From assembly GCA_937135955.1 (NCBI GenBank), contig CAKZOB010000067.1, positions 1-56,581 of the forward strand: a stretch of DNA of 56,581 nt. Direction: 5' to 3'. The notes under the pieces were generated by a model. It had not been told where the DNA came from, searched no databases, and worked only from the letters and a program-made list of their open reading frames with translations. Below, piece by piece: positions 1-56,581 of the stretch (the first letter of the stretch is position 1; each line of letters opens with the position of its first letter). Both the position numbers and the translations under genes were made by a program. This DNA comes from an uncultured Anaerolineales bacterium. Its GTDB lineage: Bacteria; Chloroflexota; Anaerolineae; Aggregatilineales; Aggregatilineaceae.

Positions 1-441
1 GCGCGCGCTGGCCGCCTGCCCGCCGATCATGCCCAGCACGCCGCGCTCCGGACTGAGCACGCCCAGCGTATTGGGGCCGACGAACTGCGCTCCTGCCTCT
101 GAGGCGGCTGCGGCGATCTCCAGCACATCATAGAGCGGCACGCGGTCGGGGACGATCACCAGCAGCCGGACACCGGCAGCGATCGCTTCCAGCGCCGCGC
201 TCTTGACCAGGGGGGCCGGGATGAACAGCACACTGATGTCAAGCGGCCCGGCTTTCTCCCACGCTTCGCCGACCGTGTCGTAAACGGGCACGCCTTCGAC
301 CGTCTGCCCGCCCTTGCCCGGCGTGACACCGGCGACCACCTGCGTCCCATAAGCCCGCATGAGGCGTGTGCGGGCCATCCCTTCCCGCCCGGTGATGCCC
401 TGCACAAGCACCCGCTTCGAGCGGTCAATCAGGATCGCCAC
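1..441 (-). CDS. CoA-ligase alpha subunit, SucD-like (partial, runs off the window)
   Basis: This is the N-terminal 147 residues of a succinyl-CoA synthetase alpha-type protein, the CoA-binding Rossmann subunit that carries the phosphohistidine in SucCD-type ligases. Visible family signatures are VQGITGREG at the start, VVAGVTPGKGG, GVPVYDTV, and FVGPNTLGVLSP near the window edge. I chose the GTG at 439-441 because the family N-terminus (AILIDRSKRVLVQGITG) begins exactly there. The frame opens inside the end of the upstream ATP-grasp gene with a 17-bp overlap, so the two subunits are probably translationally coupled. The active-site histidine region lies outside the window. The substrate acid cannot be deduced from this part. 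Confidence 0.85.
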   Translation of the reverse strand, partial: MAILIDRSKRVLVQGITGREGMARTRLMRAYGTQVVAGVTPGKGGQTVEGVPVYDTVGEAWEKAGPLDISVLFIPAPLVKSAALEAIAAGVRLLVIVPDRVPLYDVLEIAAAASEAGAQFVGPNTLGVLSPERGVLGMIGGQAASAR

Positions 442-1999
442 GGGTCACCTCCTCGCCTCTCATGGGCTGAACCGCATCCAGCCCAGGGATCGGCAGGTGC
501 ACATAGCCCCCCTGGTTGCCCTCAAAATAGCACTCAATCTCGCAGGCGAGGCACTCCACACAGCCGCCGCGCTCTGCTTCCTGGCGGGTGATGTTCAGCA
601 CGGGCACGTCCCCCTGCAGCGACAAAATCTGCGGAGCGCACGTGCTGATGCAGACCTTGCTGACGCAGTCGCGGCAGCGCGCGTGATCCAGGGTGACCGT
701 CCCACCGCTGACCGCGTTGAAGCTGTAGGGACTGGCTGCCGGGCGCGGGCCGTAGTTCGGGCGTGTTTCCTGTAGAGGGGGGGTCTGGGCGATCAGCTCG
801 CGCAGGCGGGCCGCACAGAAAGCGGGCGGATCGTCCTTGCCATAGGCTTCGACGGGAACCAAGAAGTGCGGCTGAGCGCGCCGCAGGATGGCAATGGCCT
901 GCTCCTCGGCATTGCCGCCCAGGCGAACAACCGCCGGAACGGTCAGCGGCGCTTCCAGAAAAGCCTTGACCAGTGCGCGCGCCGAGTGGTACTGCTCCTG
1001 GCTGGCCACGCCGCTACCGCTGGCGAAGTAGCCGTCAAGGCCCGGCTGACTGAGGATGATCCGCGCCGCGCGGTAGACCTTGCTGGCAGGGGGATTACCG
1101 CTGGTGTCCACGAAATCGGCGGGGCGCAGACCCTGCGCCGCCAGCGCGTCCATGCTCATCATGCTGCCGCCGCCGCCCGCCCCATGAAAGCCGACGAACC
1201 CTTGCCCTCGCGCAATGTCTCGCGCCATCTGGATGAAGAAGAACGTACCCCGGTAATCCCCGCGCTCGACTTCCCAGGCGATGCGCTCCAGCGGCGTGGG
1301 AGGGCGATCCAGCTCGCGGGCGAAGGTGATCCCCAGGTCGGGTTGACGGAAAACCGCGTTGTCGTCAATGGTGAAACGGCAGTCGGCGGCGATCAGCCGC
1401 CCATCTGCCGTCAGCACCAAGGGGTTGATCTCGGCGGCGCGGGCATCGAAGCGGCGCGCTGCCTGGTACAGCCGGGGCAGAATATCCCCGATCTTGACCA
1501 GCAATTCGCCGCGCAGCCCGGCCCGGCGGGCCAACTCGCGCGCCTCGAAGTCGCGCAGGCCCAGGCGGATGTCTACGGTGTGACGGGCGACGCTCTCCGG
1601 ATGTTCGCGGACGATCTCCTCCACACCCGACCCGCCGCGGCTGCTGAAGATCAGCACCGGTGCGCGCGCCTGATCGTCAATGATCACGCCAGCATAGAAC
1701 TCGCGGGCGATGGACAGCCTTTCGACGACCAATACCTGCTCCACCGGATAACCGCCGAGCTGCATATGGAGGATGGCAGCGGCGGCCTCTGCCGCGGCGT
1801 CGGGATCGTCTGCGAACCGGATCGCCCCCAACGCCGCGCGTCCGGTCACCCAAGCCTGCGCCTTGACGACCACCGGCCCGCCGATCTCCGCGGCGATGCG
1901 GCGCGCCTCGTCCGCTGTGACCGCAACCTCGCCGCGCGGCACAGGGATGCCCACCTGGGCGAGCAGGGCGCGGCCTTGATACTCGTGCAGTCTGGCCAT
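425..1999 (-). CDS. SucC-like ATP-grasp CoA ligase beta subunit fused to a C-terminal two-cluster ferredoxin domain
   Basis: A 524-residue protein, against about 390 for ordinary SucC. The first 390 residues follow the SucC plan: an N-terminal HEYQGRALLAQVGIPVPRG, an ATP-grasp lysine in VVVKAQ, the Mg-binding AAEINPLV, then a CoA-ligase domain with GFHGAGGGGSMMSMDA, PADFVDTSGNPP and VVRLGGN. The extra C-terminus holds eight cysteines in two sets: C442, C445, C450, C454 (CxxCxxxxCxxxC) and C480, C483, C486, C490 (CxxCxxCxxxC). That pattern fits two [4Fe-4S] clusters. The gene starts 3 bp after the upstream ARH gene and overlaps the alpha subunit. Known: SucCD couples an acyl-CoA to nucleotide phosphorylation. 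Inferred: the iron-sulfur tail ties this ligase to a redox partner or a redox-sensitive role. Confidence 0.85.
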   Translation of the reverse strand: MARLHEYQGRALLAQVGIPVPRGEVAVTADEARRIAAEIGGPVVVKAQAWVTGRAALGAIRFADDPDAAAEAAAAILHMQLGGYPVEQVLVVERLSIAREFYAGVIIDDQARAPVLIFSSRGGSGVEEIVREHPESVARHTVDIRLGLRDFEARELARRAGLRGELLVKIGDILPRLYQAARRFDARAAEINPLVLTADGRLIAADCRFTIDDNAVFRQPDLGITFARELDRPPTPLERIAWEVERGDYRGTFFFIQMARDIARGQGFVGFHGAGGGGSMMSMDALAAQGLRPADFVDTSGNPPASKVYRAARIILSQPGLDGYFASGSGVASQEQYHSARALVKAFLEAPLTVPAVVRLGGNAEEQAIAILRRAQPHFLVPVEAYGKDDPPAFCAARLRELIAQTPPLQETRPNYGPRPAASPYSFNAVSGGTVTLDHARCRDCVSKVCISTCAPQILSLQGDVPVLNITRQEAERGGCVECLACEIECYFEGNQGGYVHLPIPGLDAVQPMRGEEVTRGDPD

Positions 2000-2002
2000 C
2001 GG

Positions 2003-4126
2003 TCAACCCTCTCTCGGCGGTGCGAGCGGGCTGATGCGCACGCCCTCATAGGCAGTGTGACTACCGTGCCAGGTCGAAAGCCCGATCTGTCCGTGCAGGT
2101 AAGGCGCAGGATCGGCCCAGGTCAGGGTCGCGCGTTGATCGCCGCTCGCGGCTTCCAGGGTCAGATGAGGGCCTTGAGCAATGAACCGCAGCATTACCGG
2201 TTGCCCGTGCTGCCAGGGGAAAGAAGTCGAGACGACCGGCGTGTCGTCCTGGCCATTCTTGCGGTAGAGGGCCAGCGTGCCCTGTGGCCCCAGTCCACCG
2301 GCGTAGGAACGCAGCGCGCCCTGTACGCGGATGTTGAGGTTATGGTAATCGCCGATCAGGGGGATGACCCGCGCCTCCAGGCAATAGTCTTCCCAGGCGA
2401 TGTCGCCCGTGTACGTTTCGCACAGACCGGGGCCGCTGCCGTGATAGCGCGCGTCGCCTTCTAACCGCCAGTAGCCGCGCAACTTCGTCCACTGGCTGAT
2501 GGCGTTGCCCTCGGCGCGCTCGCGGGCGAAGTCGAAGCCGTAGTCGGGCGTGCCCGACCAGTCGAGCGCCTTGAGATGCAGAGCGCCGACCTCCCAATCC
2601 GCGCCCAGGTTGCGGATAACGACACCAACCTGCGATAGACAGACTCCATCCAGGCGGGGAATCTGCCAGGTGAGCGTTTGCCATGCGCCCGGCGTTAGCG
2701 CCTGCCCGACCGACTGATGGCGCTCGCCAGCGTGATCGTCGAAGACATAGAGGCTGGCCTGGAGCGTGGAGGGCGCATCCGCCGGCAAATAGACCTCTGC
2801 CCTGACAGTCTGGCCAGGGAAGATCAGGGGCGTGAATGTCGCGCCGTAGTAGTTGCCGCTGAGTTCGGCAGGCCGGTAATAGGTGCGCGTGAACAGGCGT
2901 ACCTCACCCTTCTTGCCCAGCTTGCGCACGCTGACCTGCAACGTCCCCTCATGGCTGACTGCGACGGACTGCCGCGTCTCGATCACCCGTCCGCCCACCC
3001 CCTGCGCCTGGAAATTGCAGGTCGAACCCCGGTAGCGGAAATGGTAGCGCGGGCGCTGAGCGACAGTCTGCCCGGCCAGCGCACGCCCCAGGGCACAGAA
3101 CAGATCGGCGCATTGAGGGATAGTCAGCAAGTTGCGCGTGCCAATCACACTGGCGGCGATCAGCAGGTCGTTGAGCGGCTCGCGCCAGCGCCACTCGATG
3201 CCGTCCAGGCCGACCGCCACGCCCATGATCGCCCCGACATTGCCCACGTTGCAGTCGGTGTCCCAGCCGGCCATGTTGGCAATCTGGATCGTGCGGGAGA
3301 AATCGCCCTGCCCATAGGCCAGCGCCATCACCACCACCCCTGCGTTGGGGATGATGTGCACTGCACCGGGATAGCGGTCGTAGCCGAAGTTCGCCTGCAG
3401 AAAGGCCATGCAGGCGCGCCAGTCGTCGTCGGGGTGCTGCGCGTGGAAGTCCAGCACAGCGCGCACCACCCGCGCGTACTCGCTGTCACGAGGGATCAGC
3501 GCCAGGCCGGTGGCGATCAGCGTGAGCGGGTCAGCTTCCTGAAAAGCCGCGCTGACCAGGGCGGCGATGAAGCGCCCTCCCAGAACACCATTGCCATCGT
3601 GCGAGACGCTCGACGCCCGCGCGGCCAGGTCGGCGGCCAGGGCGGGGTTGCCCGGCACGACCAGCCCCCAAAGGTCGCTGAAAATCTGCCCGCCGATCTG
3701 CTCGGCCACGATCGCGCCGTTTTGCGCGATCGATCCGCTGCGCGGCGCGGGGATGCCACTGGCCAGGTTCAGGTAGGCGGTGTGCTCGGTCGAGACGCCG
3801 TAGCCACCCCACCACAGCGTGCCTTGCTGATCGCCAAGGTAATTGAGCCAGGCGTCAGCAATCTGTTGGGGCGATAGATCGTACCCCGCAGCGGGGTGAT
3901 CCTGCAGCGCCCGGATGAGGATCATAGGAAAGGCGGTGTCGTCGTCGGGTTTGAAGACCTTGCCCGGCGCTTCGTTCAGGTAGCCGTCAATCTCGCCCAC
4001 GTTGCGGCAGATGTCATCGTAAGTCCAGCCTTCGAGCGGCGCGCCGAAGCGCACGCCGATACATTTGCCCAGCCATCCGGCGTAAACCCGTTCGTCGTAG
4101 TCAGGGGGGATCGTCACTAGGGTCAT
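2003..4126 (-). CDS. Long ADP-ribosylglycohydrolase-fold protein with C-terminal beta-rich (carbohydrate-binding-like) domains
   Basis: A 707-residue protein. Residues 1-350 have the ADP-ribosylglycohydrolase (DraG/ARH) fold: an N-terminal GWLGKCIGVRFGAPLEGW helix, a D61-D62-D63-T64 metal loop (PDDDTAFP), and a second metal site in GWDTDCNVG (D289, D291). Residues about 370-520 look like a galactose-binding-type beta sandwich. Residues about 520-700 look like a LamG/concanavalin-type domain (YWRLEGDARY, YEGVRISPL). There is no signal peptide, so it should be cytoplasmic. It sits in an operon with a sugar ABC transporter and a shorter ARH gene. Known: ARH enzymes cleave N- or O-ribosyl bonds with two metals. 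Inferred: this subfamily acts on an imported glycoside or ribosyl compound rather than on modified proteins. The canonical GDA motif of helix 1 is altered to GVRFGAP. Confidence 0.82.
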   Translation of the reverse strand: MTLVTIPPDYDERVYAGWLGKCIGVRFGAPLEGWTYDDICRNVGEIDGYLNEAPGKVFKPDDDTAFPMILIRALQDHPAAGYDLSPQQIADAWLNYLGDQQGTLWWGGYGVSTEHTAYLNLASGIPAPRSGSIAQNGAIVAEQIGGQIFSDLWGLVVPGNPALAADLAARASSVSHDGNGVLGGRFIAALVSAAFQEADPLTLIATGLALIPRDSEYARVVRAVLDFHAQHPDDDWRACMAFLQANFGYDRYPGAVHIIPNAGVVVMALAYGQGDFSRTIQIANMAGWDTDCNVGNVGAIMGVAVGLDGIEWRWREPLNDLLIAASVIGTRNLLTIPQCADLFCALGRALAGQTVAQRPRYHFRYRGSTCNFQAQGVGGRVIETRQSVAVSHEGTLQVSVRKLGKKGEVRLFTRTYYRPAELSGNYYGATFTPLIFPGQTVRAEVYLPADAPSTLQASLYVFDDHAGERHQSVGQALTPGAWQTLTWQIPRLDGVCLSQVGVVIRNLGADWEVGALHLKALDWSGTPDYGFDFARERAEGNAISQWTKLRGYWRLEGDARYHGSGPGLCETYTGDIAWEDYCLEARVIPLIGDYHNLNIRVQGALRSYAGGLGPQGTLALYRKNGQDDTPVVSTSFPWQHGQPVMLRFIAQGPHLTLEAASGDQRATLTWADPAPYLHGQIGLSTWHGSHTAYEGVRISPLAPPREG

Positions 4127-4158
4127 ATTTCACCTTGCTACCAGATACCAGTGGGCTT

Positions 4159-4186
4159 CCGGCCCCTCACCAGGGCGAGGGGCCGG
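4159..4186 (-). terminator. GC-rich hairpin after the binding-protein gene
   Basis: A perfect 10-bp stem (CCGGCCCCTC at 4159-4168 with GAGGGGCCGG at 4177-4186) and an 8-nt loop lie between the binding-protein gene and the long ARH gene. No U-tract follows, so partial termination or 3'-end protection is more likely than full termination. Confidence 0.65.
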
Positions 4187-4210
4187 TATGCGAAGCACAG
4201 AGAGCTTAGC

Positions 4211-5506
4211 CTATTCGCCGTAGCTATCGTCCAGGCAGAACTGCGCCTTGGCTGCTTCCTCGGCCAGTATCGCTTCCAGGTCGCGCTCGCCGTTCTGAAT
4301 CCAGCGCACGCGCACATTGTCGAAGGCGGGATAGACGCAGTCCCAGAAGTATTGCGAGCGCAGATAGTTGGCGACGCGCGTTTCCTTCATCAACTCGGCA
4401 TAGGCCACGCCCAGGATCGGGTCTTTGTCCCAGCCAAGCTCCTGCCAGATTTGCGGACCGTTGGGCGGCCACACGCCAGCTTCGGCGGCCATGCGCTGAG
4501 CCTCTGGCCCGCTCAGCCACTTGAGGAATTCCCAAGCCGCTTCCTTATGACGGCTGCCCGACCACATGTAGTGGGCGTAGGCATCCGTCCAGGCGATGCC
4601 CTCGCTGTTCTCGTCATAGCGCGGTGGCTCGACCACACCCCACTCGAAGGTGGCCTGCTCCATCAGCGCGGGGATTTCCCAGTTGGAAATGGACTGCATG
4701 GCCACTTTTCCAGACAGAAATACCAGCTCACCATACTGGTCTTGCAGTTCAGCGGGCGCAGCGACCTGATCCTCAGTCACCAGTTCCAGGCAGAAGCGCC
4801 ACGCTTCGGCGGCGGCGGGCGTATCGAAGTAACCGACCACCTGACGCCCATCCGGGCTGACGACATCTGTGCCCAGGTTGAAAGAGAACGGCGACCACAG
4901 CATACAGCCCTCACCGCCGACGATAGCCCCAACGCCATACTGGTCTTTCTCGCGGTCGGTCAGTTGCTTGGCCAGCGCGCGGTACTCGGCCACAGTCCAG
5001 CCCGGCTGCGGATAGGGTACGCCTGCCGCATCGAAGAGGTCCTTGTTATAGGCGATGAAGCCCGCCGAAGCATCGCGCGGGACACCGTAGTAGCGCCCCT
5101 GGTAGACCGTGCGCTGTTGCCCGATGGGGAACCAGACTTCCTCAGGCTTGAGGCCCGACGCCTCCATGTAGGGAGTCAGGTCTTCCAGGAAGCCCTGGGT
5201 CGCAATGTCCGCTGCGTAGTAGGTCGTCCACACGTCGGGGCCTTCGTTGCCAGCAATGGCCGTCGCCACGCGGGTGTTGAAAGCCCGACTGGGGAAGAGC
5301 GAGATCGCCACGCGGATGTTGGGATTGGCGGCCTCGAAGGCGCGGGCGAGCTGGAAGTGCAGATCGCGCGTCGCCGCCGTGTCGCGGCCACGTTCTGTGC
5401 TCCACCAGGTGATGGTCACTACCTGCTGGTCTTGCGCCTGAATGGCACCCAGCGGAGCGAGCATTGCCACGACGAGTACCAGAATGATCCATATGCGCTT
5501 GTTCAT
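4211..5506 (-). CDS. Extracellular solute-binding protein, carbohydrate ABC family 1
   Basis: A 431-residue secreted binding protein. A cleavable-type signal peptide (MNKRIWIILVLVVAMLAPL, then GAIQAQ) is followed by VTITWWSTERG, the usual first strand of family 1 sugar-binding proteins. Later landmarks are VAISLFPSRAF, GNEGPDVWTTY, YYGVPRDASAGFIAYNKDLFD and a late WEFLKWLSGPEAQ. It delivers its ligand to the permease pair encoded just upstream (ends at 5629). It follows the permeases, whereas the binding protein usually comes first. A strong SD (AGGAGAG) precedes ATG 5506, and a GC hairpin follows the stop. The ligand is unknown. The ARH neighbours suggest a ribosyl or N-glycoside compound, which is inference only. 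Confidence 0.9.
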   Translation of the reverse strand: MNKRIWIILVLVVAMLAPLGAIQAQDQQVVTITWWSTERGRDTAATRDLHFQLARAFEAANPNIRVAISLFPSRAFNTRVATAIAGNEGPDVWTTYYAADIATQGFLEDLTPYMEASGLKPEEVWFPIGQQRTVYQGRYYGVPRDASAGFIAYNKDLFDAAGVPYPQPGWTVAEYRALAKQLTDREKDQYGVGAIVGGEGCMLWSPFSFNLGTDVVSPDGRQVVGYFDTPAAAEAWRFCLELVTEDQVAAPAELQDQYGELVFLSGKVAMQSISNWEIPALMEQATFEWGVVEPPRYDENSEGIAWTDAYAHYMWSGSRHKEAAWEFLKWLSGPEAQRMAAEAGVWPPNGPQIWQELGWDKDPILGVAYAELMKETRVANYLRSQYFWDCVYPAFDNVRVRWIQNGERDLEAILAEEAAKAQFCLDDSYGE

Positions 5507-5628
5507 TGCCTGTCTCTCCTAAAAAGAAACTCACCAGAGGATGCGAAACGGTTGTTGTCGCCAAGGGGGAATATCGCTTACGGCACACCTCCTCTCAGGG
5601 CAGAAGCCTGCTTGCAGTGCAAAGGCGG

Positions 5629-6495
5629 CTATCCTTTCAAGCCTTCCACAGAAATCCCACCAATCAATTGCTTCTGAGCGAAAAAGAACAGGATCAGCGG
5701 GGGAATCATCGCCAGGACAGAACCGGCCATGAGCAAATTCCAGTTGGTCTCCCGCGCGCCCTGGAAGAAGCTCAGTCCGAGCGACACGGTGAACATGTCG
5801 GGATCATTGAGGTAAATGAGCGGTTGCAGAAAATCGTTCCACACGTCAATGAAAGTGAAGACGATCACCAGCATCAGCGCAGGGCGGGTCAGCGGCAAAA
5901 TGATGCGCCAGAACACATCGAAGCGGTTGGCACCGTCAATATAGGCCGCCTCGTCCAGATCGAAGGGGATGCTCATCATATACTGGCGCACCAGAAAGAT
6001 CAGGAAAGGGCTGCCAGTGAATGCGGGCAGGGTGAGCGGCCAATAGGTGTTGATCATGCCAAGCTTGGAAAACATAATGAAGCGCGGCACCAGCGTCACA
6101 TGGTAGGGGATCATCAAGGTGGATAGCATCACCAGGAACAGGATGTTGCGCCCTGGGAAGCGCAGCCGCGCAAAGCCGTAGGCAACCAGCGTCACCGAGA
6201 TCAGGTGCCCCACGATATTGACAAAGGCCAGGAAAAAAGTGTTGAGATAGAAGCGGCCAAAGGGGACTTCTTGAAAGACCTTGGAGAAGTTGTCCCATTG
6301 AACAGGAGCAGGTATCCATTCCGGCGGGATGGCAAACGTCTGCTGGGGCGACTTCAGCGCCGTCGAGAACATCCAGTAGAGCGGGACCATGAACACCGCC
6401 GCCAGCACCATCAGCACGGTATAGCCGGAGACATTGTTGAAACGGCGCAAGCCACGCAGTCCCAGTCGGGGGAAATGGCCGCTGATCGTTGTCAT
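5629..6495 (-). CDS. Carbohydrate ABC transporter permease, MalG type
   Basis: A 288-residue inner-membrane permease of the MalG class. A first membrane span (YTVLMVLAAVFMVPLYWMF) is followed by the periplasmic FAIPPEWIPAPVQWDNF loop, further spans, and the cytoplasmic EAA motif DEAAYIDGANRFDVFWRI, ending ILPLTRPA, which docks onto the ATPase. The C-terminus (KQLIGGISVEGLKG) is typical of MalG proteins. It overlaps the MalF-type gene by 4 bp (ATGA), so they are translated as a pair. No ATPase gene is present in this operon, so the pair must use an ATPase encoded elsewhere. Confidence 0.93.
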   Translation of the reverse strand: MTTISGHFPRLGLRGLRRFNNVSGYTVLMVLAAVFMVPLYWMFSTALKSPQQTFAIPPEWIPAPVQWDNFSKVFQEVPFGRFYLNTFFLAFVNIVGHLISVTLVAYGFARLRFPGRNILFLVMLSTLMIPYHVTLVPRFIMFSKLGMINTYWPLTLPAFTGSPFLIFLVRQYMMSIPFDLDEAAYIDGANRFDVFWRIILPLTRPALMLVIVFTFIDVWNDFLQPLIYLNDPDMFTVSLGLSFFQGARETNWNLLMAGSVLAMIPPLILFFFAQKQLIGGISVEGLKG

Positions 6496-7436
6496 GGCGT
6501 CCTCTTGCGTTCAGCCTCGTAGTAAACCCAATACTTTGAACTGCGGAACACCAGCACAGTGAGGATCATGATGAAGACTGTCATGATCCAGGCCAGCGCC
6601 GCCCCATAGCCCATGCGCATGGACTCGAAGGAGCGGTTGTAGATGTACAGCATGTAGAACAGGCCAGATTGCAACGGCCCCCCACTGCGCCCGGCAGCGA
6701 TGAAAGCCGGCGTGAAGGTCTGAAATGTGCCAATCAGCCCCAAGACAAGCTGGAAGAAAATGGTAGGAGTGAGCATTGGCAGCGTGATGCGTACGAATTG
6801 CTGAAGGCGATTGGCCCCGTCTACGGCGGCTGCCTCGTATAGCTGAGCAGGGACGTTTTGCAGCCCCGCCAAGTAGATCACCGCGCTGCCACCGACGCCC
6901 CACAGCGCCATCATGACGATACTGGGCAGCACCCAGGCCGGGTCGGAAAGCCAACTCGGCCCCTTGATGCCGAACCAGCCCAGCATGGTGTTCAGCAGGC
7001 CATAGCGGGGGTTGAGCACCCACACCCACACCAGCGAGCTAGCCACCTTGGGCACGATATAGGGCATGTAGTACAGCGTTCGGAACACCCCGATACCACG
7101 CAGCTTCTGGTTGAGCACCACGGCGATCAGGATGCCGAAGACGACTTCCAGCGGCAGATAGAGCACGGCATATTTGAGCGTCACGGTGACCGCTTTGCGG
7201 AAGAAAGGGTCTTGGGTGAAGATGCGCTCGTAGTTGGCCAACCCCACCCATTGCGGGCTGCCCACGATGTTCCAGCGGGTGAAGCTGAGCACGAACGAAG
7301 CCACGATCGGCCCGAAGAAGAACACGATGAATCCAACCAGCCAGGGCGAAATGAACAGATAGCCGGCTAACGCCTCGCGCCGCTCGCTGGCAGAAAGCTG
7401 TGTCCAGGATCGCGACAGGCGGGTCAGCGCAGTCAT
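6492..7436 (-). CDS. Carbohydrate ABC transporter permease, MalF type
   Basis: A 314-residue permease. The N-terminal span (GYLFISPWLVGFIVFFFGPIV) is followed by the family landmarks SFTRWNIVGSPQWVGLANYERIF, FRTLYYMPYIVPKVASSLVW, and the EAA loop LYEAAAVDGANRLQQFVRI with TLPMLTP. It forms the translocation pore with the MalG-type protein. It is sandwiched by 4-bp overlaps with the short ARH gene before it and the MalG gene after it, so ARH, MalF and MalG are tightly coupled. Substrate specificity cannot be read from the permease. Confidence 0.93.
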   Translation of the reverse strand: MTALTRLSRSWTQLSASERREALAGYLFISPWLVGFIVFFFGPIVASFVLSFTRWNIVGSPQWVGLANYERIFTQDPFFRKAVTVTLKYAVLYLPLEVVFGILIAVVLNQKLRGIGVFRTLYYMPYIVPKVASSLVWVWVLNPRYGLLNTMLGWFGIKGPSWLSDPAWVLPSIVMMALWGVGGSAVIYLAGLQNVPAQLYEAAAVDGANRLQQFVRITLPMLTPTIFFQLVLGLIGTFQTFTPAFIAAGRSGGPLQSGLFYMLYIYNRSFESMRMGYGAALAWIMTVFIMILTVLVFRSSKYWVYYEAERKRTP

Positions 7437-8446
7437 TGACTGTCTCCCCCGACAGGTTCAGCCGATAGCACCAGATCAACCAGCGCCTCGGCCAGGTTGA
7501 GCACGTCTTCGTTCCGGACAAAGCGCAGGCTCACGCCGCTGGCAACGCGCACCTGCTGTACCCAGCGCTCAGGAATGACGGTCAGACCATGCAACGCCCC
7601 GGACAGCGCCCCGCAGATAGCCGCAATGCTGTCGGCGTCTCTGCCAAAGTTGGCGGCCCAGAACATCCCCTGTCTGAAGTCACCTGCCGTCAGGCGGAAG
7701 ATGGCGAACACCTGAGGAATGGCTTCCGCGCTCATAGAATGTACGGGAGTCCACAAGGCAGTGTGCAGGTCTTCCCAGGCACTCAGTATGTCACCGGCCC
7801 GGTCGCAGATATCCATTGCCCGGTCGAAGGCGCGACCAAGCCAGCTATCGTCGGGAATATAGCGGCGCGCGGTCTGCACGATCGTCTCCGGCGAAGCGTC
7901 CACCATGGCGACGGCGACGGCTGCGGCGACGGCCTGCGCCGCCCATACGCCATCCGCGTGATGGCTGATCTCGGCGTCAATGCACGCCATTGCTGCAGCG
8001 CGATCCGGATCGCCCGCGCAGAAGATGCCGATGGGGCTGATGCGCATGGCCGCGCCGTCGTCGTTGTTCTGGACGTTGTCAATGCCGCTGAGCGGAGGGC
8101 GCATCCCGCGCTTGATATTTTCGACAGCCCCATGGAGCGGCTTTCCGGCGCGTTCGAAAACGCCGCCCTGCTCGATGATGTGCTTCTGCCAGGCAGTCAA
8201 CACCGCCTCGGAGGTCAGATTTCCCCCACAGTCGAGCAATGTTCGCGCAGTGAGCAGCCCAAATTCCGTATCGTCTGTGCTCCTGGCCCCTGGATAGAGG
8301 TCGGTGATGATCCCATAGCGGCTGCGGTATTCAGGGCTGCGCCCCAAGTCGCCCATGGCATCGCCAACGGCGAGGCCGATCAGGCACCCCGTTGCTTTGC
8401 TGACAAATAGCTCTCTGTCACGGAGCAGGTCTACCCGCCTGCGCAT
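7433..8446 (-). CDS. ADP-ribosylglycohydrolase family protein (short form)
   Basis: A 337-residue protein with the canonical ARH plan: ATGCLIGLAVGDAMGDL near residue 20, the metal loop S56-T57-D58-D59-T60-E61, and a C-terminal FGRDADSIAAICGALSGALHG with the second metal-binding aspartates. Known ARH enzymes are dinuclear-metal hydrolases of ADP-ribosyl or related ribosyl bonds. It is the first structural gene of the operon and lies directly behind a 16-bp LacI-type operator. Its stop overlaps the permease start. Unlike the longer ARH at 2003-4126, it has no extra domains. The pairing of two ARH-fold enzymes with one sugar importer points to catabolism of an imported ribosyl compound, which remains inference. 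Confidence 0.88.
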   Translation of the reverse strand: MRRRVDLLRDRELFVSKATGCLIGLAVGDAMGDLGRSPEYRSRYGIITDLYPGARSTDDTEFGLLTARTLLDCGGNLTSEAVLTAWQKHIIEQGGVFERAGKPLHGAVENIKRGMRPPLSGIDNVQNNDDGAAMRISPIGIFCAGDPDRAAAMACIDAEISHHADGVWAAQAVAAAVAVAMVDASPETIVQTARRYIPDDSWLGRAFDRAMDICDRAGDILSAWEDLHTALWTPVHSMSAEAIPQVFAIFRLTAGDFRQGMFWAANFGRDADSIAAICGALSGALHGLTVIPERWVQQVRVASGVSLRFVRNEDVLNLAEALVDLVLSAEPVGGDSQ

Positions 8447-8474
8447 GATCTTGTCCTTTCAGTGTTGGCCGCTA

Positions 8475-8490
8475 GTGGGAACGTTCCCAC
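8475..8490. promoter_or_regulatory. LacI-family operator O2 (GTGGGAACGTTCCCAC)
   Basis: A perfect 16-bp palindrome in the 66-bp gap between the LacI gene and the short ARH gene, 28 bp upstream of the ARH start codon. Its core GGGAACGTTCCC is identical to the site at 9549-9560 in front of the LacI gene, so the adjacent LacI protein is the obvious binder. No clear consensus promoter is visible next to it. Confidence 0.85.
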
Positions 8491-8512
8491 AAGTGTCGAT
8501 AAAAACACTACT

Positions 8513-9526
8513 TCAGGCCGGGGCGCAAGTCGTCTCGCGCACTCGCAGCTCTCCCCGGAGCCACAGGTGACACGGCCCTTCCGGCCCCGACCCCTGGATG
8601 CGCGCCAGCAACAAATTGGCCGCCTGGACGCCAATGTCGTACTTGGGCTTGGCTACTGTTGTGAGAGGGGGAGAAGTTGTGCTCGCCGCCTGGATATCGT
8701 CAATGCCGATGATAGACACATCCCTGGGGACGATCAGCCCGGCCTCTCGCGCGGCGATCAGGGCACCGATGGCCAGAATGTCGTTGCCCGCCAGCACAGC
8801 CGTCGGCGGGTGCGCCAGGCTCAAGAGCCGATGCATAGCCTCCACACCCCCCGCCTGCGAGTAAGGGCAGCGCACTATAAGGTTTTCGTCGAAGGGCAGC
8901 CCATGGCGCAGCAGCATCTCAACATAGCCGTGATAGCGCGTATCAGGGCGATCGCGCTGTGAGATACCGGCGATCAACCCAATGCGCGTGTGCCCCAGCG
9001 CGATCAGGTGTTCGAGGGCCGTCGTGACGGCCCCTGCCGAATCGCTCCCCACCGAATCGAAGTCGGGGAAAGCTTCGCCAGAACCGAGCAGCACCGCCGG
9101 TGTCTTGAGCGCGCGCAGCTCGGCATTGGTAATGCGGATAGGATTGATCAGCAGGCCATCGAAGCGATTGCGCCGTACTGTTTGCAGGTGCGCGATCTCG
9201 CGCCGAGCGTCCCAATCGCTGTTCAGCAAAGCCACGGTATACCCCTGGGCTTCGCAGGCATCCTGCACACCGCGCGCGACTTCCGGCCAGAAGGGGTTAG
9301 TGATATCTGGAATGGAGAGGGCGACCATGAGCGTCTGGTCGGTGCGCAGGCTACTGGCAACAATATTGCGCTCGTAGCCCAGCATGGCAATAGCAGCCAG
9401 GACGCGCTCGCGCGTCGCCTCGGCCACACTTTGATCTTCGCCGTTGATGACGCGACCGACGGTGGTCTTGGAGACGCCGGCAAGGCGTGCCACATCTTTG
9501 ATGGTTGGCTGCTTGGCTTTTGCCAT
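8513..9526 (-). CDS. LacI-family transcriptional regulator of the ARH/sugar-transport operon
   Basis: A 337-residue LacI-type repressor. The N-terminal helix-turn-helix reads PTIKDVARLAGVSKTTVGRVING and is followed by the hinge-helix region (LAAIAMLGYERNIVASSLR). The periplasmic-binding-like effector domain includes VALSIPDITNPFWPEVARG and ends SPPLTTVAKPKYDIG. I start at ATG 9526 (MAKAKQPTIKDV) because a purine-rich SD (AGAGAAG) precedes it. The longer frame to 9574 would begin inside the operator. It likely represses itself through 9549-9560 and the operon through 8475-8490. The effector is probably the transported compound or its breakdown product. Confidence 0.93.
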   Translation of the reverse strand: MAKAKQPTIKDVARLAGVSKTTVGRVINGEDQSVAEATRERVLAAIAMLGYERNIVASSLRTDQTLMVALSIPDITNPFWPEVARGVQDACEAQGYTVALLNSDWDARREIAHLQTVRRNRFDGLLINPIRITNAELRALKTPAVLLGSGEAFPDFDSVGSDSAGAVTTALEHLIALGHTRIGLIAGISQRDRPDTRYHGYVEMLLRHGLPFDENLIVRCPYSQAGGVEAMHRLLSLAHPPTAVLAGNDILAIGALIAAREAGLIVPRDVSIIGIDDIQAASTTSPPLTTVAKPKYDIGVQAANLLLARIQGSGPEGPCHLWLRGELRVRETTCAPA

Positions 9527-9548
9527 GATCTTCTCTACTTGCCTTATA

Positions 9549-9560
9549 GGGAACGTTCCC
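9549..9560. promoter_or_regulatory. LacI-family operator O1 (GGGAACGTTCCC)
   Basis: A perfect 12-bp palindrome immediately downstream of the -10 element of the LacI promoter, over the expected transcription start. It matches the core of the 8475-8490 site, about 1.07 kb away. This supports autorepression and possibly looping between the two sites. Confidence 0.85.
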
Positions 9561-9564
9561 ACAC

Positions 9565-9593
9565 ATCGTATCAAGTTTTACCGGCGTTGTCAA
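9565..9593 (-). promoter_or_regulatory. Sigma70-type promoter of the LacI gene
   Basis: On the minus strand, TTGACA (9588-9593), a 17-bp spacer and TACGAT (9565-9570), followed at once by operator O1. The spacing and -35 hexamer match consensus. The predicted start is near 9558, giving a leader of about 30 nt. Confidence 0.8.
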
Positions 9594-9654
9594 CCAGGAT
9601 GAGGAACTGAGTGCGGGCAAAATGTGACAGGCCGTTGGCCGCAGTCCGCTGCCC

Positions 9655-9775
9655 CCCACCCCCAAATCCCCTCTCCCTGGCGACTGCGTCGCGTGGCGCG
9701 GGGACTTGCTGTCTCTGGCGCGAGTGCTCCCCTTCTCCCGCAGCGTGGGAGAAGGGGCCGGGGGTTGAGGGTCAT
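9655..9775. repeat. GC-rich dispersed intergenic repeat, copy 1
   Basis: About 120 bp beginning CCCCCACCCCCAAATCCCC and ending CCGGGGGTTGAGGGTCAT, with an internal perfect hairpin (CCCCTTCTCCC at 9729-9739, GGGAGAAGGGG at 9747-9757). A clearly related copy lies at 43664-43788 in the same order of blocks. It looks like a REP/MITE-type element and has no credible reading frame. The rest of this gap, to 9969, holds only the SD for the next gene. Confidence 0.7.
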
Positions 9776-9969
9776 CAAGTGGACAAAGCCGCTCTCACAT
9801 GCGCGCTCAGGGCGGCGACATCGTCAACCTGTCGCCTGGTGAATATACGACCGCCGGCCCGGCAGAACCCCTACAACATCCACACATCGTCTTCACAAGT
9901 TCCACATATTTCTAGCGCATGATCGGGATGCTTGAACAACCAAGCCATCGTGATCAGGAGGACTACACC

Positions 9970-11004
9970 ATGCTTCAGAAACTCTTTGTCGGACTACTGG
10001 GCCTCACCGTCTTTGGCGCGGCAGGCGTCGGCATTTATGACTCGACTCAACGGGACACCAATCACGCGGACGCCGCGCTTCTGGTGGACAACACACAAAC
10101 CAATCCTGTCAGCGTGCCAGTGGAAGCGCCGCAAGCCGTGGCTCAGGCCGTCCCTACGGCTACCCCGGCAGCTCCGGTCATGCAGGATGGCACCGCGCCG
10201 GTGCAACTCCAGCAGCAGCAGGCGTTGGATATGGTCGGCGATCCCTGGACGGCGACGGGCACGATCACCGCGTTTGACACGGCTGGCATAACACTGGCGC
10301 TCAGCGACGGCAGCACGATCTATGTCGAGCTTGGCCCGTCTCACTACTGGCAGGCGCAGCCAGTCACCCTGGCGGTGGGCGATGTTGTGACCGTGAGCGG
10401 CTTCTACAATGGTGACCAGCACCACGCCGCAACGGTGACCAAAGCCGACGGCTCGCAGTTGGTTGTGCGCACCGCCGAAGGGCTGCCATTGTGGTCGGGT
10501 GGCGTGGATGGCGGCCAGAATCGCCAGGGTGGAGCCAATAGCACCGCCGCCGGACAGACGGGGGAGCCGATGGTCGTCCCTGAGGATTGGGTAACGCTGA
10601 ACGCCACCGTGACAGCGGTCAATCGCTCGACCCTGGAAGTGCAAACCGAGGCGGGCGAGACTCTCTCGCTCCAGCTTGGGCAGGCGAACTTCATCCAGTC
10701 GCAGGGCGTGACCTTCGCTGTCGGCGACGCTCTCTCGATCACCGGCTATTGGCAGGGCACTACCTTCCGCGCAGGGGATATCACCAAACTGGCCACCGGC
10801 GAGCGTCTGATGCTGCTCGACCCCAACGGTCGCCCGCTGTGGGGTGGACCTGGTCGGAACGGCGCGCAGGGTCAGGGTGGCCAGGGCCAGGCCAACGCGG
10901 GTGCTCAGGGTCGAGGGAACACAGGCGCGCAGGGCCAGGGTCAACCCGCGACGGGTACCCAGAGCGGCGGTAATGGCAGAGGCTATCGCGGCGGTCGCGG
11001 CTAG
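9970..11004 (+). CDS. Secreted or membrane-anchored protein with two DUF5666-like OB-type repeats and a Gly/Gln-rich tail
   Basis: A 344-residue protein of unknown function. I start at ATG 9970 because AGGAGG lies just upstream; the longer frame from 9919 has none. Residues 1-20 (MLQKLFVGLLGLTVFGAAGV) form a signal or anchor. After a Val/Ala/Pro linker come two related beta-rich repeats: one with TGTITAFDTAGITLALSDG and VGDVVTVSGFYNGD, the other with NATVTAVNRSTLEVQTEAG and VGDALSITGYWQG. Each ends in a similar GLPLW / GRPLW motif. The last 50 residues are Gly-, Gln- and Ala-rich (GAQGQGGQGQANAGAQG). It precedes cytochrome b by 71 bp with a hairpin between. A periplasmic accessory role for the redox complex is inference. 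Confidence 0.75.
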   Translation: MLQKLFVGLLGLTVFGAAGVGIYDSTQRDTNHADAALLVDNTQTNPVSVPVEAPQAVAQAVPTATPAAPVMQDGTAPVQLQQQQALDMVGDPWTATGTITAFDTAGITLALSDGSTIYVELGPSHYWQAQPVTLAVGDVVTVSGFYNGDQHHAATVTKADGSQLVVRTAEGLPLWSGGVDGGQNRQGGANSTAAGQTGEPMVVPEDWVTLNATVTAVNRSTLEVQTEAGETLSLQLGQANFIQSQGVTFAVGDALSITGYWQGTTFRAGDITKLATGERLMLLDPNGRPLWGGPGRNGAQGQGGQGQANAGAQGRGNTGAQGQGQPATGTQSGGNGRGYRGGRG

Positions 11005-11022
11005 GCTGCCCCATGTAACCGG

Positions 11023-11047
11023 CGGGGCGAGCATTGAACTCGCCCCG
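11023..11047 (+). terminator. Hairpin between the secreted-protein gene and cytochrome b
   Basis: A 9-bp perfect stem (CGGGGCGAG with CTCGCCCCG) and a 7-nt loop, 19 bp after the stop codon. No T-tract follows, so it could be a weak terminator or a processing/stability element that separates expression of the first gene from the cytochrome genes. Confidence 0.6.
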
Positions 11048-11075
11048 TGTATATCCCCCATAGGAGACTCACCCC

Positions 11076-12453
11076 ATGACCATCCAAGACCCTCGCCCCG
11101 ACAGCCTGCCACGGCGTGTATGGGAGTCGGTTCAGCGTGATGAACTGCCGCCCCAAACAGACCAGGGCCGCATGAAGCTTGTGATGAACAACCTGGTGCT
11201 GCACATCCACCCAAGTAAAGTCGCCAAACCAACCCTGAAATTTACCTACACCTGGGGGCTGGGTGGGCTGGCCATCCTGCTGATGATGATCCTGGCGGTG
11301 ACTGGGGTTATGTTGATGTTTGTCTACACCCCCACACCGGACAGCGCTTATAACGACATGTTGGCCCTGAAGACCGAAGTGTGGTTCGGCCAGCTAATCC
11401 GCAATCTGCATCATTGGAGCGGCAACCTGATGATCGTGGTGGCCTTCCTGCATATGCTGCGCGTGTTCTATACGGGCGGTTTTCGCCCTCCGCGCGAGTT
11501 CACTTGGGTGCTGGGCATCGTCTTGCTGCTGCTGGTCGTTGCGGCCAACTTCACCGGCTATCTGCTGCCCTGGGATCAGCTCGCCTACTGGGCGGTGACA
11601 GTCGGCACCAGCCTGTTGGACTATGTGCCGCTGATCGGCCCGGCCATCAGCCGCCTGATCCTGGGTGGGCCGGAGGTCGGTGCCCCCACGCTCACCAACT
11701 TCTTTGGGCTGCACGTGGCGATCATCCCGCTGACCATGATGGGCATTATCTCCTTTCACATCTGGCGCGTGCGCAAAGATACGCTCTCCATTCCGCGCAA
11801 CCTGGACGATGCACCGCTCACGCGCGTCGAAAAAGTGACTACTGTGCCTCACCTGGTGTCGATTGAGTTCGTCTTCGCCCTGGTGATGGTCGCGCTGATC
11901 CTGCTGTGGTCGGCCTGGATCGACGCCCCGCTAGAAGAGGCCGCCAATCCCGATCACAGCCCGAACCCAGCCAAAGCCGCATGGTATTTCATGGGTCTAC
12001 AGGAACTGCTGTTGCACTTCCACCCAGTCTTTGGAGCGATCGTGGTGCCTGGGCTGGCGCTGGCGAGCCTGGCGATACTGCCCTATCTGCGCTTTGACCT
12101 GGACGCCGAGGGCATCTGGTTCCGTTCGCGCAAGGGGCGGCAGACGGCGAAGCTCGGCGCGCTAGTGGGGCTGATCGCCACACCTACCCTGGTGCTATTA
12201 CCTGATCGACCTGCCCGAACTGCTACCCAGCCTGCCAACCATTATCAGCAACAGCTGGGTACCGCTGGCGGGCCTGTTGCTGATGCTGATAGCCTACTAC
12301 AAGCTGGTGCGACGCATCTTTGGCGCGTCGGCGTGCGAAGCCCGGCAGAGCGTGTTCACGCTGCTGGTAGTGGGGTTCATAGTGCTGACGGTGATCGGCG
12401 TGGCCTTTCGCGGCGAGAACATGGCGCTGATGTGGCCCTGGGAGGTGCTCTAG
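11076..12453 (+). CDS. Cytochrome b (fused b6/subunit IV type) of a quinol:cytochrome c oxidoreductase, with an apparent frameshift
   Basis: Membrane subunit holding the two b haems and quinol sites. The haem ligands follow the b-family spacing: H112 and H126 (HHWSGNLMIVVAFLH), then H213 and H228. A subunit-IV-like half follows with PNPAKAAWYFMGLQELL. The frame from 11076 loses homology after codon 12198-12200. The continuation (LIDLPELLPSLPTIISNSW to MALMWPWEVL) lies in the +1 frame from 12202 to the stop at 12451-12453, one base before the Rieske start. Removing one C at 12201-12202 restores a continuous protein of about 458 residues. I annotate the whole span as one gene. The shift may be a sequencing error or a real lesion. 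Read literally, the frame runs on to 12554 with an unrelated C-terminus. Confidence 0.88.
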
Positions 12454-12454
12454 C

Positions 12455-12955
12455 ATGGACGGCACACAGCAGTCACAGGTTTCGCGGCGCGGGTTCCTCA
12501 AGCTGGCCTGGAGCGCGGCAGGGCTGGCGGTCTTGGGTGAGGCCGGCTGGCTGACTTACCGGTTTTTGTCTCCGCGCGTCGTCGAAGGCGAATTCGGCGG
12601 GGTGTTCGAGGTGGGGCCGGTGGACAACTTTCCGCCCCGCAGCGTGACGCCGGTCAACGCTGGGCGCTTCTATCTGGTGCGGCTGGAAGACGGTGGCTTC
12701 CTGGCGCTCTACCGCAAATGCACGCATCTGGGCTGCGCCGTGCCCTGGGACCCGGCCAGGGATCAGTTTGTCTGCCCGTGCCACGCCTCGGCGTTTGAAG
12801 TGGATGGCGAAGTGCTCAACGCGCCCGCGCCGCGCCCACTCGACCGCTTCCCGGTGAGCATCGAGAACGGGATGGTCAGGGTGGACACCGGCACGGCCAT
12901 CCAGCGCGACCGGCCAAAGCCCAGCGATATTGTGTACCCACAGGAGCAGGGATGA
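12455..12955 (+). CDS. Rieske [2Fe-2S] iron-sulfur protein with Tat signal
   Basis: A 166-residue Rieske subunit. A twin-arginine signal (SRRGFLKLAWSAAG) doubles as the membrane anchor. The cluster-binding boxes are CTHLGC (C89, H91) and CPCHASAF (C107, H110). The disulfide cysteines C94 and C109 are present in both boxes, as in high-potential Rieske proteins of bc complexes. It takes an electron from quinol at the cytochrome b site and passes it to cytochrome c. The start lies one base after the cytochrome b stop, and the stop overlaps the next start (ATGATGA), so the three subunits form one operon. Confidence 0.95.
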   Translation: MDGTQQSQVSRRGFLKLAWSAAGLAVLGEAGWLTYRFLSPRVVEGEFGGVFEVGPVDNFPPRSVTPVNAGRFYLVRLEDGGFLALYRKCTHLGCAVPWDPARDQFVCPCHASAFEVDGEVLNAPAPRPLDRFPVSIENGMVRVDTGTAIQRDRPKPSDIVYPQEQG

Positions 12956-14016
12956 TGACCCGCGAAATGACCTGGATGGGGTTTCTGGCGACGGTGTTGA
13001 TCGCGGTCGTGCTGGCAATTGCTGCCGCACGCGAACCGGATCGCCAGCAACAGGCCGCGATTGACCTGCGCATCGAGTCGGTGATTGCCGGCATTAACCT
13101 CTACGCGGAGAACTGCGCCGTGTGTCATGGCGCGGCGGGGGAAGGTTTGGGCACCACGCCCGCGTTGAACAACGATGGGCTGCGAGCGATGGACGCCGAG
13201 ACGATCGCCAAGACCATCGCGCGTGGGCGCTACGGTACCGTGATGGCAGCCTACAACGTGGACGAGGGTGGCGTCTTCACCAATGCCGAGATCGATCAAC
13301 TGGTGAGCGTGATCCAGGATGCCAATTGGAAGGCAGTCGCCGCGCGGGTGGACGCACTGGGCCTGACCCCGCCCGAAGCGGCGACGGTTGAACTGACCGA
13401 GGAAACGCTTGCTTCGGTGCGCAGCCTGCCGGACGGCGAGACCCTGGCGAACGGCCTGCAAATCTACGCGACCGAATGCGCCGCCTGTCACGGCGCGAAC
13501 GCCGAGGGCACCAACATTGCCCCGGTGCTCAACAGCGCCGACCTGCGCGCAACGTCTACTGATGACGACCTGGCACGCATCATCGCGCAGGGCGTGCCTG
13601 GCACTCTGATGGCCGGGTGGAGCCGCACCCTGACTAGCGAGGAAATCGCAGAGGTGGTGATGCTGATCCAACGCTGGCCAGAGCTGGAATCCGCTGGCGT
13701 GGGGATTCCTGTGATCGAGGCCGCGCCCGTGGATATGAGTCCCGAAGCCATCGCGCTGGGCGCGCGGTTGTTCTCGCTGGCGTGCGCGCAATGTCACGGT
13801 GCCCAAAGCTATGGCACCCCGATGGCCCCGGCACTGAATAACCAGACTTTTCTGGAAGCGACCTCGGACGCGGCCATCGGGCAGATCATCGCGGGCGGCG
13901 TGCCGGGCACCGTCATGCCAGCCTGGGGTGGACGCCTGAGCGAAGCGGACATCGCCGCGCTGACAGCATTCCTGCGCAGCCTGGAAACGACCGCGCCCGC
14001 GATTGCGCGTCCCTGA
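12952..14016 (+). CDS. Triple-haem c-type cytochrome, electron acceptor of the bc complex
   Basis: A 354-residue protein anchored by an N-terminal span (MTWMGFLATVLIAVVLAIAA) with three class I cytochrome c domains. Haem motifs are CAVCH (C55), CAACH (C176) and CAQCH (C278). Each is followed by a GA(x)GxG/GT-type turn and a distal methionine box (GTVMAAY, GTLMAGW, GTVMPAW). It replaces a monohaem cytochrome c1 or f as the probable acceptor from the Rieske protein. The start overlaps the Rieske stop by 4 bp. ATG 12952 or ATG 12955 could be used. No terminal oxidase is encoded in the window, so the final acceptor is unknown. Confidence 0.93.
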   Translation: MMTREMTWMGFLATVLIAVVLAIAAAREPDRQQQAAIDLRIESVIAGINLYAENCAVCHGAAGEGLGTTPALNNDGLRAMDAETIAKTIARGRYGTVMAAYNVDEGGVFTNAEIDQLVSVIQDANWKAVAARVDALGLTPPEAATVELTEETLASVRSLPDGETLANGLQIYATECAACHGANAEGTNIAPVLNSADLRATSTDDDLARIIAQGVPGTLMAGWSRTLTSEEIAEVVMLIQRWPELESAGVGIPVIEAAPVDMSPEAIALGARLFSLACAQCHGAQSYGTPMAPALNNQTFLEATSDAAIGQIIAGGVPGTVMPAWGGRLSEADIAALTAFLRSLETTAPAIARP

Positions 14017-14053
14017 GCCGGGATGGTAGGATTGGAACAGCGGAGGAGCGAGC

Positions 14054-14734
14054 ATGGGCCGGAAAATCCTCATTGCGGACGACGATGCCCAGTTGCGCCG
14101 CACGGTGCGCGCCTACCTGGAAGAAGCGGGGTTCACTGTGCTGGCGGCGGAGAACGGCAAAGATGCGCTGTTCAGCGTGCGCCACGAGCAGCCCGATCTC
14201 GTGCTGCTGGACGTGATGACGCCAGAGATGGACGGCTTCGAGGCGGCGCGGCTGATCCGCAAGGAGAGCGCCGTGCCAATCATCATGCTCACCGCACGCG
14301 ACGACGAGGCCGATCAGACCGTCGGGCTGGAACTGGGCGCGGATGATTATGTGACCAAACCCTTCAGCCCGCGCGTGCTGGTGGCTCGCGTAAAAGCGGC
14401 GCTGCGCCGCGCCTATGGCGACCTGGCCAGCGAGCCAGTTGTGCTGCGCGTGGGCGGGCTGCGGCTGAATGAGGAGGCGCGCGAGGTGACGCTCGACGGG
14501 CAGACGCTCGACCTGACCCGCTCGGAGTTCGATCTGCTGGCCGCGCTGATAGCCCGGCCTGGGCGTGCCTTCACCCGCATGGAGCTTTTGGAGCGCACCC
14601 AGGGCGAGGCCTTCGCCGCCTATGAGCGTACCATTGATGTGCACATCAAAAACCTGCGCGCCAAGTTGGGCGCGGCGGGCGACCTGATCGAAACTGTGTA
14701 CGGCGTGGGCTACCGGATGCGCAGCGATGAATAG
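14054..14734 (+). CDS. OmpR-family response regulator
   Basis: A 226-residue response regulator. The receiver domain has the acidic triad D9-D10-D11, phospho-acceptor D53 (LVLLDVMTPEMDG), the conserved T in IIMLTARDDEAD and K in YVTKPFSPRVL. The C-terminal winged helix (LTRSEFDLLAALIARPGRAFTRMELLE and the recognition-helix region YERTIDVHIKNLRAKLG) is of OmpR/PhoB type. SD GGAGG precedes ATG 14054. It overlaps the kinase gene by 8 bp and starts 37 bp after the cytochrome c gene on the same strand, so it may be cotranscribed with, and control, the cytochrome operon. Confidence 0.95.
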   Translation: MGRKILIADDDAQLRRTVRAYLEEAGFTVLAAENGKDALFSVRHEQPDLVLLDVMTPEMDGFEAARLIRKESAVPIIMLTARDDEADQTVGLELGADDYVTKPFSPRVLVARVKAALRRAYGDLASEPVVLRVGGLRLNEEAREVTLDGQTLDLTRSEFDLLAALIARPGRAFTRMELLERTQGEAFAAYERTIDVHIKNLRAKLGAAGDLIETVYGVGYRMRSDE

Positions 14735-16142
14735 GCTCTGGGTACGGCTGACAGCGGCATTTTTGGTGGTCGCCCTGGTCGCGGTGGGATCGGTGGCAGT
14801 GGTGGTCAACCGCACCACGGCCAGCAGCTTCCGCAGCTACATCGGCCAGCAGACCAATGCCAACGCCAACGCCGAACTTCTCCGGCAGCTTCAGGATCAC
14901 TATGCCAGTACCGGCTCATGGGATGGGGCACAGGCGATCCTGGCGCAGGCGCGCAGCGGTCGCGGAGCGGGCCAGGGACAGGGTCATGGCGGCGGTACAG
15001 GAGCAGGCGGCGGAACGGTGTTTCTGCTGGCCGGGACCAATTACACCGTGATCGCGGCCAGCAATGAGCAGCACATTGGCCGTGCGCTCGACGAGGCCGA
15101 GCGCCGTCAGGCCCTGGCCATTAGCGTGGACGGCCAGACGGTGGGCTACCTGTTGCGCGAAGGCGCGGGCGTTCAAGCCCTGGATTCGACCCAGCAGCGC
15201 TTCCTGGATGACGTTTCAAGCGCGCTGACCCTGGCTGCTGCCGGGGCAATTGCCCTGGCGCTGATCATGGGGTTGGCGTTCGCATGGCTGCTGGCGCGCC
15301 CGCTGCGTTCGCTGCGGCAGTCGGCGACAGCCATTGCCCAGGGCAGACTGGGCATCCAGACGCCAGTCGTGGGTACTGCCGAGTTCCGGCAGGTTGCCTC
15401 GGCCTTCAACCACATGTCGTCGGCGCTGGCCGAAAGCGAAGCTACCCGCCAGCGCATGACCTCCGACATCGCTCACGAGCTGCGCTCGCCGGTCAGCGTG
15501 ATGCGCGCGCAGGTAGAAGCCATGATGGATGGCGTCTTTCCGCTCAATGCGGAGCAGCTAGCCATCGTCTATGACCAGACGCTGCATCTGAGCCGCCTGG
15601 TTGAAGACTTGCGCACCCTGACGCGCGCCGAGGCCGGGCGTCTGCCGCTGGAGATGGCCTTGCTCGATCCGGCGACCTTTGTGCAGCGCGTCGCCGCCGA
15701 TTTTGCTCCCCTGGCTCACGAAGAGTCGATTGCCCTCACCACCGAAATCGCGCCAGCCCTGCCCCAAATCCAGGCCGACGCCGACCGACTGCGTCAGATT
15801 TTTGCCAACTTGCTCGCCAACGCACTGGCGCATACGCCCGCCGGTGGCAATATCACAATTCGAGCAGACTACCGCGGCTCGGCGGTGCGATTCGCGGTCG
15901 CGGATAGTGGGCCGGGCCTGACCGCCGAGCAAGCCGCGCATGTCTTCGAACGTTTCTACCGCACGGATGACGCTCGCCAGCGCGACCGGGGCGGCTCCGG
16001 CCTGGGGCTGGCAATCACTCAGGAGTTGGTGCGATTGCACGGTGGACGCATCTGGATCGAGAGCGCGCCGGGTAAGGGCACCGTGATAATTTTCGAAATC
16101 CCGGCCAAGGAGGCCAGGGCGATTCCGCGGACTGATATGTAG
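14727..16142 (+). CDS. Membrane sensor histidine kinase
   Basis: A 471-residue kinase partner of the preceding regulator. Layout: TM1 at residues 5-27, an extracytoplasmic sensor of about 140 residues containing a Gly/Gln/His-rich stretch (GRGAGQGQGHGGGTGAGGG), TM2 around residues 168-190, a HAMP linker, HisKA with phospho-acceptor H250 (SDIAHELRSPV), then the ATPase boxes NLLANALAHTP (N), DSGPGL (G1) and GGSGLGLAI (G2). The Gly/Gln-rich patch resembles in composition the tail of the secreted protein encoded at 9970-11004. The stimulus is unknown. Adjacency suggests redox state, quinone or a metal, which is inference. Confidence 0.94.
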   Translation: MNRLWVRLTAAFLVVALVAVGSVAVVVNRTTASSFRSYIGQQTNANANAELLRQLQDHYASTGSWDGAQAILAQARSGRGAGQGQGHGGGTGAGGGTVFLLAGTNYTVIAASNEQHIGRALDEAERRQALAISVDGQTVGYLLREGAGVQALDSTQQRFLDDVSSALTLAAAGAIALALIMGLAFAWLLARPLRSLRQSATAIAQGRLGIQTPVVGTAEFRQVASAFNHMSSALAESEATRQRMTSDIAHELRSPVSVMRAQVEAMMDGVFPLNAEQLAIVYDQTLHLSRLVEDLRTLTRAEAGRLPLEMALLDPATFVQRVAADFAPLAHEESIALTTEIAPALPQIQADADRLRQIFANLLANALAHTPAGGNITIRADYRGSAVRFAVADSGPGLTAEQAAHVFERFYRTDDARQRDRGGSGLGLAITQELVRLHGGRIWIESAPGKGTVIIFEIPAKEARAIPRTDM

Positions 16143-16347
16143 AGGGCCATGAGGCCAGCTACCGCGTGATTTTCCGCCCAAAGGGACGCCCCACCCCTCC
16201 TTCAACCCCTGAGGCAAAGATGGCACCTGGATGCCATCGTTGGGCAACTTCCATTCTAACGAGGACAGCACGAACCTCTTCAACGAGCAATCAAGGTGGC
16301 TGGCTCCTTGGTCTGCTGCTGAAACCTCACCCCCCATAACTTACAAC

Positions 16348-16408
16348 CTATCCGTAAATTCCTGGCGCGCAGCAAGCAGCGCCCCTACAGAACCGAATTT
16401 ACGGATAG
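16348..16408. repeat. Perfect 13-bp inverted repeat with 35-bp spacer
   Basis: CTATCCGTAAATT (16348-16360) is repeated inverted as AATTTACGGATAG (16396-16408). The arms are AT-rich within a GC-rich gap and lie 61-126 bp upstream of the -10 element of the next gene. It could be paired sites for a regulator, a long-loop RNA hairpin or a small relic element. The rest of 16143-16535 holds a weak hairpin (GATGGC/GCCATC, 16219-16238) and the promoter described next, with no gene seen. Confidence 0.7.
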
Positions 16409-16444
16409 ATTCGCGCCCCCTCAGAAAATCGCCCAATTTGCCGG

Positions 16445-16474
16445 TTGCTTTCTGCGCAAATAGTCGTTTATAAT
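16445..16474 (+). promoter_or_regulatory. Sigma70-type promoter of the VIT1/CCC1 gene
   Basis: A perfect -10 hexamer TATAAT (16469-16474) with TTGCTT (16445-16450) 18 bp upstream. The 12-bp palindrome TAGTTCGAACTA lies over the predicted start point, and the SD and ATG follow 50-60 bp downstream. Confidence 0.7.
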
Positions 16475-16482
16475 AGAACTAC

Positions 16483-16494
16483 TAGTTCGAACTA
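16483..16494. promoter_or_regulatory. Palindromic putative operator TAGTTCGAACTA
   Basis: A perfect 12-bp palindrome 8 bp downstream of a consensus -10 element, flanked by further ACTA/GAACTA half-site copies (16476-16483 and 16491-16499). The position is that of a repressor site. The binder is unknown; a metal-responsive regulator would suit the transporter downstream. Confidence 0.6.
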
Positions 16495-16535
16495 AAACTA
16501 CCTGTAGCCGCCTGTTGATGGCGGAGAGGTTGGCC

Positions 16536-17308
16536 ATGGAAGAAGAAGCTCCTGCACCCCCACCCCCTGACGTCCCTCTCGCCTGCCGCATACCATCGAG
16601 CACGCCGATTTCGACTACCATTCCCGCCGCGATCCTCACCGCCGAGCCTCCGGATTGGCGGACATCATCCTTGGAGGACAGGACGGTCTGGTGAATGTGC
16701 TTGGCGTGATCCTGGGCGTGGCAGCCGCCACCAGCGACACACACATCGTGCTGGTCGCGGGTCTGGCAGCCACCTTCGCCGAGTCCATCTCCATGGGAGC
16801 GGTAGCCTACACCTCTACACAGGCTGAAGCGGCCTTCTACGAAAGCGAACGGGCGCGAGAATATCGTCACATTGCACGGGTGCCGGAGCTGGAACGGCAG
16901 GAGATCTACGAGATTTACCAGAAGAAAGGCTTCGGTGACGAACTGCTCGATCACATTGTGCAGACCATCACCGCCGACCAGGACACCTGGGTTCAGGTCA
17001 TGATGGCGGAAGAGCACCAACTGTCACCGACCGACCATCAACACGCGCTGCGCGCTGCGCTGATTGTGGGATTTTCGGCGGTGATCGGTTCGCTCATCCC
17101 ATTGCTGCCGTTCATCTTCCTCTCGGTCAAGGTGAGCATCATCATCTCGATCCTGCTCTCGGCGCTGGCGCTTTTCATGGTGGGGGCATACAAAGCTCAC
17201 GTCACTGTTGGGCGGCCAGGCAAAAGCGGGCTGGAAATGGCCATCATCGGCACAGTGAGCGCCCTGGCCGGTTACCTGGTGGGGCTGCTGCTCAAAGCGC
17301 CGACGTAA
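16536..17308 (+). CDS. VIT1/CCC1-family iron/manganese transporter, frame interrupted near the start
   Basis: An inner-membrane transporter of the vacuolar iron transporter family. Landmarks are ADIILGGQDGLVNVLGVILG, then AATFAESISMGAVAYTSTQAE, a soluble helical cytoplasmic segment (ERQEIYEIYQKKGFGDELL), and three C-terminal spans. The best start is ATG 16536, with GGAGAGG in front. That frame loses homology after about 11-16 codons. The family-like N-terminus (HTIEHADFDYHSRRDPHRR) is in another frame, open only after a stop at 16568-16570. Adding one C in the run at 16573-16576 joins them into about 257 residues. Otherwise only a short form from TTG 16655 (217 residues, no SD) remains. Either a sequencing error or a real mutation is possible. 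Confidence 0.78.
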
Positions 17309-17355
17309 TCGGTGTGGGCCGCCCCAGCCCTGAGCGTTCCCCTGGGAAAAGACAA

Positions 17356-17384
17356 ACGGTTGGCGCGCGCTCCGTGCCAACCGT
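17356..17384. terminator. Hairpin between convergent genes
   Basis: A 9-bp perfect stem (ACGGTTGGC at 17356-17364, GCCAACCGT at 17376-17384) with an 11-nt loop, midway between the ends of the transporter gene (plus) and the alpha-mannosidase gene (minus). AAAAGACAA lies on its left side, giving a T-rich tail for minus-strand transcripts. It probably terminates from both sides. Confidence 0.7.
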
Positions 17385-17406
17385 CTGCCGTCGAGCCTGG
17401 CTTCAC

Positions 17407-20322
17407 TCAGTCTCCCAGGGCAAAGTCCAGTCTCAAAGTGATGATACGCTTGGGCGGAACCTGTAACGCCACACGACCTTCTGCGTCCACTGCCAGTGTT
17501 TCGCCGGTCGGCTCCTCCAGCAGGTTGGCGAGTTTGACCTGCGTCACTGGCACGTCGAACTGAAGCATCCCTGTCACGGTCTCCTCGCTGCTGTTGTAGA
17601 ACCGGGCGACGATCCCCGCCCCCTCCTCGGCGGGCTTGAGTGCCGTCAGCACCAGTTCGGGCGGACGCAAGGTGAACAGGGTCAGCGCTGGAGGTAGTGT
17701 CCCCTGCGCTGTCTCAACGGCCACACTGCGCAAGGGAGCGACAAACGCATAGGCCAGGTGCGCGGCCTGATCGAGATCGAACGCGCCGCCGAAAGCAATG
17801 AGGCTGTATTCAAACGCCGCCGGGCCGAGGCATTGTGCGCCGGGCGTAGGCCGTTTAGGCCCCGCATGTCCCGGTCGGCAGGTCAGATCGTCCAGCGAGA
17901 GCCAGCCCACCGACCGCAATAACGTCACGGCGATAGTGGCCTGCGCCCCCTCGTGAAGCAACTCGTATTCGGGCAATCCGCGCGTCGCCACCAGCAACCC
18001 TTGCCCGCCTTCTTCCACCGCCGTGAAGACACGCTGCGCCGCAGTAGGGGCCGGTTGCTCGGCCCAGCCAGAGGTATCAGCGGGTGGCTCGAAACGGCGC
18101 TTCAACCGGTCGAAGTGCCCGTCCACGATAGCCGTGTCACTGGCACAGCCAGTTGGGAACAGGACGCGCAACCGGTGATTCACAGCCTGGTTGTCCAGTT
18201 CGGTGCGCACGTCCACGCGACGCACGCCGGGCATGACTCGCACCGTAGTCGTCACCGGCAGCTCAACCGTCTGCGCGCTGCGCCCATCGCGATCCGGCGT
18301 CAGGTCAGCGGGCAGCGCATAGACAGAGCGAATGACCAGACATTGCCCAAAGGGGCCATCGTCCAGATACTCGACCAGCGAGGGGCGCAGCGGCGCTGTG
18401 ATCCGCACGTCGTGCGCAGGGGGACAGTAATCGTACTCGTCGCCCCGGTCTCCGCCGTCTTCCAGGCCGTTCAGCCCGCGCAACACGCGGTTCGTGCCCT
18501 TCTCGACCAGCGTCAGCGTGCCATCCGGAGCCGCCTCGACGCGGAACCACTCGTTTTCGATGGCCGGTGGTTGAGCAGCGTCCGCCGGACGCAAGGCAAA
18601 AGTGCCCGAAGCCATTGCCTGGGGCACGGCAGTCAGCCGATAGCACGTATAGCCCACACCGGCGACATCAGCCGCCACGAAGGACAGCCGCTGATTGCCC
18701 ACCAGGTGTGCCACGATCTCGAAACGCTGGCAGCCCCGCAGACGAGGCTCGCCGCGCAGTTGCCGCACTAGGCCCGCGAAGCTCCCGATCTGGCCTGTGT
18801 GGTATTCCGGCAATTCCATTTCCAGCCGCACACGTCCGTCGCCCAGCCATACCCGCACATTGTTGATCAGGCGGCCTTTGTAGAAACCAACCTCGATCCT
18901 GTCTAGCAGCGCCTGCCACTCCTCCGGCCCGATCACCATTGTCTCAGAAGACGACTCGGTCTCGTCCACCACCCGGTAGGGCACGGCTCGCCCTTGCCCA
19001 TCCAGCAATTGCCACCCCATCCCTGGGCCAGGCCAGGGAATAGTCACTTCCACCGGGCAGGTTTGCGGCTGCGCCAGAGGGTTATATACCAGCACCACGT
19101 AGTCAGACTTCGCCGAGATAGCCGCCAGGGTCGGCGGATCGGGTTCGGGGTAGTCAGCCAGGCGAGGCAACTGTGCGGCGTCAATCTGCCGGGCCAGATG
19201 GTACAGGCCCGCCTGGGTGACTTCGTGGGCGATCTGTTCGCTCCAGGCGAAACGGATGCGCATCTCCTCGTGCACCTGATCCACCGAGCAGCCGCAGATC
19301 GAGTCGTGCGGGTGATTCTCGATCAGGTAGCGCCAGGCGCGCCACAGTTCCCCGCGCCGGTCGCGCCCGCCACACAGCCACGCCAGAGCGCTTACCGGCT
19401 CCGCGTAGCGTTCCAGCGTCGTCTCGCAGGCGTGATTGCGCTGCTTGATCCACATGCGCGCCGAATAAACCCCTGGCAGCACCGGTGAACGCTCCGGCGA
19501 GCGCAGTTCGCCCCGCACTACCGGAATATCAGCGCCGTCGCCCAGGTGCGCTCTCACCCTGGCGATATGATCTGGCAGCGTGCCATGAACCAGCACGGCG
19601 CGCCCGGCCAGGCGCTCGTTGGCTACAGCGATCAGGGCGGGCAGTTCGGGTTGCGGCATCATGTGATCGGTGCCGTTCAGCAGCAGCAGATTCGGCGTGT
19701 GCGCGTGCGGAGCCAGCCGTTCGATCTGCAGTTCCACAGCGCGGGTGAAAGCCTCCGGCGTGGTCGGTGCCCAGGCCAGGTTACCGTAGCCTTCGCGGAA
19801 GTAGATGGTCAGCAGGCGCGTGCCATCGGGCGCTTCCCACCACAGTTCGGTTGGCCTGTCGCCCAGGCCACGCTGCAACGCTGCCGCTTCCAGACCGCAC
19901 CCCGCCAGGATTTGCGGCAACTGACTGATATGCCCGAAGGGATCGGGCGTGTAGCCGATGGGCAGCCGCGCCCCAAAGCGCGCGCAGACCTTCGCCCCCA
20001 GCAACAGATTGCGCACCGTCGCTTCGGGGCCGACCAGAAACTCGTCTGGCAGGATATGCCAGGGACCGATGAACAGGCGGCCAGCCGCGATGTGACGGCG
20101 CAAGTCAGCTTCCCGCTCAGGGCGCATTTCCAGGTAGTCTTCGAGCACGATCGTCTGCCCATCCAGCAGAAAGCTGTGGTACGCCGGATCGCTGTCGAGC
20201 AGATCGAGCAGGCGATCGATCAACTCCACCAGGCGGAAACGAAACACCTGGAACGGCTGATACCACTCGCGATCCCAGTGGGTGTGCGAGACGATTGTTA
20301 TGTGATAGGGCGCTGCAGTCAT
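17407..20322 (-). CDS. GH38 alpha-mannosidase
   Basis: A 971-residue cytoplasmic alpha-mannosidase with no signal peptide. The zinc-binding N-terminus HTHWDREW provides H15 and D17. The nucleophile is the aspartate of TPDPFGHISQLPQIL (D127). A further zinc histidine lies in ENHPHDSICGCS. A large beta-domain follows (PVTTTVRVMPGVRRVDVRTELDN) and the tail has ARFYNSSEETVTGMLQF, as in bacterial GH38 enzymes. It removes alpha-mannosyl residues with retention of configuration. It closes the transporter operon read from 27250, starting 13 bp after the PHP-domain gene. The imported sugar is therefore probably an alpha-mannoside or mannose-containing oligosaccharide. Confidence 0.93.
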   Translation of the reverse strand: MTAAPYHITIVSHTHWDREWYQPFQVFRFRLVELIDRLLDLLDSDPAYHSFLLDGQTIVLEDYLEMRPEREADLRRHIAAGRLFIGPWHILPDEFLVGPEATVRNLLLGAKVCARFGARLPIGYTPDPFGHISQLPQILAGCGLEAAALQRGLGDRPTELWWEAPDGTRLLTIYFREGYGNLAWAPTTPEAFTRAVELQIERLAPHAHTPNLLLLNGTDHMMPQPELPALIAVANERLAGRAVLVHGTLPDHIARVRAHLGDGADIPVVRGELRSPERSPVLPGVYSARMWIKQRNHACETTLERYAEPVSALAWLCGGRDRRGELWRAWRYLIENHPHDSICGCSVDQVHEEMRIRFAWSEQIAHEVTQAGLYHLARQIDAAQLPRLADYPEPDPPTLAAISAKSDYVVLVYNPLAQPQTCPVEVTIPWPGPGMGWQLLDGQGRAVPYRVVDETESSSETMVIGPEEWQALLDRIEVGFYKGRLINNVRVWLGDGRVRLEMELPEYHTGQIGSFAGLVRQLRGEPRLRGCQRFEIVAHLVGNQRLSFVAADVAGVGYTCYRLTAVPQAMASGTFALRPADAAQPPAIENEWFRVEAAPDGTLTLVEKGTNRVLRGLNGLEDGGDRGDEYDYCPPAHDVRITAPLRPSLVEYLDDGPFGQCLVIRSVYALPADLTPDRDGRSAQTVELPVTTTVRVMPGVRRVDVRTELDNQAVNHRLRVLFPTGCASDTAIVDGHFDRLKRRFEPPADTSGWAEQPAPTAAQRVFTAVEEGGQGLLVATRGLPEYELLHEGAQATIAVTLLRSVGWLSLDDLTCRPGHAGPKRPTPGAQCLGPAAFEYSLIAFGGAFDLDQAAHLAYAFVAPLRSVAVETAQGTLPPALTLFTLRPPELVLTALKPAEEGAGIVARFYNSSEETVTGMLQFDVPVTQVKLANLLEEPTGETLAVDAEGRVALQVPPKRIITLRLDFALGD

Positions 20323-20335
20323 AGCGGATCATCAC

Positions 20336-21733
20336 TCACTTCAGGTAGAGGGGATTTGTCAACGCACAGACGACGTTTCCTGTCGGCTCATCCTCCACGA
20401 CCTGTGCCCGCACGTAAGGCGTCTGCGCCACTGGCACGGTCGCGTCAAAGGCTTGATCTTGCTCAGAAATGGCAATTCGCGCCACTACACCCAGGGCTGT
20501 GCACACTTCCAGAGACAAGCCGGCTCCGTTCACTACGCGTATCTGCACGGTCAGCCGCCCATCGGGCGGGCGCTTGATGATGTCGCCCATCATGGCGTCT
20601 GCGCTGGAAAGGTACACGCGCACACCATCGGGGGCATTGCTGATAAAAGCATGGCCCGCCCGCAATCCCGCCAGCAGCGCCCTGGCCGTAGGACGCTCCG
20701 GGCAGTGAATCCAGGTCGTAGGGGTGCCGATACGCGCAACGTGCGGCCTGTGCAGGAAGTGCGCATCACTCCCGCCCACAGCTACCAGCCGTTCACCGGC
20801 CCGCAGACAGCTCTCCCAATAGGCCAGTGCTTCGTGGTTGAACAGTTCCCAGGGGCCATTCCAGACCTCGATACAATGCTGCCCCCTGATTACCTTGAAT
20901 TCCCACGGCGGGCCAGCCGTGCGGGGATGGTTGCAGGAGGTCAGGTAGCCCAGTTGCACCGCCCGGCGGATGGACTGTTCCATCAGCGCCGGACTGAGCG
21001 TGCGAAAGTCAATCCACTGATCCAGCCCCCAGACGTTCCAGTGGCCTTTGTAGGTAGTCACCTCGACGCCAGGGATCAGGATCAGGCTCCCAGGATCGAG
21101 CCGGGCCAGCGCGGCCAGGTGGCTGATCGAGTTATGGTCGGTGATCGCCAGGAAGTCCAGCCCCAGTTCCTGCGCCGCAGCCACAATCTCGCGCGGATCG
21201 GCGTCGCCGTCGCTGTGCCAGGAATGGCAATGCAGTTCACCGCGGTACCAGCCGTCGGGCCGTGCAGCGGGCGTGCCCTGCCGGTCGTCCAGCCCCAGCA
21301 GGCGCGGGAACTCAACCTGCGTCGCAGGCCCATCCCCGATCAGAAAACGGAGCGTGATTTCATAGTGACAACCGTCTGGCGCGCTCTTGTAGAAGCCCAG
21401 CGAGATGTGCCAGCGCCCCGGTTCCAGCGGGCCAGGCAGGTAGCCCGGCGTGGCCTCATCCGCCGTGATGAAGAACTCCCGCCTTGCACTGCCCGTCCAC
21501 CCCCGAAAACCAGCCCCCGGATATTCAGCCCCGCGCTGATCGAACAGGCCGATATCCAGCGTGTTACCCCCGCTCAGCAGGGGATCGGAGGCAATTGCCT
21601 GACTGTAGGTATAGCTGACCTCCAACCTCTGCACATGGGGAGGCATGTCGAACGGCACATTGTAATACTCGCCCACCTGCTCAGGGGAGAGATACCCCTG
21701 CAATACCTGGGTAGACCACTGTGACTGACTCAT
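20336..21733 (-). CDS. CehA/McbA-type PHP-domain metallophosphoesterase
   Basis: A 465-residue protein. An N-terminal beta-domain of about 155 residues (WHISLGFYKSAPDGCHYEITL) precedes a PHP domain with metal-binding motifs GELHCHSWHSDGDADP, FLAITDHNS, TSCNHPRTAG and GGSDAHFLHRPH. PHP proteins of this group are di- or trinuclear metal hydrolases of phosphate esters. The exact substrate varies and is unknown here. The start overlaps the end of the ABC ATPase gene by 4 bp. There is no signal peptide. Next to GH38 it may remove a phosphoryl group, for example from a phosphomannosyl or glycerophosphoryl glycan, which is inference. Confidence 0.85.
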   Translation of the reverse strand: MSQSQWSTQVLQGYLSPEQVGEYYNVPFDMPPHVQRLEVSYTYSQAIASDPLLSGGNTLDIGLFDQRGAEYPGAGFRGWTGSARREFFITADEATPGYLPGPLEPGRWHISLGFYKSAPDGCHYEITLRFLIGDGPATQVEFPRLLGLDDRQGTPAARPDGWYRGELHCHSWHSDGDADPREIVAAAQELGLDFLAITDHNSISHLAALARLDPGSLILIPGVEVTTYKGHWNVWGLDQWIDFRTLSPALMEQSIRRAVQLGYLTSCNHPRTAGPPWEFKVIRGQHCIEVWNGPWELFNHEALAYWESCLRAGERLVAVGGSDAHFLHRPHVARIGTPTTWIHCPERPTARALLAGLRAGHAFISNAPDGVRVYLSSADAMMGDIIKRPPDGRLTVQIRVVNGAGLSLEVCTALGVVARIAISEQDQAFDATVPVAQTPYVRAQVVEDEPTGNVVCALTNPLYLK

Positions 21734-22815
21734 TGGAGCAACTCACCGTCGCTGCCATAGAGGAATGTCCGCGCCAGGTCAAACCGCAGCCAGACGGTCT
21801 CCGCCAGCGGCGGGGCTTCGTCCTGGAACAAGCGCACCGAGACCAGCTCGCGGCCTACCTGCGTCACGACCAGCCACTCGCCACCCAGCGGTTGCACGGC
21901 GTAGACCTGGCTGGGTATTGTGCCAGGCAACTGTGTGGGGCTGATGGAGATGTGCTCCGGGCGGATGCCCAGGGTGAACTGTGGCCCATTGCTGATCGCG
22001 GCGCTCCAGCGCTCGCGGTGTGCCGCGATGTCCAGCATGTAGTCGTCATCGAAGATGATCTTACCCGCCGCCAGGTCTACCCGGCAGGGCAACAGATTCA
22101 TCGGCGGATTGCCCATGAACGACGCGACAAAGGTGTTAGCCGGACGGCTGTACACCTGCAAGGGATCGCCAATCTGCATGATCTTGCCGTAGTTCATCAC
22201 CACAATGCGGTCGGCCAGTGCCATGGCCTCTGCCTGATCGTGCGTCACATAGACCGCCGTCACGCCGACCTCGCGCTGCAGGTGCTTCAGGAAGGCGCGC
22301 GCCTCCAGGCGCAGCTTGGCATCCAGGTTGCTAAGGGGTTCGTCGAAGAGGAACACCTGTGCCTGATGCACCAATGCCCGTGCCACCGAAGCGCGCTGTT
22401 GCTGCCCACCCGATACCTGCGCCGGACGCCGCTGCAACAGGTCACCAATCTGCAGCTTCTGCGCGACTTCGGTCACCCGTCCCACCATCTCCCGCCGCCC
22501 TACTCCGCGCACCTTCAGGGGATAGCCGATGTTGTCCAGCAAAGTCATGTGCGGATAGAGCGCGTAGTCCTGGAAAACCATCGCCACGTCGCGTTCGCGC
22601 GGGGGCAGGTGTGTCACTTCGCGCTCGCCAATCTGAATGCGCCCGGCGTTGGGCACTTCCAGACCAGCGATCAACCGCAAAGTGGTCGTCTTGCCGCAGC
22701 CAGAGGGACCGAGCAAAGCGACAAATTCACCATCGTGCACTTCGAGCGTCACATCGTTGACTGCTATCAGTTCGCCAAAGCGCTTTGTCACGTGTTCGAG
22801 CAGTATCTTGGCCAT
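21730..22815 (-). CDS. Carbohydrate ABC transporter ATP-binding protein (MsmX/UgpC type)
   Basis: A 361-residue ATPase. Walker A is GPSGCGKTTTLRLIAG, the Q-loop is in MVFQDYALYPHM, the signature is VSGGQQQRASVARALVH, Walker B is VFLFDEPLSNLD, and the switch histidine is in VYVTHDQAEAMALAD. The last 120 residues form the TOBE regulatory domain (TLGIRPEHISISP), typical of MalK/UgpC/MsmX. It lies between the permeases and the PHP gene. It is the only sugar-type ATPase in the window although five permease pairs are present, so it may energise several transporters, as MsmX does in Bacillus. Confidence 0.94.
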   Translation of the reverse strand: MAKILLEHVTKRFGELIAVNDVTLEVHDGEFVALLGPSGCGKTTTLRLIAGLEVPNAGRIQIGEREVTHLPPRERDVAMVFQDYALYPHMTLLDNIGYPLKVRGVGRREMVGRVTEVAQKLQIGDLLQRRPAQVSGGQQQRASVARALVHQAQVFLFDEPLSNLDAKLRLEARAFLKHLQREVGVTAVYVTHDQAEAMALADRIVVMNYGKIMQIGDPLQVYSRPANTFVASFMGNPPMNLLPCRVDLAAGKIIFDDDYMLDIAAHRERWSAAISNGPQFTLGIRPEHISISPTQLPGTIPSQVYAVQPLGGEWLVVTQVGRELVSVRLFQDEAPPLAETVWLRFDLARTFLYGSDGELLQ

Positions 22816-22833
22816 GAGAGGTTTTGTCCGGAA

Positions 22834-23664
22834 TCAGGATTTGATGCCGCCAAAGAAGCGAAAACCAAAACGCCAGTTCACCAGCAGGTAGAGCACCAGC
22901 ACCGGAATGCCATAGAGGAACGCATAGGCCGCCACCAGGGTGTGAATGGGCGTCCCGGCCTCGCTGTAAAAGGAATACAGCGCCACCGAAGCGGGCATGT
23001 TCTTGGGATTGCGCAACATCACCACCGGGATCAGAAAAGCGCCCCAGGCGTTGACGAATGTCCAGATCGCCACCACTGCCACCCCTGGGCGGATCAGCGG
23101 GAAGGCGATGTCGCAGAAGATGCGCAGCGGGCTGGCCCCATAGACGATCGCCGCTTCCTCGTAAGAGCGCGGAATGGACTCGACGAAGTCGCGCATCATG
23201 AAGATGGCGGCGGGTAGCAAGCCACCCGTCAGTACCAGAATCACACCCAGGTGTGTGTCAATCAGATGCAGGTTATGGGCCAGCAAGAACAGGGGCACCA
23301 TGGCCGCCGTGCCTCCCACCACCGACGAGAACAGCATCAGCACATAAACCAGGGTGTTCTTGCCCGGCAACCGCGTGCGCGACAGCCCATAGGAAGCCAG
23401 CGTGGCCACCGTAGAAACCATCAACATGGCCCCGCCAGCGATGATCAGGTTGTTGCGAAACAGCGCCCGGATAGCAAAGCTGTTGTCGAACACCCTGCGG
23501 AAGTTCTCCAGGGTGGGGTTAGCTGGAATTTCGACGGCCAGAGTGGTCTTGGGCGTGAAAGGTGCCGTCAACAGCCACAGCAGCGGCACGGAGAAAAACG
23601 CCACGCAGACCAGCGAAAATACGATGATGAATGCCTTGCTCAAGTGCGATTCATACTCTCTCAT
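22834..23664 (-). CDS. Carbohydrate ABC transporter permease, MalG type
   Basis: A 276-residue permease. The first span (AFIIVFSLVCVAFFSVPLLW) is followed by the periplasmic FTPKTTLAVEIPANPTLENFRRVFDN loop, more spans, and the EAA loop SYEEAAIVYGASPLRIFCDIAFPLIRPG. It overlaps the MalF-type gene by 4 bp and ends 18 bp before the ATPase start. It is part of the alpha-mannoside locus with GH38. The EAA loop has VYGAS where many have IDGAS, a minor change. Confidence 0.92.
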   Translation of the reverse strand: MREYESHLSKAFIIVFSLVCVAFFSVPLLWLLTAPFTPKTTLAVEIPANPTLENFRRVFDNSFAIRALFRNNLIIAGGAMLMVSTVATLASYGLSRTRLPGKNTLVYVLMLFSSVVGGTAAMVPLFLLAHNLHLIDTHLGVILVLTGGLLPAAIFMMRDFVESIPRSYEEAAIVYGASPLRIFCDIAFPLIRPGVAVVAIWTFVNAWGAFLIPVVMLRNPKNMPASVALYSFYSEAGTPIHTLVAAYAFLYGIPVLVLYLLVNWRFGFRFFGGIKS

Positions 23665-24569
23665 GAGGCAACCTTCTGGCGTCGCAACATGATCAGGTAG
23701 CCCATGGCCAGGGTGAGATTGATCAGCATCATTACCACCGCAATAGCGCTACCTTTGCCGAATTCGAAGAACTTGAATGCGGTGCGATAGGTGTAAATCG
23801 AAACCAGCTCAGTTTTGAAACGCGGCCCCCCGCCTGTGAGCAGAAACGGCGTGAAGACGTTGAACGTCCACAGCGTGATCAGGATCAGATCGGTCAGGAT
23901 ATGCCCGCGCATCAGGGGAAAGAAGATGTCGCGGAACTTACGCCAGCCGGAGGCTCCGACGACATCGGCAGTCTCCACATAGGAGGGCGGAATCGTCTCC
24001 AGGGCCGACGAAAAGAGCAGGATCGAAAAAGCTGACCCACGCCAGGTGTTGAAGATAATGATGGAAAGCAACGGATGGTCGAAAAGCCAGTCTGGTTTGC
24101 CCAGTCCCAGCGCCGCCAGAATTGTGTTCAGCGTGCCCCGATCAACATCCAGAAAGGCGCTCCAGGCAAAAGCCACCACCACTTCGGGGATGATCCAGGC
24201 CAGCACCGCCGTCGTGAAAACCAGTTCGCGCAGAAAACCCTTGCGCCGGTAGAAGAACCAGGCGATGGTCAGCCCTACTACAGCCTGTCCCAGGATAGCC
24301 GATCCCAACACAAAACGGGCCGTGATCCACAGTGCATTGCCGAACTCGCCCAGGCGCATCCAGCGATCAGTATCGAAGAGGCGCTCGTAGTTGGCCAGAC
24401 CCACGAACTCCGGGTGCGCCGCCGTGATGCCCGTCAGTGTCCGGTTGGTGAAGCTCAGATAGAAGATCCAAAAGAAAGGCAGTATCAGAAAGATGGCTAC
24501 AAACACCAGCGCCGGTGCCAGGAAAGCCACACCTATTTTGCCTGAAAATATTCCTGGCCGTTTTTCCAC
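23661..24569 (-). CDS. Carbohydrate ABC transporter permease, MalF type
   Basis: A 302-residue permease. I use GTG 24569 (VEKRPGIFSGKIGVAFLAPAL) because GGAGGG lies 7 bp upstream. The open frame extends to 24614 but its earlier ATG has no SD and falls in the hairpin region. Landmarks: SFTNRTLTGITAAHPEFVGLANYERLF, a central IIPEVVVAFAWSAFL, and the EAA-like loop VETADVVGASGWRKFRDIFFPLMRG, where ETA replaces EAA. It pairs with the MalG-type protein. Confidence 0.88.
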   Translation of the reverse strand: MEKRPGIFSGKIGVAFLAPALVFVAIFLILPFFWIFYLSFTNRTLTGITAAHPEFVGLANYERLFDTDRWMRLGEFGNALWITARFVLGSAILGQAVVGLTIAWFFYRRKGFLRELVFTTAVLAWIIPEVVVAFAWSAFLDVDRGTLNTILAALGLGKPDWLFDHPLLSIIIFNTWRGSAFSILLFSSALETIPPSYVETADVVGASGWRKFRDIFFPLMRGHILTDLILITLWTFNVFTPFLLTGGGPRFKTELVSIYTYRTAFKFFEFGKGSAIAVVMMLINLTLAMGYLIMLRRQKVAS

Positions 24570-24598
24570 GTCGTATCCCTCCGTATCGGATACATAAA

Positions 24599-24628
24599 GG
24601 GGGCCGAACTGCACGGAGTCCAGCCCCC
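24599..24628 (-). terminator. GC-rich hairpin after the binding-protein gene
   Basis: GGGGGC (24599-24604) pairs with GCCCCC (24623-24628), with an 18-nt loop that has a little internal pairing. On the minus strand it follows the binding-protein stop and is trailed by TTTATG. It is likely a partial terminator or stabiliser between the binding-protein and permease cistrons. Confidence 0.55.
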
Positions 24629-24642
24629 ACGGTGCGACAGTG

Positions 24643-26019
24643 CTACTCTAGCGGAAGACGAATGACGTTTTCCTCACCGACCAACTCAGTCACCGCCTCA
24701 GCGTAGGCCTCCATAGCCTCCTCAGGCGACATCTCACCGGAGACTACGCGCTCAGTCATCAACTGGACTTCGTAGGAAATCTTGGGATAAGCGGGCAGCA
24801 TCGGCCGAACAGTCGTCAGCGGCAGCAAGGCATCAGCCATGGCCGACATGACCTCGTCACCAGCGACCGGAATATCGTCGCGGAAGCTGATGCGCGGGTT
24901 AACCTGTTGCCAGAGCTGTTGCATCTCATAGCTCGACATGTGCGCCAGCAGCGCCCAGGCCTCTTCGGGGTGTTCGGTGTTGGGATTCAGCACCCAGCCA
25001 GTGCCACCGGAGATGGTGACGAAGTCCTGACCCTTGTACCCCGCACCTGGCTCTTTGGCGGGCATCTTGGCCCAGCTCACCACAGCGTTACGGGTCTCCA
25101 CGTCCACGTGATTGAGGATCGCCGAACGCCAGAACCAGTCGCCCTCGACCAACATGGCGATCTTGCCCTCAGCGAACGCGGCGAACGACCGATCGCGGCC
25201 ATCGGCCAGCAGTTGCAGGCGAGCATCGCCCAGTTCCTCGTCCACATAGACGGTCTTGTAGAACTTGAGCGCGTCCAGGATGGCCGGGCTGCTGACGATC
25301 CACTTGTTCTGCTCGAAGTCGTACATGTGATGGCCCGCGCCCAGCAAGACCATGAACCAGCCCTGCATCGTCGTGGCTTCGCCCATGGCGGTGCCAGCGT
25401 TGATCTGCAGCGGCGTGTCCACGCCAGCTTCCTTCAGTTTGCGGGCGGTCTCCAGCAACTCTTCCCAACTGGTGGGCTGCCAGGGCACTTCGATGCCGGC
25501 CTGCTCAAAGACATCGGTGCGGTAGAAGATTTCGCGCACATCGGTGCCCGCCGCAATGCCGTAAATCTTGCCCTGATAGCCGAGAATGGCCTGGATACCA
25601 GCGGGAATGTGGCCCCAGCCTTCCCACTCGTTGACTACCGGCCCCGCGACCTCTTCGAGCGGCTTGAGCAGCCCCGCGTCCACGAACTCCGGCACCCAGA
25701 AACCATCGAAAGCGAACACGTCATGGCCAGAGCCAACGCCCAGATCGAGCGCGTACTGCTCCTTGAGTTGCTCATCGCTGCCGCCGAATTCGACCAACTC
25801 AACCTTGACGTTCTTCCCTTGGGCAGCCATGCTCTCTTCAAAGGAGGGGATGACGCTCTGGTTCAGCCAGTCAACCAGGACAGCATTGACGCCACCGGCC
25901 ACACAACGACAGGTGATCGTCAGGCGGATTTCCCCTTCCTGGGCCAGCACCAGCGAGTTGCTCATGCCCAGCAGCAGAGCCAGCACGCCCAACAAGACCA
26001 GGAACTTTCGCTTGGACAT
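24643..26019 (-). CDS. Extracellular solute-binding protein, carbohydrate ABC family 1
   Basis: A 458-residue secreted binding protein. Signal peptide MSKRKFLVLLGVLALLLGM, then SNSLVLAQ. Mature landmarks are LTITCRCVAGGVNAVLVDWLNQSVIPSF, GVGSGHDVFAFDGFWVPEFVDAG, YGIAAGTDVREIFYRTDVFEQ, ISGGTGWVLNPNTEHPEEAW and a C-terminal MSPEEAMEAYAEAV. The SD GAGGAGG precedes ATG 26019. It stands first in the transport part of the locus, 100 bp after the regulator gene, and probably shares the regulator's promoter at 27289-27317 because no other consensus promoter is visible in that gap. The ligand is probably a mannose-containing glycan. Confidence 0.9.
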   Translation of the reverse strand: MSKRKFLVLLGVLALLLGMSNSLVLAQEGEIRLTITCRCVAGGVNAVLVDWLNQSVIPSFEESMAAQGKNVKVELVEFGGSDEQLKEQYALDLGVGSGHDVFAFDGFWVPEFVDAGLLKPLEEVAGPVVNEWEGWGHIPAGIQAILGYQGKIYGIAAGTDVREIFYRTDVFEQAGIEVPWQPTSWEELLETARKLKEAGVDTPLQINAGTAMGEATTMQGWFMVLLGAGHHMYDFEQNKWIVSSPAILDALKFYKTVYVDEELGDARLQLLADGRDRSFAAFAEGKIAMLVEGDWFWRSAILNHVDVETRNAVVSWAKMPAKEPGAGYKGQDFVTISGGTGWVLNPNTEHPEEAWALLAHMSSYEMQQLWQQVNPRISFRDDIPVAGDEVMSAMADALLPLTTVRPMLPAYPKISYEVQLMTERVVSGEMSPEEAMEAYAEAVTELVGEENVIRLPLE

Positions 26020-26119
26020 TTCTTTTCCTCCTCAGGATCACTTCACTTATTTGGGACAAAAATCAGGCTTTCTTGAGGGAACCAGACAGAAAAAAGCTAC
26101 AACGAACAAGCCTCCTTTC

Positions 26120-27250
26120 CTATGTGCTTGGCGGAGCAGATGTAGACGCCCGGACGACCAAATGCACGGGCACCAAGGTGTAGATTTCCTGGGGCGGTTC
26201 GCCCTCGATGAGGGTGAGCAGACGCCGGGCCGCTTCACGCCCCATCAGCGCCGTGTTCTGCGCGACAGTGGTGAGAGGAGGGTCGGTGTGAGCGGTGAAT
26301 TCGTGGTTGTCGAACCCAATAATGGATAGCTCACGGGGGACGTGCAAACCGATTTGATGAGCCGCACGCAGAACCAGCAGGGCTACCAGATCATTCATGG
26401 CGAAGATGGCCGTAGGTCGATCGGGCGCTCTCAGAATCTGAGCCAGGAGACCCACATCTTCGTTCTCGGCAGTTTTCTGAGCAAACCGCTGGTAGTTGAC
26501 TGTTTCTATTGGCTCGCCCAGGGTGATCATGGGCAGCGGGGCGAGGTTGGCTTTCATCATGGCGTCTCGATAGGCCCGGTAGCGTTCTGCCACAGGCAAC
26601 AGGTCTTCTACCGGTGGCCACGCCGCAAAGGCGATACGCCTGTGCCCCAGACTCAGCAAGTGAGCCATGGCCTGCCAGGCCCCGTCATAGTTCTGGCTGG
26701 TGACACACGGCAGGTGCAGCCCGCGGATGGGGCGGTCGAGCAAAACGACGGGCACCGAACAAGACGGGTTGGCCACGAAGCGCTGATAGGAGCTATCCGC
26801 CACAGGCCAGAGCAAAATGCCCGCCACTCCCTCTTCACACATGGTGCGGATCAGGCGGTTTTCTTCTTCTACACGGCGTTCGCTCTGGGCGAACAGCAGG
26901 CGGTAGCCCCTGGCCTGCAGAATTTTTTCCGCACCGTCCAGCAGATGCCCGTCAAACGTGTAGCGAAACTCGGCAGCGATATAACCAACAAGCCTCATCG
27001 GCGAAGAAGCCGAGCGCACTTCTGCCACAAAGGTGCCCTTCGCCGGAACACGGTAGATTAACCCCTCATCGAGCGCCGACTGCCAGGCCCGTTGGACGGT
27101 TGAGCGGCTGATGCCCAGTTGGGCCGTCAGGACATACTCGCCCGGCAACTGCTCATGAGGCTTGAGTTTGCCGCTGAGGATGGCGTGACGCAGTTCATTG
27201 AGGAGCTGCGTATGAAGCGGGATGGGGCTGTCTTTGGAAATCGTAAACAT
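26120..27250 (-). CDS. GntR-type DNA-binding domain fused to LacI-type sensor domain (AraR-like regulator)
   Basis: A 376-residue repressor of mixed architecture. Residues 1-75 form a GntR winged helix (PIPLHTQLLNELRHAILSGK, LAQLGISRSTVQRAWQSAL, GTFVAEV). Residues about 85-376 form a LacI/periplasmic-binding effector domain (LVGYIAAEFRYTFDGHLLDG, LSIIGFDNHEFTAHTDPPLTTVAQN). AraR of Bacillus has the same plan. The start ATG 27250 has no clear SD and lies 13 bp from a 14-bp palindrome. It most likely represses itself and the downstream mannoside operon, released by a sugar ligand. Confidence 0.92.
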   Translation of the reverse strand: MFTISKDSPIPLHTQLLNELRHAILSGKLKPHEQLPGEYVLTAQLGISRSTVQRAWQSALDEGLIYRVPAKGTFVAEVRSASSPMRLVGYIAAEFRYTFDGHLLDGAEKILQARGYRLLFAQSERRVEEENRLIRTMCEEGVAGILLWPVADSSYQRFVANPSCSVPVVLLDRPIRGLHLPCVTSQNYDGAWQAMAHLLSLGHRRIAFAAWPPVEDLLPVAERYRAYRDAMMKANLAPLPMITLGEPIETVNYQRFAQKTAENEDVGLLAQILRAPDRPTAIFAMNDLVALLVLRAAHQIGLHVPRELSIIGFDNHEFTAHTDPPLTTVAQNTALMGREAARRLLTLIEGEPPQEIYTLVPVHLVVRASTSAPPST

Positions 27251-27262
27251 ATCTTGTCATAT

Positions 27263-27276
27263 CTTGTCCGGACAAG
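27263..27276. promoter_or_regulatory. Operator CTTGTCCGGACAAG for the GntR/LacI-type regulator
   Basis: A perfect 14-bp palindrome lying between the predicted start of transcription (about 27282, minus strand) and the regulator ATG. An additional ATCTTGTC half-site lies at 27251-27258. The position downstream of the start suits a block to transcription by the regulator encoded next to it. Confidence 0.85.
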
Positions 27277-27288
27277 TACGCCGTACTC

Positions 27289-27317
27289 AGCATAGCACAG
27301 TCTACCAGTGGTGTCAA
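27289..27317 (-). promoter_or_regulatory. Sigma70-type promoter of the GntR/LacI-type regulator operon
   Basis: On the minus strand, TTGACA (27312-27317), a 17-bp spacer and TATGCT (27289-27294). The operator palindrome follows within about 13 bp of the -10. Confidence 0.82.
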
Positions 27318-27362
27318 GCCGTTCGGCAGACAAGGGAATTGCATCAAACCGCTTGCCGCTTT

Positions 27363-27422
27363 ACCTCACCCCCAGCCTCGCTTCGCTCGGCCAGGCGTGC
27401 GAGCGCCGAGCGGGGGTGAGGT
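27363..27422. repeat. Long GC-rich hairpin between divergent regulator genes
   Basis: The outer stem ACCTCACCCCC (27363-27373) pairs with GGGGGTGAGGT (27412-27422), and the inner stem CGCTCGGC (27384-27391) pairs with GCCGAGCG (27405-27412). It lies upstream of both divergent promoters, so it is not a terminator for either gene. It looks like a REP-type element or an insulator-like structure. No gene is seen in 27318-27513. Confidence 0.6.
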
Positions 27423-27513
27423 CAACCAGAAGATCACACCTGAGCTTATTTCTGCCCATGATTCTGCTGGCTGGTTTTGATGCACTTACCCCGACCCGCA
27501 CCCCTGACAGGTC

Positions 27514-27542
27514 TTGACTCCCCCGCAAAACTGTTGTAAGCT
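27514..27542 (+). promoter_or_regulatory. Sigma70-type promoter of the plus-strand LacI gene
   Basis: TTGACT (27514-27519), a 17-bp spacer and TAAGCT (27537-27542), a weak -10. A LacI-type operator begins 4 bp downstream. Confidence 0.65.
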
Positions 27543-27545
27543 GAT

Positions 27546-27559
27546 TGCAAGCGCTTACG
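27546..27559. promoter_or_regulatory. LacI-type operator TGCAAGCGCTTACG
   Basis: It matches the general LacI/GalR consensus with central AAGCGCTT. GTAAGC at 27536-27541 adds an inverted copy of the GCTTAC half. It lies over the expected transcription start of the LacI gene that follows, which implies autoregulation. Confidence 0.75.
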
Positions 27560-27649
27560 ATAGACTTTCAAGATTGCTCCCTGCGCTGCATCGTCGCTCT
27601 GACCCTGACGGGACCGCTGTCTTTATCTGCTCCATTGCGAGGTCTGCCG

Positions 27650-28696
27650 ATGCGACCGAGCCTGATCGAAATCGCCGAGCGTGCCGGCGTATCCACCGCC
27701 ACGGTGTCGCGGGCGCTGAACGATCGCCCCGGCGTCAATGCAGAAACGCGCGAGCGCATCCTGCGCATTGCCCGCGAGATCGGCTATGCGGCCAACAGCG
27801 CGGCCAGAGGGTTAGCCACCTCGCGCACCTTCACGCTTGGATGCATCAATTACCGCCGCGATCCGCAGCCGATCTCCAGCTACCACGTGCAAATTGTCGA
27901 GGGCATTGATCACGAGGCACGTCAGCACGGCTACCATGTCATCACCACTTTTGTAGACGCCGCCGACATGGCCGACGCCGCACAACTCAGCCTGATCGCC
28001 GAGCAACGCGTAGACGGCCTGATCCTGGTTGGCCCAGCGCTCAAACCTTCTTTCATCATTCAGTTGCGCAACTCCCACATACCCCTGGTGCTGATTGATA
28101 ACCTGCTGGAAGAGACCGACATTGATGCGGTCGTCTGCGACAACGTGGGTGGAACCTATCGCGTCACGCGGCACCTGTTGGAGACGCACGGTCTGCGCCG
28201 CCTGGTTTTCCTGTCTGGGCCGGCGCATTGGTTCAGCAGCCGCGAGCGCCGCCAGGGATACGAAAAAGCCATGCGCGAGGCGGGCCAGGAGCCATGCGTG
28301 GTCTATATGCCGGATACGACAGTGAACACCGGCCAGGCGGCCACGCTGGAGGCGCTGGAACGCCATCCCGATCTGGAAGGCATCGTCGCCGTTAACGACG
28401 CCACCGCCCTGGGAGCCATCCGCGCGTCCAAGAAGCGGGGCCGACACATTCCCGCTGACCTGGCCGTCGTCGGCTTCGACAATGTGACCTGGGGACCGTT
28501 ACACGATCCACCCCTGACTACTGTGCGCATGTTCAAGTACGAGATGGGCATCGAAGCCGCTCGTCGGCTGATGGACATGATCGAGCGCGGCCCTCTGCCC
28601 AGTTTTGTCTTGCGTTTAAGCACAGAGGTGATCGTGCGCGAATCGTGCGGGTGCAAATCCTCCGACGAGACCCATTACGACGACTACGGTAGCTGA
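27650..28696 (+). CDS. LacI-family transcriptional regulator of the GH130 locus
   Basis: A 348-residue LacI repressor. I start at ATG 27650 (MRPSLIEIAERAGVSTATVSRALND) because the helix-turn-helix begins at once and GCGAGG lies upstream. The in-frame extension to 27545 would begin inside the operator. The effector domain contains TLGCINYRRDPQPISSYHVQIVEGID, DAVVCDNVGGTYRVTRHLLE and VVGFDNVTWGPLHDPPLTTVRM. It is the first gene of a plus-strand locus with a binding protein, permeases and a GH130 enzyme, and probably senses the corresponding sugar. Confidence 0.93.
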   Translation: MRPSLIEIAERAGVSTATVSRALNDRPGVNAETRERILRIAREIGYAANSAARGLATSRTFTLGCINYRRDPQPISSYHVQIVEGIDHEARQHGYHVITTFVDAADMADAAQLSLIAEQRVDGLILVGPALKPSFIIQLRNSHIPLVLIDNLLEETDIDAVVCDNVGGTYRVTRHLLETHGLRRLVFLSGPAHWFSSRERRQGYEKAMREAGQEPCVVYMPDTTVNTGQAATLEALERHPDLEGIVAVNDATALGAIRASKKRGRHIPADLAVVGFDNVTWGPLHDPPLTTVRMFKYEMGIEAARRLMDMIERGPLPSFVLRLSTEVIVRESCGCKSSDETHYDDYGS

Positions 28697-28834
28697 CAGG
28701 GGTATGCAGTAGAGCATCGCCTGCTAGAAAGGAGACTTATCCCCCAACTCACGAAAATCCGTCATTCCGCCATATTGCCCAACTTCGGATGTCCTATCGC
28801 ATCGAACAGAGTTAATGTTCAGGAGAGCGAAGAA

Positions 28835-30076
28835 ATGAAGAAGTCCTTGTACACCCTGGTTCTGGCCCTGCTGGTGCTGGCGCTGTTGCCCTTACCGGTG
28901 CTGAACAGCAGTGCTCGCGCTCAGGAAAAGGTTACCCTGCGCGTGACCAACTGGGCTGGCGTGCAGGAAGCCGCCGAGTTCCAGGAGATCGTGGACGCGG
29001 TCAACGCGGCTTCTGAGACGTTCGAAATCGTCTACGAGCCGAAGCCTTCGGATTACTACACGCAACTCCAGACGGCCCTGGCTGGCGAGACTGCTCCCGA
29101 TCTGTTCTGGCTCGACCAGGATCACATGGCCTGGGCCTATGAAGGCGTGCTGTTGGACATCTCCCCCTACCTGGCCAACGACACGCGCGACGTAGCCAAC
29201 CCGGACGACTACTTCCCCGGCGTCTGGCAGACTGTGGCGCTGGCAGGTGGAGTATATGGCCTGCCCTGGATCGCGCAGCCCGTCGTGCTCTACTACAACA
29301 AAGACATCTTTGACGAGATGGGCGTCGAGTATCCAAACGCCGACTGGACGTGGGATCAGTTCAAAGAGGCGGCCATCAAGCTGACCAATGAAAATCACTA
29401 CGGCTTCACCATGAATGGCTGGCCGCCGATCCACATGTTCATCTGGTCCTTCGGCGGCGAGGTGATCAGCGAAGACCTCAAATCCTCGCCTATTGACACG
29501 CCCGAAGCGATGGCCGGCGCGCAGTTCTACGCCAGCATGATCTGGAACGAAGAGTGCTGCCCGTCGGAGCAGACCATCGCTGAGCAGGGCTTCGCCGAGA
29601 TGTTCAAGGCGGGCAAAGTAGCGATGTTCATGGGTGGCGCGGCGGATGACCTGGATCGCGTCGAGGGCCTGAATGTGGGCATTTCGCCCGTGCCCAAGGG
29701 CGTGAACGGCGAGAACGTCACCTTCGCCTGGACGGCAGCTACCGTGATCAACGCCAAGACGCAGTACCCCGAACAGGCTTACGAGGCGCTGATCGCCCTG
29801 ACCGAGGGCATCCACAACTGGAAGATCGTCTCGCCGCGCGTCTCGCAGGCCAACGTCGAGCATCTGGTAGCCTCCGAACCGCGCAAGGCAGCCAACGCCG
29901 AAGCGATCATCGCGGCGGTACCCTACATGCGTGCCTTCCGCATCATCCCGCGCTTTGGCGAATGGAGCACCATCTTCTGGGAGGACTTTCAGGCTCCGCT
30001 CTTCCACGGCGAAGATACGGTCGAGAACCTGGCTGCTGACGCACGCATTCTGCTGGAAGACGTGCTGCCCAAGTAG
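28835..30076 (+). CDS. Extracellular solute-binding protein, carbohydrate ABC family 1
   Basis: A 413-residue secreted binding protein. I choose ATG 28835 because AGGAGAG precedes it and it begins a standard signal peptide ([20 protein letters not shown], cleaved near SSARAQ). Mature landmarks are [88 protein letters not shown] and [16 protein letters not shown]. It feeds the permease pair starting at 30170. A 13-bp stem follows its stop. No operator copy was found in the 138-bp gap after the LacI gene. Confidence 0.9.
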
Positions 30077-30094
30077 TCGGGTGCTGGTTCGCAC

Positions 30095-30131
30095 GATAGC
30101 AGGAGCGGTGATTCGCATCGCTCCTGCTATC
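30095..30131 (+). terminator. Strong hairpin after the binding-protein gene
   Basis: A perfect 13-bp stem (GATAGCAGGAGCG at 30095-30107 with CGCTCCTGCTATC at 30119-30131) and an 11-nt loop, 19 bp after the stop and 39 bp before the permease start. There is no U-tract, so it is probably a stability or attenuating element. Confidence 0.7.
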
Positions 30132-30169
30132 CGACCCTGGCGCTATGCCCCGCGGGAAGGAGGTGCGCC

Positions 30170-31339
30170 TTGACAGGCGACCCCGGCGCTTTCGCCACTT
30201 ATTATCCAACTCTCCTGCGCTACATTGCGGTAGCAGTGGGATTAGCCGCCCTGATGTTTGGGGTCTACCGCCTGCTGCGCCGCCTGGGTGTGAAGCGAGA
30301 ACCGGCGACCGGTTTTGTGCTGGTGTTGCCCTGGATCGTCGGCTTTCTGGCTTTCGTTTTGTTTCCTATCGGGCTTTCCTTTTACCTGAGCTTCACCGAA
30401 TATAACGTTTTGTGGGATAAGCCTCGTTCATTAGAAGACCCGCTGTTCAATTACAAACGCGCTTTATCCGTCAAGATCGTCGAGTTGCCAGAAGGGCAAC
30501 GCCCTTTGCAGGCCCTGGGCGTGCTGGAATCGCCCTCCCCCGAAACCGTGCGCTTCCGCGAGCTGGATCGCTTCCGTTGGGGCAACAAGACCTATCTGAT
30601 CGGCGCAACCGATCCGTTCTTCCTCAAGGCGGTCTGGCTGACGCTGCGCTATGCGCTTTTCAGTATTCCGTTGGGGCTGGTAGGCGCACTGGGAGTAGCG
30701 CTGCTGCTGAACCAGAAAGTGCGTTGGGTGGGCTTCTGGCGCACGCTGTACTACCTGCCCGCTGTGCTCCCTGCCGCAGCGGTCGCCCTGCTATGGTTCT
30801 GGCTCTTCGCGCCCACCAGCGGCCTGATCAACAGCCTGCTCAAGCCTGTCTACCAGTTGCTGGATATGCAACCGCTGGGCTGGTTCACCGACAAAGACCT
30901 GGTGCTGCCCTCCTTTGTGATCATGGGTCTATGGGGCGTCTTCGGGGCCAACACCGTGATCCTGTTGGCCGGGCTGAAGAACATCCCCGCCGAACTGTAT
31001 GAGGCAGCCGCCATTGACGGCGCGGGCAACTGGATGAAATTTCGTCACATCACCATCCCCATGCTCAGCCCGGCGCTTTTCTACAACCTGGTCACCGGCA
31101 CCATCGCCGCGCTGCAAATCTTCACACAACAGGCATTCATTCCTACCAACCGTGACGATGGCTGGTTCGTCAATTGGTTCGTCTACAACGAGGCGTTCAA
31201 CTTCGGGCGGATGGGCTATGCCTCGGCGCTGGGCTGGATGCTGACTCTGCTGATCGTGCTGCTCACCCTGCTCATTTTCCGCTCCTCATCAGCGTGGGTC
31301 TTCTACGAAGGGATGCGGCGCGACAGAGGAAAGGGCTAA
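30170..31339 (+). CDS. Carbohydrate ABC transporter permease, MalF type, with enlarged extracytoplasmic loop
   Basis: A 389-residue permease. The start is TTG 30170, 7 bp after GGAGG. An extra N-terminal span ([19 protein letters not shown]) precedes the usual first MalF span ([21 protein letters not shown]). After [12 protein letters not shown] there is an insertion of about 60 residues ([20 protein letters not shown] to [16 protein letters not shown]) not found in most 290-310-residue family members. The core then resumes with [21 protein letters not shown] and the EAA loop [19 protein letters not shown]. The insertion resembles the P2 loop of enterobacterial MalF in position and may contact the binding protein. 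Confidence 0.9.
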
Positions 31340-31342
31340 ACG

Positions 31343-32266
31343 ATGGCGGCAGAAACCTCAATCGGTCGCGCCCAGGTGCGCGCAGAACGTCTGCGGCGCG
31401 AGCGGCAGCTACAACACCTGATCCAGCGCGCCATTATCTATGCGCTGTTGCTGTTGGGAGCCTTGATCATCCTGGTGCCGTTCTTCTGGATGGTCTCGAC
31501 TTCGCTGAAAGTTGAGAAGCATCTCTTCGACCAGCCCCCACAGTGGATTCCCGACCCCATCGCGCCGGAGAACTACATCGAGGCCTGGGAAAAGCTGGCC
31601 AGTATCGCGCCCGGTCTGACGTTCTGGCGCATCATGGGCAACACCCTTTTCATCACCGGCCTGGCCATGTTCGCCGAGATGTTCAGCGCCTCTATTGTCG
31701 CCTATGGCTTCGCGCGGTTCGAGTTCAAAGGGCGCGATGTCATCTTCTTCATCATGCTCTCTACCATGATGATCCCGGCCACGCTCACGCGCGTTCCCAC
31801 GTTCCTGATCTGGAAACGGTTGGGACTGCTCAATACCTACGACCCCATGACCGTGCCAGCGTGGTTCGCCTGGGGGCCGGCCTACGTCTTCCTGCTGCGA
31901 CAGTTCTTCCTCACCATCCCCCGTGAGATGGAGGACGCCGCCGCCATAGACGGGGCCAACCCCATTCAGACCTATTTCTACATCATGCTGCCGCTGGTCA
32001 AGCCCGCCTTCCTGGCCATCGGGGTGCTTTCGTTCCAGGCCAACTGGAACAACTTCGAAAGCCCGCTGATCTACCTCAACACGACGCAGATGTTCCCGCT
32101 GATCCTGGCCATCCAGTTCTTCCAGGAATCGCTTTCCAAAGAAGCGCCCAAATGGCACTACATGATGGCCATGGCTACCATGATGGCCGTGCCCATCCTG
32201 GCGCTGTTCTTCGCCGCGCAGCGCTATTTCATCGAGGGGCTGACGGTCGGCGCAGTGAAGGGCTGA
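31343..32266 (+). CDS. Carbohydrate ABC transporter permease, MalG type
   Basis: A 307-residue permease, partner of the preceding MalF-type protein and starting 3 bp after it. The first span (IIYALLLLGALIILVPFFWM) is followed by SLKVEKHLFDQPPQWIPDPI, a central IMLSTMMIPATLTRVPTFLIW, the EAA loop MEDAAAIDGANPIQTYFYIMLPLVKPA, and a C-terminal YFIEGLTVGAVKG. The locus encodes no ATPase, so it depends on one encoded elsewhere, possibly the gene at 21730-22815. Confidence 0.92.
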   Translation: MAAETSIGRAQVRAERLRRERQLQHLIQRAIIYALLLLGALIILVPFFWMVSTSLKVEKHLFDQPPQWIPDPIAPENYIEAWEKLASIAPGLTFWRIMGNTLFITGLAMFAEMFSASIVAYGFARFEFKGRDVIFFIMLSTMMIPATLTRVPTFLIWKRLGLLNTYDPMTVPAWFAWGPAYVFLLRQFFLTIPREMEDAAAIDGANPIQTYFYIMLPLVKPAFLAIGVLSFQANWNNFESPLIYLNTTQMFPLILAIQFFQESLSKEAPKWHYMMAMATMMAVPILALFFAAQRYFIEGLTVGAVKG

Positions 32267-32273
32267 GAGCAAC

Positions 32274-34736
32274 ATGACTGCGAAAAAACCAACGCGATAC
32301 CTGTGCGGACTGCTGGGATCGGTGGCCCTGCTGATCGGAGTCGGTGCAATGTCAGTGAGCGGCCAGGAGGATACAATGCGGGCGGGCCTGATCAACCTCG
32401 ACCATCTGCGCTTTCTCACCGAACCAGTGCGCTTCGGCGAGAAGTCCCTGGCTATTGTCCACATCTATTCCGAATACCCCGATTACGAATGGGTAGATGC
32501 TGCTGGCGAGGGCATCGCTGCCGTAGATGATGTGGCGCGGGCGGCCATCGTGTACCTCTGGTACTACGAACAAACCGGCGACGAGCGCGCCCTGGAACAG
32601 GCCCGGCTGTGCCTGGAATTCGTGCGCTATATGCAAAACGACGATGGCACCTTCTACAACTTTGTGCTGGACACGGCGGGGACGATCAACACTGAGGGCA
32701 AAACCAGCTACCGGTCGCTGGGCTGGTGGGCCATGCGCGGTCTCTGGGCGCTGGCCGAAGGGTATCGCGTCTTCAGCGGTGTTGATCCCGCTTATGCCAC
32801 CGAACTGCAAACGAGCTACCGTCTGACCGAAGCCGCCCTGGCAGCAGCGTATACGGAGCACTACGGCGAATACAATCTGTTGCATGGCCTGCGCGTCCCC
32901 GCCTGGATTCCCAACGGCTCGGCTGACGAGGCGTCCGTGGGACTGCTGGCGCTGACTGCCTATTACCGCGCCAACCCCAACCCGCAAACTAAAGCGTTGA
33001 TCGAGTACTTCGCCGACGGCATCGCCCAATATCGCCTGGGCGACAGCCTGACCTACCCCTTCGGGATGCATCCGGTGACGACCAATGCCCCCGGCTACTG
33101 GCACGCCTGGGGCAGCCATCAGGTACATGCCCTGGCCGAGGCAGGCGCAGTGCTGGGTCGGCAGGACTGGATCGCTTCGGCGGCAGCAGGAGCCGATGTC
33201 TTTCTCATCCGGCAGCTTGTCTTCGAGCGCATCCGCGAAATTGGGGTGCTGCCCCGCCGCCTGAATCAGATCGCCTATGGGACAAATATGCTGGTGCAGG
33301 GCTATATGGCGCTCTACCAGGTCACCGGAGAAGAACGCTACGCCCGCCTGGCCGGGCTAGCCGGGTCGTGGTATTTCGGCAACAACATGGCCAGCGTTCC
33401 AATGTACGATCCGGAGACAGGGCGCTGCTTCGATGGGCTGCTGGGGCCGGTTGAGTGGCGCGTCAACCGCAATGCCGGAGCCGAATCCACCATCGAGGCG
33501 CTGATGTCGCTGCTGGCAATTCATCGCAGCCCGCTGGCCGAGCGCTATCTAACCTATCGCGAGGTCGAGGTGCGGCCCTATGTGGTGGTCGAGGCGGAGC
33601 AGGGCCGTCCTGCTGGCGGCAAACCCGATCTGCGCACCCGCGACTGGACAGGCGAAGCGTACTTCAGCAATGGGCAATATTACAGCCTGGGCACCGGCGA
33701 TGCGCTGACCATCCCCTTCCGCGTGCCGCTATCCGGCGACTACTGGCTCTACGCGGCCTATCAGCGCGAAGCGATCGCCTCGCGCGAGCTGCAACTGGTG
33801 GCGTTGCGGGCCAGCGCACCGGTGACCATAGACGGCGTGCTCGACGAGTGGGAAGGTGTCCCATCCTTCGCGGCGAACACAGCCCGTCAGTTCCTGCGCG
33901 GGGCGGCACTATGGCGAGGCCCGGACGTAGACAGTTTTACTGTGCAATTCATGTGGGACGACGAGATGCTCTACCTGGCTGCTACGGTGCGCGACCCCGT
34001 GCATCAGCAGGAGTCCATCGGGCCGGGAGTATGGCGGCAAGATGCCCTGTGGGGATATATTGATGCGACGGGGCGCGGCACGCGGCTGAGCGCCAAGTTC
34101 ACCCTGGCCCAGACCCCGCAGGGGCCGCAGGTGTGGGACTGGATCGCCAGCACCTGGCTGCCCAACGCCCGCCTGGCCTGGCAACCGTTCGAGACCGGTG
34201 ACGGCTACATCTACGAAGCTGCTCTGCCCTGGCGTTCTCTGCGTGTGGATACGCCGGAGAAAGGCAAGGTGATCGGTGTAGAGGTTGGGCGTGGCATAGG
34301 CGGTGATTCCTTCCTCGACCTGACCGGTGCTGATCCGGACACAGCGGCCAATCTGGCCGACCTGATCCTGATCAACGATCTCAGCGACCTGGATGCCCTG
34401 GGTGGAGCCGAAGTAGTGCTGGCAGGAGGAGAGCGGGCGATCGCCCTGGGCGTGGCAGTAGATGATGGCGAAACCCTGATCTTGCCCGCTGCCACCGCCC
34501 CCGACCGCCGCTACCTGTGGCTGGATCGGGTCAGCGATGCGCCAGTCTACCTGGCCGAAGGCGAACACACGCTCCGTGTGACCTACGCGGGCACCGAACC
34601 AAGCCGCCGGGTGGTGGTGGACGGCTTCCTGATTCAGCCCGTGATGGCGCGGCGTGTCTTCGCCGGGCCGGACGGAGGGCAGCTTACCCTGACATTCGAC
34701 ACAGTGACGGGTGTGAGCACGCTGTTGGAAGAGTGA
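32274..34736 (+). CDS. Large secreted protein: alpha-helical toroid-like domain, beta-domain and CBM9-like domain
   Basis: An 820-residue exported protein starting 7 bp after the MalG gene. Signal peptide: CGLLGSVALLIGVGAMSVSGQ within residues 11-31. Residues about 45-400 are helix-rich, with repeated aromatic turns (GTFYNFVLD, GWWAMRGLWALAEGY, YWHAWGSHQVHAL) that suggest an (alpha/alpha)6 glycosidase or lyase toroid. Residues about 430-500 form a beta-domain (VVVEAEQGRPAGGKP, PLSGDYWLYAAYQRE). Residues about 510-700 resemble a CBM9/DOMON sugar-binding domain (VTIDGVLDEWEGVP, MWDDEMLYLAATVRDP). I could not name the catalytic family. It is probably a cell-surface glycan hydrolase or lyase feeding the transporter. 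Confidence 0.75.
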   Translation: MTAKKPTRYLCGLLGSVALLIGVGAMSVSGQEDTMRAGLINLDHLRFLTEPVRFGEKSLAIVHIYSEYPDYEWVDAAGEGIAAVDDVARAAIVYLWYYEQTGDERALEQARLCLEFVRYMQNDDGTFYNFVLDTAGTINTEGKTSYRSLGWWAMRGLWALAEGYRVFSGVDPAYATELQTSYRLTEAALAAAYTEHYGEYNLLHGLRVPAWIPNGSADEASVGLLALTAYYRANPNPQTKALIEYFADGIAQYRLGDSLTYPFGMHPVTTNAPGYWHAWGSHQVHALAEAGAVLGRQDWIASAAAGADVFLIRQLVFERIREIGVLPRRLNQIAYGTNMLVQGYMALYQVTGEERYARLAGLAGSWYFGNNMASVPMYDPETGRCFDGLLGPVEWRVNRNAGAESTIEALMSLLAIHRSPLAERYLTYREVEVRPYVVVEAEQGRPAGGKPDLRTRDWTGEAYFSNGQYYSLGTGDALTIPFRVPLSGDYWLYAAYQREAIASRELQLVALRASAPVTIDGVLDEWEGVPSFAANTARQFLRGAALWRGPDVDSFTVQFMWDDEMLYLAATVRDPVHQQESIGPGVWRQDALWGYIDATGRGTRLSAKFTLAQTPQGPQVWDWIASTWLPNARLAWQPFETGDGYIYEAALPWRSLRVDTPEKGKVIGVEVGRGIGGDSFLDLTGADPDTAANLADLILINDLSDLDALGGAEVVLAGGERAIALGVAVDDGETLILPAATAPDRRYLWLDRVSDAPVYLAEGEHTLRVTYAGTEPSRRVVVDGFLIQPVMARRVFAGPDGGQLTLTFDTVTGVSTLLEE

Positions 34737-34745
34737 GGCGTCCCT

Positions 34746-35393
34746 GTGCAGGCTGCGCTGGCAGTGATCTGGGAGACTCTAAGGGATTGGTGGGATAGCA
34801 TGGTTGGGCTGGCGACCTTCAACCTGGTCTGGCTGGGCCTCAGCCTGACCGTGCTCCTGTGCCCGCCTGCCACCGCTGGTCTCTACGCTGTCACCAACAG
34901 CCTGGCGCACGGCAAAGGGCAGCGCCTGGAAGATTTCGTCGAGGCGGCGCGGCGCTACGCCTGGGTAAGCTGGCGCTGGGCGCTGATCAACCTGGTCATC
35001 GGGGCGTTGCTGGCGGTGAACTTCGTTTTCTACGGCTCGATCGAGGCGACAGGGGCCTTCTTCATTCAGCTTGGGCTGACGGTCGCCGCGCTCTTGTGGT
35101 TGGTGATGCAGTTCTACGTGTGGCCGTTTCTGATCGAGCAGGAGCAAAAGCGCCTGCGCACTGCCCTGCGCAATGCGCTGTTCCTGGCCCTGGCCAACCC
35201 TTTGTACACCTTGCTGTTGTTGCTTGTAGCTGTAGTGGCTATTGTCTTCAGCCTGGTGGCCATCCTGCCACTGGGTTTCTTCACCATGAGTTTTTTGGCG
35301 CTGCTGAGCAACCGCGCCGTCGTCGAACGGCTGACGCACTACGGCAAGCTTCCGGCAGCGGACATCTCTCACGCTTCAGGAGACGACCTATGA
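34746..35393 (+). CDS. DUF624/YesL-family membrane protein
   Basis: A 215-residue integral membrane protein with the YesL-type start, a short amphipathic helix ending in WWDSMVGLATFNLVWLGLSL and then LCPPATAGLYAV. Five hydrophobic spans follow and the C-terminus is NRAVVERLTHYGKLP. The start is GTG 34746, 9 bp after the previous stop. Members of this family sit in glycan-utilisation operons (yesL of Bacillus), but their biochemical role is not established. The stop overlaps the GH130 start by 4 bp (ATGA). Confidence 0.85.
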   Translation: MQAALAVIWETLRDWWDSMVGLATFNLVWLGLSLTVLLCPPATAGLYAVTNSLAHGKGQRLEDFVEAARRYAWVSWRWALINLVIGALLAVNFVFYGSIEATGAFFIQLGLTVAALLWLVMQFYVWPFLIEQEQKRLRTALRNALFLALANPLYTLLLLLVAVVAIVFSLVAILPLGFFTMSFLALLSNRAVVERLTHYGKLPAADISHASGDDL

Positions 35394-36274
35394 CCCGGCC
35401 CATCACATTGACGCGCTACTCTGGCAATCCCATCCTGGTGCCATCGCCCCATAGCCCCTGGGAAACAGACAACGTCTTCAACGCAGCGGTCATTGAGCGC
35501 GACGGTCTGGTTTATATGCTCTACCGGGCGCAGGGACTCGACCGTATTTCGCGCATCGGGTGCGCCGTCAGCGTGGACGGCTATCACTTCAACCGGCTCA
35601 GCGAACCTGTGCTGCAACCGGCGAACGAGTTCGAACTGTTCGGCGTTGAAGACCCCCGCGTCACGCAGTTAGACGGCGTCTACTACATGCTCTATACAGC
35701 CTACTCCCCACACGGTGTGCGCGTTTCCCTGGCCCGCAGCACCAACCTGATCGCCTGGGAACGCCTGGGCATCGTGCTGCCCGACGAAGACAACAAAGAC
35801 GCCGCCCTGTTCCCACGCAAGATCGGCGGGCGCTATGCCATGTTCCACCGCCGCCCGCCGGATATCTGGATCGCCTACTCCGACGACCTGCTGCACTGGA
35901 CTGATCATCAAGTAGTCATGAGTCCGCGCCCTGGCACCTGGGAAAGTGTGCGCATCGGTGCGGGCGGGCCGCCGTTCTATACCGAACATGGCTGGCTGGT
36001 GTTCTATCACGGCTACAACGAGCAGCGGGTCTATTGCCTGGGCCTGGCCTTGCTCGACCTGGAAAACCCGACCAGAGTGCTCAAGCGCCAGGATGCCCCC
36101 ATCCTGTGCCCCGACGCCCCCTGGGAATACTGGGGCGATGTGCCGAATGTGGTCTTCACCTGTGGAGGGATCGAGACGGCAGACGAGTACCGCATCTACT
36201 ACGGCGGCGGCGATCACGTCATGGCCGTGGCGTCGGTCGGCAAGCGGGACATCCTGGCCTTCATACAGGAGTGA
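35390..36274 (+). CDS. GH130 family glycosidase or phosphorylase (mannoside type)
   Basis: A 294-residue five-bladed beta-propeller enzyme. I start at ATG 35390, which overlaps the DUF624 stop; the longer open frame upstream is the antiphase of the DUF624 gene. GH130 landmarks are YSGNPILVPSPHSPWE at the N-terminus, DNVFNAAVIERDGLVYMLYRA, the E87-D88-P89-R90 motif (GVEDPRV, with the conserved aspartate as likely acid), FPRKIGGRYAMFHR, and a C-terminal YWGDVPNVVFTCG. Known GH130 enzymes are beta-1,2- or beta-1,4-mannoside phosphorylases or hydrolases. Which applies here cannot be decided by eye. It is cytoplasmic and ends the locus. Confidence 0.9.
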   Translation: MTRPITLTRYSGNPILVPSPHSPWETDNVFNAAVIERDGLVYMLYRAQGLDRISRIGCAVSVDGYHFNRLSEPVLQPANEFELFGVEDPRVTQLDGVYYMLYTAYSPHGVRVSLARSTNLIAWERLGIVLPDEDNKDAALFPRKIGGRYAMFHRRPPDIWIAYSDDLLHWTDHQVVMSPRPGTWESVRIGAGGPPFYTEHGWLVFYHGYNEQRVYCLGLALLDLENPTRVLKRQDAPILCPDAPWEYWGDVPNVVFTCGGIETADEYRIYYGGGDHVMAVASVGKRDILAFIQE

Positions 36275-36309
36275 CGGGCGCTGCACTCACCCAGGAAGCC
36301 GATCCACAA

Positions 36310-36341
36310 GGCAGGGGCGCGCTGTACTCAACGCCCCTGCC
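36310..36341. terminator. Bidirectional hairpin between convergent GH130 and livF
   Basis: A perfect 10-bp stem (GGCAGGGGCG at 36310-36319, CGCCCCTGCC at 36332-36341) with a 12-nt loop in the 108-bp gap between two converging genes. This is the position of a shared terminator, although T-tracts are short. Confidence 0.72.
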
Positions 36342-36382
36342 CCGCTGCTTCTCCTCTGGTGTCAGCCCGCCCGCTGACGCCG

Positions 36383-37087
36383 CTAGCCGCCCAGGTAGGC
36401 GCGCTGTACCTCGGGGCTGGCGACCAGTTCCTGGCTTGGCCCGGCCAGCACGATATTGCCAGTCTCCAACACATAGCCCCGATGGGCCAGCTTCAGCGCC
36501 ATGTGCGCGTTCTGCTCCACCAGCAGGATCGTCTTCCCCTGACGGTTGATCTCGCGCAGAATCTCGAAAATCTGCTGCACGAGGATCGGGGCCAGCCCCA
36601 TAGACGGCTCGTCCAGCAACATCAGATCGCCGCCTGTGACCAGGGCACGACCGACGGCCAGCATTTGCTGCTCCCCGCCCGAAAGCGTGTCGCCCAACTG
36701 ATTGCGGCGCTCTTCAAGGCGCGGGAAGTAGCTATAGACCCGTTTGATACGCTCTTCCAGCTCGGCCCGGCTCAACTGAAAACCGGCCAGGCGCAGGTTC
36801 TCGTAAACGGTCAGGTTGCCGAAGATACGTCGCCCCTCCGGCACCAGCACCACGCCGCGCTTGATGATCTCATGGGCGCTCATACGGGCCAGATTGTTGC
36901 CACGATAGACGATCTCGCCCTGAGTGGGGTGTTGCAGGCCAGCGATGGTGTTGAGGATGGTAGACTTGCCCGCGCCATTGGCACCGATCAGCGTGACGAT
37001 TTCGCCCTCTTCCACATCGAAAGAGACCCCGTGCACGGCCTTGATGTTGCCGTAGGACACATGCAGATCGCGAACGCTGAATAGCAT
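36383..37087 (-). CDS. livF: Branched-chain amino acid ABC transporter ATPase LivF
   Basis: A 234-residue ATPase. Walker A is GANGAGKSTILNTIAG, the signature is LSGGEQQMLAVGRAL, Walker B is LMLLDEPSMGLAPI, the switch histidine is in ILLVEQNAHMAL, and the LivF C-terminus is QRAYLGG. It couples ATP hydrolysis to uptake with LivG. Its start codon shares one base with the livG stop (TGATG). It is the last gene of the livKHMGF set and ends facing the GH130 gene across a hairpin. Confidence 0.95.
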   Translation of the reverse strand: MLFSVRDLHVSYGNIKAVHGVSFDVEEGEIVTLIGANGAGKSTILNTIAGLQHPTQGEIVYRGNNLARMSAHEIIKRGVVLVPEGRRIFGNLTVYENLRLAGFQLSRAELEERIKRVYSYFPRLEERRNQLGDTLSGGEQQMLAVGRALVTGGDLMLLDEPSMGLAPILVQQIFEILREINRQGKTILLVEQNAHMALKLAHRGYVLETGNIVLAGPSQELVASPEVQRAYLGG

Positions 37088-37860
37088 CAGTGCACCTCCG
37101 CCTGCTCACCCAGGTAGGCTTCGATCACCTTGGGGTTGTTCCGGATTTCCTCAGGCGTGCCATCGGCAATCGTCGCCCCAAAGTCCAGCACTTTGATCCG
37201 CTCGCAGATGTTCATCACCAGGCGCATCTGATGCTCGATCAACCAGATCGTCAGGTGAAACTCGTCGCGTATCCAGTGGATGAACTCCATCAGCGCGCCA
37301 ATCTCGCGTGGATTCATGCCCGCCGCCGGTTCGTCGAGGAGCAGCAGTCGGGGCCGCGAAGCCAGCGCACGCACGATCTCGACCCGACGTTGCTCACCAT
37401 AGGGCAGGTTCTTGACAGGTTCGTGAGCGTACCGCTCCAGCTTGAAGAGCCTCAGCAACTCCATCGAGCGCTCTTCGATCTCGCGCTCCTGATGCCGGTA
37501 GCGCGGCAGGTGCAGAAAGGCTTCGGCCAGGTTGTAACTGATGCGGCTGTGATGAGCGATGCGCACGTTGTCCAGCACCGACATCATGTTCCACAAGCGG
37601 ATCGTCTGGAAAGTGCGGCTGATGCCCAGGGCATTGATCGTATGGGGCGACTTGCCCACCAGACTCTGGCCCTGGAAGATGATGTCCCCCTGAGTAGGCC
37701 GGTAGACGCCGGTGACCAGGTTGAAGACAGTGGTCTTGCCCGCCCCGTTTGGCCCGATCAGCCCGATCAGTTCGCCTTCTCGAATCTCCTCGTTCAGGTT
37801 ATCGACCGCGAGCAGGCCGCCGAAGTAGTGCGAAAGGTTCTTAATCTGCAGCAGCGCCAT
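37087..37860 (-). CDS. livG: Branched-chain amino acid ABC transporter ATPase LivG
   Basis: A 257-residue ATPase. Landmarks are [25 protein letters not shown], Walker [39 protein letters not shown], the signature [16 protein letters not shown], Walker [13 protein letters not shown], and a C-terminal IEAYLGEQ. The signature begins PYGEQ rather than SGGQ, as is usual in LivG. It overlaps the livM end by 20 bp. Together with LivF it forms the ATPase dimer for the LivHM pore. Confidence 0.95.
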
Positions 37861-39829
37861 CGCTCGCCTCCTTCAGTACAACCGCTTCGCCCTCTTCCCT
37901 GACTCCGCGTAGATTGAGCGAAACCTCGCGGAAACCGAACAGTCCCTGAGGCCGGAAGAGCATCAGCAAAATCAGGATCAGGGGCACGACCACCCACTTG
38001 AGCACGGCCAGCGGGCGGAAGGCTTCGATCAGGATCGTGAACAGCACGGCGGCGATCACCGAGCCAGAGATGCTGCCCATCCCCCCCAGGTAGACCATCA
38101 CCAGCGCCTCGGTAGACTTGAGGATGCCAAACACGCCGGGGTTGACATAGGCCAGTACGTGTGCGAACAGGCCGCCGGACATGCCCGCGATGAACGACGA
38201 CACCATGAAGGCGACCAGCTTCACCTTGCGGGTGTTCACTCCCATCAGTTCGGCGGCGATCTCGTCTTCGCGGATGGCGACAATCCCTTTGCCAAAAGTG
38301 GAGTTGACCAGGCTGTGAATGGCGAACACCGACAGCGCCGTGAGCAGGAAGACCCAGCGCAAATTCGTCCACAGAGGAACGCCGTTGAGACCGCGCGGCC
38401 CACCAATCGCCTCGATGTTGTTGATGATGCCCGTCACGATAAAGTTGACGGCGAGCGTCACGATGGCCAGGTAGTCACCGCGCGTGCGGAACGACGGAAA
38501 CGCCACCAGCAAACCGGCCAGCGCCGCCGCCACGCCCCCAGCGACCAACGCGATCAGAAAGCCGATCGGCAAGGCCCAGTCAGGCACAGAGAGCATAGCT
38601 TCGCCGAACACCGCCTCGTCTACGAAAAGCCACATGGTGAGGATAGACGAGATATAGGCTCCCACCGCCATGAAGCCCGCGTGACCGACGGAGAACTCGC
38701 CCATGTAGCCGTTGACCAGGTTCAGGCTGATCGCCAGCATGATGTTGACACCCATGTAGATCAGCACCAGCTCGCGGTAGTCGTTCAGCGCGCCCCACCG
38801 CGACACAGCCCCGTAGAGCACGACGATCTGCAAGGCCAGTCCGGCCCAGGTTGGCAGCCGCAGCAACAGCCAGTTGCCCGGCCTGCGCAGCAGCAGAGCG
38901 ACTATCAGCACTGGGATGATGAAGATCAACAGGTCGTATTCGACGACGTGCAGCAACACCTTGAAGAACCCTGGCTCGCGCGGGCCGTGCGAGGTGAGCG
39001 CATAGACGAAATCTTCGCCAAGCTGACGCAGAGCTTCCCACGACGACCGCAACGGTGCATCGAAGCGATCGGTGGGCGATGGGAAGAAAGGCGCGAGAAT
39101 GCCGGAGAAGTCCAGCTTGGAGAACGGCTCCAACAGTTCAGTGCTCCCGAACAGGCCAGGAACCCGGCGGAAGCCCAACAGCCGTGCCAGAGTCTCACCC
39201 TCTCGCCGCTCCAGCTCAACAGCCGCTACTACACCCAGCAGATAGGCCAGCACCGGAATGCGGCTGAGCTGCAGCGAACGGATTGCCTCCCGCACCGAGC
39301 GCCTCAGCCAGGCGAAGGGCATTCGCCAGCCCCGCGGCAGGGGCAAGGCAACCGCCTCCGTGCCAGGGTTCGCGGGAACGCGCAGGGCCGCCCGCTGTAG
39401 CGCCGTCAGGACGATCAGGAGCAGTCCGGCGATCAGCGCGACTACGAAACCGCTGCGCACATAGTCTGTCGCTGCAGTCCTGGCGTTGACATGATCTTCG
39501 TACAGAAATGTGCCATAGTAGTAACCGACGAGGATGACTCCCATCAGCAGCGCCAGCGTGGAGATGGCTTTGCGCTGCTGAGGTGCGGCCAAGCTCCACA
39601 AGGCCAGCGCTAGCTCGACCAGCGCCGCCAGCGGCACGATGATCAGAAAGGTATTGGTGATCCTGGCCGGCACATCGAGCGATTTGCTCAGCAGTTCATA
39701 AGCGGTGGCAGTAGCCCCATCTTCGAGTGCCAGCCAGGGCAACGCGAACACGGCGATCAGGATCACCAGAGCGCAAGCCAGCGTCACCAGGCTACCGAGA
39801 GAAAATGAGCGATTCGCGGTACGGATCAT
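37841..39829 (-). CDS. livM: Branched-chain amino acid ABC permease LivM with long extra N-terminal membrane region
   Basis: A 662-residue permease, against roughly 300-425 for usual LivM. I start at ATG 39829 (MIRTANRSFSLGSLVTLAC), 13 bp after livH; the frame extends upstream into livH. Residues about 375-645 are the LivM core: NLVNGYMGEFSVGHAGFMAVGAY, FRTRGDYLAIVTLAVNFIV, TFGKGIVAIREDEIAAELMGVN and KSTEALVMVYLGGMGSISGS. Residues 1-370 add about six hydrophobic segments (LACALVILIAVFALPWLAL, FVVALIAGLLLIVLTALQ) and a soluble stretch (LGFRRVPGLFGSTELLEPFS). The extra half has no function I recognise. It may be a lineage-specific scaffold or sensor domain. Confidence 0.9.
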   Translation of the reverse strand: MIRTANRSFSLGSLVTLACALVILIAVFALPWLALEDGATATAYELLSKSLDVPARITNTFLIIVPLAALVELALALWSLAAPQQRKAISTLALLMGVILVGYYYGTFLYEDHVNARTAATDYVRSGFVVALIAGLLLIVLTALQRAALRVPANPGTEAVALPLPRGWRMPFAWLRRSVREAIRSLQLSRIPVLAYLLGVVAAVELERREGETLARLLGFRRVPGLFGSTELLEPFSKLDFSGILAPFFPSPTDRFDAPLRSSWEALRQLGEDFVYALTSHGPREPGFFKVLLHVVEYDLLIFIIPVLIVALLLRRPGNWLLLRLPTWAGLALQIVVLYGAVSRWGALNDYRELVLIYMGVNIMLAISLNLVNGYMGEFSVGHAGFMAVGAYISSILTMWLFVDEAVFGEAMLSVPDWALPIGFLIALVAGGVAAALAGLLVAFPSFRTRGDYLAIVTLAVNFIVTGIINNIEAIGGPRGLNGVPLWTNLRWVFLLTALSVFAIHSLVNSTFGKGIVAIREDEIAAELMGVNTRKVKLVAFMVSSFIAGMSGGLFAHVLAYVNPGVFGILKSTEALVMVYLGGMGSISGSVIAAVLFTILIEAFRPLAVLKWVVVPLILILLMLFRPQGLFGFREVSLNLRGVREEGEAVVLKEASDGAAAD

Positions 39830-39842
39830 GGTGTCGCTTCCC

Positions 39843-40739
39843 CTACACTTTCTGACGACGGGCCACGCCGAATAGGCCGGTAGGACGCACGACAAGGATG
39901 ATCAACAGCAGGCCGAAAGCCACCGGATCGCGCCAGGTGGAGGAAATGCCAATGCTCTTGCCGTAGGCTGGCACGAATATCTCGATGAAGCCGAGCAGCA
40001 ACCCTCCTACAGCAGCCCCGCGGATGTCGCCAATGCCGCCGACCACCGCGGCAATGAAGGCTTTCCAGCCCACGCGCAACCCCATATAGGGATTCAGCAC
40101 GGGGAAAGCCACCCCCCACAGGATACCCCCTGCTGCGGCCAGGCTGGTGCCCAGCAAAAAGGTCAGCGAGATCACCTGATCTTGTGAAACGCCCATCAGC
40201 GGCACGGCGAACTTGTCGTAGGAAATGGCGCGCATGGCCATGCCCCACTTGGTGCGCTGCACAATGGTATACAGCCCGGCGAAGAGCAGCGCCGCCAGCA
40301 CGATGATGATGATCTTCACGTTGCTGATGCTCACCCCGCCCAGATCGTAGACTTTGGTGGTGACCAGGTCCTGCGGGTAGCTACGGGGGTTGGCTCCAGT
40401 GAGGGCCAGCAACCCGTTTTCCAGCAGCAGCCCCACCCCCAGCGCCGTGATCACCACCGACAGACGCGAGGCCTGTCGCAACGGTTTGTAGGCCACGCGC
40501 TCGATGGTCACCCCCAGCAGGCCGGTCAGGATCATGGACAGCAGCAGGGTCGGCACAAAGGGCAACCCCAGCGTGATCGAGCCGAACACGCCGAAGAAGG
40601 CCCCCATCATGAAAATGTCTCCATGCGCAAAGTTGATCAGCAGCAACACCCCGTACACCATCGAATAGCCCAGGGCGATCAAGGCATACAGGCTGCCAAG
40701 CTGCAAGGCATTGAGGAATTGTTGCACAAAGAATTCCAT
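39843..40739 (-). CDS. livH: Branched-chain amino acid ABC permease LivH
   Basis: A 298-residue permease with the LivH plan: FLNALQLGSLYALIALGYSMVYGVLLLINFAHGD near the start, RVAYKPLRQASRLSVVITALGV, and the C-terminal core with ILWGVAFPVLNPYMGLRVGWKAFIAAVVGGIGDIRGAAVGG. The ATG at 40739 lies 122 bp after livK, with a strong intrinsic terminator in that gap, so it probably receives attenuated read-through. It forms the pore with LivM. Confidence 0.95.
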   Translation of the reverse strand: MEFFVQQFLNALQLGSLYALIALGYSMVYGVLLLINFAHGDIFMMGAFFGVFGSITLGLPFVPTLLLSMILTGLLGVTIERVAYKPLRQASRLSVVITALGVGLLLENGLLALTGANPRSYPQDLVTTKVYDLGGVSISNVKIIIIVLAALLFAGLYTIVQRTKWGMAMRAISYDKFAVPLMGVSQDQVISLTFLLGTSLAAAGGILWGVAFPVLNPYMGLRVGWKAFIAAVVGGIGDIRGAAVGGLLLGFIEIFVPAYGKSIGISSTWRDPVAFGLLLIILVVRPTGLFGVARRQKV

Positions 40740-40810
40740 CGGAGCTTCTCCGCTCTATTGCGACGACGCCAACGATACGTCACCTTCTGCTGACACAGCT
40801 CCTCAAAAGC

Positions 40811-40840
40811 GAAAAAGTGCCCCATGTTCCCATGGGGCAC
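40811..40840 (-). terminator. Intrinsic terminator/attenuator between livK and livH
   Basis: A perfect 10-bp stem (GTGCCCCATG at 40817-40826, CATGGGGCAC at 40831-40840) and a tetraloop. In the minus-strand direction a run of five T residues (40812-40816) follows. This is the only post-binding-protein hairpin in the window with a full U-tract. Confidence 0.88.
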
Positions 40841-40861
40841 ACAGTCAGCGGTCAGGGGCCA

Positions 40862-42046
40862 TTATTCGGGCGGGAAGCCCGCCGGGCAGGCCGAATCGTA
40901 GTAGGTGAACGCTCCATCCTTGATCTGAATGATCACCGCGCACTTGATCGGGTCGCCCTGCTCGTCGAAGCTCATCTGGCCCGTCACGCCCTCGAACAGT
41001 TCGATACTGGCCAGCGCATCGCGGATGTCGGCCCGCTCCAGCGAATTGGCGCTCTCGATAGCCGTGAAGAGCAACTGGAAGGCGTCGTAGGTCAGCGCGG
41101 CCACATCGTCGGGCTTGAAACCATAGCGCTCCTCATAGGCGGCGATGAACTTCTGGCCGACTTCGGTGGCGATGTCCGGCGCGTAGTGCGTGCTGAAGAA
41201 CAGGCCATTGCACGCATCGCCGCACAGGTCAATCAGGTCGGGCGTGCCCCAGCTATCGCTCCCGACGATCGGGTTCTGGAAGCCCAGTTCGCGGGCCTGT
41301 TGCACGATCAGCGGCACCTCGTTGTAATACTGAGGTGTGAACAGCACATCTGGCTTGGCCGCAATGATGTTGGTGAGCTGCGAGCTGAAGTCCGTATCGC
41401 CCGTAGTGAAGCTCTCGAACGCGACAATGTCGATCCCCGACGCCAGCGCCGCATCGCGGAAATTCTCCGCCAGGCCCTTGGGGTAGTCGCTGGCCACGTC
41501 ATAGAGCACAGCAGCGGTCTTGGCCCCAAACTCCTTGGCAGCGAAGCCTGCCACCACCGGCCCCTGGAACGGGTCGAGGAACGCCGCGCGGAATACCCAG
41601 GGGCGATCCTTGGTCGTGGCCGGGTTGGTGGACCAGGGGCTGATCATGGGCGTCTCGCGGTCGTTGGCGACCTGACCAGCGGGGACAGCCTGTTTGCTGG
41701 CCTGCGGGCCGATGATCGCCACCACATTCTCTTCTACGATCAGGCGCGTCGCCACAGCCACTGCCGACTCTGCCTTGGACTCATCGTCTTCAACGACGAT
41801 CACCACTTCGTAGTTTTCGCCGTCAATCTGCAGGCCACACTCGGCGTTGACCTCGTCTACGGCCATCTGCGCCGCCTCGACCGTGCTCTGGCCGACCTTG
41901 GGAATGTCGCCGGTGAGCGGCCCAATGACGCCGATCACCACCTCTCCCACGAAATCGCAATCTTCCTGCGCCGCAACTGGCAGCGAACCAAGTGTAGCCG
42001 CCACGACCACCAGAATCAGACCCAAAGACATGAAGCGCTTGGACAT
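40862..42046 (-). CDS. livK: Branched-chain amino acid (Leu/Ile/Val-type) ABC substrate-binding protein LivK
   Basis: A 394-residue secreted binding protein of periplasmic-binding family 6. Signal peptide MSKRFMSLGLILVVVAATLG ends near LPVAAQ. The mature protein begins EDCDFVGEVVIGVIGPLTGDIPKVGQS and has VVEDDESKAESAVAVATRLI, VVAIIGPQASKQAVPAGQVAND and FRAAFLDPFQGPVVAGFAAKEF. SD AGGAGG precedes ATG 42046. It leads the liv operon and is followed by a strong terminator, so it should be expressed above the membrane components. The exact ligand could be a branched-chain amino acid or another amide. Confidence 0.93.
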   Translation of the reverse strand: MSKRFMSLGLILVVVAATLGSLPVAAQEDCDFVGEVVIGVIGPLTGDIPKVGQSTVEAAQMAVDEVNAECGLQIDGENYEVVIVVEDDESKAESAVAVATRLIVEENVVAIIGPQASKQAVPAGQVANDRETPMISPWSTNPATTKDRPWVFRAAFLDPFQGPVVAGFAAKEFGAKTAAVLYDVASDYPKGLAENFRDAALASGIDIVAFESFTTGDTDFSSQLTNIIAAKPDVLFTPQYYNEVPLIVQQARELGFQNPIVGSDSWGTPDLIDLCGDACNGLFFSTHYAPDIATEVGQKFIAAYEERYGFKPDDVAALTYDAFQLLFTAIESANSLERADIRDALASIELFEGVTGQMSFDEQGDPIKCAVIIQIKDGAFTYYDSACPAGFPPE

Positions 42047-42510
42047 GATACTTTCTGCCTCCTGTGTACACTATTTGAGGACGGTCACATTGCGGTCGGT
42101 ACGGTTTTGGTCAGCAAAGCCCCACGCATCACCTCCTTTGCAATTGACCAGGCCCACCAGGTCGTAGGATGTTCGGAGAGGAAGGATGGTCGTAGCCCTT
42201 GCTGCGTTGACAGGGGACGATGAGGGAAGCAAGAGCGCTCCTGCACCAGATCGGGCACAGCCGATGGGGTAAGTACAGGCGACCATATTTTTCTCTGGCG
42301 AAGATATTTTTGCTGCCAAGCTTCGGACAAATGGTATATTTTGGCCGAACAACATAACCCATTATAGGTACAAAACTCTTACATCACAAGCACCCTGCGA
42401 CAGCGCTATACTATACTCTGCCTGTTGCCTGAGGGTTGTGTGGAAAATACCCGAAAAGGCCCTCGTTTCTCTTGTACTTTGTGAACAACTGCACGAAAGG
42501 CAGGCGCGCG
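42047..42510. other. Divergent intergenic region between livK and alr
   Basis: A 464-bp gap holding the promoters of two divergent genes. AT-rich stretches lie at 42290-42380, and overlapping TATACT hexamers at 42408-42418 could be the alr -10, though no good -35 is placed. An SD-like CACCTCCTTTG (42130-42140, minus strand) precedes only a 14-codon frame. Several minus-strand open frames of 77-94 codons cover the gap but resemble nothing and lack family features. No riboswitch or terminator was recognised. Confidence 0.4.
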
Positions 42511-43641
42511 GTGTCCCCCCTCACTTACATTGAAGTTGACCTGGATGCCATCGCGCACAATGTGCGTGCCATCAAAGCGCACATCGGCCCGCAGGTGACG
42601 CTGATCGCCGTCGTCAAAGCCAATGCCTACGGACATGGCGCGCTGGAAGTGGCCCAGACAGCGCTCCGTCATGGCGCGGGCAGGCTGGCCGTCGCCCGCG
42701 CTGAGGAGGGCATCGCCCTGCGCCAGGCGGGGGTCTCCGCGCCGATCCTGGTCATGAATTACACCCCGCCGGGCGAGATCGAAGAGGCACTGAGACATGA
42801 CCTGACGCTGACCCTCTCCGATCTGGAACCGGCCCGCAGCGTCTCGGCTATAGCCAGCCGCCTGGGGCGCGCCGCGACCGTGCACATCAAGGTAGATACC
42901 GGCATGGGACGCTTCGGGCTGCTGCCGGACGAAGTGTTACCGTTCGTGCAAGAAATCGCCGCACTGCCAGGAGTACAGATCGAAGGGCTTTACACGCACT
43001 TCGCGGTTGCAGACCTGGCCGACAAGCATTACACCCGCCAGCAGTTTCGCCGCTTCCAACAGGTGCGCGAGCGCCTGACCGCAGCAGGCTATCACATCCC
43101 CCTGTGCCATGCTGCTAATAGCGCCGCCACGCTGGACTTGCCGGAAACGCACCTGAACGCAGTGCGCGTGGGCATTGCCATATATGGGCTGCGTCCCTCT
43201 GGCGAAGTCGAACCGGCAGTACCGCTCCGCCCCGCCCTGTCGCTCAAGAGCCATGTCGCCCGCGTGCGCACGCTCCCTGCCGGTTCCAGTATCAGCTACG
43301 GGCGCACCTACGTCACCCCGCGCGAGATGCCCGTTGCCCTGGTGCCAGTTGGCTATGGGGACGGCTATCACCGCCTGCTCTCCAACCGGGGAGCCGTGCT
43401 CATCAACGGGCGGCGCGCGCCGATCGTCGGGCGTGTGTGTATGGATCAACTGGTCGTGGATGTGTCGGCGGCGGGACCAGTGGAGTTGAACAGCGAGGTG
43501 GTCCTGATCGGCTCGCAGGGAGCAGAGCGCATCACCGCCGAAGAAGTGGCCGTCTGGGCCGAGACGATCAACTACGAGGTCACCACAGCTCTGCTGCCGC
43601 GCGTGCCACGCCTGTACATGAGCACAGAGACGCCAGCGTAA
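42511..43641 (+). CDS. alr: Alanine racemase
   Basis: A 376-residue PLP enzyme that interconverts L- and D-alanine for peptidoglycan. The N-terminus LTYIEVDLDAIAHNVRAIKAHIG leads to the PLP lysine K36 in AVVKANAYGHGA. KVDTGMGRFGLLPDE, HAANSAATLDLPETHLNAVRVG and YGLRPSGE follow. The C-terminal beta-domain has SYGRTYVTPREMPVALVPVGYGDGY, with the catalytic tyrosine, and VGRVCMDQLVVDVS. I prefer GTG 42511 because the family N-terminus starts there and a purine-rich GAAAGGCAGG lies upstream. ATG 42436 would add 25 unconserved residues. It stands alone, divergent from livK, with a repeat element after it. Confidence 0.94.
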   Translation: MSPLTYIEVDLDAIAHNVRAIKAHIGPQVTLIAVVKANAYGHGALEVAQTALRHGAGRLAVARAEEGIALRQAGVSAPILVMNYTPPGEIEEALRHDLTLTLSDLEPARSVSAIASRLGRAATVHIKVDTGMGRFGLLPDEVLPFVQEIAALPGVQIEGLYTHFAVADLADKHYTRQQFRRFQQVRERLTAAGYHIPLCHAANSAATLDLPETHLNAVRVGIAIYGLRPSGEVEPAVPLRPALSLKSHVARVRTLPAGSSISYGRTYVTPREMPVALVPVGYGDGYHRLLSNRGAVLINGRRAPIVGRVCMDQLVVDVSAAGPVELNSEVVLIGSQGAERITAEEVAVWAETINYEVTTALLPRVPRLYMSTETPA

Positions 43642-43663
43642 TATGCATTACCCACAAGTCTCC

Positions 43664-43788
43664 CCTCACCCCTAAAATCCCCTCTCCCAACGCTATGGGC
43701 AAGGGGACTTACTTTCTCTCGTCCAGGCACTCCCCTTCTCCCGCGCTGCGGGCGAAGGGGCCGGGGGTTGAGGGCCATCGGCTCAAGA
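43664..43788. repeat. GC-rich dispersed intergenic repeat, copy 2
   Basis: Block order matches copy 1 at 9655-9775: an AAAATCCCCTCTCCC block, GGGGACTTACTTTCTCTC, the hairpin (CCCCTTCTCCCGC at 43732-43744 with GCGGGCGAAGGGG at 43748-43760, one mismatch) and the end block CCGGGGGTTGAGGGCCAT. By eye about three quarters of positions agree. No gene is seen between it and the LacI promoter at 43944. Confidence 0.7.
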
Positions 43789-43943
43789 GATGTGGGTAAT
43801 AATAAGCCGCGTGTGTAGAGGGAATTCACGCATGAAGTGAACCTGCCGCTCAGCGCTGCCGAAGTTTTCCCTGAGCGCGGGCAACTTCCTCCGCTCCACG
43901 CTCCAGGCCCCGTATTTCTACAAAAAATCATCCCCCAACCTGC

Positions 43944-43972
43944 TTGACAGCAGACCGAAATCCTGATATCGT
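43944..43972 (+). promoter_or_regulatory. Sigma70-type promoter of the xylan-locus LacI gene
   Basis: TTGACA (43944-43949), a 17-bp spacer and TATCGT (43967-43972), with an operator starting 4 bp downstream. Confidence 0.75.
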
Positions 43973-43976
43973 GGAA

Positions 43977-43993
43977 TTTGAAAGCGCTACCAA
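43977..43993. promoter_or_regulatory. LacI-type operator, upstream copy (TTTGAAAGCGCTACCAA)
   Basis: It has the LacI/GalR core AAAGCGCT and lies directly after the -10. A near-identical site in the opposite orientation is at 44078-44093, about 100 bp away, which would suit a looped or doubly bound repressor. Confidence 0.75.
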
Positions 43994-44077
43994 TCTATGA
44001 GGCTTAGTTCTGCTCATAGAAACCATTCTATGAGCGTAAATTGACCGGTATTGCCTGAAAATATCTTCGGCGGTAAC

Positions 44078-44093
44078 TGGTAGCGTTTTCAAA
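44078..44093. promoter_or_regulatory. LacI-type operator, downstream copy (TGGTAGCGTTTTCAAA)
   Basis: The inverse complement is TTTGAAAACGCTACCA, which differs from the upstream site by one base (A for G). It sits immediately before the translation start of the LacI gene, within the 5' untranslated region. Confidence 0.75.
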
Positions 44094-44115
44094 AATGTTA
44101 AGGAAAAAACGAAAC

Positions 44116-45204
44116 ATGCCTCCTCGTAAGAATTCGCGCTCGCACAATGTCACTATCCTAGACGTGGCCCGCGAGGCTGGCGTCTCCCCTAGCACGGTCT
44201 CTCGCGTTCTCAACAGTCAGGATCACGTCCGGCCCGACAAGCGCGCGCGTGTGCTCACCGCCATGACCCGCCTGGGCTATGTAGTCAATCAGCAGGCGCG
44301 CAGCCTGGCCGGCGGGCGTTCGCACGTCATCGGGTTGCTGGTACACGAGGTGGGTGTCAGCTACACCGGCGAGATCATCCGGGGTATTGAGGAAGAACTG
44401 GTCGCCGCCCAATACGAGCTGATGCTCTACACCACACACCGCCGCAAGACCAAAGAGTCCACCTACGTCGCCACCCTCACCCGCGGCATGACCGATGGCC
44501 TGTTGCTGCTGCTCCCGCTGAATCCCCAGGCGTACCTGGAGTCGCTGCACCAGGAACGATTTCCATATGTGCTGATCGACCATCAGGGTACCAATGAAGC
44601 CTGCCCGGCTGTCGCTGCCACCAACCGCCGGGGCAGCTACGACGCCACCTCTTATCTGATCGAACTCGGTCACCGCCGCATCGGTTTTATTACCGGCGAG
44701 ATGCGCCTAGGATGCGCTGTGGATCGCCTGGAAGGCTACAAGGCGGCGCTGGCCGATCACGGTATCGCCTTCGACCCGGCGCTGGTAGTAGAGGGGCACT
44801 TCCTGCAACCGGATGGCTATGCGGGCGCGAATGCGTTGCTCGCGCTGCCCGATCCGCCTACGGCGATCTTCGCCTCCAACGATGTGTCAGCATTTGGCGT
44901 GATGGATGCGGTGCGCGATCACGGGCTACGCATCCCTGAAGATATTTCTGTGATCGGCTTCGACGACATCCCAGAGGCAGCGCACGTTCATCCCGGACTG
45001 ACGACCGTTCGACAGCCGCTGGAGCAGATGGGACAACTGGCGACGCGCATGTTGCTGCGTCAGATCAAAGACCCAGAGTACACAGGAGAACGTGTCGAAT
45101 TGCCGACCGAGCTGGTCATACGCCAGTCATGTCAGCCGCCCAGAGCGGCCAGGGAGCACACGACAGCACGCCGCAGGCGGCTCAAAGAGGGGTATTCCTC
45201 CTGA
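44116..45204 (+). CDS. LacI-family transcriptional regulator of the GH8/GH3 locus
   Basis: A 362-residue LacI repressor. ATG 44116 (MPPRKNSRSHNVTILDVAREAGV) has AAGGA upstream, whereas ATG 44095 in the same frame has no SD and abuts the operator; either could be used. The helix-turn-helix reads TILDVAREAGVSPSTVSRVLNSQ. The effector domain has VIGLLVHEVGVSYTGEIIRGIEE, GHRRIGFITGEMRLGCAVDRLEGY and VIGFDDIPEAAHVHPGLTTVRQP. It precedes the transport genes for a probable xylo-oligosaccharide and likely controls them. A strong hairpin follows, so the transporter may need read-through or its own promoter. Confidence 0.92.
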   Translation: MPPRKNSRSHNVTILDVAREAGVSPSTVSRVLNSQDHVRPDKRARVLTAMTRLGYVVNQQARSLAGGRSHVIGLLVHEVGVSYTGEIIRGIEEELVAAQYELMLYTTHRRKTKESTYVATLTRGMTDGLLLLLPLNPQAYLESLHQERFPYVLIDHQGTNEACPAVAATNRRGSYDATSYLIELGHRRIGFITGEMRLGCAVDRLEGYKAALADHGIAFDPALVVEGHFLQPDGYAGANALLALPDPPTAIFASNDVSAFGVMDAVRDHGLRIPEDISVIGFDDIPEAAHVHPGLTTVRQPLEQMGQLATRMLLRQIKDPEYTGERVELPTELVIRQSCQPPRAAREHTTARRRRLKEGYSS

Positions 45205-45207
45205 GGC

Positions 45208-45260
45208 GGGGAGGCGACCCGGAGCGTGAGCCGTGGCGAGCCTGGCTCCGAGTCGTCCCC
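45208..45260 (+). terminator. Imperfect long hairpin after the LacI gene
   Basis: The arms 45208-45225 (GGGGAGGCGACCCGGAGC) and 45245-45260 (GCTCCGAGTCGTCCCC) pair over about 15 positions with a small bulge and one mismatch, and TTAAAA follows. It separates the regulator gene from the binding-protein gene. A second, smaller hairpin (AGGGGTA 45289-45295, TACCCCT 45304-45310) lies in the leader. Confidence 0.65.
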
Positions 45261-45337
45261 TTAAAACAGGAGATACTTTAACCGTCAGAGGGGTAGAGGT
45301 CAATACCCCTGCCCCGAAAAGTAATAAGGAGGAAGCA

Positions 45338-46633
45338 ATGAAAATCTTTCGTCGGTTCTTTTTCTTGAGTCTGGTGCTGGTCATGGTGTTGGGCATAGCA
45401 GCCAGGGTGCCTGCTTCGGCGCAGGAGAAAGTCACGATCCGCTGGTGGCACATCCAGACCGCCGAAGCCCAGGCTGCCTTCTGGCAACAGGTCGCCGATG
45501 AGTTCATGGCGCAGCACCCCAACGTCAATATCGAGATCACCATCCTGGAGAACGAAGCCTTCAAGAGCCGCCTGGTAACCGTCATGCAGGCTGGCGACCC
45601 GCCCGATCTGTTCCAGAGCTGGGGCGGCGGCGTGCTGTGGAAATACGCCGATGCTGGCCTGGTGCGCAACATCGCGCCCGAACTGGAAGGCGAATGGAAG
45701 GACTCGTTCGCTGCCAAAGCCGCCCTGGAACTCTATGGCCGCAACGGTGAATACTACGGCGTGCCGTGGACGTGGGGCGCGGTCGGCATCTTCTACAACA
45801 AAGACCTCTTCGCCAAGGCGGGCCTCGATCCGGAGAATCCGCCACAGACCTGGGACGAATTCCTGGCCGCGGTCAAGGCCCTGAAAGACGCGGGCATCAC
45901 CCCCATCGCGCTCGGCGAGAAGGACAAGTGGACTGGCCACTTCTGGTGGGTCTACCTGGCGCTGCGCCTCGGTGGCGGGGATGCCTTCCTGAAAGCGTAC
46001 AACCGTGAAGGCGCCTTCACCGACGAGCCGTTCGTCAAGGCCGGTGAGTATCTCAAACAACTGATCGACCTCGATCCCTTCCCCGAAGGCTATCTGGGGA
46101 TGAACTACGGCGATCAGCAGACAGTGATGCTCGATGAAGCCGCCGCGATGGAACTGATGGGCCAGTGGGCACCGGGTGCCTATCAGGGCAACAGCCCCGA
46201 AAAAGCCGCCGTGCTGCTGCCGAAACTGGGCTGGTTCCCGTTCCCGGTAGTCGAAGGGGGCGCGGGTAACCCTGGCGACGTGCTGGGCGGTGGTGATGGT
46301 TTCGCCGTAGGCGCGAACGCCCCGGACGAGACGGTCGAATTCTTGAAGTACATCACCAGCGTCGAAGTGCAGCGCGCCGGCACGGAAAACACCGCTATGG
46401 GCATCGTGCCGACGGTCAAGGGCGCTGACAGTGTCATCACCGACCCCATCAAGAAGACGATCATCAAGTTCCGTGACGAAGCGCCATACTTCCAGCTCTA
46501 CTACGATCAGTTCCTGCCGCCCGCTGTCGGTGGTATGGTGAACGACGCCGTAGAGGCTCTCTTCGCAGGCCAGGCGTCACCCGAAGAAGCGGCTGCCATG
46601 ATCGAAGACGCAGCAGCGATGGAACTCGAGTAG
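45338..46633 (+). CDS. Extracellular solute-binding protein, carbohydrate ABC family 1
   Basis: A 431-residue secreted binding protein. I use ATG 45338 with AAGGAGGAA in front. The signal peptide MKIFRRFFFLSLVLVMVLG is cleaved near ARVPASAQ. Mature landmarks are VTIRWWHIQTAEAQAAFWQQVADEF, ITILENEAFKSRLVTVMQAGDPPDLFQSW, YGVPWTWGAVGIFYNKDLFAKAGLD and GGGDGFAVGANAPDETVEFLKYI. It belongs to the family 1 group found with xylo-oligosaccharide and other oligosaccharide importers. With GH8 and GH3 in the same operon, its ligand is probably a beta-xylo-oligosaccharide. A GC hairpin follows. Confidence 0.9.
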   Translation: MKIFRRFFFLSLVLVMVLGIAARVPASAQEKVTIRWWHIQTAEAQAAFWQQVADEFMAQHPNVNIEITILENEAFKSRLVTVMQAGDPPDLFQSWGGGVLWKYADAGLVRNIAPELEGEWKDSFAAKAALELYGRNGEYYGVPWTWGAVGIFYNKDLFAKAGLDPENPPQTWDEFLAAVKALKDAGITPIALGEKDKWTGHFWWVYLALRLGGGDAFLKAYNREGAFTDEPFVKAGEYLKQLIDLDPFPEGYLGMNYGDQQTVMLDEAAAMELMGQWAPGAYQGNSPEKAAVLLPKLGWFPFPVVEGGAGNPGDVLGGGDGFAVGANAPDETVEFLKYITSVEVQRAGTENTAMGIVPTVKGADSVITDPIKKTIIKFRDEAPYFQLYYDQFLPPAVGGMVNDAVEALFAGQASPEEAAAMIEDAAAMELE

Positions 46634-46651
46634 CCGGGCCGGTCTTCGCCT

Positions 46652-46690
46652 GGTGGGGGTGTGGAGCACACCGCTCCATACCCCCACACC
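46652..46690 (+). terminator. GC-rich hairpin after the binding-protein gene
   Basis: GGTGGGGGTGTGGAG (46652-46666) pairs with CTCCATACCCCCACACC (46674-46690) apart from small internal mismatches, with a 7-nt loop. It lies 19 bp after the stop and before the permease SD. It probably attenuates permease expression. Confidence 0.65.
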
Positions 46691-46730
46691 CCTATCCCAG
46701 ACGCCGCTGAGCTTCGCAAAGGAACTCTCC

Positions 46731-47687
46731 ATGTCCGCGCTCCGATCCTACGCATCCACTGCCACCCGATCGCAGGCCTCCAGAGACAAGCTGCGCAACA
46801 ACCTGCGCAAGGCCCTGCTGATCTTCCTGTTCGTCGCGCCCGGCATGGCCATCTTTCTGACTTTCCTGCTGATCCCTGTGCTCGGCTCTGTACGGTACAG
46901 CCTGTACAAGTGGGACGGCTTCGGCCCGCTGACCAATTACGTCGAGCTGGCCAACTACGAGCGTCTCTACAATCACAGCGTCTTCCGCCTGGCCGTCCAG
47001 CACAGCTTTATGCTGATGGCCATGTCCATCACCATTCAGTTGCCCATGGCGCTGGCTATTGCCCTGCTGGTGGGCCGTGGCGCACTGCCCGGTAGCCGTA
47101 TCTTCCGGCTGCTGCTCTTCGTGCCCTACGTCTTTTCCGAACCGATCACCGCCATCATCTGGCTCTATGTGTTGCACCCTCAGTCCGGTTTGGCCAACCT
47201 CACCCTGGATGCCCTCCTGCCAGGGACAAATCGCGTGGCCTGGTTGGGCGATCGCGATATCGTGCTGTATTCCGTCTTCGGGGTGCTGACCTGGAAGTAC
47301 TTTGGCTTCTACATGATCCTCTATATGGCTGGCCTGCAAGGGGTCAACAAAGACCTGGAAGAAGCCGCCCGCGTTGACGGCGCGAACTGGCGGCAGGTGT
47401 TGTGGAAAATCACCCTACCCCTCATGGGCAATACCATCCGTCTAACCGTCTTCCTCTCAGTGCTGGGTTCCTTCCAACAGTTTGTGACTATCTGGGTGCT
47501 CACTCAAGGAGGGCCGGTGAACGGCAGCGAAGTTCTGGCGACCTACCTGTACAAGTACGGCATCCAACGCTTCAACCTCGGCTATGGCAGTGCGGTCGCC
47601 GTCGTCCTCTTCATGATCACGCTGGTGTTCTCGCTCGGCTACCAACGCCTGGTCATGCGCCAGGACTACTCCGCCGAAGTGTTCTAG
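46731..47687 (+). CDS. Carbohydrate ABC transporter permease, MalF type
   Basis: A 318-residue permease starting at ATG 46731 (AAAGGA upstream); the open frame before it lies in the hairpin. Landmarks are ALLIFLFVAPGMAIFLTFLLIPVLG, YSLYKWDGFGPLTNYVELANYERLY, IFRLLLFVPYVFSEPITAIIWLY, and the EAA loop LEEAARVDGANWRQVLWKITLPLMG. It pairs with the MalG-type protein encoded 24 bp downstream. No ATPase is present in this locus. Confidence 0.93.
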   Translation: MSALRSYASTATRSQASRDKLRNNLRKALLIFLFVAPGMAIFLTFLLIPVLGSVRYSLYKWDGFGPLTNYVELANYERLYNHSVFRLAVQHSFMLMAMSITIQLPMALAIALLVGRGALPGSRIFRLLLFVPYVFSEPITAIIWLYVLHPQSGLANLTLDALLPGTNRVAWLGDRDIVLYSVFGVLTWKYFGFYMILYMAGLQGVNKDLEEAARVDGANWRQVLWKITLPLMGNTIRLTVFLSVLGSFQQFVTIWVLTQGGPVNGSEVLATYLYKYGIQRFNLGYGSAVAVVLFMITLVFSLGYQRLVMRQDYSAEVF

Positions 47688-47711
47688 TGCGGGCAGTACA
47701 GAGGGACGACC

Positions 47712-48581
47712 ATGGAATCTACACGGACGCTGAAAATGCTCACCCCCTTGCTCAACGAAAGAAGGCTGGCGCTGCTCATCCGCTACGCCGTCTTGATCCT
47801 GCTCACGGTCATTGTGGCCGGCCCGGTGCTCACCGCGGTGCTGGGCGGAATGCGCACCAATGGAGAATTTCTCTCCAGGCCCTTTGATCTGCCCCGGCAG
47901 GGCATTCAGTGGCAACACTATACCGCCGTCCTGAAGAGTTCGGAGTTCTGGCAAGCGACGCGCAACAGCTTCGTCATCACGGCGGGCATCACCGTTTTGA
48001 ACGTCAGCCTGGCCAGTCTGCTGGCCTTCGTCTTCAGCCGGGTGTATTTCTTCGGGCGCGGACTGCTCTTCAACATCCTGTCAATCGGGCTGCTCTTCCC
48101 GATTGTGGTCGCCATCTTGCCCGTCTTCATTCAGATTCGCGACCTGGGGCTGATCAACAGTCTGTGGGGGGTCATCCTGCCCATGGTGGCCTTCGGTCTG
48201 CCGGGCAGTGTGGTGATCCTGCGGAGCTTCTTCATGGCGGTACCCATCGAATTGGAAGATGCCTCCTATATTGACGGCTGTTCCACCTTCGGCTTTTTCC
48301 GCTATATTCTGCTCCCGCTGTCGCGCCCGGCTCTCACGGCTGTAGCTACCCTGCAGGTGATCGTCGGCTGGAACGAGTACTTCCTGCCCCTGCTGGTTCT
48401 GAACGACCCCAACAAGTGGCCGCTCCCATTGGGGATCATGCGCTACCAGGGGCAGTATGGGACCGACTGGGCGCGGGTGATGGCCTACGTCACCATCCTG
48501 ATCGTCCCGGCGCTGATCTTCTACGTCGTGGCAGAGAAATACATCGTCACCGGCCTGACCGGCGGAGAACTCAAGGGATGA
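47712..48581 (+). CDS. Carbohydrate ABC transporter permease, MalG type
   Basis: A 289-residue permease. The first span (LLIRYAVLILLTVIVAGPVL) is followed by GGMRTNGEFLSRPFDLPRQ, a central ILSIGLLFPIVVAILPVFIQI, the EAA loop LEDASYIDGCSTFGFFRYILLPLSRPA, and the C-terminus YIVTGLTGGELKG. Its stop overlaps the start of the GH8 gene by 4 bp (ATGA), so uptake and hydrolysis are translationally linked. Confidence 0.93.
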   Translation: MESTRTLKMLTPLLNERRLALLIRYAVLILLTVIVAGPVLTAVLGGMRTNGEFLSRPFDLPRQGIQWQHYTAVLKSSEFWQATRNSFVITAGITVLNVSLASLLAFVFSRVYFFGRGLLFNILSIGLLFPIVVAILPVFIQIRDLGLINSLWGVILPMVAFGLPGSVVILRSFFMAVPIELEDASYIDGCSTFGFFRYILLPLSRPALTAVATLQVIVGWNEYFLPLLVLNDPNKWPLPLGIMRYQGQYGTDWARVMAYVTILIVPALIFYVVAEKYIVTGLTGGELKG

Positions 48582-49843
48582 GTGTTTCCATGAAGCACCT
48601 GATCACGCTGTCAACTCTTTGTGCCCTGCTGCTGCCTGCGCTGTACACTGCCTTCGCCCAGGGGACGCGCCCGGCTCCGGTGCCGCCGTCGCAAGGCGCA
48701 TTCTTCACCGGTGAGTACCGCAACATGCTGAAGGAGTGGGGGCTGAGCGACGAGGAAATCCAGGCCCGCATCCAGGAGACCTGGCATCAGCTCTTCTACG
48801 GCGACGACGACACGGAACGGGTCTACTACCCCGTCGGCGACGATATGGCCTATATCCTGGACACTGGCTATGGCGACGTGCGCACCGAGGGTATGTCCTA
48901 TGGCATGATGATCGCCGTCCAACTGGACAAAAAAGAGGAATTTGACCGGCTCTGGAAGTGGGCCAGGACCTACATGTACAACGAGAGCGGCGCGTACGCG
49001 GGCTACTTTGCCTGGCACTGCCGCCCCGACGGCACCAAGATCGATCAGAATCCCGCCTCCGATGGCGAAGAATGGTTCGTGATGGCGCTGTTCTTCGCGG
49101 CGGGCCGCTGGGGCAACGGGGAGGGCATCTTCAACTATCAGGCCGAAGCCAACGCCATCCTGCACACCATGCTGCACAAAGAAGACGACCCCCGCGCCGG
49201 TTCGACCAACATGTTCAACAAGGACAACAAGCTGGTGGTCTTCGTGCCAAGCTTTGGCCGCGAAAGCACGTTCACCGATCCATCATATCACCTGCCCCAC
49301 TACTATGAGCTATGGGCGCGTTGGGCAGACAAAGACAACGACTTCTGGGCGGAAGCGGCAACTGCCAGCCGCGCCTTCCTGCGCAAAGCTGCCCACCCGG
49401 AGACTGGCCTGATGGCCAACTACACCACGTTCGACGGTGAACCCTATCCCCTCAGCAATTACGGCGAGTACTTCTATGCTGACGCCTGGCGGGTCGGGAT
49501 GAACGTGGCCGTGGATTACGCCTGGTTCGCCGCCGACCCCTGGCAGATCGAACAGAGCAACCGCCTGCAGGCCTTCTTCTACAAACAGGGGATAGGCAGA
49601 TACGCCGACAAATACCTGATTGACGGCAGCGAAGCGCTGTCGCCCTGGCATTCGGAGGGGCTGGTCGCCACCAATGCGGTTGCCAGCCTGGCTGCCACCG
49701 AGCCGATCGCCTGGGAGTTCATCGAAGAATTCTGGAACACGCCGCTCCCCACTGGCCAGTGGCGGTATTATAGCGGCCTGTTGTACCTGATGAGCCTGCT
49801 CCACCTGAGCGGACATTTCAGGATTTACGCTCCTGCGAGCTGA
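48578..49843 (+). CDS. GH8 glycosidase, probable reducing-end xylose-releasing exo-oligoxylanase (Rex), exported
   Basis: A 421-residue enzyme. The N-terminus MKHLITLSTLCALLLPALYTAF reads as a signal peptide cleaved near AFAQ. The GH8 core has FFTGEYRNMLKEWGLSDEEIQARI, then VRTEGMSYGMMIAVQLDKKEEF with likely general acid E104, FAWHCRPDGTKIDQNPASDGEEWF, NMFNKDNKLVVFVPSF, and DAWRVGMNVAVDYAWFA. This matches the Rex subgroup rather than cellulases. Rex enzymes release xylose from the reducing end of xylo-oligosaccharides and, as far as I recall, the characterised ones are intracellular. An exported form is unusual. The start at ATG 48578 overlaps the permease stop. Confidence 0.88.
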   Translation: MSVSMKHLITLSTLCALLLPALYTAFAQGTRPAPVPPSQGAFFTGEYRNMLKEWGLSDEEIQARIQETWHQLFYGDDDTERVYYPVGDDMAYILDTGYGDVRTEGMSYGMMIAVQLDKKEEFDRLWKWARTYMYNESGAYAGYFAWHCRPDGTKIDQNPASDGEEWFVMALFFAAGRWGNGEGIFNYQAEANAILHTMLHKEDDPRAGSTNMFNKDNKLVVFVPSFGRESTFTDPSYHLPHYYELWARWADKDNDFWAEAATASRAFLRKAAHPETGLMANYTTFDGEPYPLSNYGEYFYADAWRVGMNVAVDYAWFAADPWQIEQSNRLQAFFYKQGIGRYADKYLIDGSEALSPWHSEGLVATNAVASLAATEPIAWEFIEEFWNTPLPTGQWRYYSGLLYLMSLLHLSGHFRIYAPAS

Positions 49844-49904
49844 ATAATCCCTCAGGAAGCGCTGTTCCTGAAGCAGCGGACAGGCTGGAGCAGACTTTCG
49901 CAGC

Positions 49905-49932
49905 ATCCTCAACGTTGGCGTGCGTTGAGGAT
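49905..49932 (+). terminator. Intercistronic hairpin between GH8 and GH3 genes
   Basis: A perfect 10-bp stem (ATCCTCAACG at 49905-49914, CGTTGAGGAT at 49923-49932) with an 8-nt loop, ending 10 bp before the AGGAGG SD of the GH3 gene. It is placed so that folding could influence GH3 expression. A smaller TCAGGAA/TTCCTGA hairpin lies near 49853-49872. Confidence 0.6.
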
Positions 49933-49956
49933 ACTTACCCATAGGAGGAATCTCAC

Positions 49957-52323
49957 GTGTCGCAAGCAACTGGCAGCAGGTTGCCCTACCAGGACCCGGC
50001 ACGCCCGGTCGAGGAGCGCGTCAGCGATCTGCTGGCGCGGATGACTTTGGAAGAAAAGTGCGCCCAACTGGGTAGCCGGTGGGTCTTCGAGTTGCTGGAA
50101 AATCAGCGGTTCTCTCTACCCAAGGCCCGTCAGTTGCTAAGCCAGGGCATCGGGCAGATCACCCGCATCGGCGGCGCAAGCAATCTGGGGCCGAAAGACA
50201 GCGCCGAACTGGCCAATACCATTCAGTCGTTTCTGATCCGCGAGACACGGCTGGGCATCCCGGCTATGGTGCACGAAGAAAGCTGCGCGGGCTACATGGC
50301 CCTGGGCGCGACTTGCTTTCCGCAGGCCATTGGCATCGCCAGCACCTGGGACCCGCAAGCCGTGGAACAGATGGGCCAGGTCATCCGCGAACAGATGCGC
50401 GCTGTAGGCGCTCATCAGGCGCTGGCCCCCGTGCTCGACGTGACACGCGATCCGCGCTGGGGGCGCGTCGAGGAAACCTTTGGCGAAGACCCGTACCTGG
50501 TCGCCCGGCTGGGAACAGCCTACATCAAAGGCTTGCAGGGTCACAGCCTCCGCGAAGGGATCATCGCCACCGGCAAGCACTTCGTCGGCTACGGCAATTC
50601 TGAAGGCGGGCTGAACTGGGCACCGGCCCACATTCCGCACCGCGAATTGCTCGAAGTCTTCGTCGCACCCTTCGAAGCGGCGATCAAAGAAGCGGGTCTG
50701 TGGTCGGTGATGAACGCCTATCACGAACTCGATGGCGTCCCCTGCGGTGCGGCGGGCGAATTGTTCAACGACCTGTTGCGCGGACAGTTCGGCTTCGACG
50801 GCCTGGTCGTCTCCGACTACTTCGCCATCGATCAACTGCACAGCTACCATCACGTGGCCCGCGACAAGCAGGAAGCGGCCAGCCTGGCGCTCGGCGCGGG
50901 CATTGACATCGAGCTGCCCAGCACAGACTGTTTCGGGGAACCATTGCAACAAGCGGTGTGCGCAGGCAGGATCAGCGAAGAACTGATTGATACAGCCGTG
51001 CGGCGTGTGCTGAGAACCAAGTTCCTGCTGGGACTGTTCGAGCACCCCTACGTAGACGCAGGCCGGGCCATCGAGGTTTTCGACACGCCCGATCAACGTG
51101 CACTGGCGCATTCGCTGGCGCAGAAGTCCATCGTGCTGCTCAAGAACGAAAGCCAACTGCTGCCTCTACGCAAAGACCTGGCTTCCCTTGCTGTCATCGG
51201 CCCCAATGCCGACAGTGTGCGCAACCTGGTGGGCGACTACGCCTACATCGCGCACATCGAGTCGCTCATCGCGACCGCGCGCAGCAACCCCTTCGGCCAA
51301 CCGTTGCCCGACAGAGTGGACCTGGTAGAACACTGGGTGCCGATGATCAGCGTGCTGGAAGGCATCCGGCGCAAGGTATCCCCGCAAACCCAGGTACATT
51401 ACGCCAAGGGTTGCGATGTGCAGGGCGACTCGCGCGAAGGATTCGCTGAGGCAATAGCCGCCGCTCAGCAGGCAGAAGTCGCCGTGTTGGTGCTGGGTGG
51501 CAAATCCGGCCTGACCGCCGACTGCACCTGCGGCGAGGCACGCGACCGCGCCGACCTCGGTCTGCCCGGTGTGCAACAGGAACTGGTGCAGGCCATCTAC
51601 GAGACGGGCACGCCCATCGTGGTGGTGCTCGTTGACGGGCGACCGCTGGCTCTGCCCTGGATCGCCGAACACATCCCCGCGGTGCTGCACGCCTGGTTGC
51701 CAGGCGAGGAAGGGGCAAATGCCATCGCCGACGTGCTCTTCGGCGATGGCACTCCCGGCGGCAAACTGCCGATCTCCATACCCCGCGCGGTCGGGCAGGT
51801 GCCGGTGTACTACAATCACAAGGTCTCCGGGGGACGCTCGCACTGGATGGGCGACTATGTGGAACTGAGCACCAAGCCGCTGTACCCCTTTGGGCATGGT
51901 CTCAGCTACACCCGTTTCAGCTACGACCATCTGACCGTTGCGCCGGCGCAGGTGCGCGCCGGTGACACAGTGACCATCGGCGTGACCGTCACCAATAGCG
52001 GCGATCGGCTCGGCGATGAAGTCGTCCAGCTATACACGCGCATTCCTGTGGCAAGCGTGACCCGCCCGGTCAAAGAGCTGAAAGGCTTTGCACGCCTCAC
52101 ACTCGCCCCCGGCGAAGCGAAGCGCGTCACCTTTCACCTGCCCGTCAACCTGCTTGGTTTCTATAACCGTTGCACGGAGTTTGTGATCGAGCCGGGCACC
52201 GTCGAAGTCATGATCGGCAGCTCGTCGGAAGACATCCGCGTCCAGGGTTCCTTTGAAATTACCGGTCAGACTACCGCCATCGGCTCGGCCAAGACGTTCT
52301 TTAGCGCGGTCGAGATTAGCTAA
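49957..52323 (+). CDS. GH3 beta-glycosidase (beta-xylosidase/beta-glucosidase type), cytoplasmic
   Basis: A 788-residue enzyme starting at GTG 49957 after AGGAGG. The N-terminal GH3 barrel has ERVSDLLARMTLEEKCAQLG, LAPVLDVTRDPRWGRVEETFGEDPYL, GKHFVGYGNSEGGLNWAPAHI, and the nucleophile D287 in GLVVSDYFAIDQL. The middle alpha/beta domain has KSIVLLKNESQLLPL and DRADLGLPGVQQELVQAI. The C-terminal fibronectin-III-like domain has VTVTNSGDRLGDEVVQLYTR and GFYNRCTEFVIEPG. There is no signal peptide, so it should split oligosaccharides after import. With GH8 next to it, xylo-oligosaccharides are the likely substrate. Confidence 0.92.
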   Translation: MSQATGSRLPYQDPARPVEERVSDLLARMTLEEKCAQLGSRWVFELLENQRFSLPKARQLLSQGIGQITRIGGASNLGPKDSAELANTIQSFLIRETRLGIPAMVHEESCAGYMALGATCFPQAIGIASTWDPQAVEQMGQVIREQMRAVGAHQALAPVLDVTRDPRWGRVEETFGEDPYLVARLGTAYIKGLQGHSLREGIIATGKHFVGYGNSEGGLNWAPAHIPHRELLEVFVAPFEAAIKEAGLWSVMNAYHELDGVPCGAAGELFNDLLRGQFGFDGLVVSDYFAIDQLHSYHHVARDKQEAASLALGAGIDIELPSTDCFGEPLQQAVCAGRISEELIDTAVRRVLRTKFLLGLFEHPYVDAGRAIEVFDTPDQRALAHSLAQKSIVLLKNESQLLPLRKDLASLAVIGPNADSVRNLVGDYAYIAHIESLIATARSNPFGQPLPDRVDLVEHWVPMISVLEGIRRKVSPQTQVHYAKGCDVQGDSREGFAEAIAAAQQAEVAVLVLGGKSGLTADCTCGEARDRADLGLPGVQQELVQAIYETGTPIVVVLVDGRPLALPWIAEHIPAVLHAWLPGEEGANAIADVLFGDGTPGGKLPISIPRAVGQVPVYYNHKVSGGRSHWMGDYVELSTKPLYPFGHGLSYTRFSYDHLTVAPAQVRAGDTVTIGVTVTNSGDRLGDEVVQLYTRIPVASVTRPVKELKGFARLTLAPGEAKRVTFHLPVNLLGFYNRCTEFVIEPGTVEVMIGSSSEDIRVQGSFEITGQTTAIGSAKTFFSAVEIS

Positions 52324-52370
52324 CCCCTCTGGCTCCACCTTACCCAACGGTCGGGTGCAGAGCAAAAACG

Positions 52371-52415
52371 GCCTGGCGCTGTGCGTGTCCGCGACCCATG
52401 CTCACAGCGCCAGGC
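52371..52415 (+). terminator. Hairpin terminator after the GH3 gene
   Basis: A perfect 13-bp stem (GCCTGGCGCTGTG at 52371-52383, CACAGCGCCAGGC at 52403-52415) with a 19-nt loop, between the GH3 stop and the next promoter. There is no clear T-tract. It marks the end of the GH8/GH3 locus. Confidence 0.7.
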
Positions 52416-52456
52416 GCGTCGTTGGGGCGAGCACCCAGCGCAGCCCAGCCAGGTGC

Positions 52457-52486
52457 TTGACAGCCAGTTGAATTATACCCTATAAT
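52457..52486 (+). promoter_or_regulatory. Consensus sigma70-type promoter of the last LacI gene
   Basis: TTGACA (52457-52462), an 18-bp spacer and TATAAT (52481-52486). Both hexamers are perfect matches to consensus, and the palindromic operator follows 13 bp after the -10. Confidence 0.88.
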
Positions 52487-52499
52487 GAAATCAACTTAT

Positions 52500-52513
52500 T
52501 GGGAGCGCTCCCA
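52500..52513. promoter_or_regulatory. LacI-type operator TGGGAGCGCTCCCA, promoter copy
   Basis: A perfect 14-bp palindrome just after the predicted transcription start of the LacI gene. An identical 14-mer occurs at 53847-53860 inside the neighbouring binding-protein gene. Both are expected to bind the LacI protein encoded at 52554-53615. Confidence 0.88.
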
Positions 52514-52553
52514 TAACGGCGCTCGTAGAGTTTCTGCTTGAGGGTCTCGCTCG

Positions 52554-53615
52554 ATGACGCCCTTTCGCCCCGGCAACAACCGCTCGTTGAACCTCGAGGA
52601 TATCGCCGCCAAAGCCGGCGTCTCGCGTTCAACGGTCTCGCGCGTCATCAACAATTCGCCCAACGTCAGCGCGCAGACACGTCAGCGTGTGCTGGAAGTT
52701 ATCGAGGCGGAGGGCTTTGCCCCCAACCCTGCCGCTCGCGCCCTGGTGACGCAACGCACGCAGGTCATCGGCGTGGTTATCCCTCAGATTCCCGCGGTCG
52801 TCTTCGAAGATGCCTACTACTTCCCCACCCTGCTGCAGGGCGTGTCGCGCGTCACCAGTCAGCACGACTACGCCATGTTGCTCTGGTTGGGGCAGTCGGA
52901 TCAGGACGAAGAGCGCTTCTACAAGCGCATCGAGCGCAATCGTCTGATGGACGGGGTGATCCTGGCTTCCGCTCCCAGTGACGACCCCCTGATCGAGCAC
53001 TTCCTGCGCACCGATACTCCCTTCGTGATGGTGGAGCGCGCCGAGCGTCACCGCAACCGTATCAGCTACGTCAGCGTGGACAACATCGCGGCGGCACAAC
53101 AGGCCGTGACCCATCTGATCCACCTGGGACGGCGGCGCATTGGCACCATCACCGGTAAACTGGCCATTCCGGATGGTCGCGACCGCCTGGAAGGGTACCG
53201 CCGTGCTCTGTATGAAGCCGGTCTGCCTCTCGACCCGGCCCTGATCGTGGAAGGAGACTTCACCCACCGCTCCGGCTACGAGGGCATGAAACGTCTGCTG
53301 GAGCAGCGGGTAGATGCTCTGTTCGCCGCCAGCGATATCACAGCGCGCGGCGCATTGCTGGCGATGCAGGAAGCGGGCGTGTGCGTGCCCGATGACGTGG
53401 CTGTGGTGGGTTTCGACGACCTGGCCACCGCCACCCAGGTTACCCCCCCGCTAACCACCATCCGGCAACCGATCGAGGAAAAGGGCGCTCGCGCGGCAGA
53501 ATTACTCATCCGCCTGATCGAAGGCTCGCTACGTGGGCCACAACAGATATTGCTGCCCACCCAATTGATCATCCGTCAGTCATGTGGAGCGAACAAAAGC
53601 ACGCCCCGCACCTGA
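52554..53615 (+). CDS. LacI-family transcriptional regulator of the last transport locus
   Basis: A 353-residue LacI repressor. The helix-turn-helix is LNLEDIAAKAGVSRSTVSRVINNS. The effector domain has QVIGVVIPQIPAVVFEDAYYFP, DGVILASAPSDDPLIEHFLR, GRRRIGTITGKLAIPDGRDRLEGY and VVGFDDLATATQVTPPLTTIRQP. ATG 52554 is used; the SD is weak (GAGGG, 16 bp upstream). It has a perfect consensus promoter with an operator at the start of transcription, so autorepression is likely. It probably also acts on the downstream binding-protein gene through the intragenic site. Confidence 0.93.
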   Translation: MTPFRPGNNRSLNLEDIAAKAGVSRSTVSRVINNSPNVSAQTRQRVLEVIEAEGFAPNPAARALVTQRTQVIGVVIPQIPAVVFEDAYYFPTLLQGVSRVTSQHDYAMLLWLGQSDQDEERFYKRIERNRLMDGVILASAPSDDPLIEHFLRTDTPFVMVERAERHRNRISYVSVDNIAAAQQAVTHLIHLGRRRIGTITGKLAIPDGRDRLEGYRRALYEAGLPLDPALIVEGDFTHRSGYEGMKRLLEQRVDALFAASDITARGALLAMQEAGVCVPDDVAVVGFDDLATATQVTPPLTTIRQPIEEKGARAAELLIRLIEGSLRGPQQILLPTQLIIRQSCGANKSTPRT

Positions 53616-53788
53616 CGGGCAGCCTGGAAGGAGCAACTGCCTATGCAATGATTGGTACCAAGAGATCGCGCTCACCCTTGTCGTCAACTGCCCATATTCT
53701 TAACGACGCAACACCATTCCTGGCGCAAGTGTTCACTCGTTCGTCCGACTAGATCATCCGAGGTTTTCAAGCAGGAGGTTTTCCAAAA

Positions 53789-55135
53789 ATGTCTCGTAAA
53801 GCGTTGCGGCTGATCCCAGCCCTGGTTTTGGTGTTCGCTTTTGTGGTGGGAGCGCTCCCAACGAGCGCTCAGCAACCTGTCAAGGTCGTCTGGTTCATCG
53901 GTCTGGGTACTGGCGGACAGCCCGAACAGCAAGAAATGCAGAACAAGGTGGTCGAGCAGTTTAACGCCACCCATGATGATATCGAGCTGGAAATCGTCGT
54001 CGCCGACTACGATGTCGCCCGCGATACCCTCAGCACCCTGATCGCTTCCGGCGATAGCCCAGACATCGTCGGCCCGGTGGGCAACACGGGCGCGAATGCC
54101 TTCGCTGGCAACTGGCTCGACCTGGAACCGCTGGTGGAGAAGACCGGCTACGACCTCAGTCAGTTCCCGCAGGCTGCCGTGGACTTCTATCGCACGCCAG
54201 AAGGCTTGATCGGCCTGCCCTTCGCCACCTTCCCCTCGTTCCTGTGGTATCGTCCCGCCCTGTTCGACGAAGCCGGCCTGCCCTACCCGCCCGCGGCCTA
54301 CGGCGAACCCTACGCCGACGGTGACCCCTGGGATATGGACAAACTGCGCGAAGTCGCCATGCAACTGACCGTTGACGCCAACGGCTACGACGCGACCGAG
54401 CCGGAATTCGACCCGGAGAACATCATGCAGTGGGGCTTCACCATTCAGTGGAGCGATCCGCTCGGCGTCCCGACCCTGTTCGGCGCTGGTCACGTCTATG
54501 ACGGTCAGGGCAATGCCGTCATGCCGGAGCATTTCCGCACGGCCTGGAAGTGGATTTATGACGGCATCTGGAAGGATCACTTCATGCCCAACGATGCGCA
54601 GGTCGGCAGCGATCTGCTGGGCGCGGGCAACCCCTTCGCCTCTGGCAACGTCGCCATGGCCACCACGCACCTGTGGTACACCTGCTGCATCGCCGACACC
54701 GAATGGCAGGCCGCGGCCATCCCGTCGTACAATGGCAAAGTGACGGCCAAGCTGCACGCGGACACCTTCCGTATCCTCAAGACCAGCAAGAATCCGGAAG
54801 CGGCCTTCGAGGTGCTCACTTACCTGATCGGTGAAGCGTCGCTCGATCTGCTCTCGGTCTACGGCGGTATGCCCGCCCGCGAGACAGACCGCGCTGCGTT
54901 CTTCGAGGGTCTGAACCAGAAGTACACGCAGGGCGTCAACTGGCAGGTGGTGATGGATAGCCTCAACTATCCGGACATCCCCAGCCACGAGTCCTGGATG
55001 CCCAACTTCAACAAGGCTCAAGACCTGCTGAAGAACTTTGTCACGCTCTATGGCAGCACGCCTGGTCTGGATATGGACGCCGAACTCGACAAGCTGGTTG
55101 CCGACTTGCAGGCCATCTTCGACGAAGTGAAATAG
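53789..55135 (+). CDS. Extracellular solute-binding protein, carbohydrate ABC family 1
   Basis: A 448-residue secreted binding protein with AGGAGG before ATG 53789. The signal peptide (MSRKALRLIPALVLVFAF, then VVGALPTSAQ) contains in its codons an exact copy of the LacI operator (53847-53860). Mature landmarks are VVWFIGLGTGGQPEQQEMQNK, VVADYDVARDTLSTLIASGDSPDIVGPVG, GLPFATFPSFLWYRPALFDEAGLPYPP, ATTHLWYTCC and ETDRAAFFEGLNQKY. The ligand is unknown, since no enzyme gene of this locus falls inside the window. The gap 53616-53788 shows no convincing promoter. Confidence 0.9.
   Translation: MSRKALRLIPALVLVFAFVVGALPTSAQQPVKVVWFIGLGTGGQPEQQEMQNKVVEQFNATHDDIELEIVVADYDVARDTLSTLIASGDSPDIVGPVGNTGANAFAGNWLDLEPLVEKTGYDLSQFPQAAVDFYRTPEGLIGLPFATFPSFLWYRPALFDEAGLPYPPAAYGEPYADGDPWDMDKLREVAMQLTVDANGYDATEPEFDPENIMQWGFTIQWSDPLGVPTLFGAGHVYDGQGNAVMPEHFRTAWKWIYDGIWKDHFMPNDAQVGSDLLGAGNPFASGNVAMATTHLWYTCCIADTEWQAAAIPSYNGKVTAKLHADTFRILKTSKNPEAAFEVLTYLIGEASLDLLSVYGGMPARETDRAAFFEGLNQKYTQGVNWQVVMDSLNYPDIPSHESWMPNFNKAQDLLKNFVTLYGSTPGLDMDAELDKLVADLQAIFDEVK
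53847..53860. promoter_or_regulatory. Intragenic LacI-type operator TGGGAGCGCTCCCA, coding copy
   Basis: It lies 59-72 bp inside the binding-protein gene, over the codons for VGALP in the signal peptide, and is identical over 14 bp to the promoter-proximal operator at 52500-52513. Centre-to-centre distance is 1347 bp. It would suit a transcription roadblock or a DNA loop by the tetrameric or dimeric LacI protein. Confidence 0.8.
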
Positions 55136-55159
55136 CGCGCCACCAGACTCGCTCACGCA

Positions 55160-55197
55160 GGTGGGGGGGCAGCGTGCTCCGCCGTTGTCCCCCCACC
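55160..55197 (+). terminator. GC-rich hairpin after the binding-protein gene
   Basis: GGTGGGGGG (55160-55168) pairs with CCCCCCACC (55189-55197), with weaker pairing (GCAGCG with CGCCGTTGT) inside. It lies 24 bp after the stop and before the permease start at 55248. It probably lowers permease relative to binding-protein mRNA. Confidence 0.65.
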
Positions 55198-55247
55198 CCC
55201 CTCTCATCGTCTGGCGTGTATGCCTGTACCAGGGAGCGGACCCCACT

Positions 55248-56207
55248 ATGACTGCAGGTGAAACCACCACTGTCCAAAAGAAGATCATCAGTCCCAAAAG
55301 CCACTCGTTGCAGCGCCAACAACAACTCTGGGGATGGCTCTTTCTCTCCCCCTGGATTTTCGGTTTCTTTGTCTTCACCGCTCTGCCAATGGTGGCGTCG
55401 TTGCTCTTTTCTTTCACCAACTTTCAACTCACCCACCCCGAAGACATTCAATTTGTGGGCCTGGACAATTACGCTCGCCTGCACACCGACCCTCGTGTGA
55501 GCGAATCGCTATGGGCGACGATCAAGTTCTCGCTGATCGCCCTGCCGCTGGCGATCAGTCTACCCATCGGGCTGGCGTCGTTGCTCAATTCCAGGCATTT
55601 GCTGGGCAAAAGTCTCTTTCGGACTCTGTTCTATATGCCTTATATAGTTCCGGTTGTCTCGGCGGTATATATCTGGTCAGGTGTGCTAAACCCGGAAACT
55701 GGCTGGATCAATCGCATCCTGGAAGAATTCCTCGGCATCAAAGGCCCCGACTGGCTCAACAGCACCACCTGGATTTACCCGGCGCTCAACATCATCGGTC
55801 TGTGGGGCATTGGCAACGCCATGCTCTACACCCTGGCGGCCATGCAGGGCGTGCCCACCGAACTCTACGAGGCGGCGCGCGTTGACGGGGCAGGCTGGCT
55901 GAGCGCCTTCCGCCATATCACCCTGCCCATGATTTCGCCAGTCATCTTCTACAACCTGGTGCTGAGCGTGATCGGGCTGTTCCGTTACTTTGAAATTCCC
56001 TACATCCTCAAGTCCGGCACGGGCAACCCTGCCGGGGCGACGATGTTCTTCAACATCCATCTCTATAAGACGGCGTTTACCTTCCAGGACATGGGCTATG
56101 GCGCGACGCTGGCCTGGCTGCTGTTCGCCATGGCATTCGCTGCGACGTTGCTGCTCTTCCTGAGTGCTCGCTATTGGGTCTACTATGCGGCAGGGGAGAC
56201 GTTCTGA
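55248..56207 (+). CDS. Carbohydrate ABC transporter permease, MalF type
   Basis: A 319-residue permease starting at ATG 55248; the frame upstream lies in the hairpin. Landmarks are LWGWLFLSPWIFGFFVFTALPMVAS, FTNFQLTHPEDIQFVGLDNYARLH, FRTLFYMPYIVPVVSAVYIW, the EAA loop LYEAARVDGAGWLSAFRHITLPMISP and the C-terminus ARYWVYYAAGETF. It is followed after 1 bp by the MalG-type gene. Confidence 0.93.
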   Translation: MTAGETTTVQKKIISPKSHSLQRQQQLWGWLFLSPWIFGFFVFTALPMVASLLFSFTNFQLTHPEDIQFVGLDNYARLHTDPRVSESLWATIKFSLIALPLAISLPIGLASLLNSRHLLGKSLFRTLFYMPYIVPVVSAVYIWSGVLNPETGWINRILEEFLGIKGPDWLNSTTWIYPALNIIGLWGIGNAMLYTLAAMQGVPTELYEAARVDGAGWLSAFRHITLPMISPVIFYNLVLSVIGLFRYFEIPYILKSGTGNPAGATMFFNIHLYKTAFTFQDMGYGATLAWLLFAMAFAATLLLFLSARYWVYYAAGETF

Positions 56208-56208
56208 G

Positions 56209-56581
56209 ATGGCCACGCACACAGCCTACGCCCGGTCGGTGCTTGCCTCACCGTATTTCACCAAACAACTGCGCAGGTTCACCGCGGTCTCGCTGGTCAC
56301 ATTGTTCGCCTTCATCCTGTTGTCGGCCTTTCTCACGCCGTTCGCCTATGGTTTTGTCACCGCGTTCAAGGACAAAGAACAGATCGTGCGCAGCGCCAAG
56401 GGATCGATCCTGCCGATGGATCCCGTGCGCTACCGCTATCCCACCTTTGAATACGACGGCGAAACGCGCGAAGTCTACGAAGTAGTGATAGAAGGCGAGA
56501 CGCAGCAGTGGGCGCTGATCGGTCGCAATGAGGTCTCCGGCCAGAGCACCTTTGTCAACATTGCGCAGCCCGACGAACCGA
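56209..56581 (+). CDS. Carbohydrate ABC transporter permease, MalG type (partial, runs off the window)
   Basis: The first 124 residues of a MalG-type permease start at ATG 56209, one base after the MalF stop. The first span (LVTLFAFILLSAFLTPFAYGF) and the TAFKDKEQIV segment are as expected. After that comes a hydrophilic stretch of at least 55 residues (YRYPTFEYDGETREVYEVV, WALIGRNEVSGQ) with no membrane span, where most MalG proteins have only about 30 residues before the second span. An enlarged extracytoplasmic domain is therefore likely. The EAA loop lies beyond the window. Confidence 0.8.
   Translation, partial: MATHTAYARSVLASPYFTKQLRRFTAVSLVTLFAFILLSAFLTPFAYGFVTAFKDKEQIVRSAKGSILPMDPVRYRYPTFEYDGETREVYEVVIEGETQQWALIGRNEVSGQSTFVNIAQPDEP

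Follow-up and report, generated by a model that had tools for sequence, protein, structure and literature searches.

ATP-citrate lyase (ACL) and citryl-CoA synthetase with citryl-CoA lyase (CCS/CCL) are used in genome surveys as markers of the reductive TCA cycle (PMC9802188). Split and fused CCS-CCL forms of Planctomycetes have been placed between CCS-CCL and type II ACL (PMC5459899). The ATP-citrate-lyase kind of enzyme is already known, and the ferredoxin-tailed beta subunit described here appears to belong to a variant of it. It is encoded at one end of the window, which is the whole stretch of 56,581 nucleotides that was analysed.

The beta gene and its partners

The following features of the window are used below.

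425..1999, minus strand: beta subunit, 524 aa, with an ATP-grasp/SucC-like core and a C-terminal ferredoxin-type domain
1415..1993, minus strand: ATP-grasp_2 domain of beta, residues 3-195 (PF08442, E 1.3e-51)
833..1201, minus strand: CoA-ligase / citrate-binding-like domain of beta, residues 267-389 (PF16114; alignment to the citryl-CoA synthetase 6hxq)
992..1006, minus strand: loop A332-S-Q-E-Q336, near the carboxylate site, invariant in the alignment of the window and 79 relatives
815..817, minus strand: Cys395, invariant in 80/80 rows and outside both cluster motifs
728..799, minus strand: variable linker, residues 401-424, mean pairwise identity 0.23
476..727, minus strand: predicted ferredoxin-type 2[4Fe-4S] domain, residues 425-508, mean pairwise identity 0.61
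638..676, minus strand: cluster motif 1, C442 xx C445 xxxx C450 xxx C454
530..562, minus strand: cluster motif 2, C480 xx C483 xx C486 xxx C490
1..441, minus strand: SucD-like alpha subunit, N-terminal 147 aa, cut by the contig end
2003..4126, minus strand: ADP-ribosylglycohydrolase homologue, residues 17-311 (PF03747, E 3.3e-54), with a long C-terminal extension; conserved near beta
4211..7436, minus strand: ABC importer of the carbohydrate type, with solute-binding protein (4211-5506) and permeases (5629-6495 and 6492-7436)
7433..8446, minus strand: second ADP-ribosylglycohydrolase homologue (PF03747, E 2.4e-52)
8513..9574, minus strand: LacI-family regulator, first gene of the conserved run

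The beta reading frame runs from 1999 to 425 on the minus strand, a strand not given in the sequence-only reading, and the plus-strand frame of 425..1999 is interrupted by a stop. Its start lies 3 bases past the stop of the upstream gene, and it overlaps the alpha gene over 17 bases, stop counted. The beta gene is real, as this tight spacing and the recurrence of the family show; the family was found in 27 of the 154 genomes of the window's order (E up to 1e-85). Relatives were sought with two core peptides as seeds, none from the tail, and the best 80 of 191 stretches in the named genome collection were retained. The query used for ranking these 80 loci included the tail, so that rows with a tail are favoured. 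One of the named loci, L128, was dropped, and the alignment therefore consists of the window and 79 relatives. The catalytic residues of the core (Lys, Asn and Asp at K46, N192 and D206) are invariant in all 80 rows. The CoA-ligase / citrate-binding-like domain carries the motifs FHGAGGGGS and VDTSGNPPASKVYR, and its PF16114 score of 22.3 bits is under the cut-off of 26.8.

The remainder of alpha was located at the end of contig C51 in the same genome (L073 16266-16766), where a citryl-CoA-lyase-like gene, here CCL (L073 15445-16266), comes next; the ends of the two contigs overlap by 17 bases. A SucD-like gene lies on the strand of beta in 70 of the 80 named loci, within 150 bases of it in 56 of these 70. 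The HAGA (phosphohistidine) loop is present in 64 of the 70 alphas; the six without it are truncated or disrupted reads of 77-287 aa. Ten of the 80 loci are without SucD nearby, some owing to a contig end, and in three genomes (G333, G334 and G335) alpha and CCL are sited elsewhere than beta. CCL was found in 60 of the 80 loci, 12 times as a fusion with alpha and 48 times as a gene of its own, and it is separate in the window's genome. There it passes two NCBIfam citryl-CoA-lyase cut-offs (258.9 against 212 and 199.5 against 193) and misses four others. Judged by these sequence matches, beta with a SucD-like and a CCL-like protein is the make-up of an ATP-citrate lyase, and the predicted assignment to the ATP-citrate-lyase / CCS+CCL superfamily is well supported. 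The sequence-only reading had described beta as a SucC-like ligase. This is right for the ATP-grasp core and incomplete as the whole story, since the protein appears to be an ATP-citrate-lyase-type beta subunit with SucD-like and citryl-CoA-lyase-like partners. Because the contig ends inside alpha, the partner genes were out of that reader's sight.

The nearest curated models of beta are succinyl-CoA ligases, although both SucC cut-offs are missed (NF001913, 256.4 against 370; TIGR01016, 244.7 against 375.55). In the tree, 26 beta rows with the ferredoxin tail, picked from the 80, are split from 14 SucC rows by one branch with full support. AclB and CcsA form long branches, the placement of which was flagged as unsure by the tool. 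The window's own genome has a second, SucC-type gene (G000:C52, 381 aa), which groups with SucC. As a side observation, the strongest match in the phylum sample once two family members (G270 and L045) are set aside is a 405-aa CcsA-like gene that lacks the ferredoxin domain. It is situated in another operon, next to CoA-transferase, HpcH/HpaI and fumarase-like genes.

The ferredoxin-type tail

The motifs CxxCxxxxCxxxC (442-454) and CxxCxxCxxxC (480-490) lie within the last 85 residues, exactly as the sequence-only reading had given them. They account for eight of the ten cysteines of beta (207, 395, 442, 445, 450, 454, 480, 483, 486 and 490). With ten cysteines placed at random, 200,000 trials yielded motif 1 in 11 cases, motif 2 in 5 and both in none. 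The accompanying claim that ordinary SucC lacks the motifs was confirmed, as neither occurs in any of 28 SucC reading frames from the window's own genome and its phylum. These 28 frames terminate 375-385 aa past the start of the match.

All eight cluster cysteines are present in 80/80 aligned rows. Mean pairwise identity is 0.61 in the ferredoxin domain and 0.58 in residues 1-235, compared with 0.23 in the linker between. A core-only query and a domain-only query matched the same 11 of 99 genomes, and the frames in those 11 genomes are all open, with lengths of 506-531 aa. Since both queries retrieve the same genomes, the fusion of core and ferredoxin domain looks fixed in the beta clade as far as these sequences go. 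Five of the 28 rows from the order survey were left out of the separate set A2 (L059, L070, L067, L068 and L072). Among them, L059 has the domain, and the contigs of L067, L068 and L072 end before its position, so that these three are uninformative on the tail. The remaining one, L070 in genome G355, was considered as a clade member without the domain and rejected, as its beta frame is broken in that MAG, where the domain is encoded downstream in a different frame. Likewise, an assembly fusion confined to one genome is ruled out by the presence of the fusion in 80/80 rows and 11/11 genomes. Homologues without the cysteines, named beforehand as evidence against the idea, were found as ordinary SucC paralogues (28/28), and no tail-less member of the beta clade was found.

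The proposed two-cluster ferredoxin-type domain is thus borne out at the level of sequence and model, by eight cysteines in 80/80 rows and a high-confidence model (pLDDT 91.7 for the whole of beta and 90.8 for the domain). The domain search that had been suggested for the tail gave a mixed outcome. The ferredoxin families Fer4_7 and Fer4_9 were each matched by 37 of 40 members (E up to 1), and the window's own domain scores under the Pfam cut-off of 27 (Fer4_7 17.9 bits, Fer4_9 16.2 bits). FixX was absent from the 19 Pfam families matched and from the 25 of 72 NCBIfam families listed. By eye, the cysteine spacing of the tail gives a FixX-like impression. The best fold matches of the domain have Z 7.8 and rmsd 2.2 over 71 residues (7bkb_K and 7bkc_K), and Foldseek with the domain alone returned no match at E 0.001 or better.

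Substrate and role of the clusters

It is tentatively proposed, at just short of even confidence, that beta belongs to a reversible ATP-dependent citrate-type lyase with a 2[4Fe-4S] module that responds to redox state. The steps given for the reaction, like its reversibility, are those generally known for the ACL/CCS superfamily. ATP would be bound by the ATP-grasp core of beta, and phosphate would be passed via the histidine of the SucD-like alpha to the carboxylate, which would then form the CoA thioester. The citrate-synthase-like third protein would cleave this thioester to an acyl-CoA and a 2-oxoacid, most likely acetyl-CoA and oxaloacetate. The predicted clusters on beta may respond to how reduced the ferredoxin pool is and thereby control how active the lyase is or whether it assembles. 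Citrate cleavage driven by ATP, or the reverse, ATP-yielding formation of citrate, would then be confined to reducing conditions.

Gating of the lyase by the clusters, already raised in the sequence-only reading, is plausible but on balance somewhat doubtful. The rationale is that full-length citrate synthase and CCL are both present in 19 of 25 genomes, where an ungated lyase could run an ATP-wasting cycle. Five of the 25 have no citrate-synthase-family match besides CCL, and the retention of the domain in these genomes, where no wasteful cycle would arise, counts against this rationale. In one genome (G459) a full-length citrate synthase is present and nothing matches CCL. It is rather unlikely that, in a widespread bacterial enzyme of the ATP-citrate-lyase type, the clusters act as a switch of TCA direction by sensing the reduced-ferredoxin pool and setting citrate splitting with ATP against citrate making with ATP gain.

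Citrate is probably the substrate, albeit with appreciable doubt. Aconitase-type, IDH-type or PrpD genes are found near beta in 35 of the 80 loci, and in G468 (locus L144) the beta operon supplies the only genes of the citrate-synthase, aconitase and IDH families that were found. PrpD occurs in 13 operons and a second LeuC-like gene in 10, never together and mostly beside a first aconitase-type gene. As ordinary citrate requires one aconitase, these additional genes speak against citrate. In the operon of the window's lineage no TCA-type genes were found. Beta is directly preceded there by the ADP-ribosylglycohydrolase homologue at 2003..4126, and since the importer and the glycohydrolases do not obviously fit citrate, this context counts against the citrate-lyase reading. 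The solute-binding orthologue in L044 matches PF01547; the permease at 6492-7436 was identified by eye and from the genes conserved around it.

The residues of the putative substrate site point in the same direction. At position 360, where ACL and CCS have the second arginine of their VRR motif, 70 of the 80 rows have Leu and 10 have Ile. The loop at 332-336, which we take to be the substrate loop from known structures, reads ASQEQ and differs from its counterparts in ACL (IANFTD), CCS (TANNTR) and SCS (GGITR). Both the second arginine and the IANFT/TANNT loop are presumably citrate-pocket residues of ACL and CCS. Due to these changes, citrate is perhaps not the substrate or is bound otherwise. 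The same three-protein machine might instead act on another 3-hydroxy tri- or dicarboxylate, such as homocitrate or a substituted form of citrate. This is the alternative that survives best, although it is judged unlikely. Its case rests on the invariance of the S333-Q-E-Q336 loop, H272 and R341, the loss of the second arginine, the alternative dehydratase types (PrpD or the second LeuC-like gene) and the citrate synthase already present in 19/25 genomes. In addition, the IDH-type gene of L190 has its highest score with a homoisocitrate dehydrogenase model (351.9, with the cut-off at 540). However, both the CCL in the window's genome and the one in L190 score above citryl-CoA-lyase subfamily cut-offs, and the operon genes of G468 are its only candidates found for the path from citrate to 2-oxoglutarate.

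For the tail, coupling to a 2-oxoacid:ferredoxin oxidoreductase-like partner had been suggested from the sequence. In this form, the domain would act like the delta subunit of an oxidoreductase in docking or electron relay and would tie the lyase to a 2-oxoacid:ferredoxin oxidoreductase (with HdrA/ETF) in one complex, through which reductive carboxylation and citrate cleavage would be channelled. We regard this as improbable. Among the NCBIfam models, OorD, the delta subunit of 2-oxoglutarate:acceptor oxidoreductase, is hit by the largest number of members (39 of 40), and in the PDB the domain profile finds its best sequence match in a solved chain of an enzyme of this name (8ys5_D, E 0.0074). 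The mean net charge of the domain, -5.0 over the 80 rows (range -10 to +5), is also in its favour. Kor, HdrA, HdrBC or ETF genes flank 9 of the 80 loci (flanks of up to 10 kb, all with Chloroflexi-type titles), and three loci (L124, L127 and L131) carry ETF-HdrBC-HdrA-KorC-KorB-KorA on the other strand. Nevertheless, no such neighbour is present at 71 of the 80 loci, many of them short, or in the window's operon, and the OorD scores are far under the cut-off, with 22 against 93 bits for the window. Moreover, POR_N genes occur in 151 of the 154 genomes of the order, hence their presence does not track beta, and no electrons are moved in the lyase reaction. The suggested link is partly borne out, by the family resemblance below the cut-off and by a minority of loci, and the window's own operon has no such genes.

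The absence of any need for electrons in a lyase would suit a second role for the tail, in which the two 4Fe-4S clusters would do no more than stabilise the fold or the oligomer, a function that iron-sulfur domains have in some non-redox proteins. The ferredoxin-like domains of RNA polymerase and ABCE1 are not known to be electron carriers, and the fold of the domain matches RNA polymerase chains (8hyj_C, Z 7.4, rmsd 2.0, 67 residues) as well as ribosome entries containing ABCE1 (7o80, Z 6.7, rmsd 3.8, 69 residues; the matched chain is ABCE1 by inference). This role is likewise considered improbable, as SucC, CcsA and AclB share the core without such a domain, and a tail that only stabilises might well have disappeared or changed in some lineages, yet it is kept in 80/80 rows and 11/11 genomes. 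Finally, it is highly improbable that beta is just a succinyl-CoA synthetase beta subunit whose cysteine-rich tail has no meaning, even though its best structure match (3ufx_E, Z 32.8, 372 residues, rmsd 3.6) and its best PDB sequence match (266.5 bits) are SucC, because the genome already has a separate SucC-type gene, both SucC cut-offs are missed, the tailed rows form a separate clade with full support and the tail cysteines are invariant; a plain SucC with a chance motif is ruled out by the cut-offs, the tree, the conservation and the shuffles.

Significance and comparison with known systems

The ferredoxin-tailed family, with succinyl-CoA ligases as its nearest curated models, could be missed or miscalled in surveys. 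If citrate is cleaved or made by it, this would be another architecture in lineages with record titles that include Anaerolineae, Zixibacteria, Aminicenantes, KSB1, Marinimicrobia and Acidobacteriota. If the clusters gate the enzyme, the direction of the TCA cycle would be tied directly to the cellular redox state. Among the matches listed from the open-licence literature, as far as their available text goes, no description of such redox-tied control was found, and none of their titles or abstract openings announces a ferredoxin domain on SucC, AclB or CcsA. A literature search on ADP-ribosylglycohydrolase operons likewise yielded no usable match.

SucC (3ufx) has the core fold and the ATP-grasp residues in common with beta, which differs from it in the ferredoxin tail, the CCL partner, its own clade and the missed cut-offs. 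Delta ferredoxin subunits of the OorD/PorD type have two 4Fe-4S motifs, as does the tail, and a chain of pyruvate:ferredoxin oxidoreductase matches the fold of the domain (9bt4_H, Z 6.6, rmsd 2.4, 64 residues). Unlike these subunits, the tail has the CxxCxxxxCxxxC spacing in motif 1, is fused to a CoA ligase and scores far under the cut-off. The CCS-CCL of Planctomycetes resembles the present system in that its genes carry succinyl-CoA synthetase and citrate synthase annotations and are split in one organism but joined in a relative; the section that describes it makes no mention of an iron-sulfur domain (PMC5459899).

The CcsA/CcsB and citryl-CoA lyase of Hydrogenobacter thermophilus (6hxq, 6hxp) consist of the same SucC-like, SucD-like and citrate-synthase-like pieces. 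CcsA shares a GNPPA stretch with beta and matches its fold (Z 28.0, rmsd 5.1, 392 residues). However, this protein of 429 aa aligns to about residue 407, no ferredoxin domain appears for it in the match lists, and CCS differs from beta in the loop of the substrate region and in the second arginine. AclB of Chlorobium limicola (6hxj) also matches the fold of beta (Z 27.4, rmsd 3.1, 330 residues) and, at 398 aa, is too short for a ferredoxin tail. An alpha relative (L005) is nearer to SucD (2yv2, 263.5 bits) than to AclA (6hxj_B, 140.1 bits). In AclA of Chlorobium limicola (6hxj), the citrate-synthase-like domain is fused to alpha, as it is in 12 of the 60 relatives with a CCL.

The beta subunit and its ferredoxin-type tail

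The SucC-like beta subunit is encoded near one contig end, with the following features.

1999 down to 425, minus strand: beta ORF, 524 aa
Beta residues 3-195, minus strand: ATP-grasp_2 domain (E 1.3e-51)
Beta residues 267-389, minus strand: ATP-citrate-lyase citrate-binding domain, match below its cut-off

Both cysteine motifs sit exactly where the sequence-only reading had put them (C442-C454 and C480-C490), and their claimed absence from ordinary SucC was borne out by 28 SucC ORFs from the same genome and phylum, none of which has either motif. When ten cysteines were placed at random, motif 1 arose in 11 of 200,000 trials, motif 2 in 5 and both together in none.

A scan of the named genome collection found 191 relatives, of which the best 80 were taken, and the beta alignment comprises the window and 79 of these loci, with L128 left out. 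The eight cluster cysteines are kept in 80/80 rows. Two core peptides served as seeds for the scan, but the ranking query included the tail, so the count is biased towards rows having it. Mean pairwise identity is 0.58 for residues 1-235, 0.72 for residues 260-400, 0.23 for the linker and 0.61 for the tail. The constraint on the tail therefore equals that on the ATP-grasp part. Cys395 (815-817), directly ahead of the linker, belongs to neither cluster motif yet is also invariant in all 80 rows.

AlphaFold2 modeled the whole subunit with a pLDDT of 91.7 and a pTM of 0.84, and the tail alone with a pLDDT of 90.8. In line with the proposed ferredoxin-type assignment, Fer4_9 and Fer4_7 each matched 37 of 40 members, with the window's own scores lying below the Pfam cut-offs. 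OorD is the NCBIfam model matching most tails (39/40); the window's tail is far below its cut-off. The best fold match of the tail is modest (Z 7.8, rmsd 2.2, 71 residues), and the fold matches include many ferredoxin-type domains as well as chains of RNA polymerase and ribosome entries in which ABCE1 is present. A Foldseek search with the tail alone found no match with E <= 0.001.

Fusion was assessed in a set of 99 genomes centred on that of locus L157 (KSB1), where a core-only query (E <= 1e-60) and a domain-only query (E <= 1e-15) retrieved the same 11 genomes and hit identical open frames (506-531 aa). In the window's order, the family is present in 27 of 154 genomes. The eight cysteines occur in all 23 alignable order-level rows, including the window, out of 28; the other five are L059 (domain readable), G355 (domain in another frame) and three rows ending at contig ends. 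Among 301 genomes sampled across the phylum, matches with E < 1e-200 were limited to the window's genome and G240, and the next best (5e-77) is without the domain. More than 10 phylum-level labels appear among the record titles of the named loci, and two or more of these labels look doubtful. L189 is titled a 'Clostridiales' MAG, but its beta groups with Aminicenantes, and L118 a 'Trueperaceae' MAG, but its beta groups among Chloroflexota; gene transfer is the alternative in both cases.

Partner genes and their setting

441 to 1, minus strand: SucD-like alpha, directly downstream of beta, truncated by the contig end

The rest of alpha lies at the end of C51, another contig of this genome, and the gene for a citryl-CoA-lyase-like protein (CCL, 274 aa) comes next; the contig ends splitting alpha share a 17-base overlap. 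In the genome G240, alpha and lyase are fused into a single 566-aa protein. SucD is on the same strand as beta in 70 of the 80 named loci. CCL is present in 60 loci; in 12 of these it is fused and in the other 48 it is separate. This set has the composition of ATP-citrate lyase (ACL) and of citryl-CoA synthetase plus lyase. K46, N192 and D206 of beta are found in 80/80 rows and the alpha histidine loop in 64/70, the remaining six being cut or broken reads. Three lyase active-site patterns, based on those of citrate synthase, matched in 54, 53 and 52 of 60 CCL reads; L124 is an example of departure from the first pattern. For the beta tree, 26 rows drawn from the 80 were combined with 14 SucC rows and three other rows. 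One branch with full support separates the tailed rows from SucC, while the branches of AclB and CcsA are too long to place. The window's beta does not reach the SucC cut-offs.

The trio of beta, alpha and CCL is constant while its setting varies. In the window's lineage, the trio closes a gene run that comprises a LacI regulator, an ADP-ribosylglycohydrolase, the components of an ABC importer (two permeases and a solute-binding protein, whose order varies) and then one or more further ADP-ribosylglycohydrolases; some runs include an esterase-like gene, assigned by eye. This type of setting occurs in 15 of the 80 named loci, with HD or TCA-type genes in none of the 15. In G333, G334 and G335, beta stands apart and alpha and CCL lie elsewhere in the genome.

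Several further observations concern these neighbourhoods. The trio shares its gene run with at least two ADP-ribosylglycohydrolase paralogues, besides the LacI regulator and the sugar-type ABC importer, in the window (2003-4126 and 7433-8446, minus strand) and in L044, L081, L085 and L088-L092. In 35/80 loci there is a gene for an HDIG-type HD-domain protein of roughly 178 aa, usually directly after CCL (L190 13272-13802, L124 15574-16110 and 33 further named loci). In L045 (genome G270), the gene at 5979-7196 encodes a CcsA-like beta (405 aa) that lacks the ferredoxin domain; it lies beside SucD, a CoA-transferase, an HpcH/HpaI lyase, a fumarase-like gene and, by eye, a homocitrate-synthase-like gene, perhaps another CoA-ligase/lyase pathway. 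Elsewhere in the window, a scan of ten ORFs brought up sugar-use genes, among them those for a GH38 family member and a solute-binding protein, together with regulators of the GntR and LacI types.

Sugar-use genes in the window
17407-20322, minus strand
24643-27250, minus strand
44095-45204, plus strand
52554-53615, plus strand

Substrate and role of the tail

Citrate is a reasonably probable substrate of the trio. In its favour, the CCL of the window's genome passes two citryl-CoA-lyase cut-offs (four are missed), aconitase-type, isocitrate dehydrogenase (IDH)-type or PrpD genes are nearby in 35/80 loci, and in G468 (locus L144) no citrate-synthase-, aconitase- or IDH-family genes were found outside the operon. 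In 5 of 25 genome handles, moreover, CCL is the sole match to the citrate-synthase family. Against it, the second Arg of VRR is replaced by L or I in 80/80 beta rows and the loop 332-336 reads ASQEQ, positions that presumably bind citrate in human ACL. Also counted against citrate, 13 loci have PrpD and 10 others a second LeuC-like gene, with no locus having both, and these look like alternative dehydratases for a single step. Either one mostly accompanies a first aconitase-type gene, which exceeds what citrate requires.

Loci with additional dehydratase-type genes
PrpD: L124, L125, L127, L131, L134, L145, L152, L154, L155, L157, L164, L167, L171
Second LeuC-like gene: L136, L137, L141, L144, L147, L151, L166, L181, L184, L190

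The lyase reaction involves no electron transfer. We favour the tail as a candidate redox-responsive module that would gate lyase activity or assembly, because 19 of 25 genome handles have both CCL and another citrate synthase, a possible ATP-wasting cycle if ungated (CCL alone in 5, synthase alone in 1; G371 and G470 are apparently one genome, and completeness is given for 7/25). This argument is weakened by the five handles in which CCL stands alone, as they retain the domain too. The main rival is that the tail docks the lyase to a 2-oxoacid:ferredoxin oxidoreductase: Kor, HdrA, HdrBC or ETF genes lie within flanks of up to 10 kb in 9/80 loci, with the whole set in three, but are absent from the flanks of the other 71. 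A purely structural function of the clusters is also possible.

Comparison with published systems

In the portions of the open-licence literature searched, no account was found of a beta subunit of this kind with a ferredoxin domain. ACL has been reported in Cloacimonadota (PMC8542988), and a search for the reductive TCA cycle used C. limicola ACL and H. thermophilus CCS/CCL as references (PMC9802188). The closest description found concerns Planctomycetes, in which genes bearing succinyl-CoA synthetase and citrate synthase annotations are separate in one case and fused in another; the section on them does not mention an iron-sulfur domain (PMC5459899). These enzymes were placed between CCS-CCL and type II ACL (PMC5459899).
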